The notes under the pieces were generated by a model, which did no database searches, was not told where the DNA came from, and saw only the letters and a list, made by a program, of their open reading frames with translations. This document shows positions 1 through 64,000 of a stretch of DNA of 64,000 nt, piece by piece (position 1 is the stretch's first letter; every line of letters starts with the position of its first letter). The stretch covers positions 1 through 64,000 of the forward strand of contig JAROAZ010000010.1 of assembly GCA_029432775.1 (NCBI GenBank). Direction: 5' to 3'. This DNA comes from Pontiellaceae bacterium B12227 (lineage in GTDB: Bacteria > Verrucomicrobiota > Kiritimatiellia > Kiritimatiellales > Pontiellaceae). The position numbers and the translations under genes were made by a program.

Positions 1-78
1 TTGACCGCCGTCATGCGGAAATTAATCATCGCCGCGAACTCAGCCGTTAAAAATCCTGATTTTGGGGTTGTCATTTAA
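1..78 (+). CDS. IS110-family transposase, C-terminal fragment (cut by window edge)
   Basis: The window opens in an uninterrupted reading frame of 25 residues ending at TAA. It contains the string AVMRKLIIAANSAV, which resembles the conserved C-terminal end of IS110/IS1111-type transposases (consensus like 'ACMRKLLVILNA'). The rest lies upstream of the window. The following 50 bases contain an imperfect hairpin (97-125) around the perfect palindrome GCGAATTCGC, which may belong to the element's right end. Seen directly: the frame and the motif. Inferred: the family. The fragment is too short to exclude another protein. Confidence 0.6.
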   Translation: MTAVMRKLIIAANSAVKNPDFGVVI

Positions 79-125
79 CACCGTTGCTTTGCGGTCATCT
101 AATCTGCTGCGAATTCGCGTTAGAT

Positions 126-212
126 AAATCCTGCATAATTCCCATGCTGATTGCGCATTTCCTTCAAAAACTGCGCTTCACTTAATAGAGCGATTTGAAG
201 GAGTAAAAAATA
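126..212 (+). promoter_or_regulatory. Leader region, copy 1 of a duplicated upstream sequence
   Basis: This stretch closely matches 4792-4877, in front of the paralogous gene at 4878, sharing the block GCTGATTGCGCATTTCCTTC and a Shine-Dalgarno GAAGGAG. The match continues into the signal-peptide codons of both genes. It presumably holds the promoter, but no convincing -35/-10 pair could be fixed by eye. Confidence 0.45.
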
Positions 213-953
213 ATGAAAACGCTGATGGTACTCATATTAGCCCTCGCCATGGCAGCGGCTGTGGCAGTGGCACCCTCCGAAGAGATCATCACCAAAGCTG
301 AATCGCAAGAGTTTCGGGTGTTCCGGAATGCCGAAGGCAAAACGGTCCGCGGCAGAATAGTGAAATACAATCCTGAAAAGGAAACCGTGATCATCGAGAC
401 GGAAGATAGAAAAGTACGCACGGTCAAACTGGACGACCTGTCGGAGACCGATCAGGCCTATGTCCGGGATTGGAAACCGGTTCCGTTTTCAGATTTCATT
501 TCGCCGAAGCACTTCATCATATCGGCCAGGCGCAGACGGTTGGCGGGCGCAGTGGAATATCTGATCTGGCGCCCTGAGGAAACGGTCGTCTACGACATCA
601 CACTCAAAAACCGGTGCGACTTCAACCTGGAGAACCTGACCCTGGACTACTGCATCTACTACAAAACAACCGAACCGAACATTCGCGGGGCGCAGCCGGA
701 CATAGGCGTTAAGCGCGGCAGGCGGCATATCAAGCGGGTTGCCCGCAGGGGAAATACCCGGCTGGCAACCGAACCCGTGACCTTCCCGACAGAAGACCTT
801 TTTGAATACTACAAGGACGGCGAGGCTCCGCCGCTCAAACTCCAGGGCATCCGCATCCGGGTCTACCTTCCTCTCGGGGACGGCAGAAAGGCCATGCGCG
901 AATATGCCAACCCCGACAACCTGATCAAGGACTACAGGTGGAGTGAACCATGA
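213..953 (+). CDS. Secreted SHD1-domain protein
   Basis: 246 residues. Residues 1-20 form a typical Sec signal peptide ending AVA. Residues about 33-87 form an SHD1-like domain (EFRVFRNAEGKTVRGRI, then VKLDDLSETDQAYV), a small SH3-like fold frequent in secreted PVC-bacterial proteins. Residues about 100-246 form a second domain with an RIRVYLPLGDG..AMRE signature that is shared with the C-terminus of the protein at 4878. Start chosen at the ATG behind GAAGGAG. The function is not known; extracytoplasmic location is inferred from the signal peptide. The stop codon overlaps the ATG of a decayed reading frame. Confidence 0.75.
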   Translation: MKTLMVLILALAMAAAVAVAPSEEIITKAESQEFRVFRNAEGKTVRGRIVKYNPEKETVIIETEDRKVRTVKLDDLSETDQAYVRDWKPVPFSDFISPKHFIISARRRRLAGAVEYLIWRPEETVVYDITLKNRCDFNLENLTLDYCIYYKTTEPNIRGAQPDIGVKRGRRHIKRVARRGNTRLATEPVTFPTEDLFEYYKDGEAPPLKLQGIRIRVYLPLGDGRKAMREYANPDNLIKDYRWSEP

Positions 954-957
954 AAAT

Positions 958-1056
958 ACTAAACACAAAGTTCGCTCCATCGGCAGGATCGAAGGAAACA
1001 AATTCATCAACGATGATGACGATGCGTGGATCAAAGTTGAAGACGACCACAGGTAG
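958..1056 (+). pseudogene. Remnant reading frame (33 codons) after the SHD1 gene
   Basis: Immediately downstream of the SHD1 stop, one frame without a start codon reads as plausible protein (VRSIGRIEGN, then AWIKVEDDHR) and stops at TAG. It looks like the C-terminal tail of a decayed secreted-protein gene from the same array. No homologue is recognised; the call rests on the protein-like composition and position. Confidence 0.3.
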
Positions 1057-1081
1057 AATGAGACGAAAGGATAAAATTGAA

Positions 1082-1096
1082 TTCCAATCATTGGAA
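1082..1096. repeat. Palindrome TTCCAATCATTGGAA
   Basis: Perfect copy of the dispersed TTCCAA-N3-TTGGAA motif, ending 20 bases before the TTG start at 1117. It could be an operator or a mobile repeat. Confidence 0.8.
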
Positions 1097-1116
1097 AACA
1101 GAACAGGAGATTAAAA

Positions 1117-2139
1117 TTGAAAACCATCGCACTTCTACTTGGCATCGCTCTCGCCGGAAGCGTTTCCGGCCAGTTGACGGAAGAATCGATCCGGAAACTT
1201 CTCTCACAACGGGATGAGCTCATCCGGCAGAGAAAATCTGAAGAGATCAGCCGACTGTATACATCAAACGTGACCATCCGAATCGCGGCAACGGGGCACG
1301 AAGATGAAATCAACGTAGATGAGTATTTCAGCTCCTTCAGCGACAAAGCAGAAGATACGAAGTGGCAGAGTTACACCGCCTCCCTGAAAAAAATTGAAAT
1401 CGCTGCAGCTGGACAATCGGCCCGAATTGAAAACACGATTCAATGCACTGTTCTTGTGGAAAAAAATGACGATCAGGTCATCACGTTCTATCAGGACGAA
1501 TTCCTTACGGTAACCAACATCGACCGTGCGCCGAAAATTTCATCCGCCCGGATTGTGTATACCTATCATCCTGTGACGAACGAACTCTACACGCGCGCCA
1601 TGACCCGGCTTGAAGAGAAGGGCGAGATTGATACAGAAACCGCCATCGCATGGCTGGAAGAAGCCGGCTGCACCTATCAGGAGGGCGACGGAAAAAGGCG
1701 AAAAACAACCATCAGCGCCCAAAACAGCCTCAACTCCGGTGATGAAGTTGCAGTACTGGCCGCACAGATTCCCGGCGCGCAAGTGCTCTGGCTAAACTTC
1801 ATCAGCGACGACGGTTTGGGGTACGTCAGTCAAATAAATAACCTGGAAAGCCTGATGGCTCTGAACTCAGAACTGACCGACAACGGCGTGGCCAAACTCG
1901 CGGCATGCACCAATCTCAACGCACTGTTCCTGCACAATTCACAGCTGTCAGACAAGGCTCTGAAACACATTGCCGACTTTCCGAACCTGGAGCGGCTTCA
2001 AATCAGCTCGGGACCGAATGCGGCGCAGGGACTTGCCCATCTGACCCATGCTGCCAAACTGAATGACCTGATGATTTACAATGTCCCCGCAAAATGCATT
2101 CCCCTTCTGAAAAATATCCCCACCTCCAACGACTGGTGA
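1117..2139 (+). CDS. Secreted leucine-rich-repeat protein, N-terminal part of a frameshifted LRR-thioredoxin fusion
   Basis: 340 residues starting at TTG behind AGGAG, with a Sec signal peptide (cleavage near VSGQ). A SnoaL/NTF2-like-looking segment (about 20-150) is followed by leucine-rich repeats (about 210-320). The full-length paralogue at 9806 continues without a break into a thioredoxin module. Here the frame is lost in a run of five A at 2110-2114; adding one A joins this frame to the one beginning near 2094 and restores the paralogue's sequence pattern. The last residues after the run are therefore out of the ancestral frame. It could be a decaying gene, a slippage site or a sequencing error. 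Confidence 0.7.
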   Translation: MKTIALLLGIALAGSVSGQLTEESIRKLLSQRDELIRQRKSEEISRLYTSNVTIRIAATGHEDEINVDEYFSSFSDKAEDTKWQSYTASLKKIEIAAAGQSARIENTIQCTVLVEKNDDQVITFYQDEFLTVTNIDRAPKISSARIVYTYHPVTNELYTRAMTRLEEKGEIDTETAIAWLEEAGCTYQEGDGKRRKTTISAQNSLNSGDEVAVLAAQIPGAQVLWLNFISDDGLGYVSQINNLESLMALNSELTDNGVAKLAACTNLNALFLHNSQLSDKALKHIADFPNLERLQISSGPNAAQGLAHLTHAAKLNDLMIYNVPAKCIPLLKNIPTSNDW

Positions 2140-2975
2140 TCTCCGGCAAGTCCATCAGCGACGAAGACCTGCTCCATTTCGAGAACATGAAGCAGCTGAA
2201 ACGGCTCTGGCTGACCGGCACCGGGGCTACCTATGAAGGGACAAAACAGCTGAAGAAAAAACGTCCGGATCTTTCCATCGGCCCCGATGAATTGGCGAAC
2301 CCCTGCAAAAGCGGCCTGAGCAGAATCGAAATGGCAAAAATAAAATGGGCAGAAAAACAGGACAAGGAGACAGGCACCCTGCCGACCCCGGAGGATCTCG
2401 ATCCCCATCTGAAAACTTTCGGCGGATGGAAAGCCATGAAGTGTCAGGATGACGGAACCCTCAGCATCAATCCGGTCGGTGAAGGAGCCTCCTGCTCAAT
2501 CCACGGGGCGGGCAGAGCACGCAAGCCCGCGCCCAAAGGTCTTTCAAAAGCAGATTTCGATATCGACGGCGCAAAGGTCGGACGCTGGACAATGGACATG
2601 GAAGCCGCAAAAAAACTCGCAGCCGAAAAACAGCTGCCGATCCTGCTGAACTTTACTGGTTCCGACTGGTGCGGCTGGTGCAAACTGATGGAGAAAAATG
2701 TCTTCACCCAGCCGGACTGGAAGGCCTACGCCAAAGACAGCATCATCATGGTGCTAATCGATTTCCCGCGCAACAAAACTGCGGTTCCGGAAAAATACAC
2801 AAAACGCAACGATCAGCTGAAGAAGCAATATGGGATTAATGGCTACCCCACCTTTGTCCTGCTCAATTCCGACAGTTCCTCCGAACTCGGTCGGCTCAAA
2901 GCCGGACGCAATAAAACACCGGCAAGCTTCATTGAGGAAGTAAAGGCCCTGCAGAACACGGAGGGAGGAAAATGA
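2094..2975 (+). CDS. Thioredoxin-like C-terminal part of the frameshifted LRR fusion
   Basis: Open frame of 293 codons that aligns with the second half of the protein at 9806: a last LRR, a CQDDGTLSINPVG...CSIHG segment, and a thioredoxin-like fold with WCGWCK (Cys 193 and 196) and a cis-proline region GYPTF. WCxWC proteins of this type are usually extracytoplasmic disulfide-handling or unknown-function proteins. There is no Shine-Dalgarno sequence before the ATG at 2094, so independent translation is doubtful; the piece is probably the downstream half of the gene at 1117. Its stop overlaps the next start (ATGA). Confidence 0.65.
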   Translation: MHSPSEKYPHLQRLVISGKSISDEDLLHFENMKQLKRLWLTGTGATYEGTKQLKKKRPDLSIGPDELANPCKSGLSRIEMAKIKWAEKQDKETGTLPTPEDLDPHLKTFGGWKAMKCQDDGTLSINPVGEGASCSIHGAGRARKPAPKGLSKADFDIDGAKVGRWTMDMEAAKKLAAEKQLPILLNFTGSDWCGWCKLMEKNVFTQPDWKAYAKDSIIMVLIDFPRNKTAVPEKYTKRNDQLKKQYGINGYPTFVLLNSDSSSELGRLKAGRNKTPASFIEEVKALQNTEGGK

Positions 2976-4768
2976 AAAAAATACTGACCATTTCTGCATT
3001 AACGTGTTCGCTGTTCAGCTCTCTTGCTTATGGGGAGAACCTTCTTCTATCTCCTGATTTTTGGGAAACTGCATCCGCTGAGGATGTCAATTCCGCGCTG
3101 GCTGACGGTGCAGATGTGAATGCCCAGACTAAAGGTGGATATACGCCCTTGATGTTTGTGATGTATAAGGACTCCGACCCGGTCATTATTGATCGGTTGA
3201 TCTCGCTGGGTGCAGATTGTAATGCTGAAGACAAAAAGGGCAGGACCGTTTTAATGTTTGCAGCGAGAGTGAACCCCAACCCAGAACTGATTGAGCGGAT
3301 GGTTAAGTTGGGAGCGGATGTCAATGCGAAGGACAACGAAGGTGAGACCGCTTTGATATATGCGGCAAGTCGAAACAACCCGGAAGTTGTTGAACGATTG
3401 GTTCAGCTGGGGGCGGATGTCAATGCACGGGAGGAGGAGCATGGGTATACCGTTTTGATGTTTTCGGCAATGGGCAACTCTGATCCGAAAGTGATTGAGC
3501 GCTTGGTTAAGCTGGGAGCGGATGTGGATGCACGGAACAAATCCGGGAATACGGCGTTGATGCTTGCGGCGGTGGGTAATACCACAGGCGTTGAGATGCT
3601 GGTGAGTCTGGGGGCGGATGTTAATGCCTCACTCGATAATGGGAATACCGTTTTAATGCTCGCGGTATTACAGCGGCAGAAGAACCCCTCCCTTCCCCGG
3701 TTGGCGAGGAATGCCGATATTATTGAGCGACTATTAAAACTGGGGGCGGATGTTTCATGTACAAATAAGCTGGCTCAAACGGCCTTGGATCTAGCAGAAA
3801 AAGGAAGCAACGATTATCAAACGCTTATGTCGGCCCGGAAACCGCAGTCAGGAATCGTGTTTTCAAAAGGGAACGTGGGAGACCGGGGAATAAGATCCGT
3901 TAAGCCGGACATGACTGACGTAAAGCAGTTGACCCGCGAAAAACGCGACCACGCTCCAACATGGTCTCCCGACGGAGACTCCATTGCTTTCCTCGCAACG
4001 CGTGAAGCGGATTATGAGTTGCTGGCAAAGTACCGGCTCTGCATGCATTCCGCGCTTTATATCATGGATGGCAAAGGCGGCGGGCAAAGACGGATTGTCG
4101 ATGTGCCATTGATGATTTTCGAATGGTCGCCGGACAGTCAGCACATCGCATTCATTTCGGGATATGAGAACAGCGAAAATTACGACAAGGACGGCATTGA
4201 AAAATCGTCGCTCTACGTTGTGGATATACAGGGTAGCAAACCACAACGACTGACAGACGTCGATGGCAAGCTCCAGATCGGAATGAGCTGGTCGCCTTCG
4301 GGCTGCGAAATTGCCTACAGTGCGCAGGTAGCCGCCGGGAAGTATGACATCTTCACGGTCAATGCCGACCGTCCCACCCCCAAAAGAATCGCCACGGGCA
4401 CCAATCCCGTTTGGTCGCCCGATGGAAAACGGATCCTGTTTCTTATTCGCGGAGGACGCCGCCCAACTTCAACAACGGGGATCCATAGTGTTGATAGGGA
4501 TGGCGGCAACCAGGAGCAGGTATCCACTGCGGCAGGATATGTGAGATTGATAGGGTTTTCGCCGGATGGTGAAAGGATTCTCTACGTGTCCAACAGTGAT
4601 GTGTATGCAATGGATTCAGACGGATCAAACAAAGTGAATCTGACCAAAGGAATGTTCAAGGCAATCGATATACCTCAATTTATCGAGCATGGCACAAAGG
4701 TGTTTTTGGCGGGAAGAAAAGACCGCGAATGGGAGCTGTTCAGCATCGGTATCGAAGGAGCCAATTAA
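2972..4768 (+). CDS. Secreted ankyrin-repeat / TolB-type beta-propeller fusion
   Basis: 598 residues. Sec signal peptide (1-21). About seven ankyrin repeats (residues 35-290) with recurring L.LGADVNA and G.TALM motifs. Then a six-bladed propeller-like part (about 310-598) with repeated WSPDG or FSPDG blade motifs (PTWSPDG, EWSPDS, SWSPSG, VWSPDG, FSPDG), as in TolB/PD40 proteins. Both halves are protein-interaction scaffolds; no catalytic motif is seen. It overlaps the preceding gene by ATGA, so translational coupling is likely. A periplasmic or surface role is inferred. Confidence 0.75.
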   Translation: MKKILTISALTCSLFSSLAYGENLLLSPDFWETASAEDVNSALADGADVNAQTKGGYTPLMFVMYKDSDPVIIDRLISLGADCNAEDKKGRTVLMFAARVNPNPELIERMVKLGADVNAKDNEGETALIYAASRNNPEVVERLVQLGADVNAREEEHGYTVLMFSAMGNSDPKVIERLVKLGADVDARNKSGNTALMLAAVGNTTGVEMLVSLGADVNASLDNGNTVLMLAVLQRQKNPSLPRLARNADIIERLLKLGADVSCTNKLAQTALDLAEKGSNDYQTLMSARKPQSGIVFSKGNVGDRGIRSVKPDMTDVKQLTREKRDHAPTWSPDGDSIAFLATREADYELLAKYRLCMHSALYIMDGKGGGQRRIVDVPLMIFEWSPDSQHIAFISGYENSENYDKDGIEKSSLYVVDIQGSKPQRLTDVDGKLQIGMSWSPSGCEIAYSAQVAAGKYDIFTVNADRPTPKRIATGTNPVWSPDGKRILFLIRGGRRPTSTTGIHSVDRDGGNQEQVSTAAGYVRLIGFSPDGERILYVSNSDVYAMDSDGSNKVNLTKGMFKAIDIPQFIEHGTKVFLAGRKDREWELFSIGIEGAN

Positions 4769-4791
4769 CATGAGAAATTTCACGAGAGGTA

Positions 4792-4877
4792 CAAATCCCG
4801 CATAATCCCTAGCTGATTGCGCATTTCCTTCAATAAATACGCTTAAGTAAGTAGAGCGACGAGAAGGAGCAGTAATC
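4792..4877 (+). promoter_or_regulatory. Leader region, copy 2 of the duplicated upstream sequence
   Basis: Near copy of 126-212, sharing GCTGATTGCGCATTTCCTTC, CGCTT and GTAGAGCGA before a GAAGGAGC ribosome-binding site. It precedes the paralogue of the gene at 213. The likely common regulation of the two genes is inferred from this identity. Confidence 0.45.
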
Positions 4878-6119
4878 ATGAAAACACTAGTGGCACTCAT
4901 ATTAGCCAAGGCCATGGCCACGGTGGCGGTGGCGGGCGGCTTCGTAGAGAACCCACGCAACGGGCACCTTTACAAAGCGGTGTATGTTCCCGGAGGCATC
5001 AGCTGGAGCGATGCGAAAGTTGCGGCCGAAAAGGCCGGCGGATATCTCGCAACCATCACCTCCATGGACGAACAAAAGTTTATCCACTACCGGGTCGTGA
5101 ACGACGAGAGACTCTGGTTGCTGGCCACCCCCTACGACAACTTCGGCCCATGGATCGGAGGCTATCAGGAACGCGGGGCGCGCGAACCGGACGGCGGCTG
5201 GAAATGGGTGACCGGGGAAAACTTTTTCTTTTCCTGCTGGGCTTCGATGGAACCGTCGGGCCGATGGAAAGGTAAGAATGAAAATCGTCTGCACCTCTAC
5301 TGCAAAAGTTCTCCGCGGAAAGGAACGAAATGGAATGACATGCTCGACGATCCCGACGATCAAGCCATCTGCGGATATGTTATCGAAAAGGGGGCAACCG
5401 ATACCGGATCCGCCGAACCCCTACTGACAGCCCCCCCGCAGGAATTCCACGATTTTCTCGGCGCGAATGGGAAGTCCTGCCGGGGGCGTATTCTGGGCTA
5501 CGACCCGAACAGCGACTCCGTGACCATTGAAAAGGAAAACAAACGCTCATATACGGGCGCCTTAAGCCACTTCTCGGAAGCCGATCAAACCTACGTCCGG
5601 GAATGGCACCTCGTTAAGGAGCTCTGCACGCCCAAGCGCGTGCGCATCGCCGCGAAGCAAATACAGGTTGGAGACGAGCGGGAAATTGAATACCACGACA
5701 ACCAGGGTAACCAACGCTGCCTGCAAACCATGGTAAACCACGCCTACAGCGTTACGCTGGACAACCGCACCTCTTCCGACCTGAACAACCTGACGGTCGA
5801 GTATTGCATCTACTATGAGCAGGAGCGGCCAAGCCCACACGGACCCAGAACCGCCAAAGGAGTTCAATGCGGAACGCTCCCGACCGGCACGTTGGCCGGC
5901 AGAACCAAAGCGACAGACGAAACCGAGCACGTGGTGCTCTCCAAGCGCAGATTCATCAACTACAACGGCAATGCGGTGCTAAAGGGAAAGATCGAGGGCA
6001 TCTGGATCCGGGTCTTCCTTCCCCTGGCCAACGGGCAAAAGGCCATGCGCGAGTGCTCCATACCAAAGACGTTGATGAAAGACCGCCAATGGGCCACGTC
6101 CGACATCATTGTAGAATAG
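4878..6119 (+). CDS. Secreted C-type-lectin / SHD1 protein
   Basis: 413 residues: signal peptide (1-19), a C-type-lectin-like domain (about 29-170; W.DAK..AEKAGGYLATITS, WIGG, WNDM, ICGYVIE), an SHD1 domain (about 189-243; EFHDFLGANGKSCRGRI) and the C-terminal domain also found in the protein at 213 (RVFLPLANGQKAMRE). In effect the gene at 213 with a lectin module inserted after the signal peptide. CLECT domains bind carbohydrate or protein ligands; the ligand is unknown. Likely exported. It shares leader and signal-peptide sequence with the gene at 213. Confidence 0.75.
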   Translation: MKTLVALILAKAMATVAVAGGFVENPRNGHLYKAVYVPGGISWSDAKVAAEKAGGYLATITSMDEQKFIHYRVVNDERLWLLATPYDNFGPWIGGYQERGAREPDGGWKWVTGENFFFSCWASMEPSGRWKGKNENRLHLYCKSSPRKGTKWNDMLDDPDDQAICGYVIEKGATDTGSAEPLLTAPPQEFHDFLGANGKSCRGRILGYDPNSDSVTIEKENKRSYTGALSHFSEADQTYVREWHLVKELCTPKRVRIAAKQIQVGDEREIEYHDNQGNQRCLQTMVNHAYSVTLDNRTSSDLNNLTVEYCIYYEQERPSPHGPRTAKGVQCGTLPTGTLAGRTKATDETEHVVLSKRRFINYNGNAVLKGKIEGIWIRVFLPLANGQKAMRECSIPKTLMKDRQWATSDIIVE

Positions 6120-6159
6120 AGGATCACTGAACGAAACGAAGGAACTCGGAGGAAAGATC

Positions 6160-6861
6160 ATGAAAACGAAAACAACCCGATTAATGATGGGACTGATGAT
6201 TTTCATACTGAACAGCGTTCAAGCCAACATCGCCGGTCATTGGGAGGGCGAGCTTAAAGGCGATGACGACCAGCCGTTTCAGGTTACGCTCGACCTCGAC
6301 AAAAACGAAGCATCGGAGTGGATCGCCAGCATGGGAATTCCTGAAGAGAACATGACCGGTCTGGTGGTGCAGGATGTAACCGTTGAAGGCAAGACCGTAG
6401 AGTTTGTCGCCGTCGAACTGATGATGACCCCCTTCAACCTCAAGCTCGGACCGGAAGGAACACTGAAAGGAACGACCTCCGGTCGGGCACCGCAGTCGGT
6501 TGAACTCAGGCGCACGGGCGAAGCAAAGATAAAACTGATTACGGCCAGCCCGGCTGTCTCGGAACAGCTGGAGGGCGACTGGGAAGGCATGCTCCAGACG
6601 CCCCGATGCGGAGTCCCTATGGCATTCCACTTCAAGAACCAGCCGGACGGCACGGTGAAAGCGACCATGGGCACCGACCGGGATAAAAACCTGCCCCTCA
6701 ATGATGTCAAGCAGACGGGCCAAAAGGTGGAGTTCGGGATGAAAATCGCTCACTCCCGTTTTGAGGGAACACTGAACGAGGAAGGCACGGAGCTGACCGG
6801 TCAGATGATCCATGGCGACAATGAACATTTCTCGCCCATGACGTTGCGGAAGAAGCAATGA
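6160..6861 (+). CDS. Secreted protein with two repeated beta-rich domains
   Basis: 233 residues with an N-terminal signal peptide (cleavage near VQAN). Two related halves begin at IAGHWEGEL (about 24) and LEGDWEGML (about 140), each followed by short alternating beta-type strands and a late V.F motif. This pattern is common in secreted proteins next to serine hydrolases in PVC bacteria, but no enzyme signature is seen. Start chosen behind CGGAGGAAAG. Function unknown. Confidence 0.65.
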   Translation: MKTKTTRLMMGLMIFILNSVQANIAGHWEGELKGDDDQPFQVTLDLDKNEASEWIASMGIPEENMTGLVVQDVTVEGKTVEFVAVELMMTPFNLKLGPEGTLKGTTSGRAPQSVELRRTGEAKIKLITASPAVSEQLEGDWEGMLQTPRCGVPMAFHFKNQPDGTVKATMGTDRDKNLPLNDVKQTGQKVEFGMKIAHSRFEGTLNEEGTELTGQMIHGDNEHFSPMTLRKKQ

Positions 6862-6878
6862 GGGAAAGGAAGCGAACC

Positions 6879-7289
6879 ATGAAAACAAAAACAAATGATG
6901 TGACGGGAAAAAGGCGAAAATTCGCCGCGGTTTGCCGGTGGACGGCACGAATCGTCGGGACATTGCTGATTATCCTGATACTGCCCTTTGCAATTGAATA
7001 TAAATCCGATCTGCTGGCGCCGCCGCCGGGAACCCTGGTCTTTTTCCTCGGAACAGGCATTATCATGATTGGCATTCTGGTCGGGTGGTTCCGGGAACTG
7101 GCGGGAGGTTTGATTTCGCTGGCCGGCTTCTGTCTTGGCTTTGCCGCTCTATATTCCGCCGTCGGAGCGGCGAACGTGTTTTATGTGCCCATGGCCCTGC
7201 CCGGCGTTCTCTATCTCGCAAGTGCAGGATTAAGGCACCTCAACCATCTGGATGGTCCGGATAAAGGAGTTAAGAACTCCGGAGGTTGA
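6879..7289 (+). CDS. Small four-helix membrane protein, paralogue of the protein at 8689
   Basis: 136 residues with about four hydrophobic segments (TLLIILILPFAIEY; VFFLGTGIIMIGILVG; GLISLAGFCLGFAALY; PGVLYLASAGL). The protein at 8689 is nearly identical over the membrane part. Start set at 6879 because AGGAAG precedes it and the N-terminal length then matches the paralogue; an upstream ATG at 6858 overlapping the previous stop is possible. Family not recognised. Confidence 0.65.
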   Translation: MKTKTNDVTGKRRKFAAVCRWTARIVGTLLIILILPFAIEYKSDLLAPPPGTLVFFLGTGIIMIGILVGWFRELAGGLISLAGFCLGFAALYSAVGAANVFYVPMALPGVLYLASAGLRHLNHLDGPDKGVKNSGG

Positions 7290-7301
7290 ACAATGAAAAC
7301 T

Positions 7302-7411
7302 CCCCGCAGCAACTTGCGGGGTATTAATTTGGAGGGGCTCGGGCCTCCGAGCCTTGCGCACGCTGGTCGTCGAGGCCGACGTCCCTCCAGCAATCGCAGC
7401 AAGCTGCGGGG
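7302..7411. repeat. Two hairpin repeats sharing GCAGCAA...TGCGGGGTATT
   Basis: CCCCGCAGCAACTTGCGGGG (7302-7321) can fold into a 7-bp stem. A second related unit lies at 7395-7411, around CGCAGCAAGCTGCG. Both are followed by GGTATT. The interval is also open in one frame (7292-7435, 47 residues with two R-S-x-L-R-G-I repeats), but this is probably a by-product of the repeat. It resembles intergenic REP-type sequence rather than a terminator. Confidence 0.55.
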
Positions 7412-7453
7412 TATTGACCCCAAGGCTTGGTCATAAAATACGGAGGAAAGGTC

Positions 7454-8602
7454 ATGAAAAAAAGAACAACCCTGTTAACGATTGGACTGCTGATTTCCAC
7501 CCTGATAGGCAACATGGCTTACTCGCAGAGAGAAAAAAAGGCAACGCCGGTTGAAGGATTTCCGGAGGCAACGGTTACCATCTTTCCTTTGGTGCAGACC
7601 ATTACCGGCCCGACCCCCACCGAAAAATATAAGAGATTCGCCAAAGCCGTAAAACAGAAATATCGCGCGGACGCAAAAGGCGAGGCCGAGTTTCTGGGAT
7701 TGCTGCTGGAGGAAAAAGGCTACGACCAGTATGTGATAACGGATGCCGAATTCTGGTTTCCAGAGGAAGAGAAGGCACGCAAGGACCGGGCCGCGATCTT
7801 CAGCAAGGCGGTTGCCCAGCAGGAACTGAAGACCGACTATGCCCTATGTGCTGACATTATCTGGCATATAGAAAAAAGCTGTCAGGAAGTGTATGCGGTG
7901 CTCGTGGATGCGCAGGGAAAAGTCGTGTGGGAGGACCGCCAAGGTCACGGCGATCCGGAGTTTGATAGTAATTTCCCGGGTACACCAAGAAAGTGTATTG
8001 CGCTGCTGCGCAGTCGCCTGACGCCCGTCATGGGACTGGATGCCCTGCCCCGGAAAAAGCTGGCACCGGAAAAGGAAAAAATACTCAGGGAACTGCGCAT
8101 GAAAGAGCCTCCAAAGGGTCCCGAGTTTGCAGCCATTGAAAAGCGGTTGAATGCGCTGAAGAAAGCGGCGGCGGTTTCCCGCATGCAGATTTATCCCTCC
8201 CGGGTCGATGGCGACTATACCGTTCCCGGCGAAACGCAGAACCTGGTTTCCCTGATCAACAAAAGCAAGCTGATCAAAGCCGGAAAAGCGAAAGACAATC
8301 CGAAATTGGAAGGCCAGGGCTGGCCGAATGAAATGGAAGTCCTCTGGCTGTTTGCCAATACCGTAAAAGAATACGCCCGGCAGCACCCGATCGATAGCGA
8401 TTATGCGCTGTTTGCTGACTACTGGAGAACGCCCCGCGGGCAGGTCTGGGCCGTGCATTTCGTAATTCTTGACCGCAACGGCGATTGGGTGATTGTGGAC
8501 ATGCAGAACAATCACAAGAACGACTTCCGGCAAATCAATCCCCAGAATCTGGAAGGGTGCAATGCTCTCGTGCTTAAACGGCTGGAGGGATATTTGCATT
8601 GA
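7454..8602 (+). CDS. Secreted protein with two copies of an unknown domain
   Basis: 382 residues; start at the ATG behind GGAGGAAAGG. Signal peptide 1-24 (NMAYSQ). Two repeats end in TDYALCADI...VYAVLVDAQGKVVWEDRQ and SDYALFADY...VHFVILDRNGDWVIVDMQ. The smaller protein at 9177 has one such unit (TDYILFARF...VLMDAGGQIVW). The beta-strand plus 'D..G..VW' ending resembles periplasmic GNA1162/CsgG-like or lipoprotein-type folds, but no family is claimed. Function unknown. Confidence 0.65.
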   Translation: MKKRTTLLTIGLLISTLIGNMAYSQREKKATPVEGFPEATVTIFPLVQTITGPTPTEKYKRFAKAVKQKYRADAKGEAEFLGLLLEEKGYDQYVITDAEFWFPEEEKARKDRAAIFSKAVAQQELKTDYALCADIIWHIEKSCQEVYAVLVDAQGKVVWEDRQGHGDPEFDSNFPGTPRKCIALLRSRLTPVMGLDALPRKKLAPEKEKILRELRMKEPPKGPEFAAIEKRLNALKKAAAVSRMQIYPSRVDGDYTVPGETQNLVSLINKSKLIKAGKAKDNPKLEGQGWPNEMEVLWLFANTVKEYARQHPIDSDYALFADYWRTPRGQVWAVHFVILDRNGDWVIVDMQNNHKNDFRQINPQNLEGCNALVLKRLEGYLH

Positions 8603-8650
8603 ACACCACTGGACGGGCTCAAGTAAAGGGAGCTGAAACCGGGATGCGTC

Positions 8651-8665
8651 TTCCAATGTTTGGAA
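8651..8665. repeat. Palindrome TTCCAATGTTTGGAA
   Basis: Perfect copy of the dispersed motif, 23 bases before the ATG at 8689 and just before its ribosome-binding site. Confidence 0.8.
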
Positions 8666-8688
8666 GAGTTCAACCAAGGAGTAAAAAA

Positions 8689-9087
8689 ATGAGCGGTATA
8701 AAAAAAAGTAAACACCTGAAAACCGCCGCGCTTTGTCGGTGGATAGCACGAATCAGCGGAACACTGCTGATTATCCTTATACTGCCGTTCGCAATTGAAT
8801 ATAAGTCTGATCTGTTGACGGAGACAGGAGGCGTCCGGATCTTTTTTCTTGGAACGGGAATTGTGATGATCGGCATTCTGGTCGGGTGGATCCGGGAGCT
8901 GGCGGGAGGTTTGATTTCGCTGGGTGGTTTCTGCCTGGGCTTTGCCGCTCTATATTCCGCCGTCGGAGTAAACGTGTTTTATGCACCCTTGGCCTTACCG
9001 GGTGTTCTCTATCTCGCAAGTGCAGGATTAAGGCACCTCCACCGGCTGGATGTACCGAATAGAGGAGTTAAGAATCCGCTGACATAA
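8689..9087 (+). CDS. Small four-helix membrane protein, paralogue of the protein at 6879
   Basis: 132 residues with the same four hydrophobic segments as the protein at 6879. The shared strings include CRW.ARI.GTLLIILILPFA and ELAGGLISL. Start chosen at the ATG behind AAGGAG; a longer frame from 8599 has no ribosome-binding site. Inner-membrane location is inferred. The two copies each neighbour one of the paralogous secreted proteins (7454 and 9177), so the pair was probably duplicated together. Confidence 0.65.
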   Translation: MSGIKKSKHLKTAALCRWIARISGTLLIILILPFAIEYKSDLLTETGGVRIFFLGTGIVMIGILVGWIRELAGGLISLGGFCLGFAALYSAVGVNVFYAPLALPGVLYLASAGLRHLHRLDVPNRGVKNPLT

Positions 9088-9176
9088 AAAGAAAAGGCAA
9101 ACTGCGGTATTGCCATCGCCGCTCTCGCCCCTCCGGCGACAGAATCCAATGCTCGGAAAATGGTTGAAGGAGGATC

Positions 9177-9809
9177 ATGAAAACCATGAAAAGAAAAAGC
9201 ATCGCGGTCGTTGCCGCATTGGCAACAATAGCGGGAGCCGCCTGTCATGCAGAAGATTCCCCGCTCAAGCTGCACGGGAAAACGATTACCGTTTGCCCCA
9301 TCATGCCGGGCACACCCAGCAACGACGACCGTGCGTGGCAGCACGCCTTTGAGATGGCGGAAGGGGTCGGCATTAAGCTGGAGCGGAGAGGCATGCTGCC
9401 CGTTCTTTTGCCCCGCTACCCGGAATCCATCATGGAGGAGGAAAACCTTGCCGAGGTGGCGAAACAGCTACAGGCATTGCGGAAACAATGGGAAACGGAA
9501 ACAGACTACATTCTCTTTGCCCGGTTCGAAGGCAAACAAGCAGGCAAGGAGTTCGTAGTGCGAGCCCGTGCAGTGCTAATGGATGCCGGGGGACAGATCG
9601 TATGGTTACAGGACCCCCGGGATTTTTCCAAGGGAGGGAATATCTGGCCGATCGTACTCTACATGGAGCTTGTCCAGACTCTGACAGATCTCTCCGACCT
9701 GAACAAATCCGACGGATACGCCGAACCCGGGCCCCTTGAAACCCGCGCCCGCAAGCGATATGAGAAATCGATACAGGAGCGGAAGAAACGACAAAACACG
9801 GATAAATGA
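9177..9809 (+). CDS. Secreted protein, single-domain paralogue of the protein at 7454
   Basis: 210 residues; start behind a strong AAGGAGG. Signal peptide about 1-26 (CHAED). The TDYILFARF...VLMDAGGQIVW segment aligns with the repeated unit of the protein at 7454. The C-terminus is charged and probably helical. Its stop overlaps the next start (ATGA), suggesting co-translation with the LRR-thioredoxin gene. Function unknown. Confidence 0.6.
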   Translation: MKTMKRKSIAVVAALATIAGAACHAEDSPLKLHGKTITVCPIMPGTPSNDDRAWQHAFEMAEGVGIKLERRGMLPVLLPRYPESIMEEENLAEVAKQLQALRKQWETETDYILFARFEGKQAGKEFVVRARAVLMDAGGQIVWLQDPRDFSKGGNIWPIVLYMELVQTLTDLSDLNKSDGYAEPGPLETRARKRYEKSIQERKKRQNTDK

Positions 9810-11722
9810 TCATGAAAATATTTCGACTGAAAATAATAAAGTCCACCATGGCGGCACTGGCAACGATGGGCAGTTTCGCCTGGGGCGGACAACTGACGGA
9901 AGATTCCATCCGCGAATTATTCAGACAGAAAGATCGGCTTCTTGAACAGGAACGCGTCGGAGAATTAATAAAGCTCTACACACCGGATGCAACCGTTCGG
10001 TTTTCCTTTGCAGTGGTCAGCCCCGGCTCCAGCCGGGAAATGGCAATAGAGGAATATGCAGGTGGGCTGAACAATGCAGAAACGGAACTCATCGCCCATA
10101 CCACAACTCCGGTAAGCATCAGCATCTCCGATAACAAACAGTCCGCCCTTGTTCAAAGTACAGTTCGACAGGTGCTATCGCCCAGGCGGCTCCGCAAGCG
10201 GCAAGCGGTTTGGCATATCGATGAGTCGTTCCCGGTTGTTTACACGAATGGAGCCCCGAGAATCGCCTCCGGACAGGCGACCATCGTCCGCATGACGCTG
10301 GAACCCGATGAATTCTACACGCGGGTTATGGCATTGATTAAAGAGCAAGGTGCGCTCGAAAGAGGAAGGGCCATCGAACTGCTGGAAGAAAGCAAATGCC
10401 GATTCAGAGAAGGTGATGGTAAGCGGAAAAAAACTTCGATAGACACGGGCTATATCCCCTTCTGCTGCGGGGATGAAATTCCGGCTCTGGCGTCGCAGAT
10501 ACCCGATCTTCAGGCACTGAACCTCGGTTTCTCTTCCGGCCTGACCGACGAAGGAATGAAATTCATTGGCCAAATGAAGCAGCTTGAATCGCTCCGGCTT
10601 ACCGGCACCGAGATCACCGACCAGGGCATCGCCGAACTGGCCGGCTGCACGAACCTCTCCTCCTTGTCCATTCAAGGCACGGCATTCACAGGCAACGCAC
10701 TGCAACCGATTGCCGCCCTCCCCCGTCTCCAAACATTGGAAATTTCCGGAGGAACCGAAACCATAAAAGGTCTTGCCCTCCTCGCGACGGCACCCGCACT
10801 CGAAAACCTTGCCCTGAACATCGGGTTGTCTGATAACCACCTGAAACAGCTGGCAGACTTCCCGAGTCTTAAAGCGCTTCGAATCACCGGAGGAACCATC
10901 ACCGATGCCGGTCTGCACCATTTCCAGGCATTGGAAAAACTGACACGGGTCTACTTCTCGGACACCGGCGTTACCTATGCAGGGACACAGCAATTAAAAA
11001 AGCAGTGCCCACACCTGAGAGTCGACCCCGACTCGCTGACCGACCCGTGTAAACACACTCTGAGTTCAATCGAGTACGCAAAAGCCAAATGGGCTGACAG
11101 GAACAAAAAAGAAAATGGTGTGCTCCCAACCAAAGAGGATCTGAAAAGCTTCCTGAAATATCGAGGAGGATGGGCCGCAATGACCTGCCAGGACGGAGGA
11201 ATCATCAGCATGAATCCGGTCGGTACTCCGGCGGATTGTTCAATCCATGGAAAGGCTGAAACCCGCAAACGGGCACTGCCACTGGACGGGCTCTCCAAAG
11301 ATGATTTCGATACCGATGGCGCAAAGGTCGGACGCTGGACGATGGATCTCGATGCGGCAGAAAAACTCGCCGACGAAAAACAGTTGCCGATCCTGCTGAA
11401 CTTTACCGGATCCGACTGGTGCTACTGGTGCAAGCTGATGGAAAAAAATGTCTTCATCCAACCGGAATGGAAAGTCTACGCCGCCGATAGCGTCGTCATG
11501 GTATTGGTCGATTTCCCGCGCGACAAAACCGCTGTTCCGGAAAAGTACAAGGAACGCAATAACCGCCTGAAAGACCAATATGAAATCTCGGGTTATCCCA
11601 CCTTCATTCTGCTCAGGCCGGATGGTAAGACCGAATGTGCCCGACTTAGAGCAGGCCGTAATAAAACTCCTGAAAGCTTCATCGGGGAAATCAAAGCTGC
11701 ACTCACGAAGGAGACGGATTGA
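9806..11722 (+). CDS. Secreted leucine-rich-repeat / thioredoxin fusion protein
   Basis: 638 residues, the intact version of the broken gene at 1117-2975. Signal peptide (1-27), an NTF2-like N-terminal segment, LRRs (about 220-390; repeated L.L.GT.ITD.G pattern), a segment with Cys 461 and CSIHG (Cys 478), and a thioredoxin-like domain with WCYWCK (Cys 539, Cys 542) and GYPTF. LRRs bind proteins and the CxxC suggests thiol-disulfide chemistry outside the cytoplasm; both are inferences. The ATG at 9812 is an alternative start. The stop overlaps a TTG beginning a decayed SHD1 frame. Confidence 0.75.
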   Translation: MIMKIFRLKIIKSTMAALATMGSFAWGGQLTEDSIRELFRQKDRLLEQERVGELIKLYTPDATVRFSFAVVSPGSSREMAIEEYAGGLNNAETELIAHTTTPVSISISDNKQSALVQSTVRQVLSPRRLRKRQAVWHIDESFPVVYTNGAPRIASGQATIVRMTLEPDEFYTRVMALIKEQGALERGRAIELLEESKCRFREGDGKRKKTSIDTGYIPFCCGDEIPALASQIPDLQALNLGFSSGLTDEGMKFIGQMKQLESLRLTGTEITDQGIAELAGCTNLSSLSIQGTAFTGNALQPIAALPRLQTLEISGGTETIKGLALLATAPALENLALNIGLSDNHLKQLADFPSLKALRITGGTITDAGLHHFQALEKLTRVYFSDTGVTYAGTQQLKKQCPHLRVDPDSLTDPCKHTLSSIEYAKAKWADRNKKENGVLPTKEDLKSFLKYRGGWAAMTCQDGGIISMNPVGTPADCSIHGKAETRKRALPLDGLSKDDFDTDGAKVGRWTMDLDAAEKLADEKQLPILLNFTGSDWCYWCKLMEKNVFIQPEWKVYAADSVVMVLVDFPRDKTAVPEKYKERNNRLKDQYEISGYPTFILLRPDGKTECARLRAGRNKTPESFIGEIKAALTKETD

Positions 11723-11868
11723 TCGTTCAAATCCTGCTCGCTTATTCCGCAGCACCGACCGCAATTGCAGCAAACGGTGGTGGGGTTACGAAATCCGATC
11801 TGGAAGAACCGCACGAGTTCACCGGCAGGAATGGTAAAACAGTCCGGTGCAGGGCACGACTGCGCTGA
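11719..11868 (+). pseudogene. Truncated SHD1-protein gene
   Basis: A frame of 49 codons starts at TTG overlapping the previous stop. It encodes a hydrophobic signal-like stretch and then HEFTGRNGKTVRCR, matching the beginning of the SHD1 domains at 213 and 4878, and stops after about one third of the domain. It is read as the 5' remnant of a third SHD1 gene. The next 246 bases to the Rrf2 gene hold no further recognisable coding. Confidence 0.5.
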
Positions 11869-12114
11869 CTTAAGGATTATTTTCACCAGGCAGCCCGGAA
11901 GTCTGCAGTACGTTTTCGGCAGACGGCTTGCTGTCTCGTCCCGGATATTTTTCCGCCTTTTACTCCACCGGTTCAATATATTTCTTGCAGGTTAATACCA
12001 AAACGGTACTGTTTATACGGATTTGTGCAAAATGCAAATCGACTCATGGGTTCCGGGTTCAGAAAGGAGCCTTATCTGCCATCGGAATTTGCTCCTCTGG
12101 CAGCCGGAGTACAT

Positions 12115-12510
12115 ATGCTGAAACTAACGAAAATCGAGGACTACGCATTTCAGATTCTGAACTGCATCGCCAATAGCGATCCGTCCACCCCTCGCACAGC
12201 AAAAGAGCTCGCCGATGAGGTCAGCCTCCCGTTGCCCACGGTCAGTAAAATTTTAAAATTCCTGACCCAAGGTAATATATTAATTTCGTATCAGGGCAGC
12301 AAAGGGGGCTACATGCTGGCCAGACCGGCCCATAAAATCAGTATTGCCGATGTCATGGCCGCGTTCGACGGCCCACAGGCTCTCACGGATTGCTGTACTG
12401 AAGCCGGATGCCCGCGAAACTGCAGCGTCAGTCCCAGTTGGAAGAAGCTGAACATCGAGATTGAAAATCTGCTAAAAACACTGACGCTGGCGGACCTGTC
12501 ACACCCCTGA
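12115..12510 (+). CDS. Rrf2-family transcription regulator with a cysteine cluster
   Basis: 131 residues. N-terminal winged helix typical of Rrf2 (MLKLTKIEDYA; ELADEVSLPLPTVSKILKFL; GSKGGYMLA), followed by Cys 93, 94, 99 and 103 (CC-x4-C-x3-C). The arrangement is like SUF/IscR-type regulators that ligate an Fe-S cluster. Start chosen at the ATG six bases after GGAG; longer upstream frames lack a site. It precedes an Fe-S flavoprotein gene and lies near an Fe-S/redox cluster, so it may sense iron-sulfur or redox status. Targets are not shown by the sequence. Confidence 0.85.
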   Translation: MLKLTKIEDYAFQILNCIANSDPSTPRTAKELADEVSLPLPTVSKILKFLTQGNILISYQGSKGGYMLARPAHKISIADVMAAFDGPQALTDCCTEAGCPRNCSVSPSWKKLNIEIENLLKTLTLADLSHP

Positions 12511-12535
12511 CCCGCAAATACCGGATTCGAAAACC

Positions 12536-13312
12536 ATGAGAACCATCCACCTGATCTTTTTTTCTCCAACCCGCACCACCCGCACCACGCTGGAAGCCAT
12601 TGCCGCGGGAACCGGATGCACGCCGGGAAGCGTCCTGGATCTCACCCGTGCAGTGCCGCCCGGGCGCCCAGAGTTTGGAACCGGCGACCTGGTACTGATC
12701 GGCATGCCGGTCTATGCCGGCCGCCTGCCTGCGCTGGCCGTCGAACGCTTTCAAAAGATCAAAGGCGGAGGGGCCGTCGCAGCTCCGATAGTCGTTTACG
12801 GAAACCGCCATTACGACGATGCCCTGATCGAGCTCTATGATCTGTGCCGCGAGCAGCACTTCCGCCCCATTGCAGCGGGCGCCTTTCTGGGCGAGCACTC
12901 CTTTTCAACCACTACACTGCCGCTTTCCGCCGGGCGACCGGATGCTGCCGACCTCGAGCAAGCGGCACAATTCGGCCGCAGGCTTCGGCATGCGGAACAG
13001 CGCCTTGAAAAGGTTCCCGGAAACCGCCCCTATAAAGACCTGATGCAACCCAGCGGTTCTGCAACGAGCGTGAATCCCGCAGCATGCAGCCGATGCGGCA
13101 TCTGCATTGCGATTTGCCCGACGGGAGGTATGCACCTGACGGAAACCGCAGCCGAAGCCGATCCGAACCACTGCATCTGGTGTATGGCCTGCGAACGGTA
13201 CTGCCCAGAAAACGCCCGCTCGCTCACCCATGAAAAAGTGATGGCCTCGGCGCAAAAACTGGATCAACTCTTCAGCGAACGCCGGGAACCGGAACTGTTC
13301 TTCAGCACATAA
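12536..13312 (+). CDS. EFR1-type flavodoxin plus 2[4Fe-4S] ferredoxin protein
   Basis: 258 residues. N-terminal flavodoxin-like domain (IHLIFFSPTRTTRTTLE; LIGMPVYAGRLP; VVYGNRHYDDAL). C-terminal double cluster region: CSRCGICIAICP (from about Cys 184) and CIWCMACERYCP (about 211-222), each CxxCxxCxxxCP. Such proteins pass electrons in anaerobes; partners are unknown. It follows the Rrf2 gene by 25 bases and directly abuts the MFS gene, so the three may be one operon. Confidence 0.85.
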   Translation: MRTIHLIFFSPTRTTRTTLEAIAAGTGCTPGSVLDLTRAVPPGRPEFGTGDLVLIGMPVYAGRLPALAVERFQKIKGGGAVAAPIVVYGNRHYDDALIELYDLCREQHFRPIAAGAFLGEHSFSTTTLPLSAGRPDAADLEQAAQFGRRLRHAEQRLEKVPGNRPYKDLMQPSGSATSVNPAACSRCGICIAICPTGGMHLTETAAEADPNHCIWCMACERYCPENARSLTHEKVMASAQKLDQLFSERREPELFFST

Positions 13313-14470
13313 ATGAATCAACCGGAGAACCAGTTTCAAAGCGGGCATGTGGCGGCGGTTACTGCAACGCATCTGCTGCACGACGCCTATTCCTCTTTCT
13401 TTGCCCCGTTAATTCCCCTGCTGAGCGAAAAACTCGGTTTTGCGTATGCAATGGCGGGCATCCTTTCCATCGTGCAACGGCTCCCCGCCTTGTTTAATCC
13501 GCTGATTGGAATTCTGGCCGACAAAGTGGTTGTGCGTTCCGGTCTGATTCTGGCGCCCCTCATTACGATTCTCTCGATGGGGGCCCTCGGACTGGCTCCT
13601 TCGGTTGCAGTGCTGGCCATCCTGATGCTGGTCTGCGGAACCAGCGCTGCCGTATACCATGTGACGGCACCGGTGCTGATGCGGCGCGTTTCGGGCCGAA
13701 AAATCGGCCGCGGCATGAGCTTTTTCATGTTCGGCGGTGAGCTGGCCCGTACACTGGGGCCACTGATGATTACGGCGGCCGTTTCCTGGTGGGGACTGGA
13801 GGGAACCTGGCGGTTGATCCCGTTCGGACTGGTGGCCTCTCTCCTGCTGTTTCTGAACCTGCGGACCATCGACAAAGAGAATCTGCGGCGTTTTACCACG
13901 CCGGCAAAACAGTCCCTTACAGCATCGTTCCGCGCGTTTTCCCCGCTCTTCATACAACTCTTTCCGATCATGCTTTTTCGCGGATTCTCCAAGACAGCCC
14001 TGGCCCTTTTTCTGCCTTCCTACATGGTGGATTCGGGATACTCCTTTAAACTGGCAGCCCTTGCTCTTGCGGTGCTGGAACTGGCCGGTGCCGGCGGGGC
14101 GCTGCTGGCCGGAACCTGGTCGGACCAGGCCGGCCGGAAAAAAGTGCTGCTCGCCATCATGCTGGTTTCTCCGGCGCTCATGTATGGCTTTACCTTCTGT
14201 TCAGGCATGGCCCTCTGGGTGATGCTGGTTCTGATGGGCCTGGTCTTTTTTGCCGGCACCCCCGTTTTTATGGCCATGATTCACGACCTGAACTCCGACC
14301 GTCCCTCGCTGGCCAATGGGATGTTTATGACCCTCAACTTCGTGGCCGGTTCGATTATTGCACTGCTGGTCGGGCTTTCGGCCGACTATTGGGGCCTATC
14401 GCTGACCTATAAACTTTGTGCCCTGCTCGGTCTGTTGGCCATCCCGCCGACCCTGCGCATAAAAAAATAG
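13313..14470 (+). CDS. MFS transporter, Fsr-like
   Basis: 385 residues with about twelve hydrophobic helices. HLLHDAYSSFFAPLIPLL at the start and GILADK after helix 2 are typical of the fosmidomycin-resistance-like branch of the major facilitator superfamily. The ATG follows the preceding stop without a gap, so coupling is expected. The substrate cannot be read from sequence; an efflux role is only suggested by family resemblance. Confidence 0.8.
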   Translation: MNQPENQFQSGHVAAVTATHLLHDAYSSFFAPLIPLLSEKLGFAYAMAGILSIVQRLPALFNPLIGILADKVVVRSGLILAPLITILSMGALGLAPSVAVLAILMLVCGTSAAVYHVTAPVLMRRVSGRKIGRGMSFFMFGGELARTLGPLMITAAVSWWGLEGTWRLIPFGLVASLLLFLNLRTIDKENLRRFTTPAKQSLTASFRAFSPLFIQLFPIMLFRGFSKTALALFLPSYMVDSGYSFKLAALALAVLELAGAGGALLAGTWSDQAGRKKVLLAIMLVSPALMYGFTFCSGMALWVMLVLMGLVFFAGTPVFMAMIHDLNSDRPSLANGMFMTLNFVAGSIIALLVGLSADYWGLSLTYKLCALLGLLAIPPTLRIKK

Positions 14471-14548
14471 AAATCCGGACGGGTAATCCTTGCCTAACCG
14501 GTGCCAGAGCGTACGATTTGATGAGAGAATAACGAGGACAACATAATC

Positions 14549-14908
14549 ATGTATCTCCTGGAAATCGACCGCAAACATAACCGCATTCATCTGATGATGT
14601 CTGAGCATTTTGATGCGCCGCAGGCGGAGTCGTTGCTGGCAGATGCGCAGGCCCGTGCGGAGGAGATGGAGACGGGATTTCATGTTCTGTGCGACCTCAC
14701 CACGCTGGAAGAATTCGATCCGGAAGCCAAGACCATTTTCCGCCGCTTCATGGATCTGATGAACCAGCGCGGCGCACATAAAATTATCCGGATCATACCC
14801 GACCCGCTCGATAACTTCGGGCTCACGGTCATGTCTTATTTCCACTATGACGATTCGGTGCACATCATCACCTGCAAAACCCTGAAAGAAGCTCTGACCC
14901 ACCTTTGA
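14549..14908 (+). CDS. SpoIIAA/STAS-like small protein
   Basis: 119 residues, cytoplasmic, alternating alpha/beta. The order of strands and helices (MYLLEIDRKHNRIHLMM; AQARAEEMETGFHVLCDLT; FRRFMDLMNQRGAHKIIRII) resembles SpoIIAA/STAS-like proteins of unknown binding role. Start at the ATG after ACGAGGACAA. Orientation matches the MFS gene, but an 80-base gap suggests its own signals. Assignment is moderate. Confidence 0.6.
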   Translation: MYLLEIDRKHNRIHLMMSEHFDAPQAESLLADAQARAEEMETGFHVLCDLTTLEEFDPEAKTIFRRFMDLMNQRGAHKIIRIIPDPLDNFGLTVMSYFHYDDSVHIITCKTLKEALTHL

Positions 14909-15148
14909 GGGGAACAAACAATCGACGGGATAGGCTCCTGAATAAGCAGACAGTCTGTCACAACTCTTCAACAGGTTCTGGAACATCATGGCGGGAACCG
15001 AAGACAACATCGGCAAAGGGTACTGCCCGCATTTTAATTTCGTGAAGCTCCGCGGCGGTCCATCCTTCATATCTTAATGTCAGATGCCGGGGCTTTGCGG
15101 TTTTGACTTCATTTTCCTGTCAGGGTAGGTGTCGATGCATCTGGTTGG
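14909..15148. other. Intergenic region with a decayed minus-strand frame
   Basis: Mostly featureless. On the minus strand, roughly 14976-15112, a start-less frame reads YEGWTAAELHEIKM and continues to a stop. The same HEIKM string, preceded by a similar sequence, occurs at the 3' end of the radical SAM gene (about 17862-17948). This suggests two remnants of one gene family, which is not identified. Confidence 0.3.
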
Positions 15149-15592
15149 TCAGATCCACTTGCGGACGTGTTTCCGATACTCCCGGAAAAGGTCTCCGAAG
15201 GTTTCTTCGAGCATCTGTTCTTCTGTTTTAATGAAATGCCGATCAAACACAACCGCCAACAGGATCACGCCCCCCCAAGGGGAGGCCGATCCCAGAAGAA
15301 CGGCAATCCCGGTTACCATCAGAAGCATACCGAGATACATGGGATGTCTACTTATGCGGAAAACGCCTGCTGTTACCAAGGTACTTGACCGCTCGAAGGG
15401 TTTGACGCTCGTTCCATGAATCCTGAATGCACGATCTGCAAGGAGGTTCAAAATGATTCCGGCAGCAAGGGGTGCCAGCGCGAGGAGACGCCATGGGAAG
15501 GAGATCGGGTTCCTTAAGGGAAGCAGGAAGTGAAGAACGGTCATGATTACAATGGTTGCAAGCAAATAGGTTGGCGGCAGTATCTTCTTCAT
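15149..15592 (-). CDS. Isoprenylcysteine carboxyl methyltransferase-like membrane methyltransferase
   Basis: 147 residues with three to four membrane helices. RISRHPMYLGM and the C-terminal EE..LEETFGD.FREYRKHVRKWI are hallmarks of the ICMT/PEMT-like family, which methylates lipid-linked or small hydrophobic acceptors using S-adenosylmethionine. Start at the ATG eight bases after AGGA; a longer frame starts at 15616. The substrate in bacteria is usually unknown. Confidence 0.75.
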   Translation of the reverse strand: MKKILPPTYLLATIVIMTVLHFLLPLRNPISFPWRLLALAPLAAGIILNLLADRAFRIHGTSVKPFERSSTLVTAGVFRISRHPMYLGMLLMVTGIAVLLGSASPWGGVILLAVVFDRHFIKTEEQMLEETFGDLFREYRKHVRKWI

Positions 15593-15776
15593 TTCGCGTC
15601 CTTCGTTCAGTTTCAACCCCGCTCTTTAGTCTTCAGCGGCAGCGTTTGTATTTATTGAGCTGGAACTTTTGCAATAAAGCCGAATCCTGAACCAACTCGT
15701 GGTCCAGTTCCCGGCAGGAACGTCAGTTAGTTTTCTGCTTTGATATCGCTCCTCGAATTTTATTCCTGATTTTTGG

Positions 15777-17465
15777 TTACCCGGATAACCCATCAGATGA
15801 CGGCGCATGGCGCCGAATGATTTCTGCACCGATCTTTTGGAGTGCTTCACGCAGGACCAGCACACCAAGCAACAGGTCGCCGCCGGGGCTTTCCACGACG
15901 GGAACCGCATCGGCCCGCATATCCTGCATTTCAGTTAAGGCCTCTCCAAGATTCATCTCGCCTGCAAACCGGTCGTGAACAGGCTGCATGACATCTTCGA
16001 CGATGAGCCAGTTCAGAATATCGTGATCAATCAGGGCCTCTTTCATCATATCGAATGTCAGCACACCGATGATCCTCCGTTCTTTGGAAACAACCGGGAA
16101 GACCAAGGTGTCCTGTCTGGAAAATTCCTGCGCCGCAGTTACGAGCGATGTGTCTTCGCGCAAGGGCTCGATTTCGGTGTTGACCACATCCTGCACCTTC
16201 CACTCGGCCATCACATCTTCCTCGGTCACGTTCCGGCCGATCTCCCCGGCACGTTTTATGGCCAATTTGGTAAAGGCAGGGCCCATGAGCTGTACGCACA
16301 GCGTAGTGGCAGTGATCGTGAATATGATCATGTCGCCCAGGCTCATACCCTCCACCATCGGGATGTACTGCAGGTGCTGGCTGGCCACAATGGAAAGGCC
16401 GACGGCCACGCCCCCCTGGGCAAAGAGCGCCATGCCCAGATTGTCCTTCACGGATTTCTCGGCACGGGATGCCGCGCTCCCCCAATAGGCGCCCAACCCT
16501 TTTCCGACGCAGAGCATCAAAATATAAACCGCCGCCAATCCCCAAATCCAGACCGGCATGTTTTTGAGCGACAGGCGTGCGCCGATGAGCACAAAGAAGA
16601 CGATATAGATCGGCGATGAAAAGGAGTGGATCACTGCGAACAGTTTCCTGCTCCGACGCGGCGAGCGATTCACCAACACAATACCCGCCGCCATCGTGGC
16701 GAGAATCATTCCAACATGGAACGCAACCGCCATCGCAATGCACAGCAGAATGATCCCTGTGGTAATCCCCAGCCGTTTATCAGTTTGGGGTATGCAGCGG
16801 ATCATAAAATCAAGGGTAAAACCGGCACCGAGACCGAGGGTAATGCCTCCGCCCAGTTCAATGGCCGTGTGGAGTATCGTTGCTCCAACAGACTCTCCTC
16901 CACTCTGTGTGAGGATGGCGGCAATACCCGTGCCCAGTCCGTAAAGCGTCATGGCCAGGGCATCGTCCAGTGCAATAATCGCAATAATGGAGGTCGTAAG
17001 AACACCGGCAGAGCGATATTCCCACAACACGTCGATGGTCGACGCCGGGTCGGTGGCCGAAGCAATGGCTCCGAAAATCAAACCGGCCGCCAGCGCAACC
17101 TCCACGTTGTGTGCCACAGAATAAACCACCCAAGCGCAGGCGGAGCCCACAAGGAAAAAGGCGGCCAGACCTTCGGCCAGTAAAATCACGGCGAACTGCT
17201 TCCCATATTTCCTGAAGATGCTACCTTGCAGTTCGCCGCCTACCAGAAACCCAATCAACCCCAGCGCAAAATTGGTAAAGGGTCTAAGCGCCGCAATATC
17301 CGCCGGAAGCAGCAGACCCAGCCCCGTCTCACCAATCAACAGGCCGACTAGAATATAGCCAACCACTTGCGGCACCTTCAGCTTCTGGAAAATCCACGCA
17401 CCAACCACGCCGCCTGCCACGCAGACTCCAAGAATGGCAAGAATGCTGAGATGTATATCGAGCAT
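15777..17465 (-). CDS. CPA2-type cation/proton antiporter with CBS pair
   Basis: 562 residues. About twelve helices (1-390) with the acidic motifs TDPAST and ALDDALAMT expected in the ion site of monovalent cation/proton antiporters. The C-terminal cytoplasmic part (about 430-555) holds two CBS motifs (VFPVVSKERRIIGVLTFD; AVPVVE..GDLLLGVLVLREAL), which usually bind adenine nucleotides and gate transport. Start behind GGAGGAG. A peroxiredoxin remnant lies directly upstream. Cation specificity is not determined. Confidence 0.85.
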   Translation of the reverse strand: MLDIHLSILAILGVCVAGGVVGAWIFQKLKVPQVVGYILVGLLIGETGLGLLLPADIAALRPFTNFALGLIGFLVGGELQGSIFRKYGKQFAVILLAEGLAAFFLVGSACAWVVYSVAHNVEVALAAGLIFGAIASATDPASTIDVLWEYRSAGVLTTSIIAIIALDDALAMTLYGLGTGIAAILTQSGGESVGATILHTAIELGGGITLGLGAGFTLDFMIRCIPQTDKRLGITTGIILLCIAMAVAFHVGMILATMAAGIVLVNRSPRRSRKLFAVIHSFSSPIYIVFFVLIGARLSLKNMPVWIWGLAAVYILMLCVGKGLGAYWGSAASRAEKSVKDNLGMALFAQGGVAVGLSIVASQHLQYIPMVEGMSLGDMIIFTITATTLCVQLMGPAFTKLAIKRAGEIGRNVTEEDVMAEWKVQDVVNTEIEPLREDTSLVTAAQEFSRQDTLVFPVVSKERRIIGVLTFDMMKEALIDHDILNWLIVEDVMQPVHDRFAGEMNLGEALTEMQDMRADAVPVVESPGGDLLLGVLVLREALQKIGAEIIRRHAPSSDGLSG

Positions 17466-17480
17466 GACAAGCTCCTCCAG

Positions 17481-17579
17481 CTATTCCAACGGCTTATGGC
17501 AGGACCACCAGTCGTATCCTTCGTATTGCTCCAGACTGTTCGCGGCTTATTCCCTGTTATTGTTCGGTTGTTTTACCAA
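17481..17579 (-). pseudogene. Peroxiredoxin 3'-end remnant
   Basis: On the minus strand, directly before the antiporter's ribosome-binding site, one frame reads SLEQYEGYDWWSCHKPLE and ends in TAG. This matches the C-terminus of the intact peroxiredoxin at 18960 ([19 protein letters not shown]). Upstream the frame is closed by a stop, with NN still alignable beyond it. It is therefore a relic of a second peroxiredoxin copy. Confidence 0.7.
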
Positions 17580-17615
17580 CCCGTTCCCGCGGAAGGAACC
17601 TGTTCTACGGGAATG

Positions 17616-17804
17616 TTATTCTATGATTGCGATGGCATTGACGGGACACGCATCCGCGGCATCCTGGCAACCGGCTTCTGCATCGGTCGGCACGGTCTCC
17701 ACTTTAACTTTCGCCAGATTATCATCCATTTCAAAAACGGTGTTGCAGATTTGTTCGCAAACACCGCATCCGATACAACGATCTGGATCAACTGCTGCTT
17801 TCAT
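17616..17804 (-). CDS. Small [4Fe-4S] ferredoxin
   Basis: 62 residues. One cluster-binding set: CIGCGVCEQIC near the start (Cys 10, 13, 16, with a further Cys at 20) and CPVNAI near the end (Cys 53), with an extra Cys at 46. This is the pattern of Thermotoga/Desulfovibrio-type monocluster ferredoxins. Soluble electron carrier; likely partners are the neighbouring radical SAM or redox proteins (inference). Confidence 0.85.
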   Translation of the reverse strand: MKAAVDPDRCIGCGVCEQICNTVFEMDDNLAKVKVETVPTDAEAGCQDAADACPVNAIAIIE

Positions 17805-17918
17805 AATTATTCTCCATTCATCTTTCCCACGACGACGGTTTCGACTTCAGCGTGCTACTAACCTGCGATATGGTGTAGACTGGTCTGCGGCATGTTCCCC
17901 ATGCCGGGTGACCACATT

Positions 17919-18875
17919 TTAATTTCGTGAAACTGAGCAGATGTCATTGCTTCGGCAGATGTAGTACGGATTGTGTCGAATGGCTGGCGTCTCGATCCGG
18001 CCCGTCCGCTGCAGTTTGCCAAGATACTTAGCAACTTCATTCAGATGAAGGCCCAGCGCGTCGGAAATATCCTTTTCCGTGCAGGGGCGTCGCTGGAGCA
18101 TTGCCAGAATCGTTTCCTCATTGGCTTTGCTCGCGGACGTGATGTCGGAACTGAATTCCGCAATGATTTCGGCAGGCGGGTCAAACCCCACCGTCAAGGA
18201 TTGCAATTTTTGCCGCGGCATGGGACGAACAAATCCTTCGGCCGGCGGGCGCACGGCGGTGTTGAGCTGAATACGGTCGGGATGAACCGACCGGGCCCAT
18301 TCGGCAAGCTGCGCAACTTCTTTCTGTGTCGAATTAACGCCCCAGATCATAAAAATTTCCAGCCATAGTCTGCCGTCAAACTCCTGGCGGAAGGTCTGCA
18401 TACCGGCAATCAAACCGGCCAGATTAAGAGCCGGGTGCGGCCGGTTGATGTAATTAAATGAAGCCTCGTCCCCCGCGCTGAGCGAGACCTTGACCACGTC
18501 GGCTTTTGCTGCCGCGGCCCGTACCTCGGGAATTCCCAGTGCAGAGCCATTGGTGAGCAGCACAACCGGAATGGAGGAAGCGGCACGGACGAATTCAATG
18601 ACTTCGCCAAAGCGCGCATGCAACGTCGGCTCTCCGGAACCCGACAGCGTAATATAATCCGCCTCGCCGCCCGAATGAATCCACTCATCAAGTTCTCCGG
18701 TAACCTCCTTGATCGGGACGTAGTCCCGCCGTTCGAGCGTCTTGGTTGTGGTGCGGCCGAGCTGGCAGAAAATGCAATCAAAACTGCACGTTTTATACGG
18801 CGTTAGATCAATGCCTAATGAACGCCCGAACCGGCGCGAAGGCACGGGCCCAAACAGATGTTTATATTTTTTCAT
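17919..18875 (-). CDS. Radical SAM protein
   Basis: 318 residues. CX3CX2C cluster motif (Cys 30, 34, 37; TCSFDCIFCQLG) and the SAM-binding GSGEPTLH segment define the family; the opening YKHLFGPVPSRRFGRSLGID is typical of a conserved family of unannotated radical SAM proteins. The C-terminal third is a winged-helix-like region (TILAMLQRRPCTEKDISDALGLHLNEV). Start chosen at MKKYKH; a 14-codon extension is possible. The reaction is unknown. The 3' end overlaps a different frame carrying the HEIKM remnant. Confidence 0.8.
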   Translation of the reverse strand: MKKYKHLFGPVPSRRFGRSLGIDLTPYKTCSFDCIFCQLGRTTTKTLERRDYVPIKEVTGELDEWIHSGGEADYITLSGSGEPTLHARFGEVIEFVRAASSIPVVLLTNGSALGIPEVRAAAAKADVVKVSLSAGDEASFNYINRPHPALNLAGLIAGMQTFRQEFDGRLWLEIFMIWGVNSTQKEVAQLAEWARSVHPDRIQLNTAVRPPAEGFVRPMPRQKLQSLTVGFDPPAEIIAEFSSDITSASKANEETILAMLQRRPCTEKDISDALGLHLNEVAKYLGKLQRTGRIETPAIRHNPYYICRSNDICSVSRN

Positions 18876-18959
18876 GATTTCATACGTTCCCCGCAGCCAA
18901 CCCCGGTGACCGGTCAAAATCCGCCGATCGAACCTGGAGTTCGACCGGCTTCAATAACA

Positions 18960-19610
18960 CTATTTTTCCAGCGGCTTGTGACAGAACCACCAGTCGAAGC
19001 CTTCATGTTTTTCCAGACGCTGTTCCGCATCCTTCATATTATTGGCCGGCGGAATAATAATCCGGTCGCCGATCAATTCGTTGTCCGGCCATCCGGCGGC
19101 GACAGCACCCTGCACATCGGCAATCTGCAGTGCTTTAACTGCACGAACCACTTCGTCCATGTTGCGGCCGACTTCCTGCGGATAATACATAATCAGGCGC
19201 ACCTTGCTCTCGGGGTCCACAATGAACACGGCGCGGACAGTATTGGTGCCTTTCCCCGGATGGAGCATGCCGAGTTTCAACGCGACCGCATCGTTGGCCG
19301 CCACGATCGGGAACTGAATATCGACCTTCAGTTCATCCTTAATCCACTGCACCCATTTAATGTGGGAGAACACCTGATCAATAGACATGCCGATCAACTT
19401 GCAACCCAGTTTTTCGAACTGTTCGAACCGCTTTTGAAACGCCACGAATTCCGTGGTGCAAACGGGAGTGAAGTCGGCCGGGTGACTGAACAAAACAAAC
19501 CATTGGCCTTTCAGGTCGGCCGGGATGTTCATCGGGCCGTGTGTCGTTTGCACCTGCAACTCGGGGAATTCATCTCCCAACAGCGGCATATTAATTTTTG
19601 CTTCTTCCAT
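18960..19610 (-). CDS. Peroxiredoxin (1-Cys/Prx6-like AhpC-TSA family)
   Basis: 216 residues, normal for archaeal/bacterial Prx6-type enzymes. The peroxidatic Cys 51 sits in [12 protein letters not shown]; a C-terminal Cys 210 in [10 protein letters not shown] could be resolving. It reduces hydrogen peroxide and organic peroxides in the cytoplasm using a thiol donor. Start behind AAGGAGC. Located in a cluster of Fe-S and redox proteins, consistent with oxidative-stress defence of an anaerobe. A broken second copy remains at 17481. Confidence 0.9.
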
Positions 19611-19654
19611 TTTACTGCTCCTTATACTTGTTTCTGTTTCCACTGCACTGACCA

Positions 19655-20527
19655 TCAATTCAACGTACTGATTTGCTGGTTGATTTTAAGCTGCATGCCG
19701 GCATAGCCCTGTTTCACGCAGAAGCCCAGTTCCTGCTGAAGCTCATCCATCACACGGTCTCCTGTGCAATGGCACGGGATGAGATAAGCGGGATCCCATT
19801 GCTTCAGCGCGTTCAACGTGGCCTGTATACGATCGTCCTGCGCATTTTTCAGATGCAGGCCACCGATGATGGCATAGATCGAAGTCTCACCCGTCACGCG
19901 TTTAATTTGTTCAACGGTATTGATCAGTCCGGCATGGCAGCAGCCGGTCAGAATCACGAGTCCGCTTGGGGTTTTGATCCATAGAGCCAGATCATCCTCG
20001 ATGAGATCCGGAACACGCCCTTCGGTATCCATGAAAAACGGCCCTCCGGTATCTTCCAATGGATTCGTGCGGGGAATTGCGCCGGAACTGCCCAGCCAGT
20101 ACCACAGCTGATGCGGCTCTTCTGTTGTTGTTCTCTGGCTGGAGGGATGCGCCAGCAGCGCAGTTCTCGCAGCCAGCGGCATGGAAACATCCTTAACCGC
20201 CTGGCCGGGATGGATGCTGTACCGTTGCTCTATGGCTTTGGGATGCATCAGCACCTGCATATGCGGGTTTTGATGAAGCCTCTGCTCTACCGACCCGGTG
20301 TGGTCATAGTGCCCGTGGCTCAGTACCAGCTGATTGGCCGACTGAAGGTTAATGCCCATGCGTGCGGCATTTTCAGCCAGCGCATCACTGCTGCCGGTAT
20401 CGAAGAGAACCTTTTGTTTGTCTGCTTCAATCCAGACCGCAAAACCGTGTTCAGAACGATAACCGGGCCCGGCCCGGTTATCCATTAGAATGCTGATCTT
20501 TACTTCATGGCTAGTGGTCACAGGCAT
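19655..20527 (-). CDS. Metallo-beta-lactamase-fold hydrolase
   Basis: 290 residues. HGHYDH (His 71, His 73, Asp 75, His 76) supplies the metal site; GCCHAG and PCHCTG supply later ligands. The pattern is like the dihydropterin/RFA-P-synthase-related MBL group often found beside Mrp and NifX genes in anaerobes. Overlaps the upstream NifX-like gene by 17 bases, with GGAG before the start, so it is translated from the same mRNA. Substrate unknown. Confidence 0.8.
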
Positions 20528-20852
20528 TGGCTCCGGTTTGCAGTGTTTTATTGAGGTAGGCCGTCACCACTTCGGTTGGGGTTAATTCTCCGGATGCACC
20601 GGTCAACACCGTGATGTTCTGTGCCTCGAAGAGCATCTGTGCCCGCTGGCCCATGCCGCCGGCAATAATCATGTCCACTCCGCGTTTCGCGAGCCACGGC
20701 GGTAACAGGCCGGGTTCGTGCGGCGGAGCATCAAGCTCGGCCTCGGCAATGATGGAATTTGTGACGGGATCAACCTCCAATACGGTGAACTTTTCGCAGT
20801 GGCCGAAGTGCATGCTCAGTTTTCCATTTGCTGTCGGGATGGCTATCTTCAT
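20511..20852 (-). CDS. NifX/NifB-type (dinitrogenase Fe-Mo cofactor) domain protein
   Basis: 113 residues covering one NifB/NifX-like domain (MKIAIPTANGKLSMHFGHCEKF, then DMIIAGGMGQRAQMLF), the family that in diazotrophs carries FeMo-cofactor precursors. No nitrogenase genes are nearby, so it more likely handles another metal or Fe-S cargo (inference). It was probably transcribed with the CoA-disulfide-reductase gene until the IS4 element separated them. Confidence 0.85.
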   Translation of the reverse strand: MKIAIPTANGKLSMHFGHCEKFTVLEVDPVTNSIIAEAELDAPPHEPGLLPPWLAKRGVDMIIAGGMGQRAQMLFEAQNITVLTGASGELTPTEVVTAYLNKTLQTGANACDH

Positions 20853-20871
20853 TCTTTAGTCCTTGGTTTCG

Positions 20872-20898
20872 TTATTGAACGGTTTTTTCGAAGGGCCA
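20872..20898 (-). pseudogene. Severed 3' end of the CoA-disulfide reductase/rhodanese gene
   Basis: Read across the IS target site, this 27-base piece completes the gene at 22498: it would add WPFEKTVQ and TAA after ...GGILM, the expected rhodanese C-terminus. The IS4 element now lies between. Confidence 0.8.
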
Positions 20899-20907
20899 CA
20901 TCAGGAT

Positions 20908-22500
20908 TGAATGGCACTAAGTTAAGGCATCTTTAGCGTGTGTTTGTTGCGTAACCGATGCTCTATCATTTTATCCCTTACGGTCGTTAAAAGCTGATAC
21001 GGTTTGGGTCTGCGCTTAACGCATCGTGGTTCGCTTCGCCCCGGACGGAGTGGGACCCTGTTGTCTGAGATAACATTGTAAAGATCGGTTTGAATCCGAC
21101 GCCGTTCACGCTTGTTCAATTTGGCATGATTGAGTCCGGGTTCCCATTGGCGAAGAGCCTGCACTGCTCCTTTGAAGCTGAGCCGGTTGACATTGACACC
21201 TCTTTCTTCTGCAGCTTCGTACATCAGCATTCGTATACTGTTGTAGACGATGAAGTGCATAATAATTTCATTGAACACTGCATCAGGATTTTTACAGCGC
21301 AAAATGTCCATGCCCATGGTGGTTTTGATGTGGCGAAAGAAGAGTTCGACATTCCATCGCTGAAGATAAAGGTTGGCAAGATCGGCAGCAGGATACTGAT
21401 CAGCATCAGTGAGAGTGGTGATTACATGGAAGGATTCAGTGCGGTATCCGGGAACGTTGACGGTGACATGGATTTGACGGAGTTGAATGAACGCAGGAAG
21501 GGCTTCCCATTGTGAATGGGTATAGGCGCTATCAGATCTCCATCGGGGTTTCTTCCATGAGATCAGAAGGTCATTGGCCCCGAATACCTCTAGTGCTTCG
21601 GAGGCCTTGACCGCCTTGCGACAGGCCAGTGTAACCACGGAGTCAACTCCAATACCCTTCAGGCATGCGAGGTCGTAATAACTGCAAAACCCCTTATCGC
21701 CCAAGAAAATATCACCCGTTTCAAACGTATCCCACTGCTTGCGAAAGAGCGGAAGCTCTGCGCTTTTCTTGTTTCCGACTTCAAAGCTGAGCAGACCGCC
21801 GGTCGCAAGCGAAAAGAACGCACAGATGCGGGCCGTCGGGAACCCGCATCCTTGCTTCTGGTGACGCAACTGGGGCCACGCAGCCTGACTCTCGGGCGTA
21901 TCGGGCATACTGACCCCGGTGCCATCGACGACGACAACCCTTCTTTCATTAAGATAGCCTCGCTCCGGCATGTAATTCAACCGCTTGGCCGTGTGTTTCA
22001 AAATCTTCATCAGTTCCGATCGTTGAAGCTTCTTGCGGGCCTGGCAATAAGCAGAGGTGGATGAGGATGGCAGCTTAAGCCCGTTCATTGAAGCATAGGA
22101 CTGCATCTTCAGTACGACCTCCTTGCATCCACCATCAGCACTGAGCACCTGCGAAAAGAAGCCCCAGAAGGTATTGGATTTAGAAAAAACCCTACGTCTT
22201 GAGTGCGCCCGATTGTCCGATGGTTGCAAGAACGTCGACGGAATGAAGCGGCCAAAATATTCTGATAACTGCGATAGACTCTTCTGCCGAAGCATAACGA
22301 GCTGATCCTCCATTTGCTTCTCAATGGAGCGTCTTTTGCGATTCAATGTCTGGATGTGGAATCCATCGAAATAAGGAGTAGTAGTTTTCATGCATAACAC
22401 TATCATTTAAAGACAGAATTATACAGTCTTTGCTGTGAAAAGTAGGGGGATTTGTCGTGCTCAAATCTCTTCTAAAAGAAGCTTAACTTAGTGCCATTCA
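20908..22500. mobile_element. Complete IS4-family insertion sequence, 1593 bp
   Basis: Perfect 19-bp terminal inverted repeats TGAATGGCACTAAGTTAAG (20908-20926 and 22482-22500). They are flanked by identical 9-bp target duplications CATCAGGAT (20899-20907 and 22501-22509). One transposase gene on the minus strand fills the element. Intact ends, intact target duplications and an uninterrupted transposase point to recent insertion. Confidence 0.95.
20922..22406 (-). CDS. IS4-family transposase
   Basis: 494 residues. DDE catalytic features: VVVDGTGVSM (first Asp), DIFLGDKGF (second Asp), and the IS4 signature Y-x2-R-x3-E-x6-K near residue 347 (YLQRWNVELFFRHIK). Cuts and pastes the element via its inverted repeats. 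The stop codon lies inside the left inverted repeat. No frameshift is seen, so it is probably active. Confidence 0.95.
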   Translation of the reverse strand: MIVLCMKTTTPYFDGFHIQTLNRKRRSIEKQMEDQLVMLRQKSLSQLSEYFGRFIPSTFLQPSDNRAHSRRRVFSKSNTFWGFFSQVLSADGGCKEVVLKMQSYASMNGLKLPSSSTSAYCQARKKLQRSELMKILKHTAKRLNYMPERGYLNERRVVVVDGTGVSMPDTPESQAAWPQLRHQKQGCGFPTARICAFFSLATGGLLSFEVGNKKSAELPLFRKQWDTFETGDIFLGDKGFCSYYDLACLKGIGVDSVVTLACRKAVKASEALEVFGANDLLISWKKPRWRSDSAYTHSQWEALPAFIQLRQIHVTVNVPGYRTESFHVITTLTDADQYPAADLANLYLQRWNVELFFRHIKTTMGMDILRCKNPDAVFNEIIMHFIVYNSIRMLMYEAAEERGVNVNRLSFKGAVQALRQWEPGLNHAKLNKRERRRIQTDLYNVISDNRVPLRPGRSEPRCVKRRPKPYQLLTTVRDKMIEHRLRNKHTLKMP

Positions 22501-24144
22501 CATCAGGATTCCTCCGTCCATTACTTTGACATTGGAAAATCCGGCCTGCTTCAGAATCAACGCTGCTTCATAGCCGCGCAGGGAAATCTTGCAGAATGCA
22601 ACGACCGGTTTGTTTTTATCGAGCTCTTCCATGCGGCGCCGAATGGCACCTAACGGGATATTCACCGTGCCTTCGATCCGCATCTGCTCGACCTCTTCTG
22701 GCGAGCGCACATCCAGCAGGGTGATTGCAGATCCATTTTCACGCATGGCATGAACATCTGCGGGACTGATGCCTTCCATAAAGCCGTCCACTTTGTTTCG
22801 CAGAATGTTGGCGGCAGCCAAAATATTATCCATGGCCGGTGAGAACGGAGGCGCATATGCAAGATCGAGCTGTGCCAGTTGGTCAATGGTCATTCCCGCC
22901 GTCAGCGCGGTGGCGGCAATATCGATCCGCCGGCCGGCATCCCCCGGTCCAGTGGCCTGGGCCCCCAGCAGTTTTCCGGTTTTACGATCCGCAACCAGCT
23001 TTAGGAAAAGCAGTTTAGCGGTCGGGATAAAGTGTGGTTTATCCGGTGCAGGCGCATGGCAGGTGACAACATCATACCCGGCATCGCGTGCCTCCTGCTC
23101 GCCGAGCCCGGTACGGGCCACACTGAAGTCGAAAATTTTGCAGATGGCACTGCCGAGAACACCGGGAAACTCGTCTCCCACTCCGCAGATGGCATTGGCG
23201 GCGACCCGCCCTTCTTTGTTCGCGGTCGATCCGAGCGGAACATAACATGCTTTTCCGGTGATGATATTCATTTTCTCGGCGCAGTCGCCGACGGCAAAGA
23301 TGGCCGGATCGAACGTCTGCATCTGGCTGTTCACCGCAATCGCGCCGGAGGGCCCGACCTTCAATCCGGCATCCACCGCCAGTTGAGCGGCCGGCCGCAC
23401 GCCCACCGCCACGATTACGATATCGGCCGGGAATTCACCATGATCGGTAACGACTTTTTCAACCTTTCCCTCGCCCACCATTCCGGTGACCCTGGTGCCG
23501 GTTCTGATGCGTACCCCCCGGGCTTCAAAATGCCGCTCGACCAAGGCGGCCATTTCCGGATCCATCATCGGCAGGATGTGGGGGAGAAATTCGACAACGG
23601 TGATGCGACAGCCCATTTCCTGAAAGGCTTCGGCCACTTCCACTCCGATCAGTCCACCGCCAACAATCACGGCATTGAGTGCTTTATGCTGAGCCAGCGT
23701 TTCCTTGATCCGGTCGGCATCGTGAATATCTTTCAAGTTGAAAACGTTCTGCAGGTCGATGCCGGGAATGGGCGGAATGGACGACTCAGCACCGGTGGCC
23801 AGCACCAGTTTGTCGTATTCCAGTTCCTGCGTCTTGCCGTCCATTTTCCTGACGGCGACGGTTTTGTTTTCGCGATCGATCGCGGTGGCTTCGGTCTGGT
23901 TAAGCACCGTTACATCCTTGACGTTCCGGAAAAACACGCTGTCGCGCACCGTGCCCACCGGAGTGGCCATGAGTTCTTTCTGCTCCTTCACCACGCCTGA
24001 AATATAGTAAGGAAGGCCACAGCCGGCATAGGACAGGAACTCGCCCTTTTCGACAATGGTCACTTCAGCAGTATCGCACAAGCGGCGGATGCGCGATGCG
24101 GCTTTCGGCCCGGCGGCCACACCGCCAATCACAACTACTTTCAT
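22498..24144 (-). CDS. CoA-disulfide reductase-like FAD enzyme fused to rhodanese, C-terminally clipped by the IS
   Basis: 548 residues. FAD-binding VIGGVAAGPKAA at the start, redox Cys 42 in AGCGLPYY, a second nucleotide-binding GGGLIGVE, then a rhodanese domain (about 455-548) with Cys 518 in the CKISLR loop. The family reduces CoA disulfides, persulfides or polysulfide with NAD(P)H. Start at the ATG after AGGAG; upstream codons of the longer frame are not protein-like. The TGA stop is supplied by the IS end; the uninterrupted gene would end with eight more residues. Sulfur metabolism role inferred. Confidence 0.88.
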   Translation of the reverse strand: MKVVVIGGVAAGPKAASRIRRLCDTAEVTIVEKGEFLSYAGCGLPYYISGVVKEQKELMATPVGTVRDSVFFRNVKDVTVLNQTEATAIDRENKTVAVRKMDGKTQELEYDKLVLATGAESSIPPIPGIDLQNVFNLKDIHDADRIKETLAQHKALNAVIVGGGLIGVEVAEAFQEMGCRITVVEFLPHILPMMDPEMAALVERHFEARGVRIRTGTRVTGMVGEGKVEKVVTDHGEFPADIVIVAVGVRPAAQLAVDAGLKVGPSGAIAVNSQMQTFDPAIFAVGDCAEKMNIITGKACYVPLGSTANKEGRVAANAICGVGDEFPGVLGSAICKIFDFSVARTGLGEQEARDAGYDVVTCHAPAPDKPHFIPTAKLLFLKLVADRKTGKLLGAQATGPGDAGRRIDIAATALTAGMTIDQLAQLDLAYAPPFSPAMDNILAAANILRNKVDGFMEGISPADVHAMRENGSAITLLDVRSPEEVEQMRIEGTVNIPLGAIRRRMEELDKNKPVVAFCKISLRGYEAALILKQAGFSNVKVMDGGILM

Positions 24145-24163
24145 GGGTTTGTCTCCTGGTTGT

Positions 24164-25021
24164 TCAAGTTGTTTCGTTCTTTGCCTCTTCCGCCGAGAGG
24201 GCAAGAATAGGGGCGATGATGTTCCGCAGTTTTGCGGCAGTTTCTGTTTGTGCATAGCGCTGCATAAATGGGGTTCCCGAATCGCAAGCCTTGCTGATTG
24301 CGGGATCGATTGGCAGTTTCCCCAGGAATGGAACCCCGAAGTCGTTCGCCATTTCTTCGCCTCCGCCGGACGGAAAGATATCAACCACCTCTCCGCACCT
24401 AGGGCAGGAGAAGCCGCTCATGTTTTCCACAATACCGAGAACGGGGAGCTTCAGCTTCCGGCAGAAAGTCAGCGACTTCCGGACATCGATTGCGGCCACC
24501 TGCTGCGGTGTTGTGACAATGATGGCTCCATCCGGGTGCTCTATGAGCTGGCAGATCGACAGCGGCTCATCGCCGGTTCCCGGCGGGCTGTCGATGATCA
24601 GATAATCCAGATCCCCCCATGCAACGTCGCCGAGGAGCTGCTTGATGGCTTTAATTTTCATGGGGCCGCGCCAGATGACGGCGTCGTTCCCGCTCTTAAT
24701 CAGGAAACCGATCGACATGACCTTCAGAGTATCGAGGTATACGGGATCCAGCACAGACCCGGAGGACGTCGGCGAAACACCGGCAAGCCCCAGCATCATC
24801 GGAATGCTCGGGCCGTGAATATCAATATCCAATAAACCAACACTCCGGCCCGACTGCGAAAGCGATACGGCAAGATTTGTTGCGACGGTACTTTTCCCGA
24901 CGCCCCCTTTGCCGGACAGCACCATGATCTTGTGCCGGATCCGGTTCATCCGGCGGTTGATTTTCTCCCGCTCCTCCTGTGCTGTTGCTGAAGCAGGTTT
25001 GGTGGCCATTTTTTCAGACAT
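24164..25021 (-). CDS. Mrp/NBP35-type Fe-S cluster carrier ATPase
   Basis: 285 residues. Deviant Walker A KGGVGKST (about 38-45), the DIDIHGPSIP motif, and the CPRCG CxxC near residue 220, which in Mrp/ApbC proteins holds a bridging [4Fe-4S] cluster between two subunits. It delivers Fe-S clusters to apoproteins in the cytoplasm. Start behind GGGGAGG. Overlaps the NifU-like gene by 8 bases, fitting a scaffold-to-carrier pair. Confidence 0.9.
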   Translation of the reverse strand: MSEKMATKPASATAQEEREKINRRMNRIRHKIMVLSGKGGVGKSTVATNLAVSLSQSGRSVGLLDIDIHGPSIPMMLGLAGVSPTSSGSVLDPVYLDTLKVMSIGFLIKSGNDAVIWRGPMKIKAIKQLLGDVAWGDLDYLIIDSPPGTGDEPLSICQLIEHPDGAIIVTTPQQVAAIDVRKSLTFCRKLKLPVLGIVENMSGFSCPRCGEVVDIFPSGGGEEMANDFGVPFLGKLPIDPAISKACDSGTPFMQRYAQTETAAKLRNIIAPILALSAEEAKNETT

Positions 25022-25481
25022 GACGACCTCCCCGGGCTGGCGGCGTGTGCCCCGACTTCCCATGAAAGCGTTTTTCATGATGTATGAACTGTTTGAGCTT
25101 TTGTTTCAGCGGAACTTTCGGTGGTTGCTCCGCGTAGGCCGTAAGCGCTTTATGGAGCGTGTCGACCGCCAGCTTTGCGCAGTGCTCGTGATCCTCCCGG
25201 ATCTGCGGTGCGGCGGCAAGAATATCGTCCGGCAGCAGCGCAGAAGCCTCCTTCAGGTACAGGCCCTCAATCATGTGGGCGGCAATGCTGCAGCAGATCA
25301 CCGAGTCCTCGCACCCGTCGGATTCAAAGCTGACTTTGCGGATTATGCCCCCCTCTATTTTCAGCCAGAATTGCAGGGTGTCGCCGCAGGGACCCGTGAT
25401 TCGGGCATGGGCCGACGCATGCAGCATTGAACCGAAGTTGAGGGGCCGCCCTTCGGCGGCAGCTAACAAATCGTAGTTCAT
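25014..25481 (-). CDS. NifU/IscU-like Fe-S scaffold protein
   Basis: 155 residues. The cysteines line up with the IscU/NifU N-terminal scaffold: GPCGD (Cys 32), DGCEDSVICCS (Cys 57, 63, 64) and HCAKLA (Cys 101). The C-terminal 45 residues are basic and not part of the core. It likely assembles a transient cluster for the Mrp protein encoded next. Both ends overlap neighbours, so it is translationally coupled. Confidence 0.8.
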   Translation of the reverse strand: MNYDLLAAAEGRPLNFGSMLHASAHARITGPCGDTLQFWLKIEGGIIRKVSFESDGCEDSVICCSIAAHMIEGLYLKEASALLPDDILAAAPQIREDHEHCAKLAVDTLHKALTAYAEQPPKVPLKQKLKQFIHHEKRFHGKSGHTPPARGGRHV

Positions 25482-25609
25482 AGCTTCTCCTGGATTCGTT
25501 TGATGGCCTGAGGTACAGGTACACCGGACCCTACGTCATGCCCCACTGGTTCCAACGCGTCGTGGGGCGGGTTGGCAAAACAGGAAATGCACTCGGCGTA
25601 TGTTTTCAT
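25478..25609 (-). CDS. Small CxxC protein, 43 residues
   Basis: A complete frame of 43 codons whose ATG overlaps the stop of the NifX-like gene (25606-25609, ATGA) and whose TGA overlaps the ATG of the NifU-like gene (25478-25481, ATGA). It begins MKTYAECISCFANPP, with a CxxC at residues 7-10, and ends in a basic helix-like tail. Coupling on both sides is strong evidence that it is real. No family is recognised; a metal- or thiol-binding helper of the scaffold is the simplest guess. Confidence 0.7.
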   Translation of the reverse strand: MKTYAECISCFANPPHDALEPVGHDVGSGVPVPQAIKRIQEKL

Positions 25610-25974
25610 GGCGCAACCCTATGTGCTTCCACGTTGGCCCCAGTTGCCGCCATCAATTTGCCGTAGATGAGCTGGTGGATGGCCTCCCGAACGGTCGCAC
25701 CGTTACATTCGTAGACCGCAATGTTTGCTGCATCCAGGGTCTCATATGCGATCGAACCGATATGGCTGCAGATGACCATATCGACGTTTTCCGCCAACAG
25801 TTTCAAGGCGACCTGAATGCCCGCACCTTTTGATGTGTGCGGGTTCCGGTCGTTACCCTTCACAACAAACGTGCCGACATCGGTGTCGTAGACCAGAAAT
25901 CCGGACGCACGGCCGAAACGATCGGCGAGCGGTGCGTCCAAATCGTTTCCGGTTGTTGTAAGCGCAATTCTCAT
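25606..25974 (-). CDS. NifX/NifB-type domain protein
   Basis: 122 residues, single domain: IALTTTGNDLDAPLADRFGRA at the start, KGAGIQVALKLLAENVDMVIC in the middle. Related to the neighbouring protein at 25984 (shared DLDAP/NLDAP and FGRA motifs), so the pair arose by duplication. Presumed carrier of a metal or Fe-S moiety; no nitrogenase context. Confidence 0.82.
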   Translation of the reverse strand: MRIALTTTGNDLDAPLADRFGRASGFLVYDTDVGTFVVKGNDRNPHTSKGAGIQVALKLLAENVDMVICSHIGSIAYETLDAANIAVYECNGATVREAIHQLIYGKLMAATGANVEAHRVAP

Positions 25975-25983
25975 GATGTTTTT

Positions 25984-26349
25984 TTACCACACCCAATGTC
26001 CAGCTGCGTTGGCTTCATCAATAGAGACCAGCTCACCGTGTTTGAATTTTTCTATGGCGTCATTCACCGTGCAGGCTGTGCAGGTGCAAACGGCAATATG
26101 GGCCGCCTTCAGTGTTTCAAAGGCCTTGGGGCCGCAGTTTCCTGTGATTACACATCCGACTTTTTCATCACACAAATGCAAGGCCGTCTGAATCCCTGCG
26201 CCTTGAGCCGTTTTCATATTTTGCTCGTTGCTCTGCACATGGTAGGTGCCCAGATCCGAATCGTAGATCAACATCTTCGGGGCACGCCCAAAGCGGCTGT
26301 CGATTGGTGCATCCAGATTGATCCCGGATGTTGTAATTGCAATTTTCAT
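25984..26349 (-). CDS. NifX/NifB-type domain protein
   Basis: 121 residues; start behind AGGAG, with the longer upstream frame dismissed because it runs into the DUF5320 gene. IAITTSGINLDAPIDSRFGRA and GAGIQTALHLCDEKVGCVITG mark the family. Extra cysteines (CTCTAC near the C-terminus, CGP mid-protein) could bind metal. First of two tandem paralogues behind the DUF5320 gene. Confidence 0.82.
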   Translation of the reverse strand: MKIAITTSGINLDAPIDSRFGRAPKMLIYDSDLGTYHVQSNEQNMKTAQGAGIQTALHLCDEKVGCVITGNCGPKAFETLKAAHIAVCTCTACTVNDAIEKFKHGELVSIDEANAAGHWVW

Positions 26350-26401
26350 GGTGATCTCCTGTTGGTTGGCGAGGGCATCTGAAACAGGATGCCCGCCGTT
26401 T

Positions 26402-26698
26402 CTATTGCTTCTCCTTCGCATTAAGTGCAGACAGCTCCTGCTCAATCGCCTCGAGCTGCCCGCGCAACACTTCGCGTTCCGACTGCAACGCGGTGCGGCT
26501 GATATCCGTTTTGGGGCGTTTAAACGAGCGGTAGTCGCGAGGAAAACCATGGAATCCCCAGCCTTTACCGCGAGTCCTGCCCGCCCGGCCCCGACTGGAA
26601 ACCTGCCTTCCCGCCCTGACGTTGCCTGTGCAATAGCCGGCTTTTCTACCTGTCATAGGCCCAGTTCCTACGGGCCCGGTTCCATCTCCGCTTGGCAT
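26402..26698 (-). CDS. DUF5320 protein
   Basis: 98 residues. Starts with the family signature GDGTGPVGTGPMTGRKAGYC and ends in a coiled-coil-like helix (ALQSEREVLRGQLEAIEQELSAL). Start at the ATG after GGAGG. DUF5320 proteins are habitually encoded beside NifX and Mrp genes in anaerobes, as here; biochemical role unknown. First gene of the minus-strand cluster. Confidence 0.85.
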   Translation of the reverse strand: MPSGDGTGPVGTGPMTGRKAGYCTGNVRAGRQVSSRGRAGRTRGKGWGFHGFPRDYRSFKRPKTDISRTALQSEREVLRGQLEAIEQELSALNAKEKQ

Positions 26699-26851
26699 AA
26701 TCGGCCTCCTTTCCATTCTATATATACTGCTTTCATCCTCTTCATTAGCGCATCAAGTATGCCATCGAAATATGACGCACATAAAAATGACACAACTACT
26801 TTACGGGGTTTATTTTGCGATAGTTACAGCAGGAATTTTACGCACCCAAAA

Positions 26852-26901
26852 GGGTGCAATAATGCAACCTTCTGCGACGCCATCAGTTGCAACATTGCAA
26901 C
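26852..26901. promoter_or_regulatory. Pair of TGCAAC-type palindromes
   Basis: The 396-base gap between divergent genes (26699-27094) holds two inverted repeats: GGGTGCA-N4-TGCAACC (26852-26869, one mismatch) and GTTGCA-N4-TGCAAC (26886-26901, perfect). Their centres are about 33 bases apart, close to three helix turns. They look like a tandem operator for either the DUF5320/NifX cluster or the hydrolase gene. The regulator is unknown; the rest of the gap shows nothing. Confidence 0.5.
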
Positions 26902-27094
26902 ACCACATAAACCGTCCATCTGGCCGCAGGGGGCTGCGTGCACGAGACCTTCATTTTTTGGTGGAGCACACGTTGCGCATCGTTCACGCCACGAGGTCCC
27001 CTTGGAAGGATTCATAACCCGAAAGAGAATCAGAGTTGCCCCAACGGAAATCTTCAGCTTTTATTCATGAACACTCGTTGGAGGTCCGCTTCGC

Positions 27095-27931
27095 ATGCGT
27101 ATTTCAGAATTTAAACTGATCAGCAGAGATGGTTTGCAGTTGCAGGGCAGACTCTGGGTCCCGGCCCTGCCTCCGAAAGCCGCTGTTGTTCTGATTCATG
27201 GGCTCGGAGAACATGCCGGACGTTACAGCCACACGGTTTCCGCCCTGAATGCGGCCGGATACGCCGTTGCAGCCTGCGATCTGCGCGGGCATGGCAGATC
27301 GGAAGGTAAACGCGGCCATACGCCGCACTATGACCTTTTGCTGGACGATATCTTCCGGACATTGGAAAAAACGGCGGAGCTTGTCCCCTCCCTCCCGCTT
27401 TTTCTCTATGGGCACAGTCTGGGAGGAAATCTGGCGATCACCTACACCCTGAAACACAAACCCGCACTCGCGGGCGTAATTGCCACGGCCCCGCTGTTGC
27501 GGCTGGTGCATGAGCCGCCGATGTGGCAGCAGGCGCTGCTTCGCGGATTTCAGACGCTGAAGGTTCAGCCATCTATTCCAAACGGCATTGATGACAGACA
27601 CCTTTCACGGGATATCAATGTGGTTCGGGCCTACCGGAACGACCCCTTGACACATCGAAAAATAACCGCGCCACTGGCAGTCGGAATGCTCGAAGCCGGA
27701 GAATGGTGCCTGGCGCATGCACACGAATTCCCGACCCCGCTTCTGCTGGTGCATGGAGATGCTGATCAAATTACATCCTTTAAAGCGACGGAAGAGTTTG
27801 CCAATCTGTCTTCAGATCAGTGCACCTTGAAGATTCTACCGGGCGTTTATCACGAACCGCACAACGAACCGGAAAGACGGGAAATCCTGCTGTTTATAAC
27901 AGACTGGCTTAACGGGTGCTTAACTATCTGA
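27095..27931 (+). CDS. Alpha/beta hydrolase, monoacylglycerol-lipase-like
   Basis: 278 residues. Nucleophile Ser 108 in GHSLGG, oxyanion-type HGLGEHAGRY, an acidic residue in HGDADQITS (about 222-224) and His 253 in YHEPHNE complete a catalytic triad. DLRGHGRSEGKRGH is characteristic of the lysophospholipase/monoglyceride lipase group. No signal peptide, so cytoplasmic. Start preceded by GGAGG. Followed 12 bases later by a lipoprotein gene, probably co-transcribed. Confidence 0.88.
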   Translation: MRISEFKLISRDGLQLQGRLWVPALPPKAAVVLIHGLGEHAGRYSHTVSALNAAGYAVAACDLRGHGRSEGKRGHTPHYDLLLDDIFRTLEKTAELVPSLPLFLYGHSLGGNLAITYTLKHKPALAGVIATAPLLRLVHEPPMWQQALLRGFQTLKVQPSIPNGIDDRHLSRDINVVRAYRNDPLTHRKITAPLAVGMLEAGEWCLAHAHEFPTPLLLVHGDADQITSFKATEEFANLSSDQCTLKILPGVYHEPHNEPERREILLFITDWLNGCLTI

Positions 27932-27943
27932 CGGGAGAATCAA

Positions 27944-28534
27944 ATGAAAAAAGAGTTAATACAGATTTCAGCCGCCATGGCTTTGCTGATGCTTACAGGA
28001 TGCGCCACATCATTTCAGGCCAACCAGCTGGACCCTGTTTCAGCATTTCCATCGGTAAAATATAAAAAGACGATATTTGTGGATCTGGCCTATTCCGGGC
28101 GCTTCAACGGCGAAAGCTGGCCCGAAACCGACGAGCAGAATCAGGCCTACCTGAAAGGTCGCTGCAGCCAAATCCTCAATGATTCCGACCTGTTTACTGT
28201 TGTCTCTGACAAAAAGGGCGCCGACTTAACGCTATCGGTTGCTGTGATTAATGACAGAGAGGTCGATTCCTCCAAACAGCTCCGCTCTGCGTTAACGCTT
28301 TACCTGATTCCTTATACAACGTCCGATTCCTTCCGCTCGCTGGCAATGCTGAGGCAGACTTCAACCGGGAAAGATTATAAGTTTTCTTTCAAGGACGGGG
28401 TAATCCACAAACAGGCCCTATGGCTCGCGCCGCTGGCCCCGTTTAAATCCACTGGTCGGGGAATCGAGCAGTGCACCGACCGGATCTTTGAAAACCTGTG
28501 CCTGGAAATCCACGACACAGGTCTTCTGAAATAA
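27944..28534 (+). CDS. Lipoprotein of unknown function
   Basis: 196 residues with a lipobox LTGC (Cys 20), so lipid-anchored. The body has an N-terminal strand pattern (KTIFVDLAYSG), a charged middle and a C-terminal helix (IEQCTDRIFENLCLEI). Weakly like lipoproteins that bind partner proteins through a DUF4136-type fold, but no family is claimed. GGGAGAA precedes the start. Confidence 0.75.
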   Translation: MKKELIQISAAMALLMLTGCATSFQANQLDPVSAFPSVKYKKTIFVDLAYSGRFNGESWPETDEQNQAYLKGRCSQILNDSDLFTVVSDKKGADLTLSVAVINDREVDSSKQLRSALTLYLIPYTTSDSFRSLAMLRQTSTGKDYKFSFKDGVIHKQALWLAPLAPFKSTGRGIEQCTDRIFENLCLEIHDTGLLK

Positions 28535-28536
28535 TC

Positions 28537-30495
28537 CTACTCATATCGCAGTGCATCGATCGGATTGAGCAACGCTGCTTTGCGGGCGGGCCAGATACCG
28601 AACACAATCCCGATAATGGCTGAGAAACCAAAGGCCATATAGATTGATTCGCGGGTAAACATGACCTGCATACCGGCAAACCGTTCCACCAGATAGCCTG
28701 CCCCCGCGCCCAGTGCAATGCCGAGGCACCCGCCGAAGAAGCTGATAATCAGGGCCTCGATGAGGAACTGCATCAGCACATCAACGCCCCGGGCTCCCAG
28801 TGCTTTGCGCAGACCGATCTCGCGCGTCCGTTCCGTGACGGAAACGAGCATAATATTCATGATGCCGATGCCGCCGACCACCAGCGCAATCGACGCAATA
28901 CTGGAAAGCAGTACCGACATCACCCGGCTGGTGGAAGAAACAGCATCCTGAATCTCCGCCAGGTTCCGGATATCAAAAGGATTTTCGGCCGAGCCGGTCC
29001 GGTGGCGCTGGCCCATTAAGGCCATGATGCTGGTTTGAGCACGGTCCATATTTTCCGCTTCATCGATCTGGATTTCAACGCGGTCCAGATACTGTTTACC
29101 GAACAGGCGGCGCATGGCGGTGGTGGTCGGGACAAACGCGGTATCATCGTAATCGCGGAAGCCGCTGCTTCCTTTTTCCGGAAGCACACCGACCACCGTA
29201 AAGGTTTGCCGGTTGATTTTCATCTGCTTGCCGACCGGATTTTCGCCCCCGAACAGCTCGCGGGCGGGGGTTACCCCGATCACGGCCACCCGGGCCCGGG
29301 AATTCAGATCTTCATCGGTAATAAAACGGCCCACCTGGGGTTCATAGGAACGCATGGTTTCATAGTCCGGATCCACGCCCTGCACCCGGCAGCTCCAGTT
29401 CAGATTTCCGACCTTCAGCTGGGCATTTCCATCAACCGTCGGGCTGATCCGCACCACGTGTTCCACTTCTTCACGAATGGCTTTCACATCGGCAGCCGAC
29501 AGACGCGAGGAGGATCCCGATGCCTGGCGCACGCCACCACGGGAACGACGCTGCGGCATGAGCATCAGCAGATTGGAGCCGAGCCGGCTCATCTGATCTT
29601 CCACAGCGGCCTTGGCACCATTACCCACTGCAACCGTTGCAATGACCGCCGCCACACCAATCATGATGCCAAGCGCAGAGAGCGCCGTGCGCACTTTATT
29701 GGCTGTTAACGAACGGATCGACTGTTTGACGAGTACCAGCCCTTCGCGGATGGCCCGCAGGCTGAACCCTTTCCGGCCTGCTTGCTCCTCTTCGCGGTTT
29801 TCAACGTCTGGAACAGCCGGAGCAGTTGGGTTCGGTGCATCGGAAAGAATCTTGCCATCGCGGATTTCAATAATGCGCTGTGCGTGGTTGGCCACGTTGG
29901 CATCGTGTGTTACGAGAATAATGGTGAGGCCGCTTGCATGCAGCTCGCTCATGACTTCCATAATCTCTTTTGCACTTTTAGAGTCGAGGTTCCCCGTCGG
30001 TTCATCGGCAAAAATAAGCGAAGGACTGTTCACCAGCGCCCGGGCAATGGCGACGCGCTGCTGCTGACCGCCGGAAAGCTCGTTGGTGTGGTGCGACTTG
30101 CGGTCGCCCAACCCCACGAGATCCAGCATTTTATCCGCAAGATCGGCCTTTTTTCCATTGCGGGCATAAATGAGCGGAAGCCCTACGTTTTCCAGCGCAC
30201 TGGTCCGCTTGAGCAGATTAAACTGCTGAAAGACAAACCCCATGACCCGGTTCCGGAACGAGGCCAGCTCGTTTTCATCGTATTTTGTGACATCCGTTCC
30301 GGCAATTTCAAAAGTTCCGGAGTCTGGAACATCGAGCAGCCCCAGAATATGCATGAGCGTCGATTTACCCGACCCCGAGGCTCCGATGATGGCCACATAT
30401 TCGCCCTTCTCAATGGAAAGGGAAACCCCATCAAGCGCCCGGACCTCGATCTCGCCCATCTGATAGGTTTTTCGGAGATTTTCAACTTTGATCAT
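28537..30495 (-). CDS. MacB-type ABC transporter, ATPase fused to permease
   Basis: 652 residues. N-terminal ABC ATPase with Walker A GASGSGKST (38-46), signature LSGGQQQR and Walker B LIFADEPTG. C-terminal MacB-like permease with one helix near residue 280, a long periplasmic domain and three closing helices (FtsX fold). Typical of mechanotransmission exporters for antibiotics, peptides or lipoproteins. The start overlaps the adaptor stop by ATGA, and with the TolC-like gene it makes a complete tripartite pump. Confidence 0.92.
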   Translation of the reverse strand: MIKVENLRKTYQMGEIEVRALDGVSLSIEKGEYVAIIGASGSGKSTLMHILGLLDVPDSGTFEIAGTDVTKYDENELASFRNRVMGFVFQQFNLLKRTSALENVGLPLIYARNGKKADLADKMLDLVGLGDRKSHHTNELSGGQQQRVAIARALVNSPSLIFADEPTGNLDSKSAKEIMEVMSELHASGLTIILVTHDANVANHAQRIIEIRDGKILSDAPNPTAPAVPDVENREEEQAGRKGFSLRAIREGLVLVKQSIRSLTANKVRTALSALGIMIGVAAVIATVAVGNGAKAAVEDQMSRLGSNLLMLMPQRRSRGGVRQASGSSSRLSAADVKAIREEVEHVVRISPTVDGNAQLKVGNLNWSCRVQGVDPDYETMRSYEPQVGRFITDEDLNSRARVAVIGVTPARELFGGENPVGKQMKINRQTFTVVGVLPEKGSSGFRDYDDTAFVPTTTAMRRLFGKQYLDRVEIQIDEAENMDRAQTSIMALMGQRHRTGSAENPFDIRNLAEIQDAVSSTSRVMSVLLSSIASIALVVGGIGIMNIMLVSVTERTREIGLRKALGARGVDVLMQFLIEALIISFFGGCLGIALGAGAGYLVERFAGMQVMFTRESIYMAFGFSAIIGIVFGIWPARKAALLNPIDALRYE

Positions 30496-31691
30496 CTGCC
30501 ACGACCTCCACCCATGGTCGGCATAAACGGATTTTTAGCTGAAGAGGATTTTCCACCGCCCAGACTGATTGTTTTCACCAGCACTTCGTCGCCTTCTTCC
30601 AGCCCTTCAAGAATTTCTGTATAGGAGCCGTCGCTGACGCCCACCTTAATGGTTTTCTGCTCCGGCTCTTCCGGGTTGTCGGTCGCAACCAGCACATAAT
30701 ATTCAGTAGCGCTGCCCGGCTTGCGCTTGCTTCCGCCGGATCCACCGCCAGGTCCACCGCCGGATCCGCCGCCCTGGCCGCCGGGACGCCTGCCCCCTTG
30801 GCCAAAACTCGCAAGACGTTCCTTGATCTCTGCATCAGAAAGGCCGCGTTCCTTCATTTTGCTGATCATGAACGACTTGCGTTCATCTTCCGACATGGTG
30901 GAAAAATCGGGCCGGTCGCCGCCCCCCGATTTACTGCTGCTCTTCTGCTTTACGGCGGAAGCCGGCAACGCAAGGATGCCTTCTTTTTCTTCAACCACAA
31001 ATTCCAGATTGGCTGTCATCCCGCTGCGCGCAAAACGCGGAACCCGGTTAGGACGGACATCCACTTCATACATGGTTACATTACTGACGGTCTTTGCATC
31101 GTAGGCAATCTTCTCTACCACACATTCAAACTCACGGTCCGCATACGCTTCGAGTGCCACCTTGACCGCCTGCTCATTTTCAACCTGACCGATATCCGTT
31201 TCATCGAGGTTCGCCACAATAATCAGATCGTCGGCAATCACCACAACAGCATCGTTCACGCCAATCGACTGCCCCGGCTCGAAGTTCCGGGCAATGATCG
31301 TTCCATCCAGCGGGGAAATCAGCGGAGAGGGCTTATAGAGATCTTCCCAGTATGCCAGTTCTTCTTTACTGGTGGCCAGAGCCGCATCGAGCAACGTGGC
31401 ACGCTCCGTGGAACTGATCCATCCGAGAATCTGGCCCTTCTTCACCTTGTCGCCTTCGTCCACCATCAACTCTTCCAGGCGGCCGGCAATCGGCGGCTTC
31501 ACATCCAAACGGTTTCGCGGCTGCACTTCGCCCGTCGATTCGACGGTGATGCGGATATCCCGCACCTCCACGACTTCCTTATCATACGAGGGTTTCTCTG
31601 CCTCAACAGCAGTCTGCTTTGAGTTATAATACCAATAGCCTGCACCGCCGACTACACCCAGAACCACAATCCATTTAATCGCTTTTTTCAT
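30492..31691 (-). CDS. MacA-like periplasmic adaptor with Gly-rich insertion
   Basis: 399 residues. N-terminal anchor helix, then biotinyl-lipoyl-like and coiled-coil parts (GRLEELMVDEGDKVKKGQILG), as in HlyD/RND adaptor proteins. Unusual: residues about 260-345 hold a charged helical segment (SEDERKSFMISKMKERGLSD) followed by a glycine/serine/arginine linker, inserted before the last beta part. Start at MKKAIK; the upstream 16 codons are not needed. One base after the TolC-like stop. Confidence 0.88.
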   Translation of the reverse strand: MKKAIKWIVVLGVVGGAGYWYYNSKQTAVEAEKPSYDKEVVEVRDIRITVESTGEVQPRNRLDVKPPIAGRLEELMVDEGDKVKKGQILGWISSTERATLLDAALATSKEELAYWEDLYKPSPLISPLDGTIIARNFEPGQSIGVNDAVVVIADDLIIVANLDETDIGQVENEQAVKVALEAYADREFECVVEKIAYDAKTVSNVTMYEVDVRPNRVPRFARSGMTANLEFVVEEKEGILALPASAVKQKSSSKSGGGDRPDFSTMSEDERKSFMISKMKERGLSDAEIKERLASFGQGGRRPGGQGGGSGGGPGGGSGGSKRKPGSATEYYVLVATDNPEEPEQKTIKVGVSDGSYTEILEGLEEGDEVLVKTISLGGGKSSSAKNPFMPTMGGGRGR

Positions 31692-31692
31692 C

Positions 31693-32967
31693 TTACTCAC
31701 CCTTCTCCGTGCTCTGCCAAATACTCCAACCCAATGCATTTTTCCAACGTGCCTGTTCCTGTTCAGAGGTGCGCCGGCGCAGCAAATGGGTTTTGCCCTG
31801 ATTAATCAAATTACTTTCAATAATGTCCCAGTCTTCATAGGAGAGCAGGCCCTGCTTATATTTGGTGGTCGAGATTTTCGCCCGCAATTCCTCTGCTTCG
31901 AACAACTGCTTCTGAACCGCTTCATTTTCCACCGCATCAGCATAAGAATTCCAACGCTGCTGAAGTGTCGCCATCAGGGTATTTGCAGTATCCATGAGAT
32001 CCATTTCTGACTGAATGATTTTTTCTTTCGCTGCGGCGACATCACTTTTGAGCTGGTTACCGGTATAAATCGGCATACTCGCATTCAGGCTGATGCCCCA
32101 GTTGGCATCATAGATTTCAAAACCGGTCGAATCTCCAATTCCAGCAGATCCCCTGAAGTTCACCTGAGGGAACCGCGCGCTGCGGGTCACTTTCATACCC
32201 TGCCTGGCCGCTTCGATCTGCGTCGTAGCGATAACATAATTCGGGGTCTGTTTCATCAGGCCGACCAGATCACCCAATACATCCGGCGGATTGGCCTGAA
32301 GGTCACCGGTGGCACCGCCGGCCATTTCCATCATCCCCATGGCCGCCGCCAGATTCCGCAGGGCATATTCCAGCGATCGCCTGGCCTCCCGAACCTCATA
32401 TGCCGACTGCGCCAACTGAGCCTTACTTCGAGCCAGCGATCCTGCATTTTCACGCCCCCCATCAAAGCGCAACTGGATCAGTCTGACGTTGTCGCTGCGA
32501 CGCTCTTCAATTTTTTCGGTTAATTCAACCAGGTCCTGGGCATACAGCACATCAATATAAGCCAGCCGCGTGCGCAGCTCGACATCGGACAGCGTTTTCC
32601 GATATTGCTCATTACCGATCTCTAACTGCGCAATGGCCCGCCGGCGCTTAGCCGTATTACCACCGGCGGTAAAAAGATCCTGCTTCAAAGAAAGGCTTGC
32701 GCTGGAACTACTCCGTGTGGTCCAGCTTCCATCTCGTTCCGTCTGGCCGGTCCCGGCACTCAATCCACCATCTATCTGCGGTAGGAAGCCTGAACTGGCA
32801 GAGGCAATACCGAATTCCAGCTCACGAACGGCCGCCCGGGCGGATACCAGATCGGGATTATAAGTCCTGGTCTTTTCCAGACACGCCTCCCACGTCAGGA
32901 AATCATTGGTTTGTGCCAGCACCGCCGACACCGACAACAGGGTTGCTGTTAACAGTTTCTTTTTCAT
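31693..32967 (-). CDS. TolC-family outer-membrane efflux protein
   Basis: 424 residues: signal peptide (1-19) and two repeated helix-hairpin halves typical of outer membrane efflux proteins (VSARAAVRELEFGIASASSG; IEAARQGMKVTRSARFPQVN). Forms the outer-membrane exit duct for the MacAB-type pump encoded downstream. Start behind GGAGAAAT. First gene of the three-gene operon; a degenerate TTCCAA-type palindrome lies at 33045-33059. Confidence 0.88.
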   Translation of the reverse strand: MKKKLLTATLLSVSAVLAQTNDFLTWEACLEKTRTYNPDLVSARAAVRELEFGIASASSGFLPQIDGGLSAGTGQTERDGSWTTRSSSSASLSLKQDLFTAGGNTAKRRRAIAQLEIGNEQYRKTLSDVELRTRLAYIDVLYAQDLVELTEKIEERRSDNVRLIQLRFDGGRENAGSLARSKAQLAQSAYEVREARRSLEYALRNLAAAMGMMEMAGGATGDLQANPPDVLGDLVGLMKQTPNYVIATTQIEAARQGMKVTRSARFPQVNFRGSAGIGDSTGFEIYDANWGISLNASMPIYTGNQLKSDVAAAKEKIIQSEMDLMDTANTLMATLQQRWNSYADAVENEAVQKQLFEAEELRAKISTTKYKQGLLSYEDWDIIESNLINQGKTHLLRRRTSEQEQARWKNALGWSIWQSTEKGE

Positions 32968-33044
32968 TATTTCTCCGTGCAAAAATATAGAACCAATCCA
33001 CGACAGGATTATTGCAAAGAAATATTTAAAATGTCTGTTTTAAT

Positions 33045-33059
33045 TTTCAACTATTGGAA
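33045..33059. repeat. Near-match to the TTCCAA palindrome (TTTCAACTATTGGAA)
   Basis: One mismatch from the consensus. It lies 78 bases before the TolC-like start, in a 229-base gap that otherwise shows nothing. Confidence 0.45.
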
Positions 33060-33196
33060 ATGCGGGAATGTTATCGGTCTATCGTATAACCCGTCATCCC
33101 CCATAAACCAATGGAATCTTTACTTTCACGATCCGGAATGCCGGCCGAAACAGGAGTGCCGACCAATGCGTTCGCAATGACGATCAAAACAATAAT

Positions 33197-34357
33197 TTAA
33201 TGAAGCCTCGCGCGTATGCGATAGAAGCGGTTGCTACCGGTAGCCGGAATATTTGCTGAAGTGGTCGGCTCAGCCCCATCGAACCAGCCGGTGGCCGCCG
33301 ACCAGGCCGTATTGGTTAGATGATCATTCTGCTCAATCTGATATTTCCGATTCGTGGAACTCGTAAAGACGATGTCCATGCCATTCGTAAACGCTGTCAT
33401 TTGCAGGAATGAACTTCCAAGGTTTGGATCCGTATCCGCAATCCACTCCTCATAGTTGCTGAAGCCATCTTCATCCGGGTCCGCACCAGCCTCGGTTTCG
33501 CCCGTTGAGCTTTCCCAATGATCCGGCAGTCCGTCCATGTCCGTATCGTAATCGGGAATGCTATTCGTAATCCAGGCCACATGATTCTTCAGATGCACCG
33601 CATAATTGCCATTGTATGGATTTGAACCGGATAGATTTACCGTGATGCCGGTAATTTTCCAGTCGCCGCCTGATTCGATAAAAACCGGACTGCCCGAATC
33701 GTGTTGTGCACCACCCGCCTCGTACGGTGTGTCATTTGTATTGAAATCGGTGTGGAAACAATAACTCGAAACATCTCCTGCCTCACCACCCACATTTCCG
33801 GCAAGGGTAGCATACTGTCCACTGCCTTCATTCGAGCCCCAGCGCTTCGTCCAGGCCCCGTATGGCCCGTTGCTGAAGGTCGTCTGCGTTACGGCCCCCG
33901 TCCGGCCATAACCACACATGACCAATGGCTCATAAACCTCTATCGTTTGTTTAAATCTGCCTGAACCCACCTGTTCCTCATGAAAGATTTCACCATCATG
34001 CAATAAATAGTAACCCGGAAACGGTTTATCAAATTTAACCAACGCCAGATCAGCCGTGTCGTGGAGAATATAGTCCGTCTGGGTATAGACTTCCCCATCG
34101 ATGACAATATCACTGCTGAGCCCGAAATCATCGGCCACATGGGCGGCCGTCAACAGCCAGTAATGGTCCACCGCAACGGCTGAAGACGTCCGGTAGTTAT
34201 AAACAAAATCCCAATTGAACGTGTTATACGGAGCAACGCTCGCCGAAGGAGCCGTCTCACTCACCAACAGATTCGCAGTAGCAATTGCATAGCAGCTCTC
34301 TGTCAACACGAGAAAGGCTATGCTCATTGAAAATAAAGTAGAAACCAACCGGCTCAT
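33197..34357 (-). CDS. Secreted trypsin-like serine protease with calcium-type repeats
   Basis: 386 residues. Signal peptide about 1-26. Triad: His 73 (LLTAAHV), Asp 102 (DTADLALVKF) and Ser 220 (HDSGSP). Residues about 275-310 carry Asp-rich thrombospondin-3-like loops (DTDMDGLPDHWE; DPDEDGFSNYEEW), often Ca2+-binding. The final 70 residues are beta-rich and end FYRIRARLH, a tail seen in surface proteins of this lineage. Extracellular protease; substrate unknown. AGAGG precedes the start. Confidence 0.85.
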   Translation of the reverse strand: MSRLVSTLFSMSIAFLVLTESCYAIATANLLVSETAPSASVAPYNTFNWDFVYNYRTSSAVAVDHYWLLTAAHVADDFGLSSDIVIDGEVYTQTDYILHDTADLALVKFDKPFPGYYLLHDGEIFHEEQVGSGRFKQTIEVYEPLVMCGYGRTGAVTQTTFSNGPYGAWTKRWGSNEGSGQYATLAGNVGGEAGDVSSYCFHTDFNTNDTPYEAGGAQHDSGSPVFIESGGDWKITGITVNLSGSNPYNGNYAVHLKNHVAWITNSIPDYDTDMDGLPDHWESSTGETEAGADPDEDGFSNYEEWIADTDPNLGSSFLQMTAFTNGMDIVFTSSTNRKYQIEQNDHLTNTAWSAATGWFDGAEPTTSANIPATGSNRFYRIRARLH

Positions 34358-34448
34358 TTAAACCTCTGCTTATTCAAAATTGTCTCATAATGGCCACAGC
34401 CCATCGTGAATATCGAAATAAAATAGTACATTTTACTAGCAGGATTCT

Positions 34449-34463
34449 TTCCAATCCTTGGAA
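34449..34463. repeat. Palindrome TTCCAATCCTTGGAA
   Basis: Perfect copy of the dispersed motif in the divergent gap between the protease (starts 34357, minus) and cmoA (starts 34504, plus), 40 bases before cmoA. Confidence 0.8.
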
Positions 34464-34503
34464 GTTCTGGAGGTTTCGGAACGATCTGCTACATTCCGCC
34501 GCT

Positions 34504-35229
34504 ATGAGTAAAGACCAAGTTTACAGCGATTCCATGGCGAACATCGCCGACTTCAGCTTCGATGCGCAGGTGGCCGACGTGTTCACCGATATGATCGAAC
34601 GCTCCGTTCCCGGCTACCGCTCCATCATCACCATGATCGAAACGCTGACCGAGCACTATGCCCAACCCGGCTCCAACCTCTACGATTTAGGCTGCTCACT
34701 GGGCGGTGCCACCCTTTCGATGACACGCGGCATTGCGGCCGAAGGCTGTGAAATTATTGCGATCGACAACTCCGCCGCCATGGTAGAGCGCTGCCGCAAG
34801 GCGATGGAGCGCTGTCACACGTGCGCAGGGGTGACCGTTCGTGAGGGCGACATCCGGGATCTCGATATTCAGGAAGCCTCGGTTGTGGTGCTCAACTTCA
34901 CCCTGCAGTTCATTCCACCCGAAGACCGTTTCCGGTTATTGGAAAAAATATCCGCCGGCATGCGCCCGGGCGGCGTGCTGATTCTCTCGGAAAAGGTGAT
35001 CTTTGAAGATAAGCACCTCGATGAACTGCTGTTTGATATTCACCACGACTTTAAAAGGGCGCATGGCTATTCCGACCTGGAGATCAGCCAGAAACGCTCT
35101 GCGCTCGAAAATGTGCTCATCCCCGAAACCATCCCCACCCACCGCAACCGCCTGCTCACCGCCGGCTTTACCTCGGTCGACGTCTGGTTCCAGTGCTTCA
35201 ACTTTATGTCCATGCTCGCCGTCAAATAA
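34504..35229 (+). CDS. cmoA: Carboxy-S-adenosylmethionine synthase CmoA
   Basis: 241 residues, close to the usual 247. FSFDAQVADVFTDMIERSVPGY and DLGCSLGGATLS are strongly diagnostic of CmoA, which makes carboxy-S-adenosylmethionine from SAM and prephenate for wobble-uridine modification. Start set at MSKDQVYSD, as in known CmoA; 38 upstream codons lack protein character. The partner cmoB follows. Cytoplasmic. Confidence 0.95.
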   Translation: MSKDQVYSDSMANIADFSFDAQVADVFTDMIERSVPGYRSIITMIETLTEHYAQPGSNLYDLGCSLGGATLSMTRGIAAEGCEIIAIDNSAAMVERCRKAMERCHTCAGVTVREGDIRDLDIQEASVVVLNFTLQFIPPEDRFRLLEKISAGMRPGGVLILSEKVIFEDKHLDELLFDIHHDFKRAHGYSDLEISQKRSALENVLIPETIPTHRNRLLTAGFTSVDVWFQCFNFMSMLAVK

Positions 35230-35231
35230 AT

Positions 35232-35293
35232 CATCCACAGATTTCACGGATTACACAGATGACCTAATCCGCGAAATCTGCGTAATCTGTGGA
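35232..35293. repeat. Intergenic ATCCACAGATT-type inverted repeat
   Basis: The 69-base cmoA-cmoB spacer is almost entirely an imperfect inverted repeat bounded by ATCCACAGATT (35232-35242) and its complement AATCTGTGGAT (35283-35293). Sequences of this kind recur between genes in many environmental bacterial genomes. No promoter is evident within it. Confidence 0.65.
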
Positions 35294-35298
35294 TTCCT

Positions 35299-36252
35299 AT
35301 GAAAATAGATTATTCAGAATTATACGACCAACTCCACGGCACCGACCTCGAATCATGGATCGATTTGCTGCCCGGCCTGATTGCCCACGGCCTGCGCCCG
35401 GAGCGCCACGGCCTCATGCCGCAGTGGGAAGCCGCTCTCGATCAACTTCCAGTCATTGGAAACAATTCTGTGGAGCTCAAAACCGAGGTCCGGGCCGAGG
35501 GCGAAGAGTTCCAGGGATTGGAAGAAAACCTGCGCACCTTCCACCCCTGGCGCAAAGGTCCTTACCACGTGCACGGGATCCATATCGATACCGAATGGCG
35601 GTCCGACTGGAAGTGGGACCGGGTGATCCCGCATATCCAACCATTGGAAGGCCGCACGATCCTCGATGTCGGCTGCGGCAACGGATATCACTGCTGGCGC
35701 ATGGCCGGCGAAGGCGCAAAGCTGGTCGTCGGCGTTGACCCCTCCGCCATGTTCGTCTGCCAGTTTTTCGCTATGAAAAATTTCCTGCGCGATCCCCGCG
35801 CCTGGGTGCTGCCGCTCGGCATTGAAGATGTCCCAGCCACACCCGGCGTATTTGATACCGTCTTTTCCATGGGCGTGCTTTACCACCGCAAATCGCCCAT
35901 CGAACACATTGAGCATTTGAAATCATTCCTGAAGCCCGGCGGCGAGCTGGTGCTGGAAACCCTAGTCGCTGACGGACCGGAAGGCTATTCGCTGATTCCG
36001 CACGGCCGCTATGCCAAAATGCGCAACGTCTGGTTCATCCCCTCCATCCAGACCCTGGAACTCTGGATGAAACGCTGCGGATTGAAAAACATCCGCACCG
36101 TCGATGAAAACGTCACATCGCTCGAAGAGCAGCGCACCACCGACTGGATGACGTTCGAATCTCTGCCCGACTATCTCGACCCCGCCGACCGCACCAAAAC
36201 CATTGAAGGCCACCCCGCCCCCAAACGCGCCGTCGTGGTGGCGACCATCTGA
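35299..36252 (+). CDS. cmoB: tRNA U34 carboxymethyltransferase CmoB
   Basis: 317 residues, family length about 323. PWRKGPYHVHGIHIDTEWRS, LDVGCGNGYHCWRM and VVGVDPSAMF are canonical CmoB segments. It transfers the carboxymethyl group from carboxy-SAM to 5-hydroxyuridine at tRNA position 34, giving cmo5U. Separated from cmoA by the repeat at 35232. Two imperfect TTCCAA-type palindromes occur inside the gene (35447-35461, 35509-35523). Confidence 0.95.
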   Translation: MKIDYSELYDQLHGTDLESWIDLLPGLIAHGLRPERHGLMPQWEAALDQLPVIGNNSVELKTEVRAEGEEFQGLEENLRTFHPWRKGPYHVHGIHIDTEWRSDWKWDRVIPHIQPLEGRTILDVGCGNGYHCWRMAGEGAKLVVGVDPSAMFVCQFFAMKNFLRDPRAWVLPLGIEDVPATPGVFDTVFSMGVLYHRKSPIEHIEHLKSFLKPGGELVLETLVADGPEGYSLIPHGRYAKMRNVWFIPSIQTLELWMKRCGLKNIRTVDENVTSLEEQRTTDWMTFESLPDYLDPADRTKTIEGHPAPKRAVVVATI

Positions 36253-36450
36253 TTTTATCTCTTATAAAAACGTCTGCTTCTTTACACGCAATGGGCTGCG
36301 TTTCGGACAGGCAGACATTGACGCCGGAATTCCCGATTCAGTCTAAATACTGAGATAATTATAACCATTCAGCTATACCCACACATATTGGCCCGCAACC
36401 TGCTTTGTGACAGCATCATTAAGTTTATGATAATTTAAAAGGATTCCAAC

Positions 36451-37104
36451 ATGACCACCATTCGAAAAAGTTTATATAGCCTCATTGTTCTAGCTGCAGG
36501 AATCGGTACCGCTCAGGGTGCCGTTGTTCTGCTCGACACCTCGACCACCAATTCCATTGTCGCAATCTATGAAAGCCAGGGGAAGATCATCGGCGACGAA
36601 GCTGCAACCCTCTATCTGTCTACCAGTGGAATCAGCAGCAGTGCCGGTGGTCTGGAAATTGATCTCTTCGCTCACGCGGAACACCCGAAAAACTATACCA
36701 GCTCCATTGTGCTTGGGGCGGATTTTGCCACCGTTACCTCCGGCGAAGTGATTAACCTGGAAACTGCATTCAACACAGGCCCGACAACGCTCGTTGAACT
36801 GCTTGAAACCAGTGGAAGCGCGGTATCTGAAACGTACGACGGCTATCTGGCCTTCCGGTTCGATGCCGGCGCCGGACAATATTATTATGGAGCGGCCGAA
36901 ATTACGGCAACAGCCACCCGTTCCACCTCCGACTCAAACGCCACCGCAATGTTTATCATCAAGCGTATGGCCTATAACGACACCGCCGACGAAGGCCTCC
37001 TTACCGGAGCAACCTTTGAAGCGGTTCCGGAACCGGCGGTGGTTACTCTTGTGCTGAGTTGCGGAATTGCCGCTCTGGGCATTAGACGCATCTTCAATGT
37101 CTGA
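36451..37104 (+). CDS. PEP-CTERM sorted surface protein
   Basis: 217 residues. Signal peptide about 1-23, a Thr/Ser-rich beta-type body and a C-terminal sorting signal: VPEP, a hydrophobic helix (VVTLVLSCGIAALGI) and RRIFN. Such proteins are cleaved by exosortase and exposed at the surface or in the exopolysaccharide matrix. AAAAGGA precedes the start. It is followed by a strong terminator. No exosortase in the window. Confidence 0.85.
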   Translation: MTTIRKSLYSLIVLAAGIGTAQGAVVLLDTSTTNSIVAIYESQGKIIGDEAATLYLSTSGISSSAGGLEIDLFAHAEHPKNYTSSIVLGADFATVTSGEVINLETAFNTGPTTLVELLETSGSAVSETYDGYLAFRFDAGAGQYYYGAAEITATATRSTSDSNATAMFIIKRMAYNDTADEGLLTGATFEAVPEPAVVTLVLSCGIAALGIRRIFNV

Positions 37105-37125
37105 TTCGTTCACCAGCCCGAACTC

Positions 37126-37153
37126 AAAAGGCGGCCATCCCCGGCCGCCTTTT
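37126..37153 (+). terminator. Rho-independent terminator after the PEP-CTERM gene
   Basis: Perfect 11-bp stem AAAAGGCGGCC / GGCCGCCTTTT with a six-base loop, followed by further T-rich sequence. Located 22 bases after the stop codon. Confidence 0.9.
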
Positions 37154-37204
37154 CCTTTTCCCTTTTTCCGTGTCATTCGTTGCTTACAGGGCTATTTTGC
37201 TCTG

Positions 37205-38455
37205 ATGAATCTCTCTAAGTTTGGTGAAAAGTTTACACAGAAGGCGGGAATTACCCAGCTGATGGACGATCTGGGCTCCGCCATGGCGGGCGGTGATATG
37301 CTGATGCTGGGCGGCGGCAACCCCGCACATATTCCGGAAGTGCAGCAGCTGTTCCGCGAACGGATGGAGGCCATTCTGGCTGAGCCGCACGGTTTCGAAG
37401 CCATGATCGGGAACTATGACGGCTCGCGGGGCAATGAGGCCTTTATTGAAGCGCTGGCCGAACTGCTGCGGAATGAATTCGGCTGGAACATCACTCCCAA
37501 AAATATTGCGCTGACCAACGGAGCGCAGAGCGGCCTGTTCTATCTGTTCAATCTATTTGCAGGCGATATGCCGGACGGATCGAAAAAGAAAATTCTTTTT
37601 CCGCTGACGCCGGAATACATCGGCTATGCCGACGCCGGCCTTTCCGAAGACTTTTTCACGGCCCGGCGGCCGAGCATTGAGCTGATCGGAGACCGGCTCT
37701 TTAAATACCATGTGAATTTCCAGGAGCTGGAAGTGGGCGACGACATCGGAGCCATCTGCGTTTCCCGCCCCACCAACCCGACCGGCAATGTGCTGAGCGA
37801 TGAGGAGATTCTGCACCTGAATGCCATCGCGGAAGAAAAAGGCATTCCGTTCATCATTGATGGTGCCTATGGAACGCCCTTCCCCAACATTATTTATACC
37901 GATGCCCAGCCCATCTGGAGCTCCAACACCGTGCTGACCATGAGTCTCTCAAAGTTCGGGCTGCCCAACCTGCGCACCGGCATCGTGATTGCCCGGGAGG
38001 AGATCGCTTCTGCCATCGGCGACATTAACGGCGTGATGAACCTCGCGCCCGGCGGGCTCGGAGCCAAACTGGCCATGGAAATGGTGAGAAACGGCGAAAT
38101 TATGCGGATCAGCCGGGAGATTATTCAGCCCTTTTATCAGCGTAAAGCGTTCCAAACTCTGGAACTTTTTGAACAGGAACTCGCGAACGTGCCCTGCAAA
38201 ATCCATAAACCGGAGGGCGCTCTGTTTCTCTGGCTGTGGTTTAAAGATCTGCCCATCACTGCCACTGAGCTTTATGAACGGCTGAAGGAACGCAATACGC
38301 TGATTGTTCCGGGCAGCTATTTTTTCCCGGGGCTGGAACACGAGGAGTGGCCGCATAAACATGAATGCATCCGCGTGACCTATGCACAGGACGATGCGGT
38401 GGTCGCCGAGGGAGTCAAAGTGATTTGCGAAGAAGTCAGGCGGCTCTACCGATAA
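37205..38455 (+). CDS. avtA: Valine-pyruvate aminotransferase-type PLP enzyme
   Basis: 416 residues, matching AvtA (417). Fold-type I aminotransferase features: GNYDGSRGNEAFIEALA, SRPTNPTGNVLSDEE, IDGAYGTPFPNI, the PLP lysine Lys 250 in SLSKFGLPNLRTG, and a late Arg in ECIRVTYAQ. It interconverts valine/alanine with their keto acids. Start set at MNLSKFG, which matches the family N-terminus; the longer frame crosses the terminator. No clear ribosome-binding site. Confidence 0.85.
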   Translation: MNLSKFGEKFTQKAGITQLMDDLGSAMAGGDMLMLGGGNPAHIPEVQQLFRERMEAILAEPHGFEAMIGNYDGSRGNEAFIEALAELLRNEFGWNITPKNIALTNGAQSGLFYLFNLFAGDMPDGSKKKILFPLTPEYIGYADAGLSEDFFTARRPSIELIGDRLFKYHVNFQELEVGDDIGAICVSRPTNPTGNVLSDEEILHLNAIAEEKGIPFIIDGAYGTPFPNIIYTDAQPIWSSNTVLTMSLSKFGLPNLRTGIVIAREEIASAIGDINGVMNLAPGGLGAKLAMEMVRNGEIMRISREIIQPFYQRKAFQTLELFEQELANVPCKIHKPEGALFLWLWFKDLPITATELYERLKERNTLIVPGSYFFPGLEHEEWPHKHECIRVTYAQDDAVVAEGVKVICEEVRRLYR

Positions 38456-38613
38456 TTCATTGAACATTTCTGAGTTTCTTTGTCAAAGACTGGGCACCCG
38501 GGAGGCGTATTTACAGGGTTGGGGATGTTGAACCTGCTCACCGCATAGTCTAAACTGTATCTGTTTTATACGTTTCGCATACGCATTACTTACTACGTAC
38601 TGAAGGAATTCCG

Positions 38614-39561
38614 ATGAGGATCGATTTATCTCTTTTACTGGTCTCGCTGGCAGCAACCACGCTGGCGGACGATGTGATTCTAAAAGGCGGCGCCAAAATT
38701 CAGGCTCCTGTGCTGAAAAAAGCGGACGACTCCACCGTGCTGGATCTGGGCTTTGATGTGCTCCGGGTGCCGAACAACGAAATTCTGGCCACCTTCGAAG
38801 ACGAAGCGACCGGCAGCACCATCAGCGCCGACACGAATGGACTCTACTCCACCCAGGTGCCCAACCGCATCACGACTGCCGAAGCCGCGAAGCTCTATGC
38901 CCCTTCCGTCGTATTGGTAAAAACCGCCGCAGGTCTGGGATCGGGATTCTTCATCAATAAAGAAGGATACCTGATCACCAACTTCCACGTGATCGCCGGG
39001 GAAAAGAAAATTTCCGTCACCCAGTTCCTTCAGGAAAATCAGGTACTGCGCCGCATCGTTCACAAAGAAGTGGAAATTGTGGCCACCGCCCCGTTCCACG
39101 ATCTGGTTGTGCTGAAACTCAAAAACTTTGATACGGAAATCACACCGGTCATCTTTGCGCCGGAAGAAAACCTCAGTATCGGCGAAGCCGTTTTTGCCAT
39201 CGGCAACCCCCTCGGCCTGGAACGCAGTGTGACCGAAGGCGTACTCAGCCAGACGCATCGGAACTTCGGCGGGATTCTATACCTGCAGGTCGATGCGGCA
39301 GTCAATCCCGGCAACTCCGGCGGACCGCTCTTCAATGCCCGCGGCCAGGTGATCGGCGTCATCAATATGGGCGTCCCGTCCATGGAAGGTCTCAACTTCG
39401 CCATTCCAGCCCGCCATTCAAAATATATGCTCGAGCACATCGATGCCTTTGCATACGACGCCACCAACCCGGAGTCCGGCTTTGTCTATCCCGATGCGCC
39501 GCGCCGTCCCGGCAAATTTTCATCCGAACAAAAGGAAAATTCCGATGTCACTCTTCCCTAA
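38614..39561 (+). CDS. Secreted trypsin-like (HtrA-type) serine protease without PDZ
   Basis: 315 residues. Signal peptide 1-18. Triad His 125 (NFHVIAG), Asp 163 (HDLVVL), Ser 235 (GNSGGPLF). The HtrA-like order is clear, but the chain ends about 65 residues after the serine, so there is no PDZ domain. An SHD1-like segment may precede the protease domain (DVILKGGAKIQAPVLKK). Periplasmic. Start behind GAAGGAA. It overlaps the next gene by 17 bases. Confidence 0.85.
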   Translation: MRIDLSLLLVSLAATTLADDVILKGGAKIQAPVLKKADDSTVLDLGFDVLRVPNNEILATFEDEATGSTISADTNGLYSTQVPNRITTAEAAKLYAPSVVLVKTAAGLGSGFFINKEGYLITNFHVIAGEKKISVTQFLQENQVLRRIVHKEVEIVATAPFHDLVVLKLKNFDTEITPVIFAPEENLSIGEAVFAIGNPLGLERSVTEGVLSQTHRNFGGILYLQVDAAVNPGNSGGPLFNARGQVIGVINMGVPSMEGLNFAIPARHSKYMLEHIDAFAYDATNPESGFVYPDAPRRPGKFSSEQKENSDVTLP

Positions 39562-41185
39562 GCTCTCCGCACTCTCCCTGTTGGTGGCGCTGCCGCTTTC
39601 TTCGGTTGCCCTTCAGCGCACCGACCTCCTCCCGCCTCAAGGCCGGGCTTACGTCAGCATTTCCAATACATCCGATTTTCTTGCTGAACTGCAGCAATCG
39701 TCTATTGGTAAACTCTGGGCCGACCAGCAGTTTCAGGATTTCATTGGTAACCCCGACAAAGAAACGCTGAACTCCTTCTTCTTCGACGGTGAGTCTAAAG
39801 AGGAAGATGATGTTTTTGTTGAGCAGATGAAAATGCTCACCGGCGAGGTCATCCTTGCTTTCGATATTAAGAAAGACGACATCTACATCATCGCCGATAT
39901 GAGCGAAGACGACTTTAAACGCGGGCTGGAGCTGGATGACCGGTTGCGGAACGTGATTGAAAATCCATTCGAAATTGTAAAGAGCTCATTCCAGGGGGTG
40001 GAAATTGTTCAGCATATCGACAGTCCCGGTTCCGCAGATGAAAACTCCTCCTGGCAGACCCACGTAGGCCGGACATTCGTTCTGGGCTACTCCCGCGAGT
40101 GGGTTGAACAATGCATCGTCCGTCTCAAGAAGGACGAGATGAAAGAGCCGAAGGGCAACCCGACCATGACCATCAACCTTCCGGTGAACGCCCTGGTGCT
40201 CGATTCAGTGGAAGGACAGGAAGAAGACCGCGCCCTTTTTGATGCCCTCGGCCTGCTGGGCGTAGAAAACTTCAGTTGCAGAATCGAATTGCGCGACTCC
40301 GAAATGGTCGTCGATAACAACCTGTCTGTTGATGACCTGCGTCGCGGTTTGTTTGCTCTGCTCGACACCGAACCGTCGGAACTGCCCACAGTCACTTTTA
40401 TTCCTGAAAACCTGGCCTCGCTGGAAGTCGGGCGCTTTGACCTCTTCGGTCTATGGAAAGAAATCCCGACCATTCTCACGCAGGCCGATCCGGATTCCAA
40501 ACCGCAGTTTGATATGATGCTGGCCATGGTCCAGCAACAGACGGGGATCAATTTAGAGCAGGATCTGCTGGCCCACCTCGGCACAAAATATCTGGCATTT
40601 TCCACCGAGGGCAAAAAGCAAACCTCCATCATTGCGCTTGAGCTTGAAGACGGCATCTCTTTCAAGCAGGGGCTGGAGTCCGCCCTTACGGCGCCTTCCG
40701 TACGACCGTATGTGGCCTCTGCTTTGGAAATTTCAGATTTTCTCGATCACGCCATCTATACCCTCAAGGACGCTCCTCAGGACGACACCGTCGGCATTGC
40801 AATTACCGACGACTATTTGCTCTATGGAGAGCCCGAAGGCCTTCGCCAAATCATTCGAAGCATCAGCAGCGAAGCCGCGGCCAATATGGCATTCGAACAA
40901 ACTGAACTCGTTAAAGGCCTCCGGAAAGAGGTCCCCGGTGCTGCGTTCGGCTTCGGAGCCATCGACTGGAAACGGAACATGGACGCCATTCTGGCCGAGC
41001 TGATCAAGCCGGAGTACAGAACGCTGATTGAACAGAACTGGGCCACCAGCGGCTCCGCCCTGCCTCCCCCCGATTTCAATAAACTTCCGCCGGCCGACCA
41101 TATCGCGTCGTTCTTCAACGTGTCCTATCAGTACGTCGAAGCAAACAACAACGGCCTCCACCAGAAAATTATCCTCAAATACTAA
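39545..41185 (+). CDS. Secreted protein of unknown function (DUF3352-like)
   Basis: 546 residues with signal peptide 1-22. No catalytic motif; the body alternates LL..L..EL helices and strands (ISNTSDFLAEL; GAIDWKRNMDAILAEL), resembling DUF3352-type periplasmic proteins. Start at MSLFPKLS behind AAAGGAAA, overlapping the protease gene, so likely the same operon. Function unknown. Confidence 0.7.
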   Translation: MSLFPKLSALSLLVALPLSSVALQRTDLLPPQGRAYVSISNTSDFLAELQQSSIGKLWADQQFQDFIGNPDKETLNSFFFDGESKEEDDVFVEQMKMLTGEVILAFDIKKDDIYIIADMSEDDFKRGLELDDRLRNVIENPFEIVKSSFQGVEIVQHIDSPGSADENSSWQTHVGRTFVLGYSREWVEQCIVRLKKDEMKEPKGNPTMTINLPVNALVLDSVEGQEEDRALFDALGLLGVENFSCRIELRDSEMVVDNNLSVDDLRRGLFALLDTEPSELPTVTFIPENLASLEVGRFDLFGLWKEIPTILTQADPDSKPQFDMMLAMVQQQTGINLEQDLLAHLGTKYLAFSTEGKKQTSIIALELEDGISFKQGLESALTAPSVRPYVASALEISDFLDHAIYTLKDAPQDDTVGIAITDDYLLYGEPEGLRQIIRSISSEAAANMAFEQTELVKGLRKEVPGAAFGFGAIDWKRNMDAILAELIKPEYRTLIEQNWATSGSALPPPDFNKLPPADHIASFFNVSYQYVEANNNGLHQKIILKY

Positions 41186-41197
41186 CGGAAATCAGAT

Positions 41198-43387
41198 ATG
41201 CGCGTTCTTACCACTTTACTAGCGGCCGGGCTGCTTGGATCCACTGCACTGGCGGATGAGACGGAAACTCCCCGGGATTTCGGTTTCCAACCATTGGAAA
41301 TCTACAAATTTAAAATGGGCTCCTCCCGCCTGGTGATTGCCGATATTAACAGCGACGGGCTCGACGATGTCCTCTTCGCCAACAACCATGTTTCCCGGCT
41401 CGAAATTCTCGTCCGGAAACCCAATGGCGAAAAGCTGGCCGACCTTCCTGAACTCGAAGACCGCTTTGAGGACAAAGGTATTATTGTGGACCAGGGCATT
41501 AAAGCGTTGCGCGTGGACGACCTCAACAGCGACGGCCGCCTCGACATCGTCACCTTCGGCACCGCCATTGGTCTACAGATCCGCTATCAGAATGACGACG
41601 GCTCTTTCCAGACTCCGGAACGCATCTTTATCAAAAACCCGGCTTCCGTCACCACCATCCAGATCGGCGATCTGAACCAGGATGACCTGAAAGATATTCT
41701 GGTCAGCCATCGCGATGAAGCCGAGCTGCTCTGGAACAGCAATGAGAAGCCGTTTCTCGAAAAGAAGACCCTCACCTTTGCCGGCGACAAAAGCTTCTTC
41801 GGCGACATCGCCGACGTAAACAAAGACGGCATTCCGGATCTGGCATTCCATTTCAGCACCACGCGGAACCCGCTCAAGATTCACTACGGGAAGGGAGCAG
41901 GCATCTTCGGCATGGAGCAGCCGGTTGACCTGCCTCCGCGTCAGTACATGGACATTCTTCAAACCAACGGCTCCGACCCGCAGATCGGCATGGTGCTCCG
42001 CAACCGTCTCGCTTTCCGCCTGTACGACTTCGTCGAAAAAGAACAGCCGCAGTTGATGGAAGCACAGGAAGTATCGCCCGGCCGCATTGGCCTGGAAGGC
42101 ACCAACAAAAAAGCCTCCCCGGCCTGGATCACGGCCGATTTCAATGCAGACGGCATGGACGACCTGCTCGTCGCGGCTCCTGAACTGAGCCGCCTGCACC
42201 TCTACACCGGAACCGAAACCGGGCTCGATCCCGAACCGCAGCGGATCGACACGCTCTCCGAAGTCACCCGCATGTCCCGCTCTGCAAACGGCGACATTCT
42301 CGTGGTCAGTAAAAAAGAGAAGATCGCGGCCCTGCATTCCGCCGACAATCTCAAACGCTTTCCCGCCATCCAGAAACTGCCCGGCGATGTACTCGCCGCC
42401 AGTACCGTTGAATCCGGCACCGATGCCTGGTTTGTCTGCAAAGACAGCGACAAGGAACTCCTGTTGGTTAAGCAGAGCGGCGCCACAGATGAACATGAAG
42501 TTTTCTATCTAGACATGCAGAACGATCCCGCAGATATGCTGGCGTTCAGCCTGCCCGACGGGAAGACCGGCATTATCTTCTTCATGGCCTACGACACTCC
42601 GAAGATGCATCTCTTCGATGGTGAAAATATTGAAGAACTCTCCAGCGAATCGTTCCGTGCGCTGACCCAGCGCCTGACTCTTTCCAATATTCGGATGGCC
42701 ACGCCCGGCGACGGCTCCGTTTTGACGGTTGCGCAGGGTGCCATTGCCCGCCAGTTCGAGTGGAAGGACGGCCGCTACGAAGCAACCCGCCAGTTCAACC
42801 CGGAAAATCCGCGGGGAGAGTTGATTGCCTCCACCCCGTACACGATGCTCGACGGCTCCACCGGCACCTTTTTCTACGACCGCAACTCGGGCGACCTCGT
42901 CCGTTTTGCAACCGAGGGTGATGACTGGGGGAAAATCCACATTCCCGATGCCGACCAAACCATTTTCGATCTCGTTCAGCTGAAACACGGCAAACGCGAT
43001 ATCATCGTAATGCTCGACCGCACCGGCATCAATGAGGTCATGGGCAACGGCACGAAACTCGATGTTGAAGTGGCGGCCGAATATATCTCGCCTTCGGACA
43101 ACCCGCTGCTGGCCTATGCCAAACGCATCAAGCTGGGCTCCCCGCCCCGCCCGATGGTTGCCCTGGTTGACCCCTCCAACCGATCCATTGAAATCTGCAC
43201 ACAAAAAGGCGACGCGCTGAAGAACGAACTGGTCTTCGAAGTCTTCCTCACCTCCGACTTTGCCAACGTGGGCAAATCCCGCGGCACCGAACCACACGAT
43301 ATGGAAACCGGCGACCTCAACGGCGACGGCATCGGCGACCTCGTCGTCCTCGCCCATGACAAGCTGTTGATTTACCTCGGGGAATAA
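41198..43387 (+). CDS. Secreted FG-GAP/VCBS-repeat propeller protein
   Basis: 729 residues, signal peptide 1-19. Six or more Asp-rich repeats of the FG-GAP/VCBS kind (DINSDGLDDVLF, DLNSDGRLDIVTF, DLNQDDLKDILV, DVNKDGIPDLAF, DFNADGMDDLLV, DLNGDGIGDLVV) that bind Ca2+ and form beta-propellers. No hydrolase domain is added. Probably a surface or periplasmic binding protein. Codons near 41285 contain a perfect TTCCAA palindrome. Third gene of the run. Confidence 0.85.
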   Translation: MRVLTTLLAAGLLGSTALADETETPRDFGFQPLEIYKFKMGSSRLVIADINSDGLDDVLFANNHVSRLEILVRKPNGEKLADLPELEDRFEDKGIIVDQGIKALRVDDLNSDGRLDIVTFGTAIGLQIRYQNDDGSFQTPERIFIKNPASVTTIQIGDLNQDDLKDILVSHRDEAELLWNSNEKPFLEKKTLTFAGDKSFFGDIADVNKDGIPDLAFHFSTTRNPLKIHYGKGAGIFGMEQPVDLPPRQYMDILQTNGSDPQIGMVLRNRLAFRLYDFVEKEQPQLMEAQEVSPGRIGLEGTNKKASPAWITADFNADGMDDLLVAAPELSRLHLYTGTETGLDPEPQRIDTLSEVTRMSRSANGDILVVSKKEKIAALHSADNLKRFPAIQKLPGDVLAASTVESGTDAWFVCKDSDKELLLVKQSGATDEHEVFYLDMQNDPADMLAFSLPDGKTGIIFFMAYDTPKMHLFDGENIEELSSESFRALTQRLTLSNIRMATPGDGSVLTVAQGAIARQFEWKDGRYEATRQFNPENPRGELIASTPYTMLDGSTGTFFYDRNSGDLVRFATEGDDWGKIHIPDADQTIFDLVQLKHGKRDIIVMLDRTGINEVMGNGTKLDVEVAAEYISPSDNPLLAYAKRIKLGSPPRPMVALVDPSNRSIEICTQKGDALKNELVFEVFLTSDFANVGKSRGTEPHDMETGDLNGDGIGDLVVLAHDKLLIYLGE

Positions 43388-43402
43388 GTCTGGGCGCATT
43401 GC

Positions 43403-44485
43403 ATGAAAACAAGATGGGCAGCAGCAACGCTTCTCCTGATACCATTCTGCGCGCAGGCGAATGCCGGAACGCCGCTGATGTGGGCCGGTATGCTGCACCT
43501 CATGTTCGGCAATCTGCTCATCGGGATACTTGAAGGCCTGTTGCTGGGCTGGCTGTTCAAAGCTCCGAAAGGGAAGGCGATCAGTCTGCTGATTGCGGCG
43601 AACTATCTCTCCGCCTGGGCCGGCGCATTTCTGGTGGAACGGCTCACCCGACTGCCGGACATCACCATTGAAAACCTGAAACCGTGGCTGATCTTCTTCT
43701 TCGTTCTGGCATTTATTCTCACCCTGCTGATCGAACTCCCTTTTTTCCGGGCGGCTCTCCGGAAGCGAGAACGTTCATTCAGAGCAGCCATTAAACCAAC
43801 CGTCCTGATTCACTTGATCAGCTATGCCCTGCTGACGGTCTGGTACGGAATGGCCAGTGGGACTTCGATCCTGAAGCTCAACGTGGTAGCGGCCTCCGAA
43901 CTTCAGCCCGCAGCAGGCTACACGCTCTATTTTATTTCCAATGATGGGAAAACCGTCATCCGGCAGCCCTTGTCCAGCGAAGCCCCCGAAGCGATCTGCG
44001 ACATTTCATCCACAAACCGGAACGACCGGCTCTTTGCCCGAATGGTTCAGGGCGGAGGCTTCAATCTTTCTATCCGTTATGATGCAGAGCGCCCTCGGAA
44101 TTATACCGTAGACACGCTTCTTCTGAATGTTGCCCAGACCGCTTCTCAACACGGGCTCCAGGAGAAAGACCCCCAAGGGGATCCAGGCGGAACATGGAAT
44201 AATTTCGGCGAGGTTCCGGCATTGGCCGCTTCCAATGGTTGGAAATACCGCACCGGCTTCTGGGCGGGCGAAGGGATCAGCGGCGAAGGTCCCGGCGGAG
44301 AAAACTTCCGCTACGCCCTGGAAACACCCTTTGCATCGTGGAACATTCGCAATGCGATATCTCTCGGAGATTCCCTGCTTGTTTTCCAACTGGGACGGGA
44401 GCAGGTCTGCATTCTGGATCATCATTCAAAGCGCATTGCCCTGCTCGCCCGCGGCCGTGGACCGCTGGTGGCAGCGCAGCCGTAG
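43403..44485 (+). CDS. Membrane protein with large soluble C-terminal domain
   Basis: 360 residues. Signal-like N-terminus (to about residue 21) and four further helices up to about 155, then a soluble domain (AGYTLYFISNDGKTVI; WNNFGEVPAL; GDSLLVFQLGREQVCILD) with beta-propeller-like strands. No recognised family. It closes the four-gene run begun at 38614. A perfect TTCCAA palindrome lies in the gene at 44230-44244. Confidence 0.65.
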   Translation: MKTRWAAATLLLIPFCAQANAGTPLMWAGMLHLMFGNLLIGILEGLLLGWLFKAPKGKAISLLIAANYLSAWAGAFLVERLTRLPDITIENLKPWLIFFFVLAFILTLLIELPFFRAALRKRERSFRAAIKPTVLIHLISYALLTVWYGMASGTSILKLNVVAASELQPAAGYTLYFISNDGKTVIRQPLSSEAPEAICDISSTNRNDRLFARMVQGGGFNLSIRYDAERPRNYTVDTLLLNVAQTASQHGLQEKDPQGDPGGTWNNFGEVPALAASNGWKYRTGFWAGEGISGEGPGGENFRYALETPFASWNIRNAISLGDSLLVFQLGREQVCILDHHSKRIALLARGRGPLVAAQP

Positions 44486-44633
44486 CACGGTGGTCCGCTC
44501 TAACGGCACTGACTTATGGGGATGTTGCGCTGAAAACGCAACACTATTGAGCCTTGGACGCAGTCCAAAATCTTACGGAGCAATAGTAGTGTTTATTCGC
44601 GGTTCCATTCCGGATCCTGGCTAAAAGATTGCC

Positions 44634-44648
44634 TTCCAATGCTTGGAA
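44634..44648. repeat. Palindrome TTCCAATGCTTGGAA
   Basis: Perfect copy between the convergent gene ends at 44485 and 44652. This position argues against an operator role for every copy. Confidence 0.8.
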
Positions 44649-44651
44649 GAG

Positions 44652-45032
44652 TTATTCGGGTCTAAAGCTCTTCAAGATCAATTCGGACATCATGGAATAG
44701 TGTTTGGAATTGGCTGAAAGCAACGGTTCACCAAGGTTGATTGCTGTAGCCGCGATGAGAGCATCGGCTAAATAGAGCGAATGGCTTAGGCAATAACGCT
44801 CAAAAAAAAACATGGCCTGATAGGAAATGGCTTCATCAATTGGAACAACCTTGGCACTCCAGTATTTCAGCCCTTTCTTGAAGGCCGCAAGTTCTTCTTT
44901 GTTCCGCATGCCTTGGCACAATTCCATGTAGGTGACCGCTGAAATTGAAAATCCGGCCTCCTTATCCAACTTTCGTACGGCTTTGGCATTTCCGCGGCAA
45001 GCCCAGATAAGCACATCGCTGTCTATTATCAC
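44652..45032 (-). CDS. PIN-domain toxin, VapC-type
   Basis: 126 residues. Acidic PIN residues: Asp 4 and Asp 6 in MIIDSDVLIW, a glutamate in TYMELCQG and Asp in LADALIAATA. VapC toxins cleave tRNA or rRNA using Mg2+. The ATG overlaps the antitoxin stop by ATGA, the usual arrangement. Target RNA cannot be read from the sequence. Confidence 0.92.
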   Translation of the reverse strand: MIIDSDVLIWACRGNAKAVRKLDKEAGFSISAVTYMELCQGMRNKEELAAFKKGLKYWSAKVVPIDEAISYQAMFFFERYCLSHSLYLADALIAATAINLGEPLLSANSKHYSMMSELILKSFRPE

Positions 45033-45265
45033 AGTACACGTCCTTTACGGAGTCCGCGAACATAGCTATCGACATCCTGCATGTCCTTACGCTCACTCCA
45101 CATCCCCACCATGGGGTTTACCTGACCCTCAGCTTGTTCCCCGTCAACGGGAAGGATTCTCGCTTTGATCTTTCCACGGTTTGTAATGAGCACCTCTTCA
45201 CCGCGATCTACCGATTCCATGATATTTTTCAGATTGTACCGTAAATCCTTTGCCGTCGCCTTCAT
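45029..45265 (-). CDS. Phd/YefM-type antitoxin
   Basis: 78 residues. The N-terminal part MKATAKDLRYNLKNIMESVDRGEEVLITNRGK is the Phd/YefM DNA-binding fold; the C-terminal tail (QDVDSYVRGLRKG) should bind the PIN toxin. Ribosome-binding site AAGGAGG. The palindrome at 45282 just upstream is the expected autoregulatory operator. Confidence 0.9.
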   Translation of the reverse strand: MKATAKDLRYNLKNIMESVDRGEEVLITNRGKIKARILPVDGEQAEGQVNPMVGMWSERKDMQDVDSYVRGLRKGRVL

Positions 45266-45281
45266 AAGGCCTCCTTGAGTT

Positions 45282-45305
45282 AATATACATTTACATTTGT
45301 ATATT
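45282..45305. promoter_or_regulatory. Operator palindrome of the toxin-antitoxin pair
   Basis: AATATACA-N8-TGTATATT: perfect 8-bp arms beginning 17 bases before the antitoxin start, in AT-rich promoter-like DNA. Likely bound by the antitoxin. Confidence 0.7.
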
Positions 45306-45499
45306 TATATTTCAAGCCTACAGATGAAAAAGCAAAATAGCGATCAGCCCACTGAAGCCCGAGAGGCTCCGCTATTTTACATGTTACCTCTCGTCCATAG
45401 AATGGGGCAGAGTTGCAGACGCATGAAGATGAACCCAGTAATGCCGGAATGGAGACGAGATTTATTTTATCCACTGCCAACATCACGGCACACTCTGAG

Positions 45500-45688
45500 C
45501 GAAGCGATAGAGTGAGGCCGCTGCTTCGATGCTGTTTGTGCTGTCCCTTCAGGACAGATGGTTTGGCAAATGGAATACATGGGACGTTGCCCCATGCTAA
45601 TTTGTGTGTAGCGCTTTCAGCGCATGCTGTACGTGCTTAAGTCAGCGCAATTCGTGCTCCGCGCCGTGTACTGAACGGCGCGGAGCAC
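45500..45688. repeat. Chain of five hairpins before pheS
   Basis: In 190 bases: CGAAGC/GCTTCG (45500-45528), CTGTCC/GGACAG (45541-45557), CATGGG/CCCATG (45578-45596), GCGCT/AGCGC (45611-45623) and a 14-bp perfect stem GTGCTCCGCGCCGT (45654-45688, 7-base loop). This resembles composite intergenic REP-like elements of environmental bacteria; a structured RNA is another reading. No gene occupies 45306-45803. Confidence 0.65.
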
Positions 45689-45701
45689 CGTTCTACAGAT
45701 C

Positions 45702-45788
45702 TTCCAACCCTTGGAAGAAAGGGCAAAAAAGCAATTGCCATATTTTCCAGACCTTGGATGATAGGTGCTGTTTTTCCAAACCTTGGAA
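45702..45788. repeat. Three TTCCAA palindromes in front of pheS
   Basis: Two perfect copies at 45702-45716 (TTCCAACCCTTGGAA) and 45774-45788 (TTCCAAACCTTGGAA), and a degenerate one at 45745-45759 (ending TTGGAT). The last ends 15 bases before the pheS ATG. Confidence 0.85.
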
Positions 45789-45803
45789 AACGGGGATAAA
45801 ACT

Positions 45804-46817
45804 ATGAATTTACAGGACTTAAACGATCTAAAAGCCAAGGCGCTCGGCGAAGCGCAGGCCGCCGCTGATGCCGATGCGCTCGAAGCGGTGCGTATTGAAT
45901 ATCTGGCCCGTAAAGGCCTCCTTCCGAAAGTAATGCAGGAACTGAAGAATGTTTCCCCGGAAGAGAAACCGATGTTCGGCAAAACTGTCAACGAACTCAA
46001 AAATGAACTGACGGAGCTGATTAAAGTGAAGCAGGCCGAGTTCACGGCCGGCGGTTCCACCGGTGGAGCAGGCTTCGACCTGACGCAGCCCGGGCAGTGG
46101 CAGGGCCTCGGCACCCGCCATCCGATCACACAGATCACCGACCGCATCACCGGCATTTTCCAGACGCTGGGATTCACCGTGGCCGACGGCCCGGATGTGG
46201 AAACGGTTTTCAACAACTTTGATGCGCTCAACACGCCGGCAGACCATTCGTCGCGCGATGAGCAGGATACGTTCTATCTGAACAACGGCGACCTGATGCG
46301 CTGCCACACCTCCCCGGTGCAGGTGCGCTATATGATGGAGAACAAGCCGCCGGTTCGTATTATTTCTCCGGGTCGCTGCTACCGCCGCGACACACCGGAT
46401 GCCACCCACTCGGCCAACTTCCACCAGGTGGAAGGGCTCTATGTGGATGAAAATGTTTCGCTGGCCGATCTGAAAGGTACGCTTTCCTACTTTGCCCGCG
46501 AACTGATGGGTCCGAATGTGAAGATTCGTTTCCGTCCGCACTTCTTCCCGTTCACGGAGCCGAGTGTGGAAGTCGACTTCACCTGCCACGTCTGCAACGG
46601 GAAAGGCTGCCGTGTTTGTAAAAACAGCGGATGGATTGAAATTCTCGGCGCCGGCATGGTGGACCCCAATGTTTTCCAGAATGTCGGATACGATAATTCA
46701 AAAGTAACCGGCTTCGCATTCGGCATGGGTATCGAGCGCATCACGATGATTCTTTATGGCATCAAAGATATTCGTAATCTCTACGAAAACGACGTTCGCT
46801 TCCTCTCTCAATTTTAA
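45804..46817 (+). CDS. pheS: Phenylalanine-tRNA ligase alpha subunit
   Basis: 337 residues. Class II aminoacyl-tRNA synthetase core: SPGRCYRRDTPDATHSANFHQVEGL (motif 2 region) and FAFGMGIERITMILYGIKDIR (motif 3), with CHVCNGKGCRVCKNSGW as a zinc-ribbon-like insertion common in bacterial PheS. Charges tRNA-Phe as an alpha2beta2 enzyme; the beta-subunit gene pheT is not adjacent, since a phosphofructokinase gene follows. Start at MNLQDLNDL; upstream codons lie in the repeats. Confidence 0.95.
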   Translation: MNLQDLNDLKAKALGEAQAAADADALEAVRIEYLARKGLLPKVMQELKNVSPEEKPMFGKTVNELKNELTELIKVKQAEFTAGGSTGGAGFDLTQPGQWQGLGTRHPITQITDRITGIFQTLGFTVADGPDVETVFNNFDALNTPADHSSRDEQDTFYLNNGDLMRCHTSPVQVRYMMENKPPVRIISPGRCYRRDTPDATHSANFHQVEGLYVDENVSLADLKGTLSYFARELMGPNVKIRFRPHFFPFTEPSVEVDFTCHVCNGKGCRVCKNSGWIEILGAGMVDPNVFQNVGYDNSKVTGFAFGMGIERITMILYGIKDIRNLYENDVRFLSQF

Positions 46818-46829
46818 GGAGATCAGCAC

Positions 46830-48128
46830 ATGGCAGCCCTGAAGATTCACAAGGCGGAAACCCTCGGCGAAGCCACTTTTGATTCGCCGCTGCAAGACAA
46901 GCTTGTTCGTTTTTACGATGGAGAAGCCATTGCCTGTAATGACCGGACGAAAGAGCTCCGCCAACTTGATAACATATCGGACATCGAATATTTCGAGCTC
47001 GCCGGTCCGCGCAAAAAGCTGTTCTTCAACCCGAAGGAGGTCACCGTCGGCATCGTGACCTGCGGCGGCCTCTGCCCCGGACTGAACGATGTAATCCGCG
47101 CCCTGACCTTCTGCAGTCTGGAAAGCTATGGCGTAAAACGCGTGCTCGGCTTTAAATACGGCTATGAAGGGCTCGTGGCGAAGTATTACCACTACCCCAT
47201 CGAACTCACGACCGACAACACCGACGAAATTCATGAAAAGGGCGGCACCATTCTCAAATCGTCCCGCGGTCGGCAGGACGACGATGAAATCATCAATACC
47301 CTCGTTCATTACGGCGTCGATATTCTCTTCACCATCGGTGGCGACGGCACCCAGCGCGGCTGCCGTGACATTGTTGCCAAACTCAAAGAACGCAACCTCC
47401 CTATTTCCGTGGTCGGCATTCCGAAGACCATCGATAACGATATCAGTCTGATTCAACGCTCGTTCGGTTTTGAAACGGCCGTTGAAGCCACATGGGATAT
47501 CATCACGAATGCCCACAACGAAGCGCGAGCCTATCGCAACGGCGTCGGTCTTGTGAACCTGATGGGCCGCGAATCCGGTTGGATTGCTGCATCGTCCGCT
47601 CTGGCCAACAGTGCGGTAAACTTCTGCCTGGTCCCCGAAGTTCCGTTCGACCTGCACGGACCGAATGGATTCCTTGAGGTACTCGAAAAACGCCTGAAGC
47701 GAAAAGAACATGCGGTAGTCGTGGTTGCCGAAGGCGCCGGGCAGCAGCACTTTAAAGACAAAACAACCTCCACCGATAAATCAGGAAACAAACGCCTCGA
47801 AGATATCGGCGACCTGATGAACGAAGAGATTAATGCCCACTTCAAAAAGAAGGGCCTCGAGGTCAATGTGAAGTATTTTGACCCGAGCTACAATATCCGC
47901 AGTCGCCGCGCCAACGCCAACGATTCGATGTATTGTTTGCGCCTGGGGAATAATGCCGTTCATGCGGCCATGGCCGGATGCACCAATATGATCGTCGGGC
48001 TGCATCATGACCGACTGGTTCATCTGCCGATTTCCATGATTGGAGAAAGCAAGAAGATCGATCCTCATGGCTGGTTCTGGCAAACGGTCATTCAGGCCAC
48101 GCACCAGCCCTCCAGTATGGTGAATTGA
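46830..48128 (+). CDS. 6-phosphofructokinase
   Basis: 432 residues. GIVTCGGLCPGLNDVIR at the N-terminus, GGDGTQRG (about 170-177) and PKTIDND (about 197-203). The Gly after GGD favours ATP over pyrophosphate as donor, as in trypanosomatid and plant-type members of this long branch, while the Lys in PKTIDND is also seen in PPi enzymes; the donor is left open. Glycolytic, cytoplasmic. Starts 12 bases after pheS behind AAGGAG. Confidence 0.9.
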   Translation: MAALKIHKAETLGEATFDSPLQDKLVRFYDGEAIACNDRTKELRQLDNISDIEYFELAGPRKKLFFNPKEVTVGIVTCGGLCPGLNDVIRALTFCSLESYGVKRVLGFKYGYEGLVAKYYHYPIELTTDNTDEIHEKGGTILKSSRGRQDDDEIINTLVHYGVDILFTIGGDGTQRGCRDIVAKLKERNLPISVVGIPKTIDNDISLIQRSFGFETAVEATWDIITNAHNEARAYRNGVGLVNLMGRESGWIAASSALANSAVNFCLVPEVPFDLHGPNGFLEVLEKRLKRKEHAVVVVAEGAGQQHFKDKTTSTDKSGNKRLEDIGDLMNEEINAHFKKKGLEVNVKYFDPSYNIRSRRANANDSMYCLRLGNNAVHAAMAGCTNMIVGLHHDRLVHLPISMIGESKKIDPHGWFWQTVIQATHQPSSMVN

Positions 48129-48131
48129 AAA

Positions 48132-48178
48132 GTGAGGCGTGAGGCGTGAGGCGTGAGGCGTGAGGCGTGAGGCGTGAG
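48132..48178. repeat. Tandem repeat, GTGAGGC x 6.7
   Basis: Six perfect 7-bp units plus GTGAG, beginning four bases after the phosphofructokinase stop. Related GTGAGGCGTGA-type sequences lie at 48215-48233 and 49731-49784 around the nnr gene. Confidence 0.95.
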
Positions 48179-48214
48179 AAAGATTTTTTCAACCTCCTGA
48201 TCCCGCGAGTAAAA

Positions 48215-48233
48215 TCACGCCTTAATCGTCACG
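48215..48233. repeat. Left arm of an inverted repeat flanking nnr
   Basis: TCACGCCTTAATCGTCACG; its complement recurs at 49741-49759 with one mismatch, so the gene between is bracketed by 19-bp arms. Confidence 0.7.
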
Positions 48234-48238
48234 GATCA

Positions 48239-49726
48239 CTAGCGACAGCTGATATCGCGCCAGGCTTCGGGCAGCTTTTCGATCAGGTCGGTGGCCGTCA
48301 TCGAAGCCTGCGACTTATCAGCAGCGGCCAGATCCCCGGCTTTACCATGCAGCCAGACGCCGGCACACGCGGCTTCAAACGGCGTAATGCCCTGAGCTGC
48401 CAGGCCGGCAATCAGCCCGGCCAGCACGTCGCCGGAGCCACCGGCCGCCATGCCCGGGTTACCGGTCATATTTACAGCCATTGGAATGCCCGGCGAAGCC
48501 ACCAGTGTTCCGGCCCCTTTCAGCACCACCGTGGCACCGAGCTTATCGGCGGCCATACGGGCCATTCCAAACCGATCTTCCTGCACATCGTCAATCTTCA
48601 GGCCGAACAGTGCGGCAAATTCGCCGGGATGCGGCGTGAGAATGACCGGGCACTTCGCATTCGTTATGGCATCAATATGGTCCGCCAGCACCACGATTGC
48701 ATCCGCATCGAGCATCAGAGGAACGGTTGAGGTTTCCAATAGCTGGAGCACCTGCTCTCGAGTGGTGGCGGAACGGCCCATGCCGGGGCCGACCATGATG
48801 GCAGACCAATTGGAATCGGGCATGCTGGAGTGCACCATCGCCTCCGGAAGAGCCGGCGCAACCAGCGAATGAATGGCTTCGGGTACGAAGGCGGAAACCA
48901 GGCCGGAGCCGGAACGCAATGCCGCGCGGGCGGCCATGGTGATGGCTCCGCTGAATCCTTTTGTTCCGCCAATGCAGAGCACATGGCCGAAAAGGCCTTT
49001 GTGCGCATTGCGCGGACGGCGGGGAAACAGCTGTGCGAGGTCGGATGGATGAATAAATTCCAGTTCGTCGTCGCCCTCAACGTCGTCTATAAATTCAGGA
49101 GGGATGCCAATATCGATCACGTCGATATTGCCAACCAGCTCAACGTTTTCGGCCTCGATATTTCCAATCTTTGGAAGCCCCATCGTAACGGTTAGATCCG
49201 CCCGCACAGCCATGGCTGAAGGCATATCAATGGCCACCACCAGTGCGCGGTCGGCCTGCGCATCGACAAACTGAATTGCATCGGCAATCACACCGCGCGG
49301 CTCGCCGGAAAATCCGGTGCCGAGCAGGCCGTCGACCACGATCTCCGCATCGGTGCCGACATCGGCGACATAGTTCCAATGTTCGGAAGAGTCGAGCACC
49401 TCAAAAGGTACGCCGGCCTTTTTCATCTTTTTAAAATAGATCAGGGCATCGCCCTGGATTTTGCTTTCAGGAGTGGCCAGCCAGCATTCCACCGGCCAGC
49501 CGTCTTCGTGCAGCAGCCAGGCCGCCACGAAAGCGTCGCCGCCATTATTTCCGGGTCCGGCAATGAACAATACCGGCGAGTCGACCAGCTGATGGTTTCC
49601 GGCCAAGGTTCGAATGGAGTCGGCCAGCCCTTCCCCGGCGGTCAGCATCAGCTCTTCGCCGGCTATGCCGGATTCAATGGTGCGCCGGTCCAGCTCGCGC
49701 ATTTCTTCTGAAGTAACAATTTTCAT
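48239..49726 (-). CDS. nnr: Bifunctional NAD(P)H-hydrate epimerase / ADP-dependent dehydratase
   Basis: 495 residues. N-terminal YjeF_N epimerase (about 1-215; VLFIAGPGNNGGDAFVAAWLL, VVDGLLGTGFSGEPRG) and C-terminal ribokinase-like dehydratase (about 225-495; GHVLCIGGTKGFSGAITMAARAAL, TPHPGEFAALFG, GNPGMAAGGSGDVLAG). Repairs the damaged hydrates of NADH and NADPH in two steps. Start at MKIVTSEEMRELD, the family N-terminus. A TTCCAA palindrome falls in the coding sequence (49162-49176). Confidence 0.95.
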   Translation of the reverse strand: MKIVTSEEMRELDRRTIESGIAGEELMLTAGEGLADSIRTLAGNHQLVDSPVLFIAGPGNNGGDAFVAAWLLHEDGWPVECWLATPESKIQGDALIYFKKMKKAGVPFEVLDSSEHWNYVADVGTDAEIVVDGLLGTGFSGEPRGVIADAIQFVDAQADRALVVAIDMPSAMAVRADLTVTMGLPKIGNIEAENVELVGNIDVIDIGIPPEFIDDVEGDDELEFIHPSDLAQLFPRRPRNAHKGLFGHVLCIGGTKGFSGAITMAARAALRSGSGLVSAFVPEAIHSLVAPALPEAMVHSSMPDSNWSAIMVGPGMGRSATTREQVLQLLETSTVPLMLDADAIVVLADHIDAITNAKCPVILTPHPGEFAALFGLKIDDVQEDRFGMARMAADKLGATVVLKGAGTLVASPGIPMAVNMTGNPGMAAGGSGDVLAGLIAGLAAQGITPFEAACAGVWLHGKAGDLAAADKSQASMTATDLIEKLPEAWRDISCR

Positions 49727-49730
49727 GATT

Positions 49731-49784
49731 AAACGTGAGTCGTGACGATTGAGGCGTGATGAAACAAAATCACACCTCACGTTT
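49731..49784. repeat. Right arm of the nnr-flanking repeat, with hairpin
   Basis: CGTGACGATTGAGGCGTGA (49741-49759) pairs with 48215-48233. Locally AAACGTGAG (49731-49739) pairs with CTCACGTTT (49776-49784) around an inner GTGAT/ATCAC stem. It fills the nnr-pdxJ gap. Confidence 0.7.
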
Positions 49785-49790
49785 CACTCA

Positions 49791-50510
49791 TCAGCCTTCA
49801 TAGTCCTGCATGCCTTCGAGCATTTCTGCAACAGCGCCTTCCAATCCCTCGAAAACGGAACGGCAGATAATGCTGTGGCCGATGTTCAGCGTGTCGATGT
49901 TCGGAATGCAGAGAATGCCGCCGAGGTTTTCCATGTTGATGCCGTGTCCGGCATTGACCTTCAGACCGAGTTCGTGGGCATGGTCGGCCGTCTTGATCAG
50001 CTGTTCCAGCAGGATGGCCCGTTCGTTGGGCTCGGCATCGCAATAGGAACCCGTATGCAGTTCAACGGTCGGGGCGCCGAGGTCTTTGCAGGCCACCATG
50101 GTTTCGATGTCGGCATCCACAAACATGCTGACTTCAATTCCGGCATCGGACAGGCATTCAACCGTATCCTTGAGCGCTTCAAAATGACCGAGCACATCCA
50201 GCCCGCCTTCGGTGGTGAGCTCCTGCCGCTTTTCCGGAACAATGCAGACTTCGGCCGGCTTTACACTCAGCGCAATTTCAACAATTGATTCCACATTGGC
50301 CATTTCAAGATTGAGCGGAAGCGGCTGCAGTTCTTTCAGGCGGTAGATGTCGTCGTCCTGGATGTGACGGCGATCTTCGCGAAGGTGGGCGGTGATGCCG
50401 TGCGCTCCGGCACGGGCGCAGATGATGGCGGCATCGAGCGGATCAGGATAAACGGTTCCGCGTGCCTGGCGCAGGGTTGCAACGTGGTCAATATTGACAC
50501 CTAACTTCAT
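49791..50510 (-). CDS. pdxJ: Pyridoxine 5'-phosphate synthase PdxJ
   Basis: 239 residues (family about 240). GVNIDHVATLRQARGT at the start, GAHGITAHLREDRRHIQD, PEVCIVPEKR-like segment (AEVCIVPEKRQELTTEGGLD) and NAGHGINMENL are canonical. It condenses 1-deoxyxylulose 5-phosphate with 3-amino-2-oxopropyl phosphate in vitamin B6 synthesis. Start at MKLGVNIDH behind GGAGGAG. A TTCCAA palindrome lies 39 bases upstream. Confidence 0.97.
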   Translation of the reverse strand: MKLGVNIDHVATLRQARGTVYPDPLDAAIICARAGAHGITAHLREDRRHIQDDDIYRLKELQPLPLNLEMANVESIVEIALSVKPAEVCIVPEKRQELTTEGGLDVLGHFEALKDTVECLSDAGIEVSMFVDADIETMVACKDLGAPTVELHTGSYCDAEPNERAILLEQLIKTADHAHELGLKVNAGHGINMENLGGILCIPNIDTLNIGHSIICRSVFEGLEGAVAEMLEGMQDYEG

Positions 50511-50549
50511 GGTCTCTCCTCCTTCAGGGGGTAAAAAAATCCGCCGGTT

Positions 50550-50564
50550 TTCCAATGATTGGAA
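50550..50564. repeat. Palindrome TTCCAATGATTGGAA
   Basis: Perfect copy between the end of the GGDEF-like gene (50571) and the pdxJ start (50510, minus). Confidence 0.8.
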
Positions 50565-50570
50565 AGCGCA

Positions 50571-51836
50571 TCAGTTCTGGATCGACTTGATGCTCTTCAT
50601 CGGCTTGGTAGGAACCTTATCATGTATTTCCGGATCGTAAACCGCATAAGCACGGATATCGTTCGCCCGGCTGTGGTTGAGCACTTTCTGCCCGGCAAGA
50701 TAAAGATAATGCAGGTTGCGGCCGTGTTCCGGATGGGTTGCAACACCCAGGGTGATGGTGGTTCTGAGCTTTTTATTTCCGGAAACAAATATGCTGTTCT
50801 GAACCAACGTCGTTATCCGCTTACCGATAATTTCGGCCTCAGCTAAGGAACACTGAGCAAGAACGAGATAGGCAAATTTTTCGTGCCGGCCAATCAGGTC
50901 ATCGGCCCGCAGGTTATCCTGGAGCACCTTACTCACTCCGGCCATAACATCATCGGCGGCCGCTTCTCCATGAAAGCGCGCGATATGGTCCATATTATTT
51001 AAACCAATACAGAACAGCGCGGCACTTTCCTTCTTGCGGCGCAGTTCGCTCATTGTACGCTGCATATAGGCCGAAACAGCGGAGGGCTTCAGAACACCGG
51101 TCAGCTCATCAAGCATTGAGCTTTTACGGCGGTCTTTCCAACTGGAGGACTGCTCTTTTTCACCTTGATCCGCATCGGACTGCTCTTCGTTGCCGGCATC
51201 TTCATCCACAGCAGGTTCTTCTTCCTCTTCCGCATCGAGGTCCACAATCTCGGGAAGGATGATCTGCTCATCTGCGGAAGTCTGCTCCAGTCCTTCCTCC
51301 GCAACCTGAATCAGATCCTTACCACTCAGCCCATGACCCGGATAGGATGCCATACCCACCCGAATTGCACCGGATGCGGTTTCTGTCAGATCATTTTCCA
51401 GAGACTGCAGAATTCGGGAGAGAATCGTGATGCCGTCTTCCGGCTCGGATTCCAGCAAAAGAACCGCCGTGCTTTCATCGAAAACACAGGAAACATCATT
51501 TCGCCGGGCAGCGTTTTTGATACTGCTGATCACCGGCGTATCAATTCCCATCGTGTAGGAAAGATCCGGCACACGGATCAGTGCAACTGAAAAGGAGGTG
51601 CCGCGACGGGCGCACCCCGCAAGATACCGGGCCAGCTGAACGCGCAGAATCTCTTCGGCTGCCGCTCCCATATCTTCGGGGTTTGTATTCTCCGCCTGCA
51701 GAACAATGTTCTGAAAGCGATAATAGCTCGCCACAAGCGTGATGAGAACAAATGATAAAAGAACGGCGGCAATTACGCCGCCAACGCCGGTAACCAGATC
51801 AATCTGAGCCGCGATCGTAGGAAAATACAGTTGCAT
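50571..51836 (-). CDS. Membrane protein with two degenerate GGDEF-like domains
   Basis: 421 residues. One membrane helix (about 17-38). Residues about 65-190 and 245-405 each have the outline of a diguanylate-cyclase fold; the second has SMLDELTGVLKPSAVSAYM and RADDLIGRHEKFAYLVL. Where active enzymes have GGDEF it has GRHEK, and the first domain has no signature either, so cyclase activity is unlikely. An acidic linker (about 185-215) separates the two. Downstream of pal after a terminator; possible scaffold or signal receptor. Confidence 0.7.
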   Translation of the reverse strand: MQLYFPTIAAQIDLVTGVGGVIAAVLLSFVLITLVASYYRFQNIVLQAENTNPEDMGAAAEEILRVQLARYLAGCARRGTSFSVALIRVPDLSYTMGIDTPVISSIKNAARRNDVSCVFDESTAVLLLESEPEDGITILSRILQSLENDLTETASGAIRVGMASYPGHGLSGKDLIQVAEEGLEQTSADEQIILPEIVDLDAEEEEEPAVDEDAGNEEQSDADQGEKEQSSSWKDRRKSSMLDELTGVLKPSAVSAYMQRTMSELRRKKESAALFCIGLNNMDHIARFHGEAAADDVMAGVSKVLQDNLRADDLIGRHEKFAYLVLAQCSLAEAEIIGKRITTLVQNSIFVSGNKKLRTTITLGVATHPEHGRNLHYLYLAGQKVLNHSRANDIRAYAVYDPEIHDKVPTKPMKSIKSIQN

Positions 51837-51841
51837 GAGAC

Positions 51842-51867
51842 AAAAAAGGCGCGGCTTTCACCGCGCC
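51842..51867 (-). terminator. Terminator of the tol-pal operon
   Basis: Read on the minus strand, GGCGCGG / CCGCGCC stem with a six-base loop and a T6 tail, 18 bases after the pal stop codon. It should end the tol-pal transcript before the GGDEF-like gene. Confidence 0.85.
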
Positions 51868-51884
51868 GTTCCGAAATCCAGAAA

Positions 51885-52403
51885 TTAGTACAATGCAAAT
51901 TCAACGCGGCGATTTTTGCGCCAGGCGCCTTCATCATGTCCCATATCCGACGGCATTTCTTCGCCCATACTCTTGGTCTGAACCATGGTCGGGTCCACGC
52001 CGAGACTGATCAGGTAGTCACGAACCGCAAGCGCACGGCGTTCGCCCAGTGCCAGGTTGTATTCGCGGCTTCCGCGTTCATCACCATGACCTTCAGAAAT
52101 TACGCCCTGGTATTTCCCCTTCTTCAGCAGCTGCGCAACCTCCTCGCACTTACCGGCTTCTTCCGGATTCACCTGCGAGCTGTCATATGCAAAGAACACC
52201 GGATCAACCACACTGCGGTCGCCATCAGCCGGGAGGCCATCGATGTCATTCAACGGCATATCGCCCATCAGGGGATCACCATAAAGATTATCCGAACCAT
52301 ACAGATCCGCATCATTTGCATTCTTCGACCGGCAACCGCCGATGAACGCCAGAGAACTGGCTACAGCCACAAAAACAAACAGTTTAAAAATCACATTTTT
52401 CAT
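51885..52403 (-). CDS. pal: Peptidoglycan-associated lipoprotein Pal
   Basis: 172 residues. Lipobox IGGC (Cys 24), then an acidic linker and an OmpA-like domain: VFFAYDSSQVNPEE, ISEGHGDERGSREYNLALGERRALAVRDYL and RKNRRVEFAL. It anchors the outer membrane to peptidoglycan and binds TolB. Last gene of the tolQRAB-pal operon. Confidence 0.95.
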   Translation of the reverse strand: MKNVIFKLFVFVAVASSLAFIGGCRSKNANDADLYGSDNLYGDPLMGDMPLNDIDGLPADGDRSVVDPVFFAYDSSQVNPEEAGKCEEVAQLLKKGKYQGVISEGHGDERGSREYNLALGERRALAVRDYLISLGVDPTMVQTKSMGEEMPSDMGHDEGAWRKNRRVEFALY

Positions 52404-52425
52404 TACTCAACTCCGCTTAGATGGA

Positions 52426-53607
52426 TTAAGGAGACACCGCTGGAGAATACCAGTCACCCGACCCTGAAATTAAAGCTACAGGAGAATCTTTAAGGGTGTC
52501 AAGGAGGTAGATAGCGGAACGATAGTTCGAGGTGCGCGAACACACAATATGCCGGCCGTCCGGCGCCCAATGGGGATCTTCATAGTCCGCCCAGTCGGTT
52601 TCCAGCGTACGCATGGTTCTGGCGGCCGGATTTCCGACCACAATCCGGTATTTTCCGCCGATCCGACTGCACCAGGTAATGTATCCGTTCTTTCCCCAGT
52701 CCGGCGCGACATTTTCAGTGCCCGAACTGGAAATACGACGGGGCGTACCCCCGTCTTTGGAAATAATGTAGATATGCGGACGACCTGAGCTATCAGAAAC
52801 ATAGACAATATGGTTCCCGTCCGGCGACCAACAGGGGCTCGCTTCAATGCCCGGCCGCGTGCGGGTCAGACGCTTCAGCCGTCCGGTGCGCAGGCTTTTG
52901 GTATACAGCTCCGGATTACCGTCCCGGGAGAGAATCACCGCCAGGCTTTTCCCGTCCGGAGAAATGGTTCCGCTGGCATTCAGGCCGCCATGACTCGAAA
53001 GCGGCTTGCTGCGGCCGGTGATATAGACATTCGGATAGCCCCTTTTATAGGAGGTATAAACAATATTCTTTCCGTCCGGCGACCAGTCCGGCCCCACCAC
53101 GATACTGCGATCCTTCGTGATCTGACGCAGATTTTTCCCATCCGCATCGCAAATGTACAGTTCCTTCCGACCGGTACGATTTCCAACCATGGCAATTTTA
53201 GCCGACGCCATACCCTTTTTACCGGTAACAGCATAAATAATTTCATCCGCCACTTTATGGGCCAGCCCGCGGGCGGCCTTGGCAGAGGCATCATACGATT
53301 TGCCAAGCATCCGTTGGCGGGTGGAAACCTTATAAACCTGCACATCGGCCTTCATCATGCTCCCGGCCCGCACCTGCCCCGTCACGTTTACCGAAGCACC
53401 GGTGGACGTAACCGAGAAATGGCCCGACCGGTTCAGGTCGGCCTTCAGAACGGATAGAAATGTTCGCGAAGCCGTATCGCTGCCCGTGCGATAACCCGCC
53501 AGATTGATTCCGATTTTGCCACTGCCTGCACGTTCCACCACAGCCCGTTGCGCCAGTGTCGTGGCGGCAGCCATCGTACCTGTTCCAATAAATAAGCGTC
53601 TAATCAT
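52426..53607 (-). CDS. tolB: Tol-Pal system protein TolB
   Basis: 393 residues: N-terminal alpha/beta domain, then a six-bladed propeller with repeated PDGKNIVYTS, PDGKSLAVI, WSPDGNHIVYVSD and APDGRHIVCSR blade motifs. Periplasmic. The N-terminus MIRRLFIGTGTMAAATTLAQ could be a Tat-type rather than Sec signal (RRLFIG), unusual for TolB. Context between tolA-like and pal genes confirms the role. Confidence 0.9.
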   Translation of the reverse strand: MIRRLFIGTGTMAAATTLAQRAVVERAGSGKIGINLAGYRTGSDTASRTFLSVLKADLNRSGHFSVTSTGASVNVTGQVRAGSMMKADVQVYKVSTRQRMLGKSYDASAKAARGLAHKVADEIIYAVTGKKGMASAKIAMVGNRTGRKELYICDADGKNLRQITKDRSIVVGPDWSPDGKNIVYTSYKRGYPNVYITGRSKPLSSHGGLNASGTISPDGKSLAVILSRDGNPELYTKSLRTGRLKRLTRTRPGIEASPCWSPDGNHIVYVSDSSGRPHIYIISKDGGTPRRISSSGTENVAPDWGKNGYITWCSRIGGKYRIVVGNPAARTMRTLETDWADYEDPHWAPDGRHIVCSRTSNYRSAIYLLDTLKDSPVALISGSGDWYSPAVSP

Positions 53608-53629
53608 AACCCGTTCCTCAAAAATGATT

Positions 53630-54397
53630 CTAATTCCTGACCCTGAACTCTACCTCAACATACTCATAAGAAAAGCCAGAAGGTGGTTTCGGCACCGTGC
53701 TGACCGAATTCACCGCGCTCATGACCGAGGCATCAAAGGCGGCATCGCCCGAACCCTGTATCTTTGTCCGGCGAGTAATAGTGCCCCATTTAGAAATATA
53801 AATCCGAACCACTGCGGATGCAGAAGGCGAAGATGAATCCGGCTTTGTCCAACGCTGATCGAAAAAGTTACCGATCTGAGAGATATATGCGTTATCCGCA
53901 TTAGGGTTCCCGACCGGACCGGCAGATGGCTTCGAAGCTGTCGGCGATGAACTTTGCACATTTTTCAGCGCTTTCTGAATTTCAGAAGTTGAAACAGCCG
54001 GCTTTACCGGTTTCGGAGCCTCCACCTTTTTTCCGATCTTAATTTTGGTTGGGTCCGTCGGCTTCCACTTCGGCTTTTCCGGCTCCGGCTTCGGCTTGGG
54101 CTTCGGCACCTCCTTTTTCGGAGTGGGCTTCGGGATCGGCTTCTTCACCGGATCCGGAAGCGGAGCCGGAGTTGGATCCGGTTGCGGGGCCGGGTCGGGC
54201 GTTGGATTCTCCATCTGCTCGACCTGCTGCACAGCCACCGGCGGGGCGGCCTGGCCGAACTCAATAAATGTTACAATTTCCGGCTTCGGTTTTGGACGAA
54301 AGCACCCTTTCAGGCCGGAGATCATCATGATGAACAGAATGATGCCGATATGAATGCCCACGATACGCAGTGCCACTTTGCGTTGAAATGCAGTCAT
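53630..54397 (-). CDS. TolA-like TonB-family protein
   Basis: 255 residues. One N-terminal helix (about 12-30), a long proline/lysine-rich stretch (about 60-120; PKPTPKKEVPKPKPKPE) spanning the periplasm, and a C-terminal TonB-like domain (about 165-255; AVVRIYISKWGTITRRTKIQG). By position between tolR and tolB it is the TolA equivalent, but its linker is TonB-like rather than the helical linker of E. coli TolA. Confidence 0.85.
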   Translation of the reverse strand: MTAFQRKVALRIVGIHIGIILFIMMISGLKGCFRPKPKPEIVTFIEFGQAAPPVAVQQVEQMENPTPDPAPQPDPTPAPLPDPVKKPIPKPTPKKEVPKPKPKPEPEKPKWKPTDPTKIKIGKKVEAPKPVKPAVSTSEIQKALKNVQSSSPTASKPSAGPVGNPNADNAYISQIGNFFDQRWTKPDSSSPSASAVVRIYISKWGTITRRTKIQGSGDAAFDASVMSAVNSVSTVPKPPSGFSYEYVEVEFRVRN

Positions 54398-54400
54398 GAC

Positions 54401-54808
54401 CTACTGATCTGCCTCCGTTACCAGGGCCATTTTCGTGATGCTTGCATCGTGCAGGATTTTCATAACAGCAACCACTTCACCATAGGGCAGCTTACGGTCG
54501 GCCCGCACATAAACCGTCGTATTCGGATCATTCACCCCGATCTCCGTCATTGCAGACAACAGCTCCGCTTCAGAGATCGGAATATCATCCAGATAGAGTT
54601 GCTTATCGAGATTCAGGCTGATGGAGCGCGTTTCCGATTCCATCATATCCGCCGCCTTGCCCTTCGGCAGGTTGATCGCAATGCCCTGCTCGATCAGCGG
54701 GAAGGTGATAATAAAGGTAATGAGCAGAATAAACGTCAGGTCCATCAACGGCGTCATGTTGATGTCGCTGATCTGATTCAGATTGACCAGTGAGGTTCTT
54801 CTCGCCAC
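54401..54808 (-). CDS. tolR: TolR/ExbD-type biopolymer transport protein
   Basis: 135 residues. NLNQISDINMTPLMDLTFILLITF holds the transmembrane helix with the conserved proton-carrying Asp (MDLTFILL). A periplasmic domain follows (VRADRKLPYGEVVAVMKIL). Stator subunit with the TolQ protein. The gene lies 3 bases after tolQ. Confidence 0.92.
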   Translation of the reverse strand: MARRTSLVNLNQISDINMTPLMDLTFILLITFIITFPLIEQGIAINLPKGKAADMMESETRSISLNLDKQLYLDDIPISEAELLSAMTEIGVNDPNTTVYVRADRKLPYGEVVAVMKILHDASITKMALVTEADQ

Positions 54809-54811
54809 GGC

Positions 54812-55564
54812 TTAGGCCTCAATTACGTAGGAATTCTGAATTTCGGAGATGAACTCCTGCGCGAAGTTATCCATCTGGACCGAGATCCGCCGGATCCGCG
54901 CGGTCAGCAGATTATATCCGATCATGGAAGGCAGTGCGACAATCAGACCGACAATCGTGGTCAGCAGCGCGCCCGAAATACCCGGCGCAACGGCCGACAG
55001 CGCAGCCGAGCCGGACTGGGCCATTCCGCTGAACGCATCCATAACCCCCCAAACCGTACCCAGCAGCCCGAGAAACGGAGCCGCACTCACGGCCGTGGCC
55101 AGCAATCCCATCTGATCTTCCAGATTCAGCGCCTCATCCGCCACGTTCCGATCCACAACCGCGCGGAGCGTTTCCAGCTGGTTCAACGTAAGACGGCGGT
55201 GCATTTCGGAGGTCATATCGCCCATCAGCAGATCTTCGGGATCAATTCCGTGCGCCTGAAGTTCGCCGCCGAGGGCCGTACAACCGGCCTTATAAATGGT
55301 ATTCAGCGGCGTACCGGTATATTCCTCGCGCTTGGTAAACAATGCCGTCGGCATCCGTTCCGAGCGGAATGATTCCAGAAAAACGTCCGTCATGCGGCTG
55401 GCATAACGCAGCTGAACACCCTTGGTATACATAATGGTCCAGGCCATAGCCGACCCAATGAAGAGTAGAATAACAATGGCCTTGCCCGGCAGCGTGCTGT
55501 CCCAGAAGGCCGAGCTCACGTCGGCAATCGGCATGGTTAGCATCAGAGAATCAAAAAGTTCCAT
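54812..55564 (-). CDS. tolQ: TolQ/ExbB-type proton channel protein
   Basis: 250 residues, three membrane helices: VILLFIGSAMAWTIMY at the start, then two helices in the C-terminal half within LLATAVSAAPFLGLLGTVWGVM and LLTTIVGLIVALPSMIGYNLL, the MotA/TolQ/ExbB core. With TolR it harvests proton motive force. Start at MELFDSLM; the upstream TTG frame adds two residues. First gene of the tol-pal operon. Confidence 0.92.
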   Translation of the reverse strand: MELFDSLMLTMPIADVSSAFWDSTLPGKAIVILLFIGSAMAWTIMYTKGVQLRYASRMTDVFLESFRSERMPTALFTKREEYTGTPLNTIYKAGCTALGGELQAHGIDPEDLLMGDMTSEMHRRLTLNQLETLRAVVDRNVADEALNLEDQMGLLATAVSAAPFLGLLGTVWGVMDAFSGMAQSGSAALSAVAPGISGALLTTIVGLIVALPSMIGYNLLTARIRRISVQMDNFAQEFISEIQNSYVIEA

Positions 55565-55720
55565 GGTCAAAAATTTCCGGTTAAAGATAATATATCAACT
55601 GTTATCGGGCCTGTGCCGGAACGGCCGGCAGGAAGATTATCCACCTCAAAGCCCATAACCGCCAACGGTTAATTGCCGGCACAGAAGAGCGTGTGCTCCG
55701 CGCCAACCCTCCAAACATAT

Positions 55721-55735
55721 TTCCAACCCTTGGAA
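55721..55735. repeat. Palindrome TTCCAACCCTTGGAA
   Basis: Perfect copy, 157 bases upstream of tolQ (minus strand) in a gap of 476 bases (55565-56040) that also holds a terminator and the tRNA fragment. Confidence 0.8.
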
Positions 55736-55824
55736 AAGCAAATGAAAAACCGGAGCCGGAACGAAAAAAATGAGGCTCTCTAGCAAATACGGGGCTCGGC
55801 ATCCCTCGTATACCCCCACAAAAA

Positions 55825-55846
55825 AAGCCAACCTTGCGGTTGGCTT
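55825..55846 (-). terminator. Terminator behind the former tRNA gene
   Basis: Perfect 9-bp stem AAGCCAACC / GGTTGGCTT with a 4-base loop; on the minus strand it is followed by a T-run, directly after the tRNA 3' end. Confidence 0.85.
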
Positions 55847-55851
55847 AAATT

Positions 55852-55899
55852 TGGTGGGCCTGGAGGGACTTGAACCCCCGACAAAGAGATTATGAGTCT
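55852..55899 (-). tRNA. 3' half of a tRNA with CAT anticodon (integration site)
   Basis: Read on the minus strand: anticodon loop CTCATAA, a variable loop, the T-arm GGGGGTTCAAGTCCC and the acceptor strand ending AGGCCCACCA. The 5' half (which should begin GGGCCT) is missing; beyond the anticodon stem the sequence turns into AT-rich element DNA leading to the integrase gene. This is the expected scar of an element that recombined in the tRNA 3' half. The anticodon CAT means tRNA-Met or tRNA-Ile2. Confidence 0.85.
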
Positions 55900-56040
55900 A
55901 TATATATACGCTCTTTTACATTGGTTTTATGAACTTTTACGCCATTTATTTCCCCTTTATTTCCATTTACCTCTTGTTTTGACCTGCATATATGCCTATA
56001 CATTCCCCTGCTATCAGAGAACAAAGAAAGGCGGGTAATC

Positions 56041-57618
56041 ATGAGCTTGGTAATGCGGAAAACTTCAAAGTGGTGGTATGGGCGGTACAAAGTTGACGGC
56101 AAGGAATACGTCAAAAACCTGCAAGTGGAGATCCGAGGCACCCGGCCCCTCACATTAAAAGAAACCGGGAGTGTTCATTTCGAGAATTCGAGAGGTGAAG
56201 CTCATTCAGTATTAAATGCCCTTCTGGAGGAAGTCCAATCCGCTAAGAGTGCCGAAGCCCTTGCTGAAGCAGTTTATGAAGCGAGATCAGGAGAGAAGCT
56301 TAAACGATATCGGATTCAAGACCTTTCCCTAATATGGAAAGAGAAACCTCGCAAACGGCCCCCTTCCCCTGAGCATGCTGAGAAATCTATCTCCAAACTA
56401 GAATGCCTAGCCAACCATCTACAAAAAAACTTTCCGAAGATTATCAGAGTTGACCAGATTCGACCGGCTCACATTCAATCATTTCTCAATGAGCTGGAAC
56501 AAAGCGGAATGACTGCAGCAACATGGAACAGTTACCTTGTGCCGATTAAACTGGTACTTAAACGAGCTGGAGTTCCCGCGGCCAAAGAGATCCTTGCTAA
56601 AGATTCGGAACCCGTTTTTCGGAAACCCTTTTCAATTGAAGAACTGGATGCGGTTTTGGAAGCGGCAAAATCCGACCGACTAATCTATTCCTTGGCCGTA
56701 ACGGCGGCTTGCACAGCCATGCGTAAGAAGGATTGCTGCTATCTGAGTTGGTCGGATGTAGATTTTTCCGATGGATTCATCACAGTGAAAACTAGCAAGA
56801 CCGGGCAGGTGGTTGATATTCCTATGGCTGACATGCTACGTGCTGAGATCGAAAAGCATAGTAACAACGGGTCAGACTTCGTATTCCCCGAAGCAAAGCA
56901 ACTCTATGAGGCCGATGCCAGCGCCATAACAAAACGTTTTAAATCGGTCCTGCGCCTTGCAGGATTCGATGATGGTGTGACAGCCCCGCCCCTTGAATAC
57001 AAAACCGATCCGTACTCCCCAGAAGAAATACTAAAAGCCGCAGAAGAAATTTATACCGGCGGCAAATTGATACGCGCCAAAGCCGTCTTGTCATCGTACC
57101 TTTCAGGGGATTGTATTCGTAGAAGTGCCGAAACAGCTGGCGTAAGCATTGGCAGTGTTTCTAACTATCTAAATGAACTAGAAGCCCAAACCAAAAAAAG
57201 ACTCATTCGGGGCAAACACCGCCCTGCAACAGACATTGTTCCACCCACTCGCGGTAAGATGCGTGAAGAACGGAAAAATGGTTTAAATGCTGCTTCCGTT
57301 CGCGATTTTCACAGCTTTCGTACAACCTTTGTGACCATTGCGCTTATGCGGGGGATGCCACTCGACACCGTCCGAAAAATCACAGGACACCAAACGGCTG
57401 AAGTTGTTACCAAGCACTATTTCCGACCTGAACGAGAACAATTACGGGAAGCCATGCAAAATACCCTTCCCGGAATGCTCACCAGTGCGGCCAAGCCATT
57501 CACCCCCGCTGAGAAAGCGTCCGAGATTCTTGCTATGATCAATGCCAATATGAGCAAGGCCGACATCTGCAATCGCGTTGCCGAGGCATTGGCGGTTCTT
57601 AATGGAAGCACTAATTAG
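56041..57618 (+). CDS. Tyrosine recombinase (integrase) with inserted HTH-like segment
   Basis: 525 residues. SAM-like core-binding domain (about 105-190; PAHIQSFLNELEQSGMTAATWNSYL) and catalytic residues Arg 228 (TAMRKKD), His 424 and Arg 427 (HSFR), His 450 (TGHQ) and Tyr 460 (KHYF). The first Arg and the HxxR are normally about 95-100 residues apart; here they are 196 apart because of an extra segment (about 318-417) containing RRSAETAGVSIGSVSNYLNEL, an HTH-like pattern. Drives integration at the tRNA. First gene of the element. Confidence 0.93.
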   Translation: MSLVMRKTSKWWYGRYKVDGKEYVKNLQVEIRGTRPLTLKETGSVHFENSRGEAHSVLNALLEEVQSAKSAEALAEAVYEARSGEKLKRYRIQDLSLIWKEKPRKRPPSPEHAEKSISKLECLANHLQKNFPKIIRVDQIRPAHIQSFLNELEQSGMTAATWNSYLVPIKLVLKRAGVPAAKEILAKDSEPVFRKPFSIEELDAVLEAAKSDRLIYSLAVTAACTAMRKKDCCYLSWSDVDFSDGFITVKTSKTGQVVDIPMADMLRAEIEKHSNNGSDFVFPEAKQLYEADASAITKRFKSVLRLAGFDDGVTAPPLEYKTDPYSPEEILKAAEEIYTGGKLIRAKAVLSSYLSGDCIRRSAETAGVSIGSVSNYLNELEAQTKKRLIRGKHRPATDIVPPTRGKMREERKNGLNAASVRDFHSFRTTFVTIALMRGMPLDTVRKITGHQTAEVVTKHYFRPEREQLREAMQNTLPGMLTSAAKPFTPAEKASEILAMINANMSKADICNRVAEALAVLNGSTN

Positions 57619-57627
57619 GAAAAGGTT

Positions 57628-58437
57628 ATGAAGAAATTACCAACACGTCTTGAAGGAGCCCCTGAGGGCACGCCATGGAACCTTGAAGCACTGATCCAGA
57701 ACCGAGTAAAGGAATCGATCCGCAAAATCTCCGAAATCTCATCTAAACATGACCTAAATGCGCTACAGGAGAATTGTGAAGATATACTTCATAAGAAAAA
57801 TTTTACTGCTTTGTATGATCTTAGCGTCGAAGCAGTTGAAATAGGTGATTACTGCGAGTTCAACTTTGTTGATAACTATTTTGGATTTTATGAACACGTA
57901 AAAAAATACGATGGGTACGAAAAAACCATTACCATCGACATCTCGTATGAGGGTATTGACCTTATAACCCTTGCCGGTTTTGAGTTCGATGTACTTGAAT
58001 ACTGTATTGAAAAGCTTGAAATCTCCAAGGATACTCGAGAATCCATCAAGTCGAAAATGAGTGATTTGTGGTACGCCCTAAAAGTTTGGGACGCATTCTG
58101 TGATGATGATTACGAAGAAGCAATTTTGATGGCATACGACGGACAAACCGAGAATAGTGCTTTTAGGAAACGAGGTGCCAAAGCCACAAAATGCAAGGCA
58201 ACCGCCAAAAATAATGAAATTCTACAGGCAGCCTATGACATCGACCCAATGAAAACAGAGTCGGCAAATTATATGGCGAACCAACTAAAAGCACATTTCT
58301 TATCATATCGGAATACAACAAAAGAAGGGAAAGGCACCCTCATTCCTGTAAGAAAAAAAGGTTATCAAAAAATAACAATTTATAACCTACTCCTAGAGAA
58401 TGGGTGGCCAAATCGAAGAAAGAGTTCAAAGGCTTAG
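57628..58437 (+). CDS. Hypothetical protein of the integrative element
   Basis: 269 residues, acidic in the middle and basic at the end, AT-richer than its neighbours. No signal peptide or membrane helix; the N-terminal part is helical (LIQNRVKESIRKISEISSKH), the C-terminal part carries a possible DNA-binding segment (YQKITIYNLLLENGWPNRRK). Family not recognised. Starts 9 bases after the integrase, so probably co-transcribed. Confidence 0.6.
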   Translation: MKKLPTRLEGAPEGTPWNLEALIQNRVKESIRKISEISSKHDLNALQENCEDILHKKNFTALYDLSVEAVEIGDYCEFNFVDNYFGFYEHVKKYDGYEKTITIDISYEGIDLITLAGFEFDVLEYCIEKLEISKDTRESIKSKMSDLWYALKVWDAFCDDDYEEAILMAYDGQTENSAFRKRGAKATKCKATAKNNEILQAAYDIDPMKTESANYMANQLKAHFLSYRNTTKEGKGTLIPVRKKGYQKITIYNLLLENGWPNRRKSSKA

Positions 58438-58530
58438 CCCTTAAACTCTGACCGCTAGCTCCATCTTAAAACATGTCATTAGATGTCCTCCAACAACACG
58501 GGATAAACCCGGTTGATAGGAGAACAACAC

Positions 58531-58827
58531 ATGAAGACTCAAGAAGTCCCACCCGCAATCCTCACGGCGGCAGCATCCATGCTGGCCCCCTTTTTCCCAG
58601 GCTTGTCGCCAGCCAAGCTCGAAAACTCCATCTGCTTTGAGCCGGAAAGAACGTTAGACGAAGTACTCCGGAGCCGCTCAGAAGCAAGCTCCGCCCTTCA
58701 CGTATCCCTTCCTACCGTCGACCGCATGCTCGCAAGCGGGGAGCTCCAGCGCGTGAATGTTCGCGGCCGGGTTTTCATTCGCAAATCACAAATCGATCAG
58801 ATCATTCGCGGTAAGGAGGTGGAATAA
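58531..58827 (+). CDS. AlpA/excisionase-type helix-turn-helix protein
   Basis: 98 residues; start behind AGGAGAA. The C-terminal half (SSALHVSLPTVDRMLASGELQRVNVRGRVFIRKSQIDQII) is a MerR-like winged helix of the AlpA/excisionase kind. In integrative elements such proteins control integrase expression or direct excision. Overlaps the next start by TAATG. Confidence 0.8.
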   Translation: MKTQEVPPAILTAAASMLAPFFPGLSPAKLENSICFEPERTLDEVLRSRSEASSALHVSLPTVDRMLASGELQRVNVRGRVFIRKSQIDQIIRGKEVE

Positions 58828-59159
58828 TGCAAAATTCTTCCTCTAAACACAGGTCTGAGGTGCACGTTTTAGATGCAAAACAGCAAAATATGCTCTCACT
58901 GGTATCAGAAGAAGCCCCCAGCAAGCTAAATCATTTTCGTAAGGCTTACGGGCAGAAATCGCTTCGTTCCGCCATAACGGCCAAATGCCTCGAATGCGTA
59001 AGTCTTGAGACTGCTGAAGTCCGACGCTGTACTGCAACTGCCTGTCCTTTGTGGGGCGTGCGCCCTTACCAGACAGCCCGCCCACATAATAATTCAACTG
59101 AAAATACCGAAACGCATAGCGCAACGGCAGGTGGTAGTAATGAGCAACAATGTAATTGA
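58827..59159 (+). CDS. Small cysteine-motif protein of the element
   Basis: 110 residues. Core AKCLECVSLETAEVRRC...ACPLW.VRPYQ has four cysteines (CxxC and two later), a pattern found in small phage and satellite proteins likely to bind zinc. Translationally coupled to the HTH gene and overlapping the DUF3987 gene by 20 bases. Role unknown. Confidence 0.65.
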   Translation: MQNSSSKHRSEVHVLDAKQQNMLSLVSEEAPSKLNHFRKAYGQKSLRSAITAKCLECVSLETAEVRRCTATACPLWGVRPYQTARPHNNSTENTETHSATAGGSNEQQCN

Positions 59160-60690
59160 ATCGAAGGCCAATAGGTCTAAAGAGAACGATCTCAGCCATC
59201 CTGACCAGATGAACTTGTTCGGTGGCGGTGCGGGAACGGAAAAAAAAACAATCAATACAAAGGCCACTAATGGATCGCCCCCGGGCACAACAACATCCGT
59301 TGAACCAGAGCCAGCACTGGAAACAAAACACATGCACTCCAAAAATGAAGTTTCCGAAGATGGCAGGCAACAAGGGGCAAATGCTTCACCAAAATCGTCT
59401 TTCATTCAAACTTTGGCTGAAGATGCTATGCCCTCGCAAGCGGACGAAGATCAGGAAATACTTCCATTGTTCCCCCTTCAATCATTGCCCGGCTTTACCG
59501 CTCAACTAGCCGAGCAAGCCGCCGCAGTCGCACAAATGCCGCCCCAGCTTCCAGCCATGCTGATGTTGGCAACCGCCTCTGCTGCCATAGGGAAATCCGT
59601 CGTGGCAATTGGAGGAAGCAATCATGGCCCCTGCCTGGGAAACCTTTATATGCTGGCTGTGGCCAAATCATCCACAGGTAAAAGTGTTGCTGCCAAACTC
59701 ACCGCTCCTATTTTCGATTTTGAGGAGGAGTTACTCATTCAATACGAAGCCCTTGAAAATAATAGTGTTGCACCGCGCCTAACTATTCAGAACAGCACAA
59801 GTGAGGCGCTAGCCCATCACATGAGTACAGGATGCGATGAAACCCTCTATTCTTTTTCGCCCGAGGCAGGGGACAATCTACGCATAGCGGCGGGAGCCTA
59901 CAGGAAAGCAGGCGGCGACTTCGCCTTCTTAAACTCAGCATGGTCTGGAGATCATTGTGAATTCACTCGCATGACTCGTGACGCGGTGCGCCTGAGAGAA
60001 CCCTGCCTAACGTTATTCTGGGCAATCCAGCCCTTCTTTTTCAACGAACTCGCCGCCAATAAGGAAGCGGCGATGGGTGGATTCACGGCAAGGTGCCTGA
60101 CCTTCGATGCCGCCGCCGAATGGATTCACGACGATGGAGGTTACCGAGAAATTGACAAGAAACTTATCGGCCAATGGCATAACACTCTGCACAAAATTAT
60201 GGAAAGGCGGATTCTCAACCCGAATGCGGATCCTGTTCAAATCCCATGTACCCCAGAGGCCCGCGAAACGTTCCGCACTCTCCACAACGAAAGTATCGAC
60301 CGACGCAATTCAGAGATCGATATCGCCGACCTGCTCGGAAAGATGCGTGAAAATGCCATCCGGCTCGCCCTTGTTCTGGCAGTCCTTCAGGATGCGTCCC
60401 AAATTAATGGTGAGATTGCGGAGAACGCGTGCCGTATCGTGCGGTGGTGTATCGATTCATTACTCTCCATGCTTTCGGGGGCGCGTGCGAACACTCTGGA
60501 ACGAGAAGTCGACAGGCTCACGATGAAGCTGGAAAAGGCGGGAGGTAAGGAGACGATCCGTAACCTGCTGCGGGGCGGCTGGGAACGGAAAAAGGTGGAA
60601 CAGCTAGCGAAAAGGTTCCCCCTTCGTTTCGAAATAAGAACAATAAAACCTCCCAAGGGCAGACCATCTGAATTCATCGTAATATGTTAG
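59140..60690 (+). CDS. DUF3987-type replication/primase-associated protein
   Basis: 516 residues; start at MSNNVIESK. The middle part contains LPAMLMLATASAAIGKSV, AVAKSSTGKSVAAK (a P-loop-like GKS) and SPEAGDNLRIAAG, typical of DUF3987 ATPase-like proteins that accompany or replace primases in integrative elements and phage satellites. The C-terminal 60 residues look like a winged helix (ETIRNLLRGGWERKKVEQLAKRF). Replication role inferred from family. Confidence 0.8.
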   Translation: MSNNVIESKANRSKENDLSHPDQMNLFGGGAGTEKKTINTKATNGSPPGTTTSVEPEPALETKHMHSKNEVSEDGRQQGANASPKSSFIQTLAEDAMPSQADEDQEILPLFPLQSLPGFTAQLAEQAAAVAQMPPQLPAMLMLATASAAIGKSVVAIGGSNHGPCLGNLYMLAVAKSSTGKSVAAKLTAPIFDFEEELLIQYEALENNSVAPRLTIQNSTSEALAHHMSTGCDETLYSFSPEAGDNLRIAAGAYRKAGGDFAFLNSAWSGDHCEFTRMTRDAVRLREPCLTLFWAIQPFFFNELAANKEAAMGGFTARCLTFDAAAEWIHDDGGYREIDKKLIGQWHNTLHKIMERRILNPNADPVQIPCTPEARETFRTLHNESIDRRNSEIDIADLLGKMRENAIRLALVLAVLQDASQINGEIAENACRIVRWCIDSLLSMLSGARANTLEREVDRLTMKLEKAGGKETIRNLLRGGWERKKVEQLAKRFPLRFEIRTIKPPKGRPSEFIVIC

Positions 60691-60703
60691 GGAACTCAAC
60701 GCC

Positions 60704-60841
60704 ATGCCAAACGACAAAACAGACAAAACTGCCAAAAGTGCCCATGGGTTTTGTCTATTATGGCAGTTTTGTCAGCTGGCATTTATGTCAAATGACGATT
60801 ACCCGCCGTCTAGTTTCGCTCGGTGTAGATCGTGCCTGTAA
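60704..60841 (+). CDS. Possible small protein, 45 residues
   Basis: An ATG 13 bases after the DUF3987 stop opens a frame with a CRSC ending and a Lys/Thr-rich start (MPNDKTDKTAK). A 13-bp inverted repeat overlaps it, so it may be non-coding. No ribosome-binding site of quality. Confidence 0.2.
   Translation: MPNDKTDKTAKSAHGFCLLWQFCQLAFMSNDDYPPSSFARCRSCL
60722..60773. repeat. 13-bp inverted repeat after the DUF3987 gene
   Basis: GACAAAACTGCCA (60722-60734) and TGGCAGTTTTGTC (60761-60773), perfect, with a 26-base centre. Could be an operator, replication iteron pair or transcript-ending structure. The remainder of the 560-base gap holds only the hairpin at 61001. Confidence 0.75.
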
Positions 60842-61000
60842 GAACGAAGCTCGCCTTTCCCGATTTCCCGGTCACATGCGCACTGAAAAAGGGTGCCGGC
60901 AGCGATTGCTTTATCTAAAGCCAGCGCCAACCAGCACACCCATGATATACACCTAGATCCAGCGGCGTACAATTATGCCTTGAAAGGTAATAAAAAGTAT

Positions 61001-61017
61001 GGCGTGCTACGCACGCC
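61001..61017. repeat. Hairpin GGCGTGC-TAC-GCACGCC
   Basis: Perfect 7-bp stem with a 3-base loop in the non-coding part of the element, REP-like. Confidence 0.5.
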
Positions 61018-61250
61018 TCCTGCAAAAGGGATGTGGTTCTGAAAAACCTTCGCACATACGCCCCTTAAATGGTTCTTTTTGGCACCCTGTAAATGGCACC
61101 CACACGATCCACAATCGCCGTAACCAAATAAAATTACGTTCATTACAACAGAATCCTTCTATCCAGTCACAAAAATCGAAAATTCTACAAAAAGTAGGCA
61201 ATCATGTCTATTTACCGAAAAACATGGTGCAGTGAGGTATTATTCACAGC

Positions 61251-62945
61251 TTATCGCGACACACTGTCAACTCCCCGAATACCAGACATAATTTCCCACA
61301 CCTTTTGACACTTTTCTTTGGAGTCGCCATCTCCCAATTCAATCTCGGCTAGTCCCTTAATCTCTTGGTCGGCCTGTCCCCAGATTTTCGTAACGAGAAT
61401 GGAATCTCCGAACACATCCATGGCCTCCACATATTCCGTCTGCTTGAAAGACCGCTTTGAAAAGTTCCACGAGAAACGCGGATCGGCTAGGCTTTTACGC
61501 ATCATTTTTGCGGTTGCCAGCAACAGGGTTAATGGTTGGCTCCACTGCTCTGCAGGAGCGCTCTCCGCTAAATTTGGTGCCGATACCTGATTATAATTTA
61601 CCGTTGGAGTAATTCGTCCATTCAAGGCTTTCTCCAACCGTGCCCGGATCATTTCAAGAACCTTTTCAAACGCGCCCGCGGGCAAATCACCTTCACCGCC
61701 CATATCCCTGTACATACTGTTAAGATCCTGCATGTACCGTTTGGCATTCTTTCCTATGAAACCATCCACACTTCCATCACCGACTTGGTTTTTCAGAGCT
61801 TCAACCGCCCGGCTATTCTGCTCATCCAATTCCCTGTTTAAAAGAGGCTGGGCCTTTTCAGGTATCCAATGAACACCCTTGCTCAACGAATAACTGCACA
61901 GACGAATTACGTCTGTTTTCCGATACTTGTTTATTTCTTTGGCAGTACCCGAATCCAATATTTCCAAAGTAAAACTCAGTTTCTTTTTAACCGCTCCAAT
62001 AGTGCGCTCAGACTCCTGCCCAAATAAAGTGGGACTCACGGGTATGGTCAGTGGTCCGATTCGACTCGTTTCATCCACCGACACCAAATAACCATTGGCG
62101 TAGACCTCCTGAAATTTCTGAGCAAGAGCATCGAGTTTCGTTTCTCCACCATCCCATTCCTCAACAGGCAATCCATCGACATCGGACACAACCTCCCCAG
62201 TTTTCGGGTCAATTTCTACCGTTTGGATAACCAGTTCTTCATCGCTAGCACACATGCCAACGTACTCCCGCCATGCCCCTGCAGCTTCGAGATCACCTTC
62301 CGCTGGGACTAAATTCGGAATATTAATGGATTGGTCATTAAGCATATGGGATTCGAGGAAAACCACCTGAAACCATTTCCGGAATAAATTCCTATGCGCT
62401 TCTGTGGCATTGAATACCGTGTTGAAGCTGGAGAGGTCCACCCCATCCATGCCGAGGTTTGCGCAAGAGCCAATGCACAACATGGTTTTCCCATTTTCCT
62501 GATTTACCGTTTCTAAAACAGTAGGCACCAACGCCATCTTTTCGCAACCGTCGCCATACTGCCTAGATACAGGAAGAACCCTAAACTCAACTCGACTTTC
62601 CTGGTCTGGATCGGTGTGCAGTGCCTCTAATTCCTTCAGCGCATCCAGATGGTGCTGACGGGTCGGACAGGCCGGATAAACTATAAAGACAAGTTTTACT
62701 CGGCAGTCCTTGTTCTCTGCCAATAATTCTTCGAGCAACTGAATGGTTTCGTCGCTGGCACCGACAACAACACCACCGATCAGACTGGCATTGCAAAGAA
62801 ACGACTTGAAAGGCGGATTATCTTCATACCCGCGCATCCCGATTACAGCCCGAATGTCCGGCCAAATAAAAGGAGGTTCAGTATTGATCGTAACGATTTC
62901 GGCTTCGTCGTTTTGAGTATTCAATTCCTGTTCTGGGAAAGGCAT
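61251..62945 (-). CDS. Unrecognised 564-residue cargo protein, weakly phospholipase-D-like
   Basis: Start at MPFPEQEL behind GGAG. The N-terminal half has alternating strands and helices with LCIGSCANLGMDG (about residues 150-170), which recalls the GSxN box of phospholipase-D-type nucleases, but the preceding His-x-Lys is missing (GCEKMALVP instead). The region after it (NLFRKWFQVVFLESHML) is helical. The C-terminal half (EKVLEMIRARLEKAL; VYANGYLVSVDE) shows no family. No membrane helix or signal. As cargo on the opposite strand of an integrative element beside an HNH nuclease, a defence role is an inference only. Confidence 0.7.
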   Translation of the reverse strand: MPFPEQELNTQNDEAEIVTINTEPPFIWPDIRAVIGMRGYEDNPPFKSFLCNASLIGGVVVGASDETIQLLEELLAENKDCRVKLVFIVYPACPTRQHHLDALKELEALHTDPDQESRVEFRVLPVSRQYGDGCEKMALVPTVLETVNQENGKTMLCIGSCANLGMDGVDLSSFNTVFNATEAHRNLFRKWFQVVFLESHMLNDQSINIPNLVPAEGDLEAAGAWREYVGMCASDEELVIQTVEIDPKTGEVVSDVDGLPVEEWDGGETKLDALAQKFQEVYANGYLVSVDETSRIGPLTIPVSPTLFGQESERTIGAVKKKLSFTLEILDSGTAKEINKYRKTDVIRLCSYSLSKGVHWIPEKAQPLLNRELDEQNSRAVEALKNQVGDGSVDGFIGKNAKRYMQDLNSMYRDMGGEGDLPAGAFEKVLEMIRARLEKALNGRITPTVNYNQVSAPNLAESAPAEQWSQPLTLLLATAKMMRKSLADPRFSWNFSKRSFKQTEYVEAMDVFGDSILVTKIWGQADQEIKGLAEIELGDGDSKEKCQKVWEIMSGIRGVDSVSR

Positions 62946-63007
62946 ATTTTTCTCCAACTATGCCTCCAAAAAAAGAGGCGTGACCTCCGATCACGCTCCT
63001 ACGAGGC

Positions 63008-63103
63008 ACCGCCAAGCGCCCACTCGAAACGCAAAACGAAAGCCACGCCGAGTGTACGGCGCGTCTTCGTTCAGCGTTGTTTCGAGTTTCAAAACTTGGC
63101 GGT
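63008..63103. repeat. Large imperfect cruciform between the cargo genes
   Basis: ACCGCCAAG (63008-63016) and ACTCGAAAC (63022-63030) pair with GTTTCGAGT (63079-63087) and CTTGGCGGT (63095-63103), with CGCCG/CGGCG at the tip. Lies in the 247-base gap between the HNH gene and the 564-residue gene; may be a terminator-like or recognition structure. Confidence 0.6.
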
Positions 63104-63192
63104 TTTCGTAGAAACAACTCTGTGCTTAACGCACTAAATTCTTATGTCTATCCGTAGGCTACCGAACCATCCTGCCTTAAACAAGCTCTCGC

Positions 63193-63930
63193 TCAGGTGG
63201 CAACCGACGCTATTATCTCCTTCAATTCTTCAATGGTGTATGCAGGCCGTTTCTGATGAAGCATGGCATGGCAATTTGGGCAGACAGGTTTGAGGTCATT
63301 GATCGGATCGACCCCGTATTCTTCACCGACTTCTGCCAAATCTTTTTCATGATGAACATGGATGAACTTTTCACCCAGCTTTCCATATTTGGCAAAAAAC
63401 CTGAAATCGCAGACCGTGCACACTCTGCCATAGTGTTCAATGCACTTCCGTCGTGCAGTCGGATTCCGTTCATAAGAATTTACAACAACAGCTTTCTTCG
63501 CACCCTCGAATAATCTGGATTGACCGCTGATTTCATCAGGATAGTCAGTGCCGAATTGAGCAATCTCATAACTAGATTCCAACTCGGTTAACTTTTCAGA
63601 CAATGTCTGCTGATACCTTCCGTTCGGTTGGTCGGCGTAATAAACAATGTGTTGCCGTGCTGCCGAAATGGCTAGTGTGAAAGCCTCTTTACCCAGATCA
63701 TCGCCAATCAAGCGTATCAACTCCAGTGTCGCTTCAACATTGAGGGTTCGGTTATATCCCTTGCCCTCACGCATCATTCGGTAGTTCTGCACAATGTTGT
63801 GTGCGGACGACCTGTTTAACCACCCAGCCGCTTCTGCATGGTCGATTGCATCCTTCCATTTCATTTCATGCAGATAGACCTGCTTTGCAAATGGATAAAA
63901 ATTACCAATAGCTTCGGACGTAATTTTCAT
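63193..63930 (-). CDS. HNH endonuclease, McrA-like
   Basis: 245 residues. C-terminal HNH fold with Cys 171 and 174 (CTVCDF), His 193-194 (IHVHHEKDL), Asn 211 (NDLKPVCPNCHAMLH) and Cys 217 and 220 as zinc ligands. The N-terminal 125 residues (LHEMKWKDAIDHAEAAGWLNRSSA; YNRTLNVEATLELIRLIGDD) form the helical domain often preceding HNH in restriction-type enzymes and may sense DNA modification. It likely cuts foreign DNA. First complete gene of the minus-strand cargo in this window. Confidence 0.88.
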   Translation of the reverse strand: MKITSEAIGNFYPFAKQVYLHEMKWKDAIDHAEAAGWLNRSSAHNIVQNYRMMREGKGYNRTLNVEATLELIRLIGDDLGKEAFTLAISAARQHIVYYADQPNGRYQQTLSEKLTELESSYEIAQFGTDYPDEISGQSRLFEGAKKAVVVNSYERNPTARRKCIEHYGRVCTVCDFRFFAKYGKLGEKFIHVHHEKDLAEVGEEYGVDPINDLKPVCPNCHAMLHQKRPAYTIEELKEIIASVAT

Positions 63931-63945
63931 AATTCAAATCAGACG

Positions 63946-64000
63946 TTAAGTTTGTTTAGGGAAGAGATTCCTGATTTCATTTCGTGCCCGGATCGGCCAG
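63946..64000 (-). CDS. Possible C-terminus of a further cargo gene (cut by window edge)
   Basis: On the minus strand a frame enters from the right edge, reads WPIRARNEIRNLFPKQT and stops at TAA, 15 bases before the HNH start. If real it would be the gene upstream of the HNH endonuclease in the same transcript. Only 17 residues are visible. Confidence 0.35.
   Translation of the reverse strand, partial: WPIRARNEIRNLFPKQT

Follow-up and report, generated by a model that had tools for sequence, protein, structure and literature searches.

Pontiellaceae bacterium B12227 carries an 18.9-kb integrative element in a tRNA gene, with ends located at contig 55848 and 74802; the window analysed here, the first 64,000 nucleotides of contig JAROAZ010000010.1, contains its left part. 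As a whole, the element is best read as an integrative element of satellite-like type that depends on a helper and bears a defence island, an interpretation that we regard as likely. Mobile elements of the phylum have been little described, and exact ends, a predicted attachment-site layout and cargo can now be given for a family of tRNA-directed elements, which also yields directly testable predicted binding sites.

The 3' half of a tRNA gene with the anticodon CAT, reaching from the anticodon loop to CCA, lies at 55852-55899 on the minus strand with its 5' half absent alongside, and ARAGORN detects zero tRNA genes in the 64-kb window. The lone 3' half described in an earlier note, made from the sequence alone, was thus confirmed, and the right boundary with the rest of the tRNA, which that note had placed beyond the window, was reached at a plausible distance by rightward extension, together with a second core. 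A 38-nt core probe has just two matches in the 6.29-Mb genome, at contig 55862 and 74765 (chance expectation within the window, 0.00), and its reversed 38-nt control gives no match in the same genome. The second copy is situated 18,903 bp rightward, inside an intact CAT tRNA on the minus strand (contig 74755-74831), and the full direct repeat measures 52 nt (contig 55848-55899 and 74751-74802) with 98% identity. Direct repeats of the 3' part of the tRNA therefore stand at both ends of the element, with the tRNA intact at one of them. Between the native copy and that of the element there is a one-base difference, and each is followed by a different terminator, the one behind the restored tRNA at the far end being element-borne. 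In the terminator scan, single matches were no commoner than in shuffled sequences, and the support for the chromosomal-side terminator (55825..55846) is therefore its position right behind the native tRNA 3' half.

ARAGORN calls the target a Met tRNA, an assignment that was set aside because separate initiator and elongator CAT tRNAs were found elsewhere in the genome; the target is therefore probably tRNA-Ile2(CAU). In sister genomes, the gene 5' of this tRNA is conserved and the 3' side is hypervariable with unrelated genes, some genomes bearing additional tRNA 3'-half fragments on the 3' side of the same tRNA; judged by these comparisons, the tRNA gene is used as a hotspot. An exact empty site with both flanks was not found among the sister genomes. 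The tolQ gene, left of the element, adjoins the target tRNA in no sister genome, being unlinked in most and separated from it by about 8.7 kb in G019, which indicates that a rearrangement of the flank took place at some point.

The integrase contains an HTH domain (approximately residues 325-400) inserted ahead of HxxR, and its catalytic residues R228, K253, H424, R427, H450 and Y460 (RKHRH-Y) are invariant in 25 homologues. The AlphaFold model (pLDDT 84.8) has structural matches to lambda Int and XerA, and the modelled fold is that of an arm-binding integrase near lambda Int. In the collections searched, the family is nearly confined to Verrucomicrobiota; one weak local match was obtained in the phage records searched and no match in the plasmid records. 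The family, with its extra DNA-binding domain in the catalytic part, is little described, and about three quarters of its members have the insertion before HxxR. A single origin of the insertion, as one gain without losses, was rejected, since the tree requires 5 changes, of which supported branches force at least 4.

Matching arm-type repeats lie inward of the two cores, at distances of 49 and 114 bp, and their pattern occurs exactly 2 times in 20 kb against 0.01 expected; the sequence TTTCCNCTTTNTTTCCA is a predicted integrase binding site. Homologous arm-like repeats are present in a relative, L135, where the far-end site of the B12227 element (22-mer AAATGTTTCCACTTTGTTTCCA) is identical to both sites, and the distances of such repeats are conserved across six elements.

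Among the genomes searched, members of this integrase family drive tRNA-integrated elements throughout the phylum. The same layout, confirmed by direct repeats, was found in L131 (tRNA-His, 8.1 kb), L132 (tRNA-CAT, 12 kb), L135 (tRNA-Gly, 7.5 kb), L200 (tRNA-Pro, 9.4 kb) and L212. Prophage G139 and a tRNA-Pro element of G004 combine the same integrase family with defence genes, and G139 shares the integrase, AlpA and Cys genes and in addition has genes for a terminase large subunit and, apparently, a portal. The same three genes also occur in L117, where the surrounding genes appear phage-like on reading of the sequence.

The backbone of the B12227 element comprises, in order, int, p269, AlpA, a Cys-motif protein and DUF3987. 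No family was found for p269 in Pfam, PHROGs or PADLOC. The AlpA-like protein also matches TIGR01764 (1e-5), and its start was set at ATG 58531 over TTG 58513 because AGGAG precedes the ATG. The Cys-motif protein has no family by profile search and no match in phage records; its homologues in the related prophage G139 lie after AlpA and before a primase. The DUF3987 protein matches the phage DNA helicase phrog_2373 (2.5e-31), and its type recurs in 1 other genome among 388 of the phylum (E<1e-35), a rarity that makes it unusable for defining the element family. The gene order given earlier (recombinase, AlpA-like, Cys-motif, DUF3987) is correct, with p269 to be added, and the opposite-strand cargo reported from 61251 onward corresponds to minus-strand ORFs. 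The description as a small integrative element or phage satellite also fits, given the tRNA elements of this integrase family across the phylum and a gene order like that of phage-inducible chromosomal minimalist islands (PICMIs).

Judged by gene families, the cargo is a candidate defence island. For the orphan p568, searches of 288 genomes of the class, of plasmids and of viral contigs yielded no homologue; the protein has no PDB match, and its predicted model is unusable (pLDDT 35). A minus-strand operon of six genes encodes a PLD-SNF2 helicase, an Eco57I methylase-AbiEi-like fusion, AbiEii, SLATT, a CD-NTase and an HNH protein, separated by gaps of 2, 45, 16, 3 and 15 bp. The SMODS CD-NTase, which matches PADLOC Cyclase (2e-101), adjoins the SLATT effector across the 3-bp gap, the gene pair of CBASS, and AbiEii stands beside the AbiEi-like domain, the gene pair of AbiE type IV toxin-antitoxin systems. 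The HNH assignment is a borderline Pfam match, the protein also matching the HNH part of a PADLOC type IV REase (1e-4).

Table 1. Features of the B12227 element and its left border (contig coordinates; the window ends at 64000).
Feature	Position	Strand	Basis or remark
Intrinsic terminator after native tRNA 3' half, chromosomal side	55825..55846	-	9-bp stem, then T run; fold -14.9 kcal/mol
Attachment core, int end: tRNA(CAT) 3' half (48 nt, 55852-55899) plus 4 flanking nt	55848..55899	-	52-nt repeat
Predicted integrase arm-type site TTTCCCCTTTATTTCCA, two ~11-bp half-sites	55949..55965	+	49 bp from core
Arm-binding tyrosine integrase, 525 aa	56041..57618	+	Pfam PF00589, 4e-18
p269, 269 aa, directly after int	57628..58437	+	same position as iolg/icg in PICMIs
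AlpA-like HTH_17 protein, excisionase/regulator candidate	58531..58827	+	PF12728 28.4 bits (cut-off 27.0), 2e-6
Cys-motif protein, 110 aa	58827..59159	+	sequence motif KCLEC...CTATACPLW
DUF3987 replication protein, primase/helicase type	59140..60690	+	PF13148 157.6 bits, 6e-46
Imperfect inverted repeat, 16-nt arms, 94% complementary	60704..60782	.	downstream of DUF3987; candidate replication origin or terminator
p568, orphan cargo protein, 568 aa	61251..62957	-	no family
HNH endonuclease, operon's last gene	63193..63930	-	PF01844 21.3 bits, just below 21.4 cut-off
CD-NTase	63946-64752 (3' end 63946..64000 in window)	-	PF18144 122.8 bits
SLATT	64756-65256	-	SLATT_4 107.7 bits; PADLOC 2TM effector 9e-54
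AbiEii	65273-66358	-	9e-84
Eco57I methylase-AbiEi fusion	66404-70555	-	AbiEi-like domain at methylase C-terminus, 8e-34
PLD-SNF2 helicase	70558-73842	-	PADLOC: nearest DrmD and HKD+Snf2
p147	73935-74378	-	beyond window
Partner of predicted arm-type site, TTTCCACTTTGTTTCCA	74620-74636		far end of element

In the proposed mechanism, the lambda-type integrase catalyses recombination between a circular attP and the stretch of the tRNA gene from the anticodon loop to CCA, and its N-terminal arm-binding domain would let it span core and arm sites. Since the element supplies a second tRNA 3' half together with a terminator of its own, an intact tRNA gene is re-formed at the far end, and the native 3' half stays next to int. 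Excision would be directed by AlpA, and perhaps p269, by analogy with AlpA and Iolg in PICMIs, and the excised circle may replicate from DUF3987. No fis, relaxase, capsid, terminase or portal genes were found with Pfam, PADLOC and PHROGs profiles among the 13 annotated ORFs, a set that takes in few of the ORFs below 100 aa, among which a short gene for packaging might lie. As transfer and particle genes were not found, helper-phage particles are proposed as the vehicle, and we infer satellite-type transfer with helper packaging. The operon may defend the host, and the element with it, against other phages through the PLD-SNF2 helicase and methylase system, the AbiEi/AbiEii toxin-antitoxin and CBASS (CD-NTase and SLATT).

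Many tRNA islands with int and an excisionase are mobilizable, and an integrative mobilizable element conjugating through the machinery of another element in trans could, if it held only an oriT, do without a relaxase gene. Such an element is nevertheless unlikely, given that relaxase, coupling protein and T4SS domains are absent from all 13 annotated ORFs and that the replication and Cys genes match phage or prophage genes. It is also unlikely that a remnant prophage lost its late genes, gained defence cargo and is now immobile: the integrase, AlpA and Cys genes are indeed shared with prophage G139 and with L117, but both ends, the arm sites, int, AlpA and the replication gene are intact without frameshifts, and in the other small members L135 and L200 (7-9 kb) reading of the sequence revealed no obvious capsid genes, a finding that points to a lifestyle more than to decay.

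That the 52-nt repeat arose from a chimeric assembly or from chance likeness scarcely deserves credence. Short repeats are places where assemblies may misjoin, and tolQ is not beside this tRNA in sister genomes; against this, both the int end and the tRNA end can be aligned with their counterparts in the independent genome L135, the repeat copies differ by one base with different terminators, and the expectation for chance similarity is zero.

PICMIs have the order int-alpA-prim(DUF3987) (PMC10803314), and the B12227 element has the same succession of int, small ORF, alpA, small ORF, DUF3987 primase and cargo, with the Pfam families of int (PF00589), alpA (PF12728) and prim (PF13148) all present and defence genes beyond prim. 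Whereas PICMIs lie beside fis in Vibrionaceae and average near 6.7 kb, the present element lies in a tRNA gene of a Kiritimatiellota host and measures 18.9 kb, its integrase has the HTH insertion and its defence operon is convergent with the backbone. The phage satellite P4, like the B12227 element, targets a tRNA. Satellites of the P4-like and PICI types (P4 cargo hotspots: PMC9122126) likewise combine integrase, AlpA-like regulator, replication protein and defence cargo without structural genes; the B12227 element differs in that, among the families searched, neither capsid-remodelling nor terminase genes were matched, the comparison being one of gene content. Its cargo shares the CD-NTase and SLATT (2TM effector) with type I CBASS and a helicase nearest DrmD and HKD+Snf2 with DISARM DrmD-like PLD-SNF2 helicase/methylase systems, but all units are packed in one operon and, unlike in AbiE, the methylase carries the AbiEi-like antitoxin domain as a fusion at its C-terminus. 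Tycheposons are tRNA-integrated tyrosine-recombinase elements with exchanged cargo, described from marine cyanobacteria rather than from Kiritimatiellota. The B12227 element resembles them (named in PMC11389934) in being tRNA-integrated, in its tyrosine recombinase and in its exchanged cargo.

A further joint reading is put forward tentatively, as possible but doubtful: the integrase would represent a new Verrucomicrobiota arm-binding subgroup, with HTH in the catalytic domain, paired 11-bp arm sites and a core that can face either way with respect to int, in which the insertion would add a DNA-binding or regulatory step to recombination, and the AbiEi-methylase fusion would make AbiEii a guard of the methylase, firing when the latter is lost or hit. 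The methylase-AbiEi fusion with adjacent AbiEii was found in 3 distant genomes, and unfused in a fourth, a pattern that suggests a toxin-guarded modification system.

The DNA under study is a satellite-like tRNA element of about 18.9 kb (contig C11, 55848 to 74802), characterized by a defence island and by an integrase from a family with an unusual domain, and we infer its mobility, its helper dependence and its defence function. The earlier note had recognized a real element and interpreted it correctly as far as was possible without tools. The window belongs to a contig of 205 kb in a genome of 6.29 Mb, and no complete tRNA is present within it (1-64000). The window does hold a CAT-tRNA 3' half on the minus strand (55852-55899), and the genome has one further copy of it, at C11:74765 within a complete tRNA, which is the right end that the note had forecast. 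The direct repeat at the element ends measures 52 nt with 98% identity, with 18,903 bp from start to start. Different terminators lie behind the left copy and the right, element-supplied 3' half (region of the latter, -19.8 kcal/mol), and the element therefore appears to supply a terminator of its own along with the tRNA 3' half.

Coordinates of features in and around the element and in compared loci
Feature	Coordinates	Location
Terminator directly downstream of left tRNA copy	55825-55846	window
Left tRNA 3' half (-)	55852-55899	window
Imperfect inverted repeat	60704-60782	window
Orphan 568-aa protein	61251-62957	window
Methylase-AbiEi fusion, then AbiEii	fusion at C11:66404-70555 (L003:10904-15055)	beyond window
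Right terminator	C11:74721-74746	beyond window
Complete target tRNA (-)	C11:74755-74831	beyond window
Helicase-methylase pair behind integrase-family member, tRNA-Pro gene	L250 (G004:C125) 3212-11164	sister genome
Two tRNA 5' halves	G043:C57:6269-6311, 8090-8132	compared genome
Second methylase and PLD-helicase pair	G000:C195:83094-87500 (L253)	source genome

ARAGORN labels the target tRNA as Met from its anticodon. Because the other CAT tRNAs in the genome comprise two of initiator type and a third whose acceptor, GGCTGTA, resembles that of elongator Met, and because the target carries C4-G69 and C5-G68, pairs by which TilS recognises tRNA-Ile2, we think that the target gene is tRNA-Ile2(CAU). 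The site serves as an insertion hotspot: a 174-aa gene lies on its 5' side in ten sister genomes, almost no gene on its 3' side is common to 16 genomes, and additional 3'-half fragments occur close to it in genomes G021 (8.1 kb), G004 and G037. No strict empty site turned up, since tolQ, to the left of the element, adjoins the target tRNA in no sister genome. In genome G043, two fragments close to the intact gene are 5' rather than 3' halves, as though it were the other half that elements leave behind in that genome.

The integrase (525 aa) conserves R228, K253, H424, R427, H450 and Y460, and among solved structures it matches XerA and lambda integrase best. Its model (pLDDT 84.8) has an N-terminal three-stranded sheet and helix, like arm-binding domains; the catalytic domain is interrupted before HxxR by four helices (327-384), a region where Pfam gives sub-threshold HTH matches. 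The spacing between two conserved motifs is 192-236 residues in 53 of 68 measured relatives and 103-141 in 15, and the trait requires five changes on a tree computed without the insertion. A survey of tyrosine recombinases describes several insertions, the term helix-turn-helix being absent from its main text (PMC8138268). At E<1e-60, members of the family are present in 26 of 388 genomes of the phylum and 18 of 199 genera. GTDB contigs contain 160 relatives, and almost all of the best 80 come from Verrucomicrobiota, Kiritimatiellota or Lentisphaerota records.

Relatives adjoin Pro, Arg, Leu, Val, Gly, Glu, His and CAT tRNA genes, in most cases with an intact tRNA followed by int on the same strand. 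In the element and five others that show direct repeats (L131, L132, L135, L200 and L212), the 3' fragment adjoins int and the intact tRNA lies at the far end, so that the core is flipped relative to int; the anticodon stem-loop has dyad symmetry, which may permit both orientations. At L151, L199 and L218, an opposite-strand intact tRNA adjoins int, matching neither attachment layout seen elsewhere. Six elements carry subterminal direct repeats, each composed of two ~11-bp units; their distance inward from the core is 44-60 bp on the int side and 90-142 bp on the opposite side. TTTCCNCTTTNTTTCCA occurs in the element in exactly 2 copies within 20 kb, against 0.01 expected, an expectation that serves only as a guide because the pattern was composed after the sites were seen. 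Stronger support for these putative sites comes from the conserved spacing and from L135, inserted in a tRNA-Gly gene with an integrase 65% identical, both of whose sites are identical to the far-end 22-mer of the element.

The backbone runs int, the 269-aa protein, AlpA (HTH_17), the Cys protein and DUF3987, an order corresponding to int-iolg-alpA-up1-prim of phage-inducible chromosomal minimalist islands (PICMIs), whose definition uses the same Pfam families together with fis (PMC10803314). In PICMIs, alpA expression is sufficient for activation, and transfer requires int, iolg, alpA and prim (PMC10803314). The insertion site of the element is not fis, and for this reason it is not a PICMI, but it probably works like one. 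Just downstream of DUF3987 lies a long imperfect inverted repeat, possibly a replication origin or bidirectional terminator. In genome G139, the AlpA-Cys-primase run lies within a prophage that also has the gene for a terminase large subunit and one that appears to encode a portal protein (late genes named from sequence reading), and a tRNA-Pro 3' half stands just upstream of its int. In a G139 prophage with this integrase family (L129/L226, G139:C29), the interval from int to AlpA contains a PLD-helicase homologue together with apparent genes for type III restriction.

The minus-strand cargo comprises, in transcription order, a 147-aa protein, a PLD-SNF2 helicase, an Eco57I methylase, AbiEii, SLATT, CD-NTase, HNH and the 568-aa protein. 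Given gaps of 2, 45, 16, 3 and 15 bp, the genes from helicase through HNH probably form one operon. The methylase C-terminus is AbiEi-like (DUF6577, 7e-32; PADLOC AbiEi, 8e-34); the single-frame fusion followed by AbiEii also occurs in G069 and G217, in G292 the methylase is followed by AbiEi as an ORF of its own, and most other homologues lack the domain. Because G004 has the same helicase-methylase pair (72% and 63% identity) behind a related integrase at a tRNA-Pro gene, the module moves between elements of this family. The second methylase and PLD-helicase pair of the source genome lies near a tRNA-Phe gene, with no AbiE domain detected in it. In the orphan 568-aa protein, TMLCIGSCANLG loosely resembles, by eye only, the GSxN part of the phospholipase D motif.
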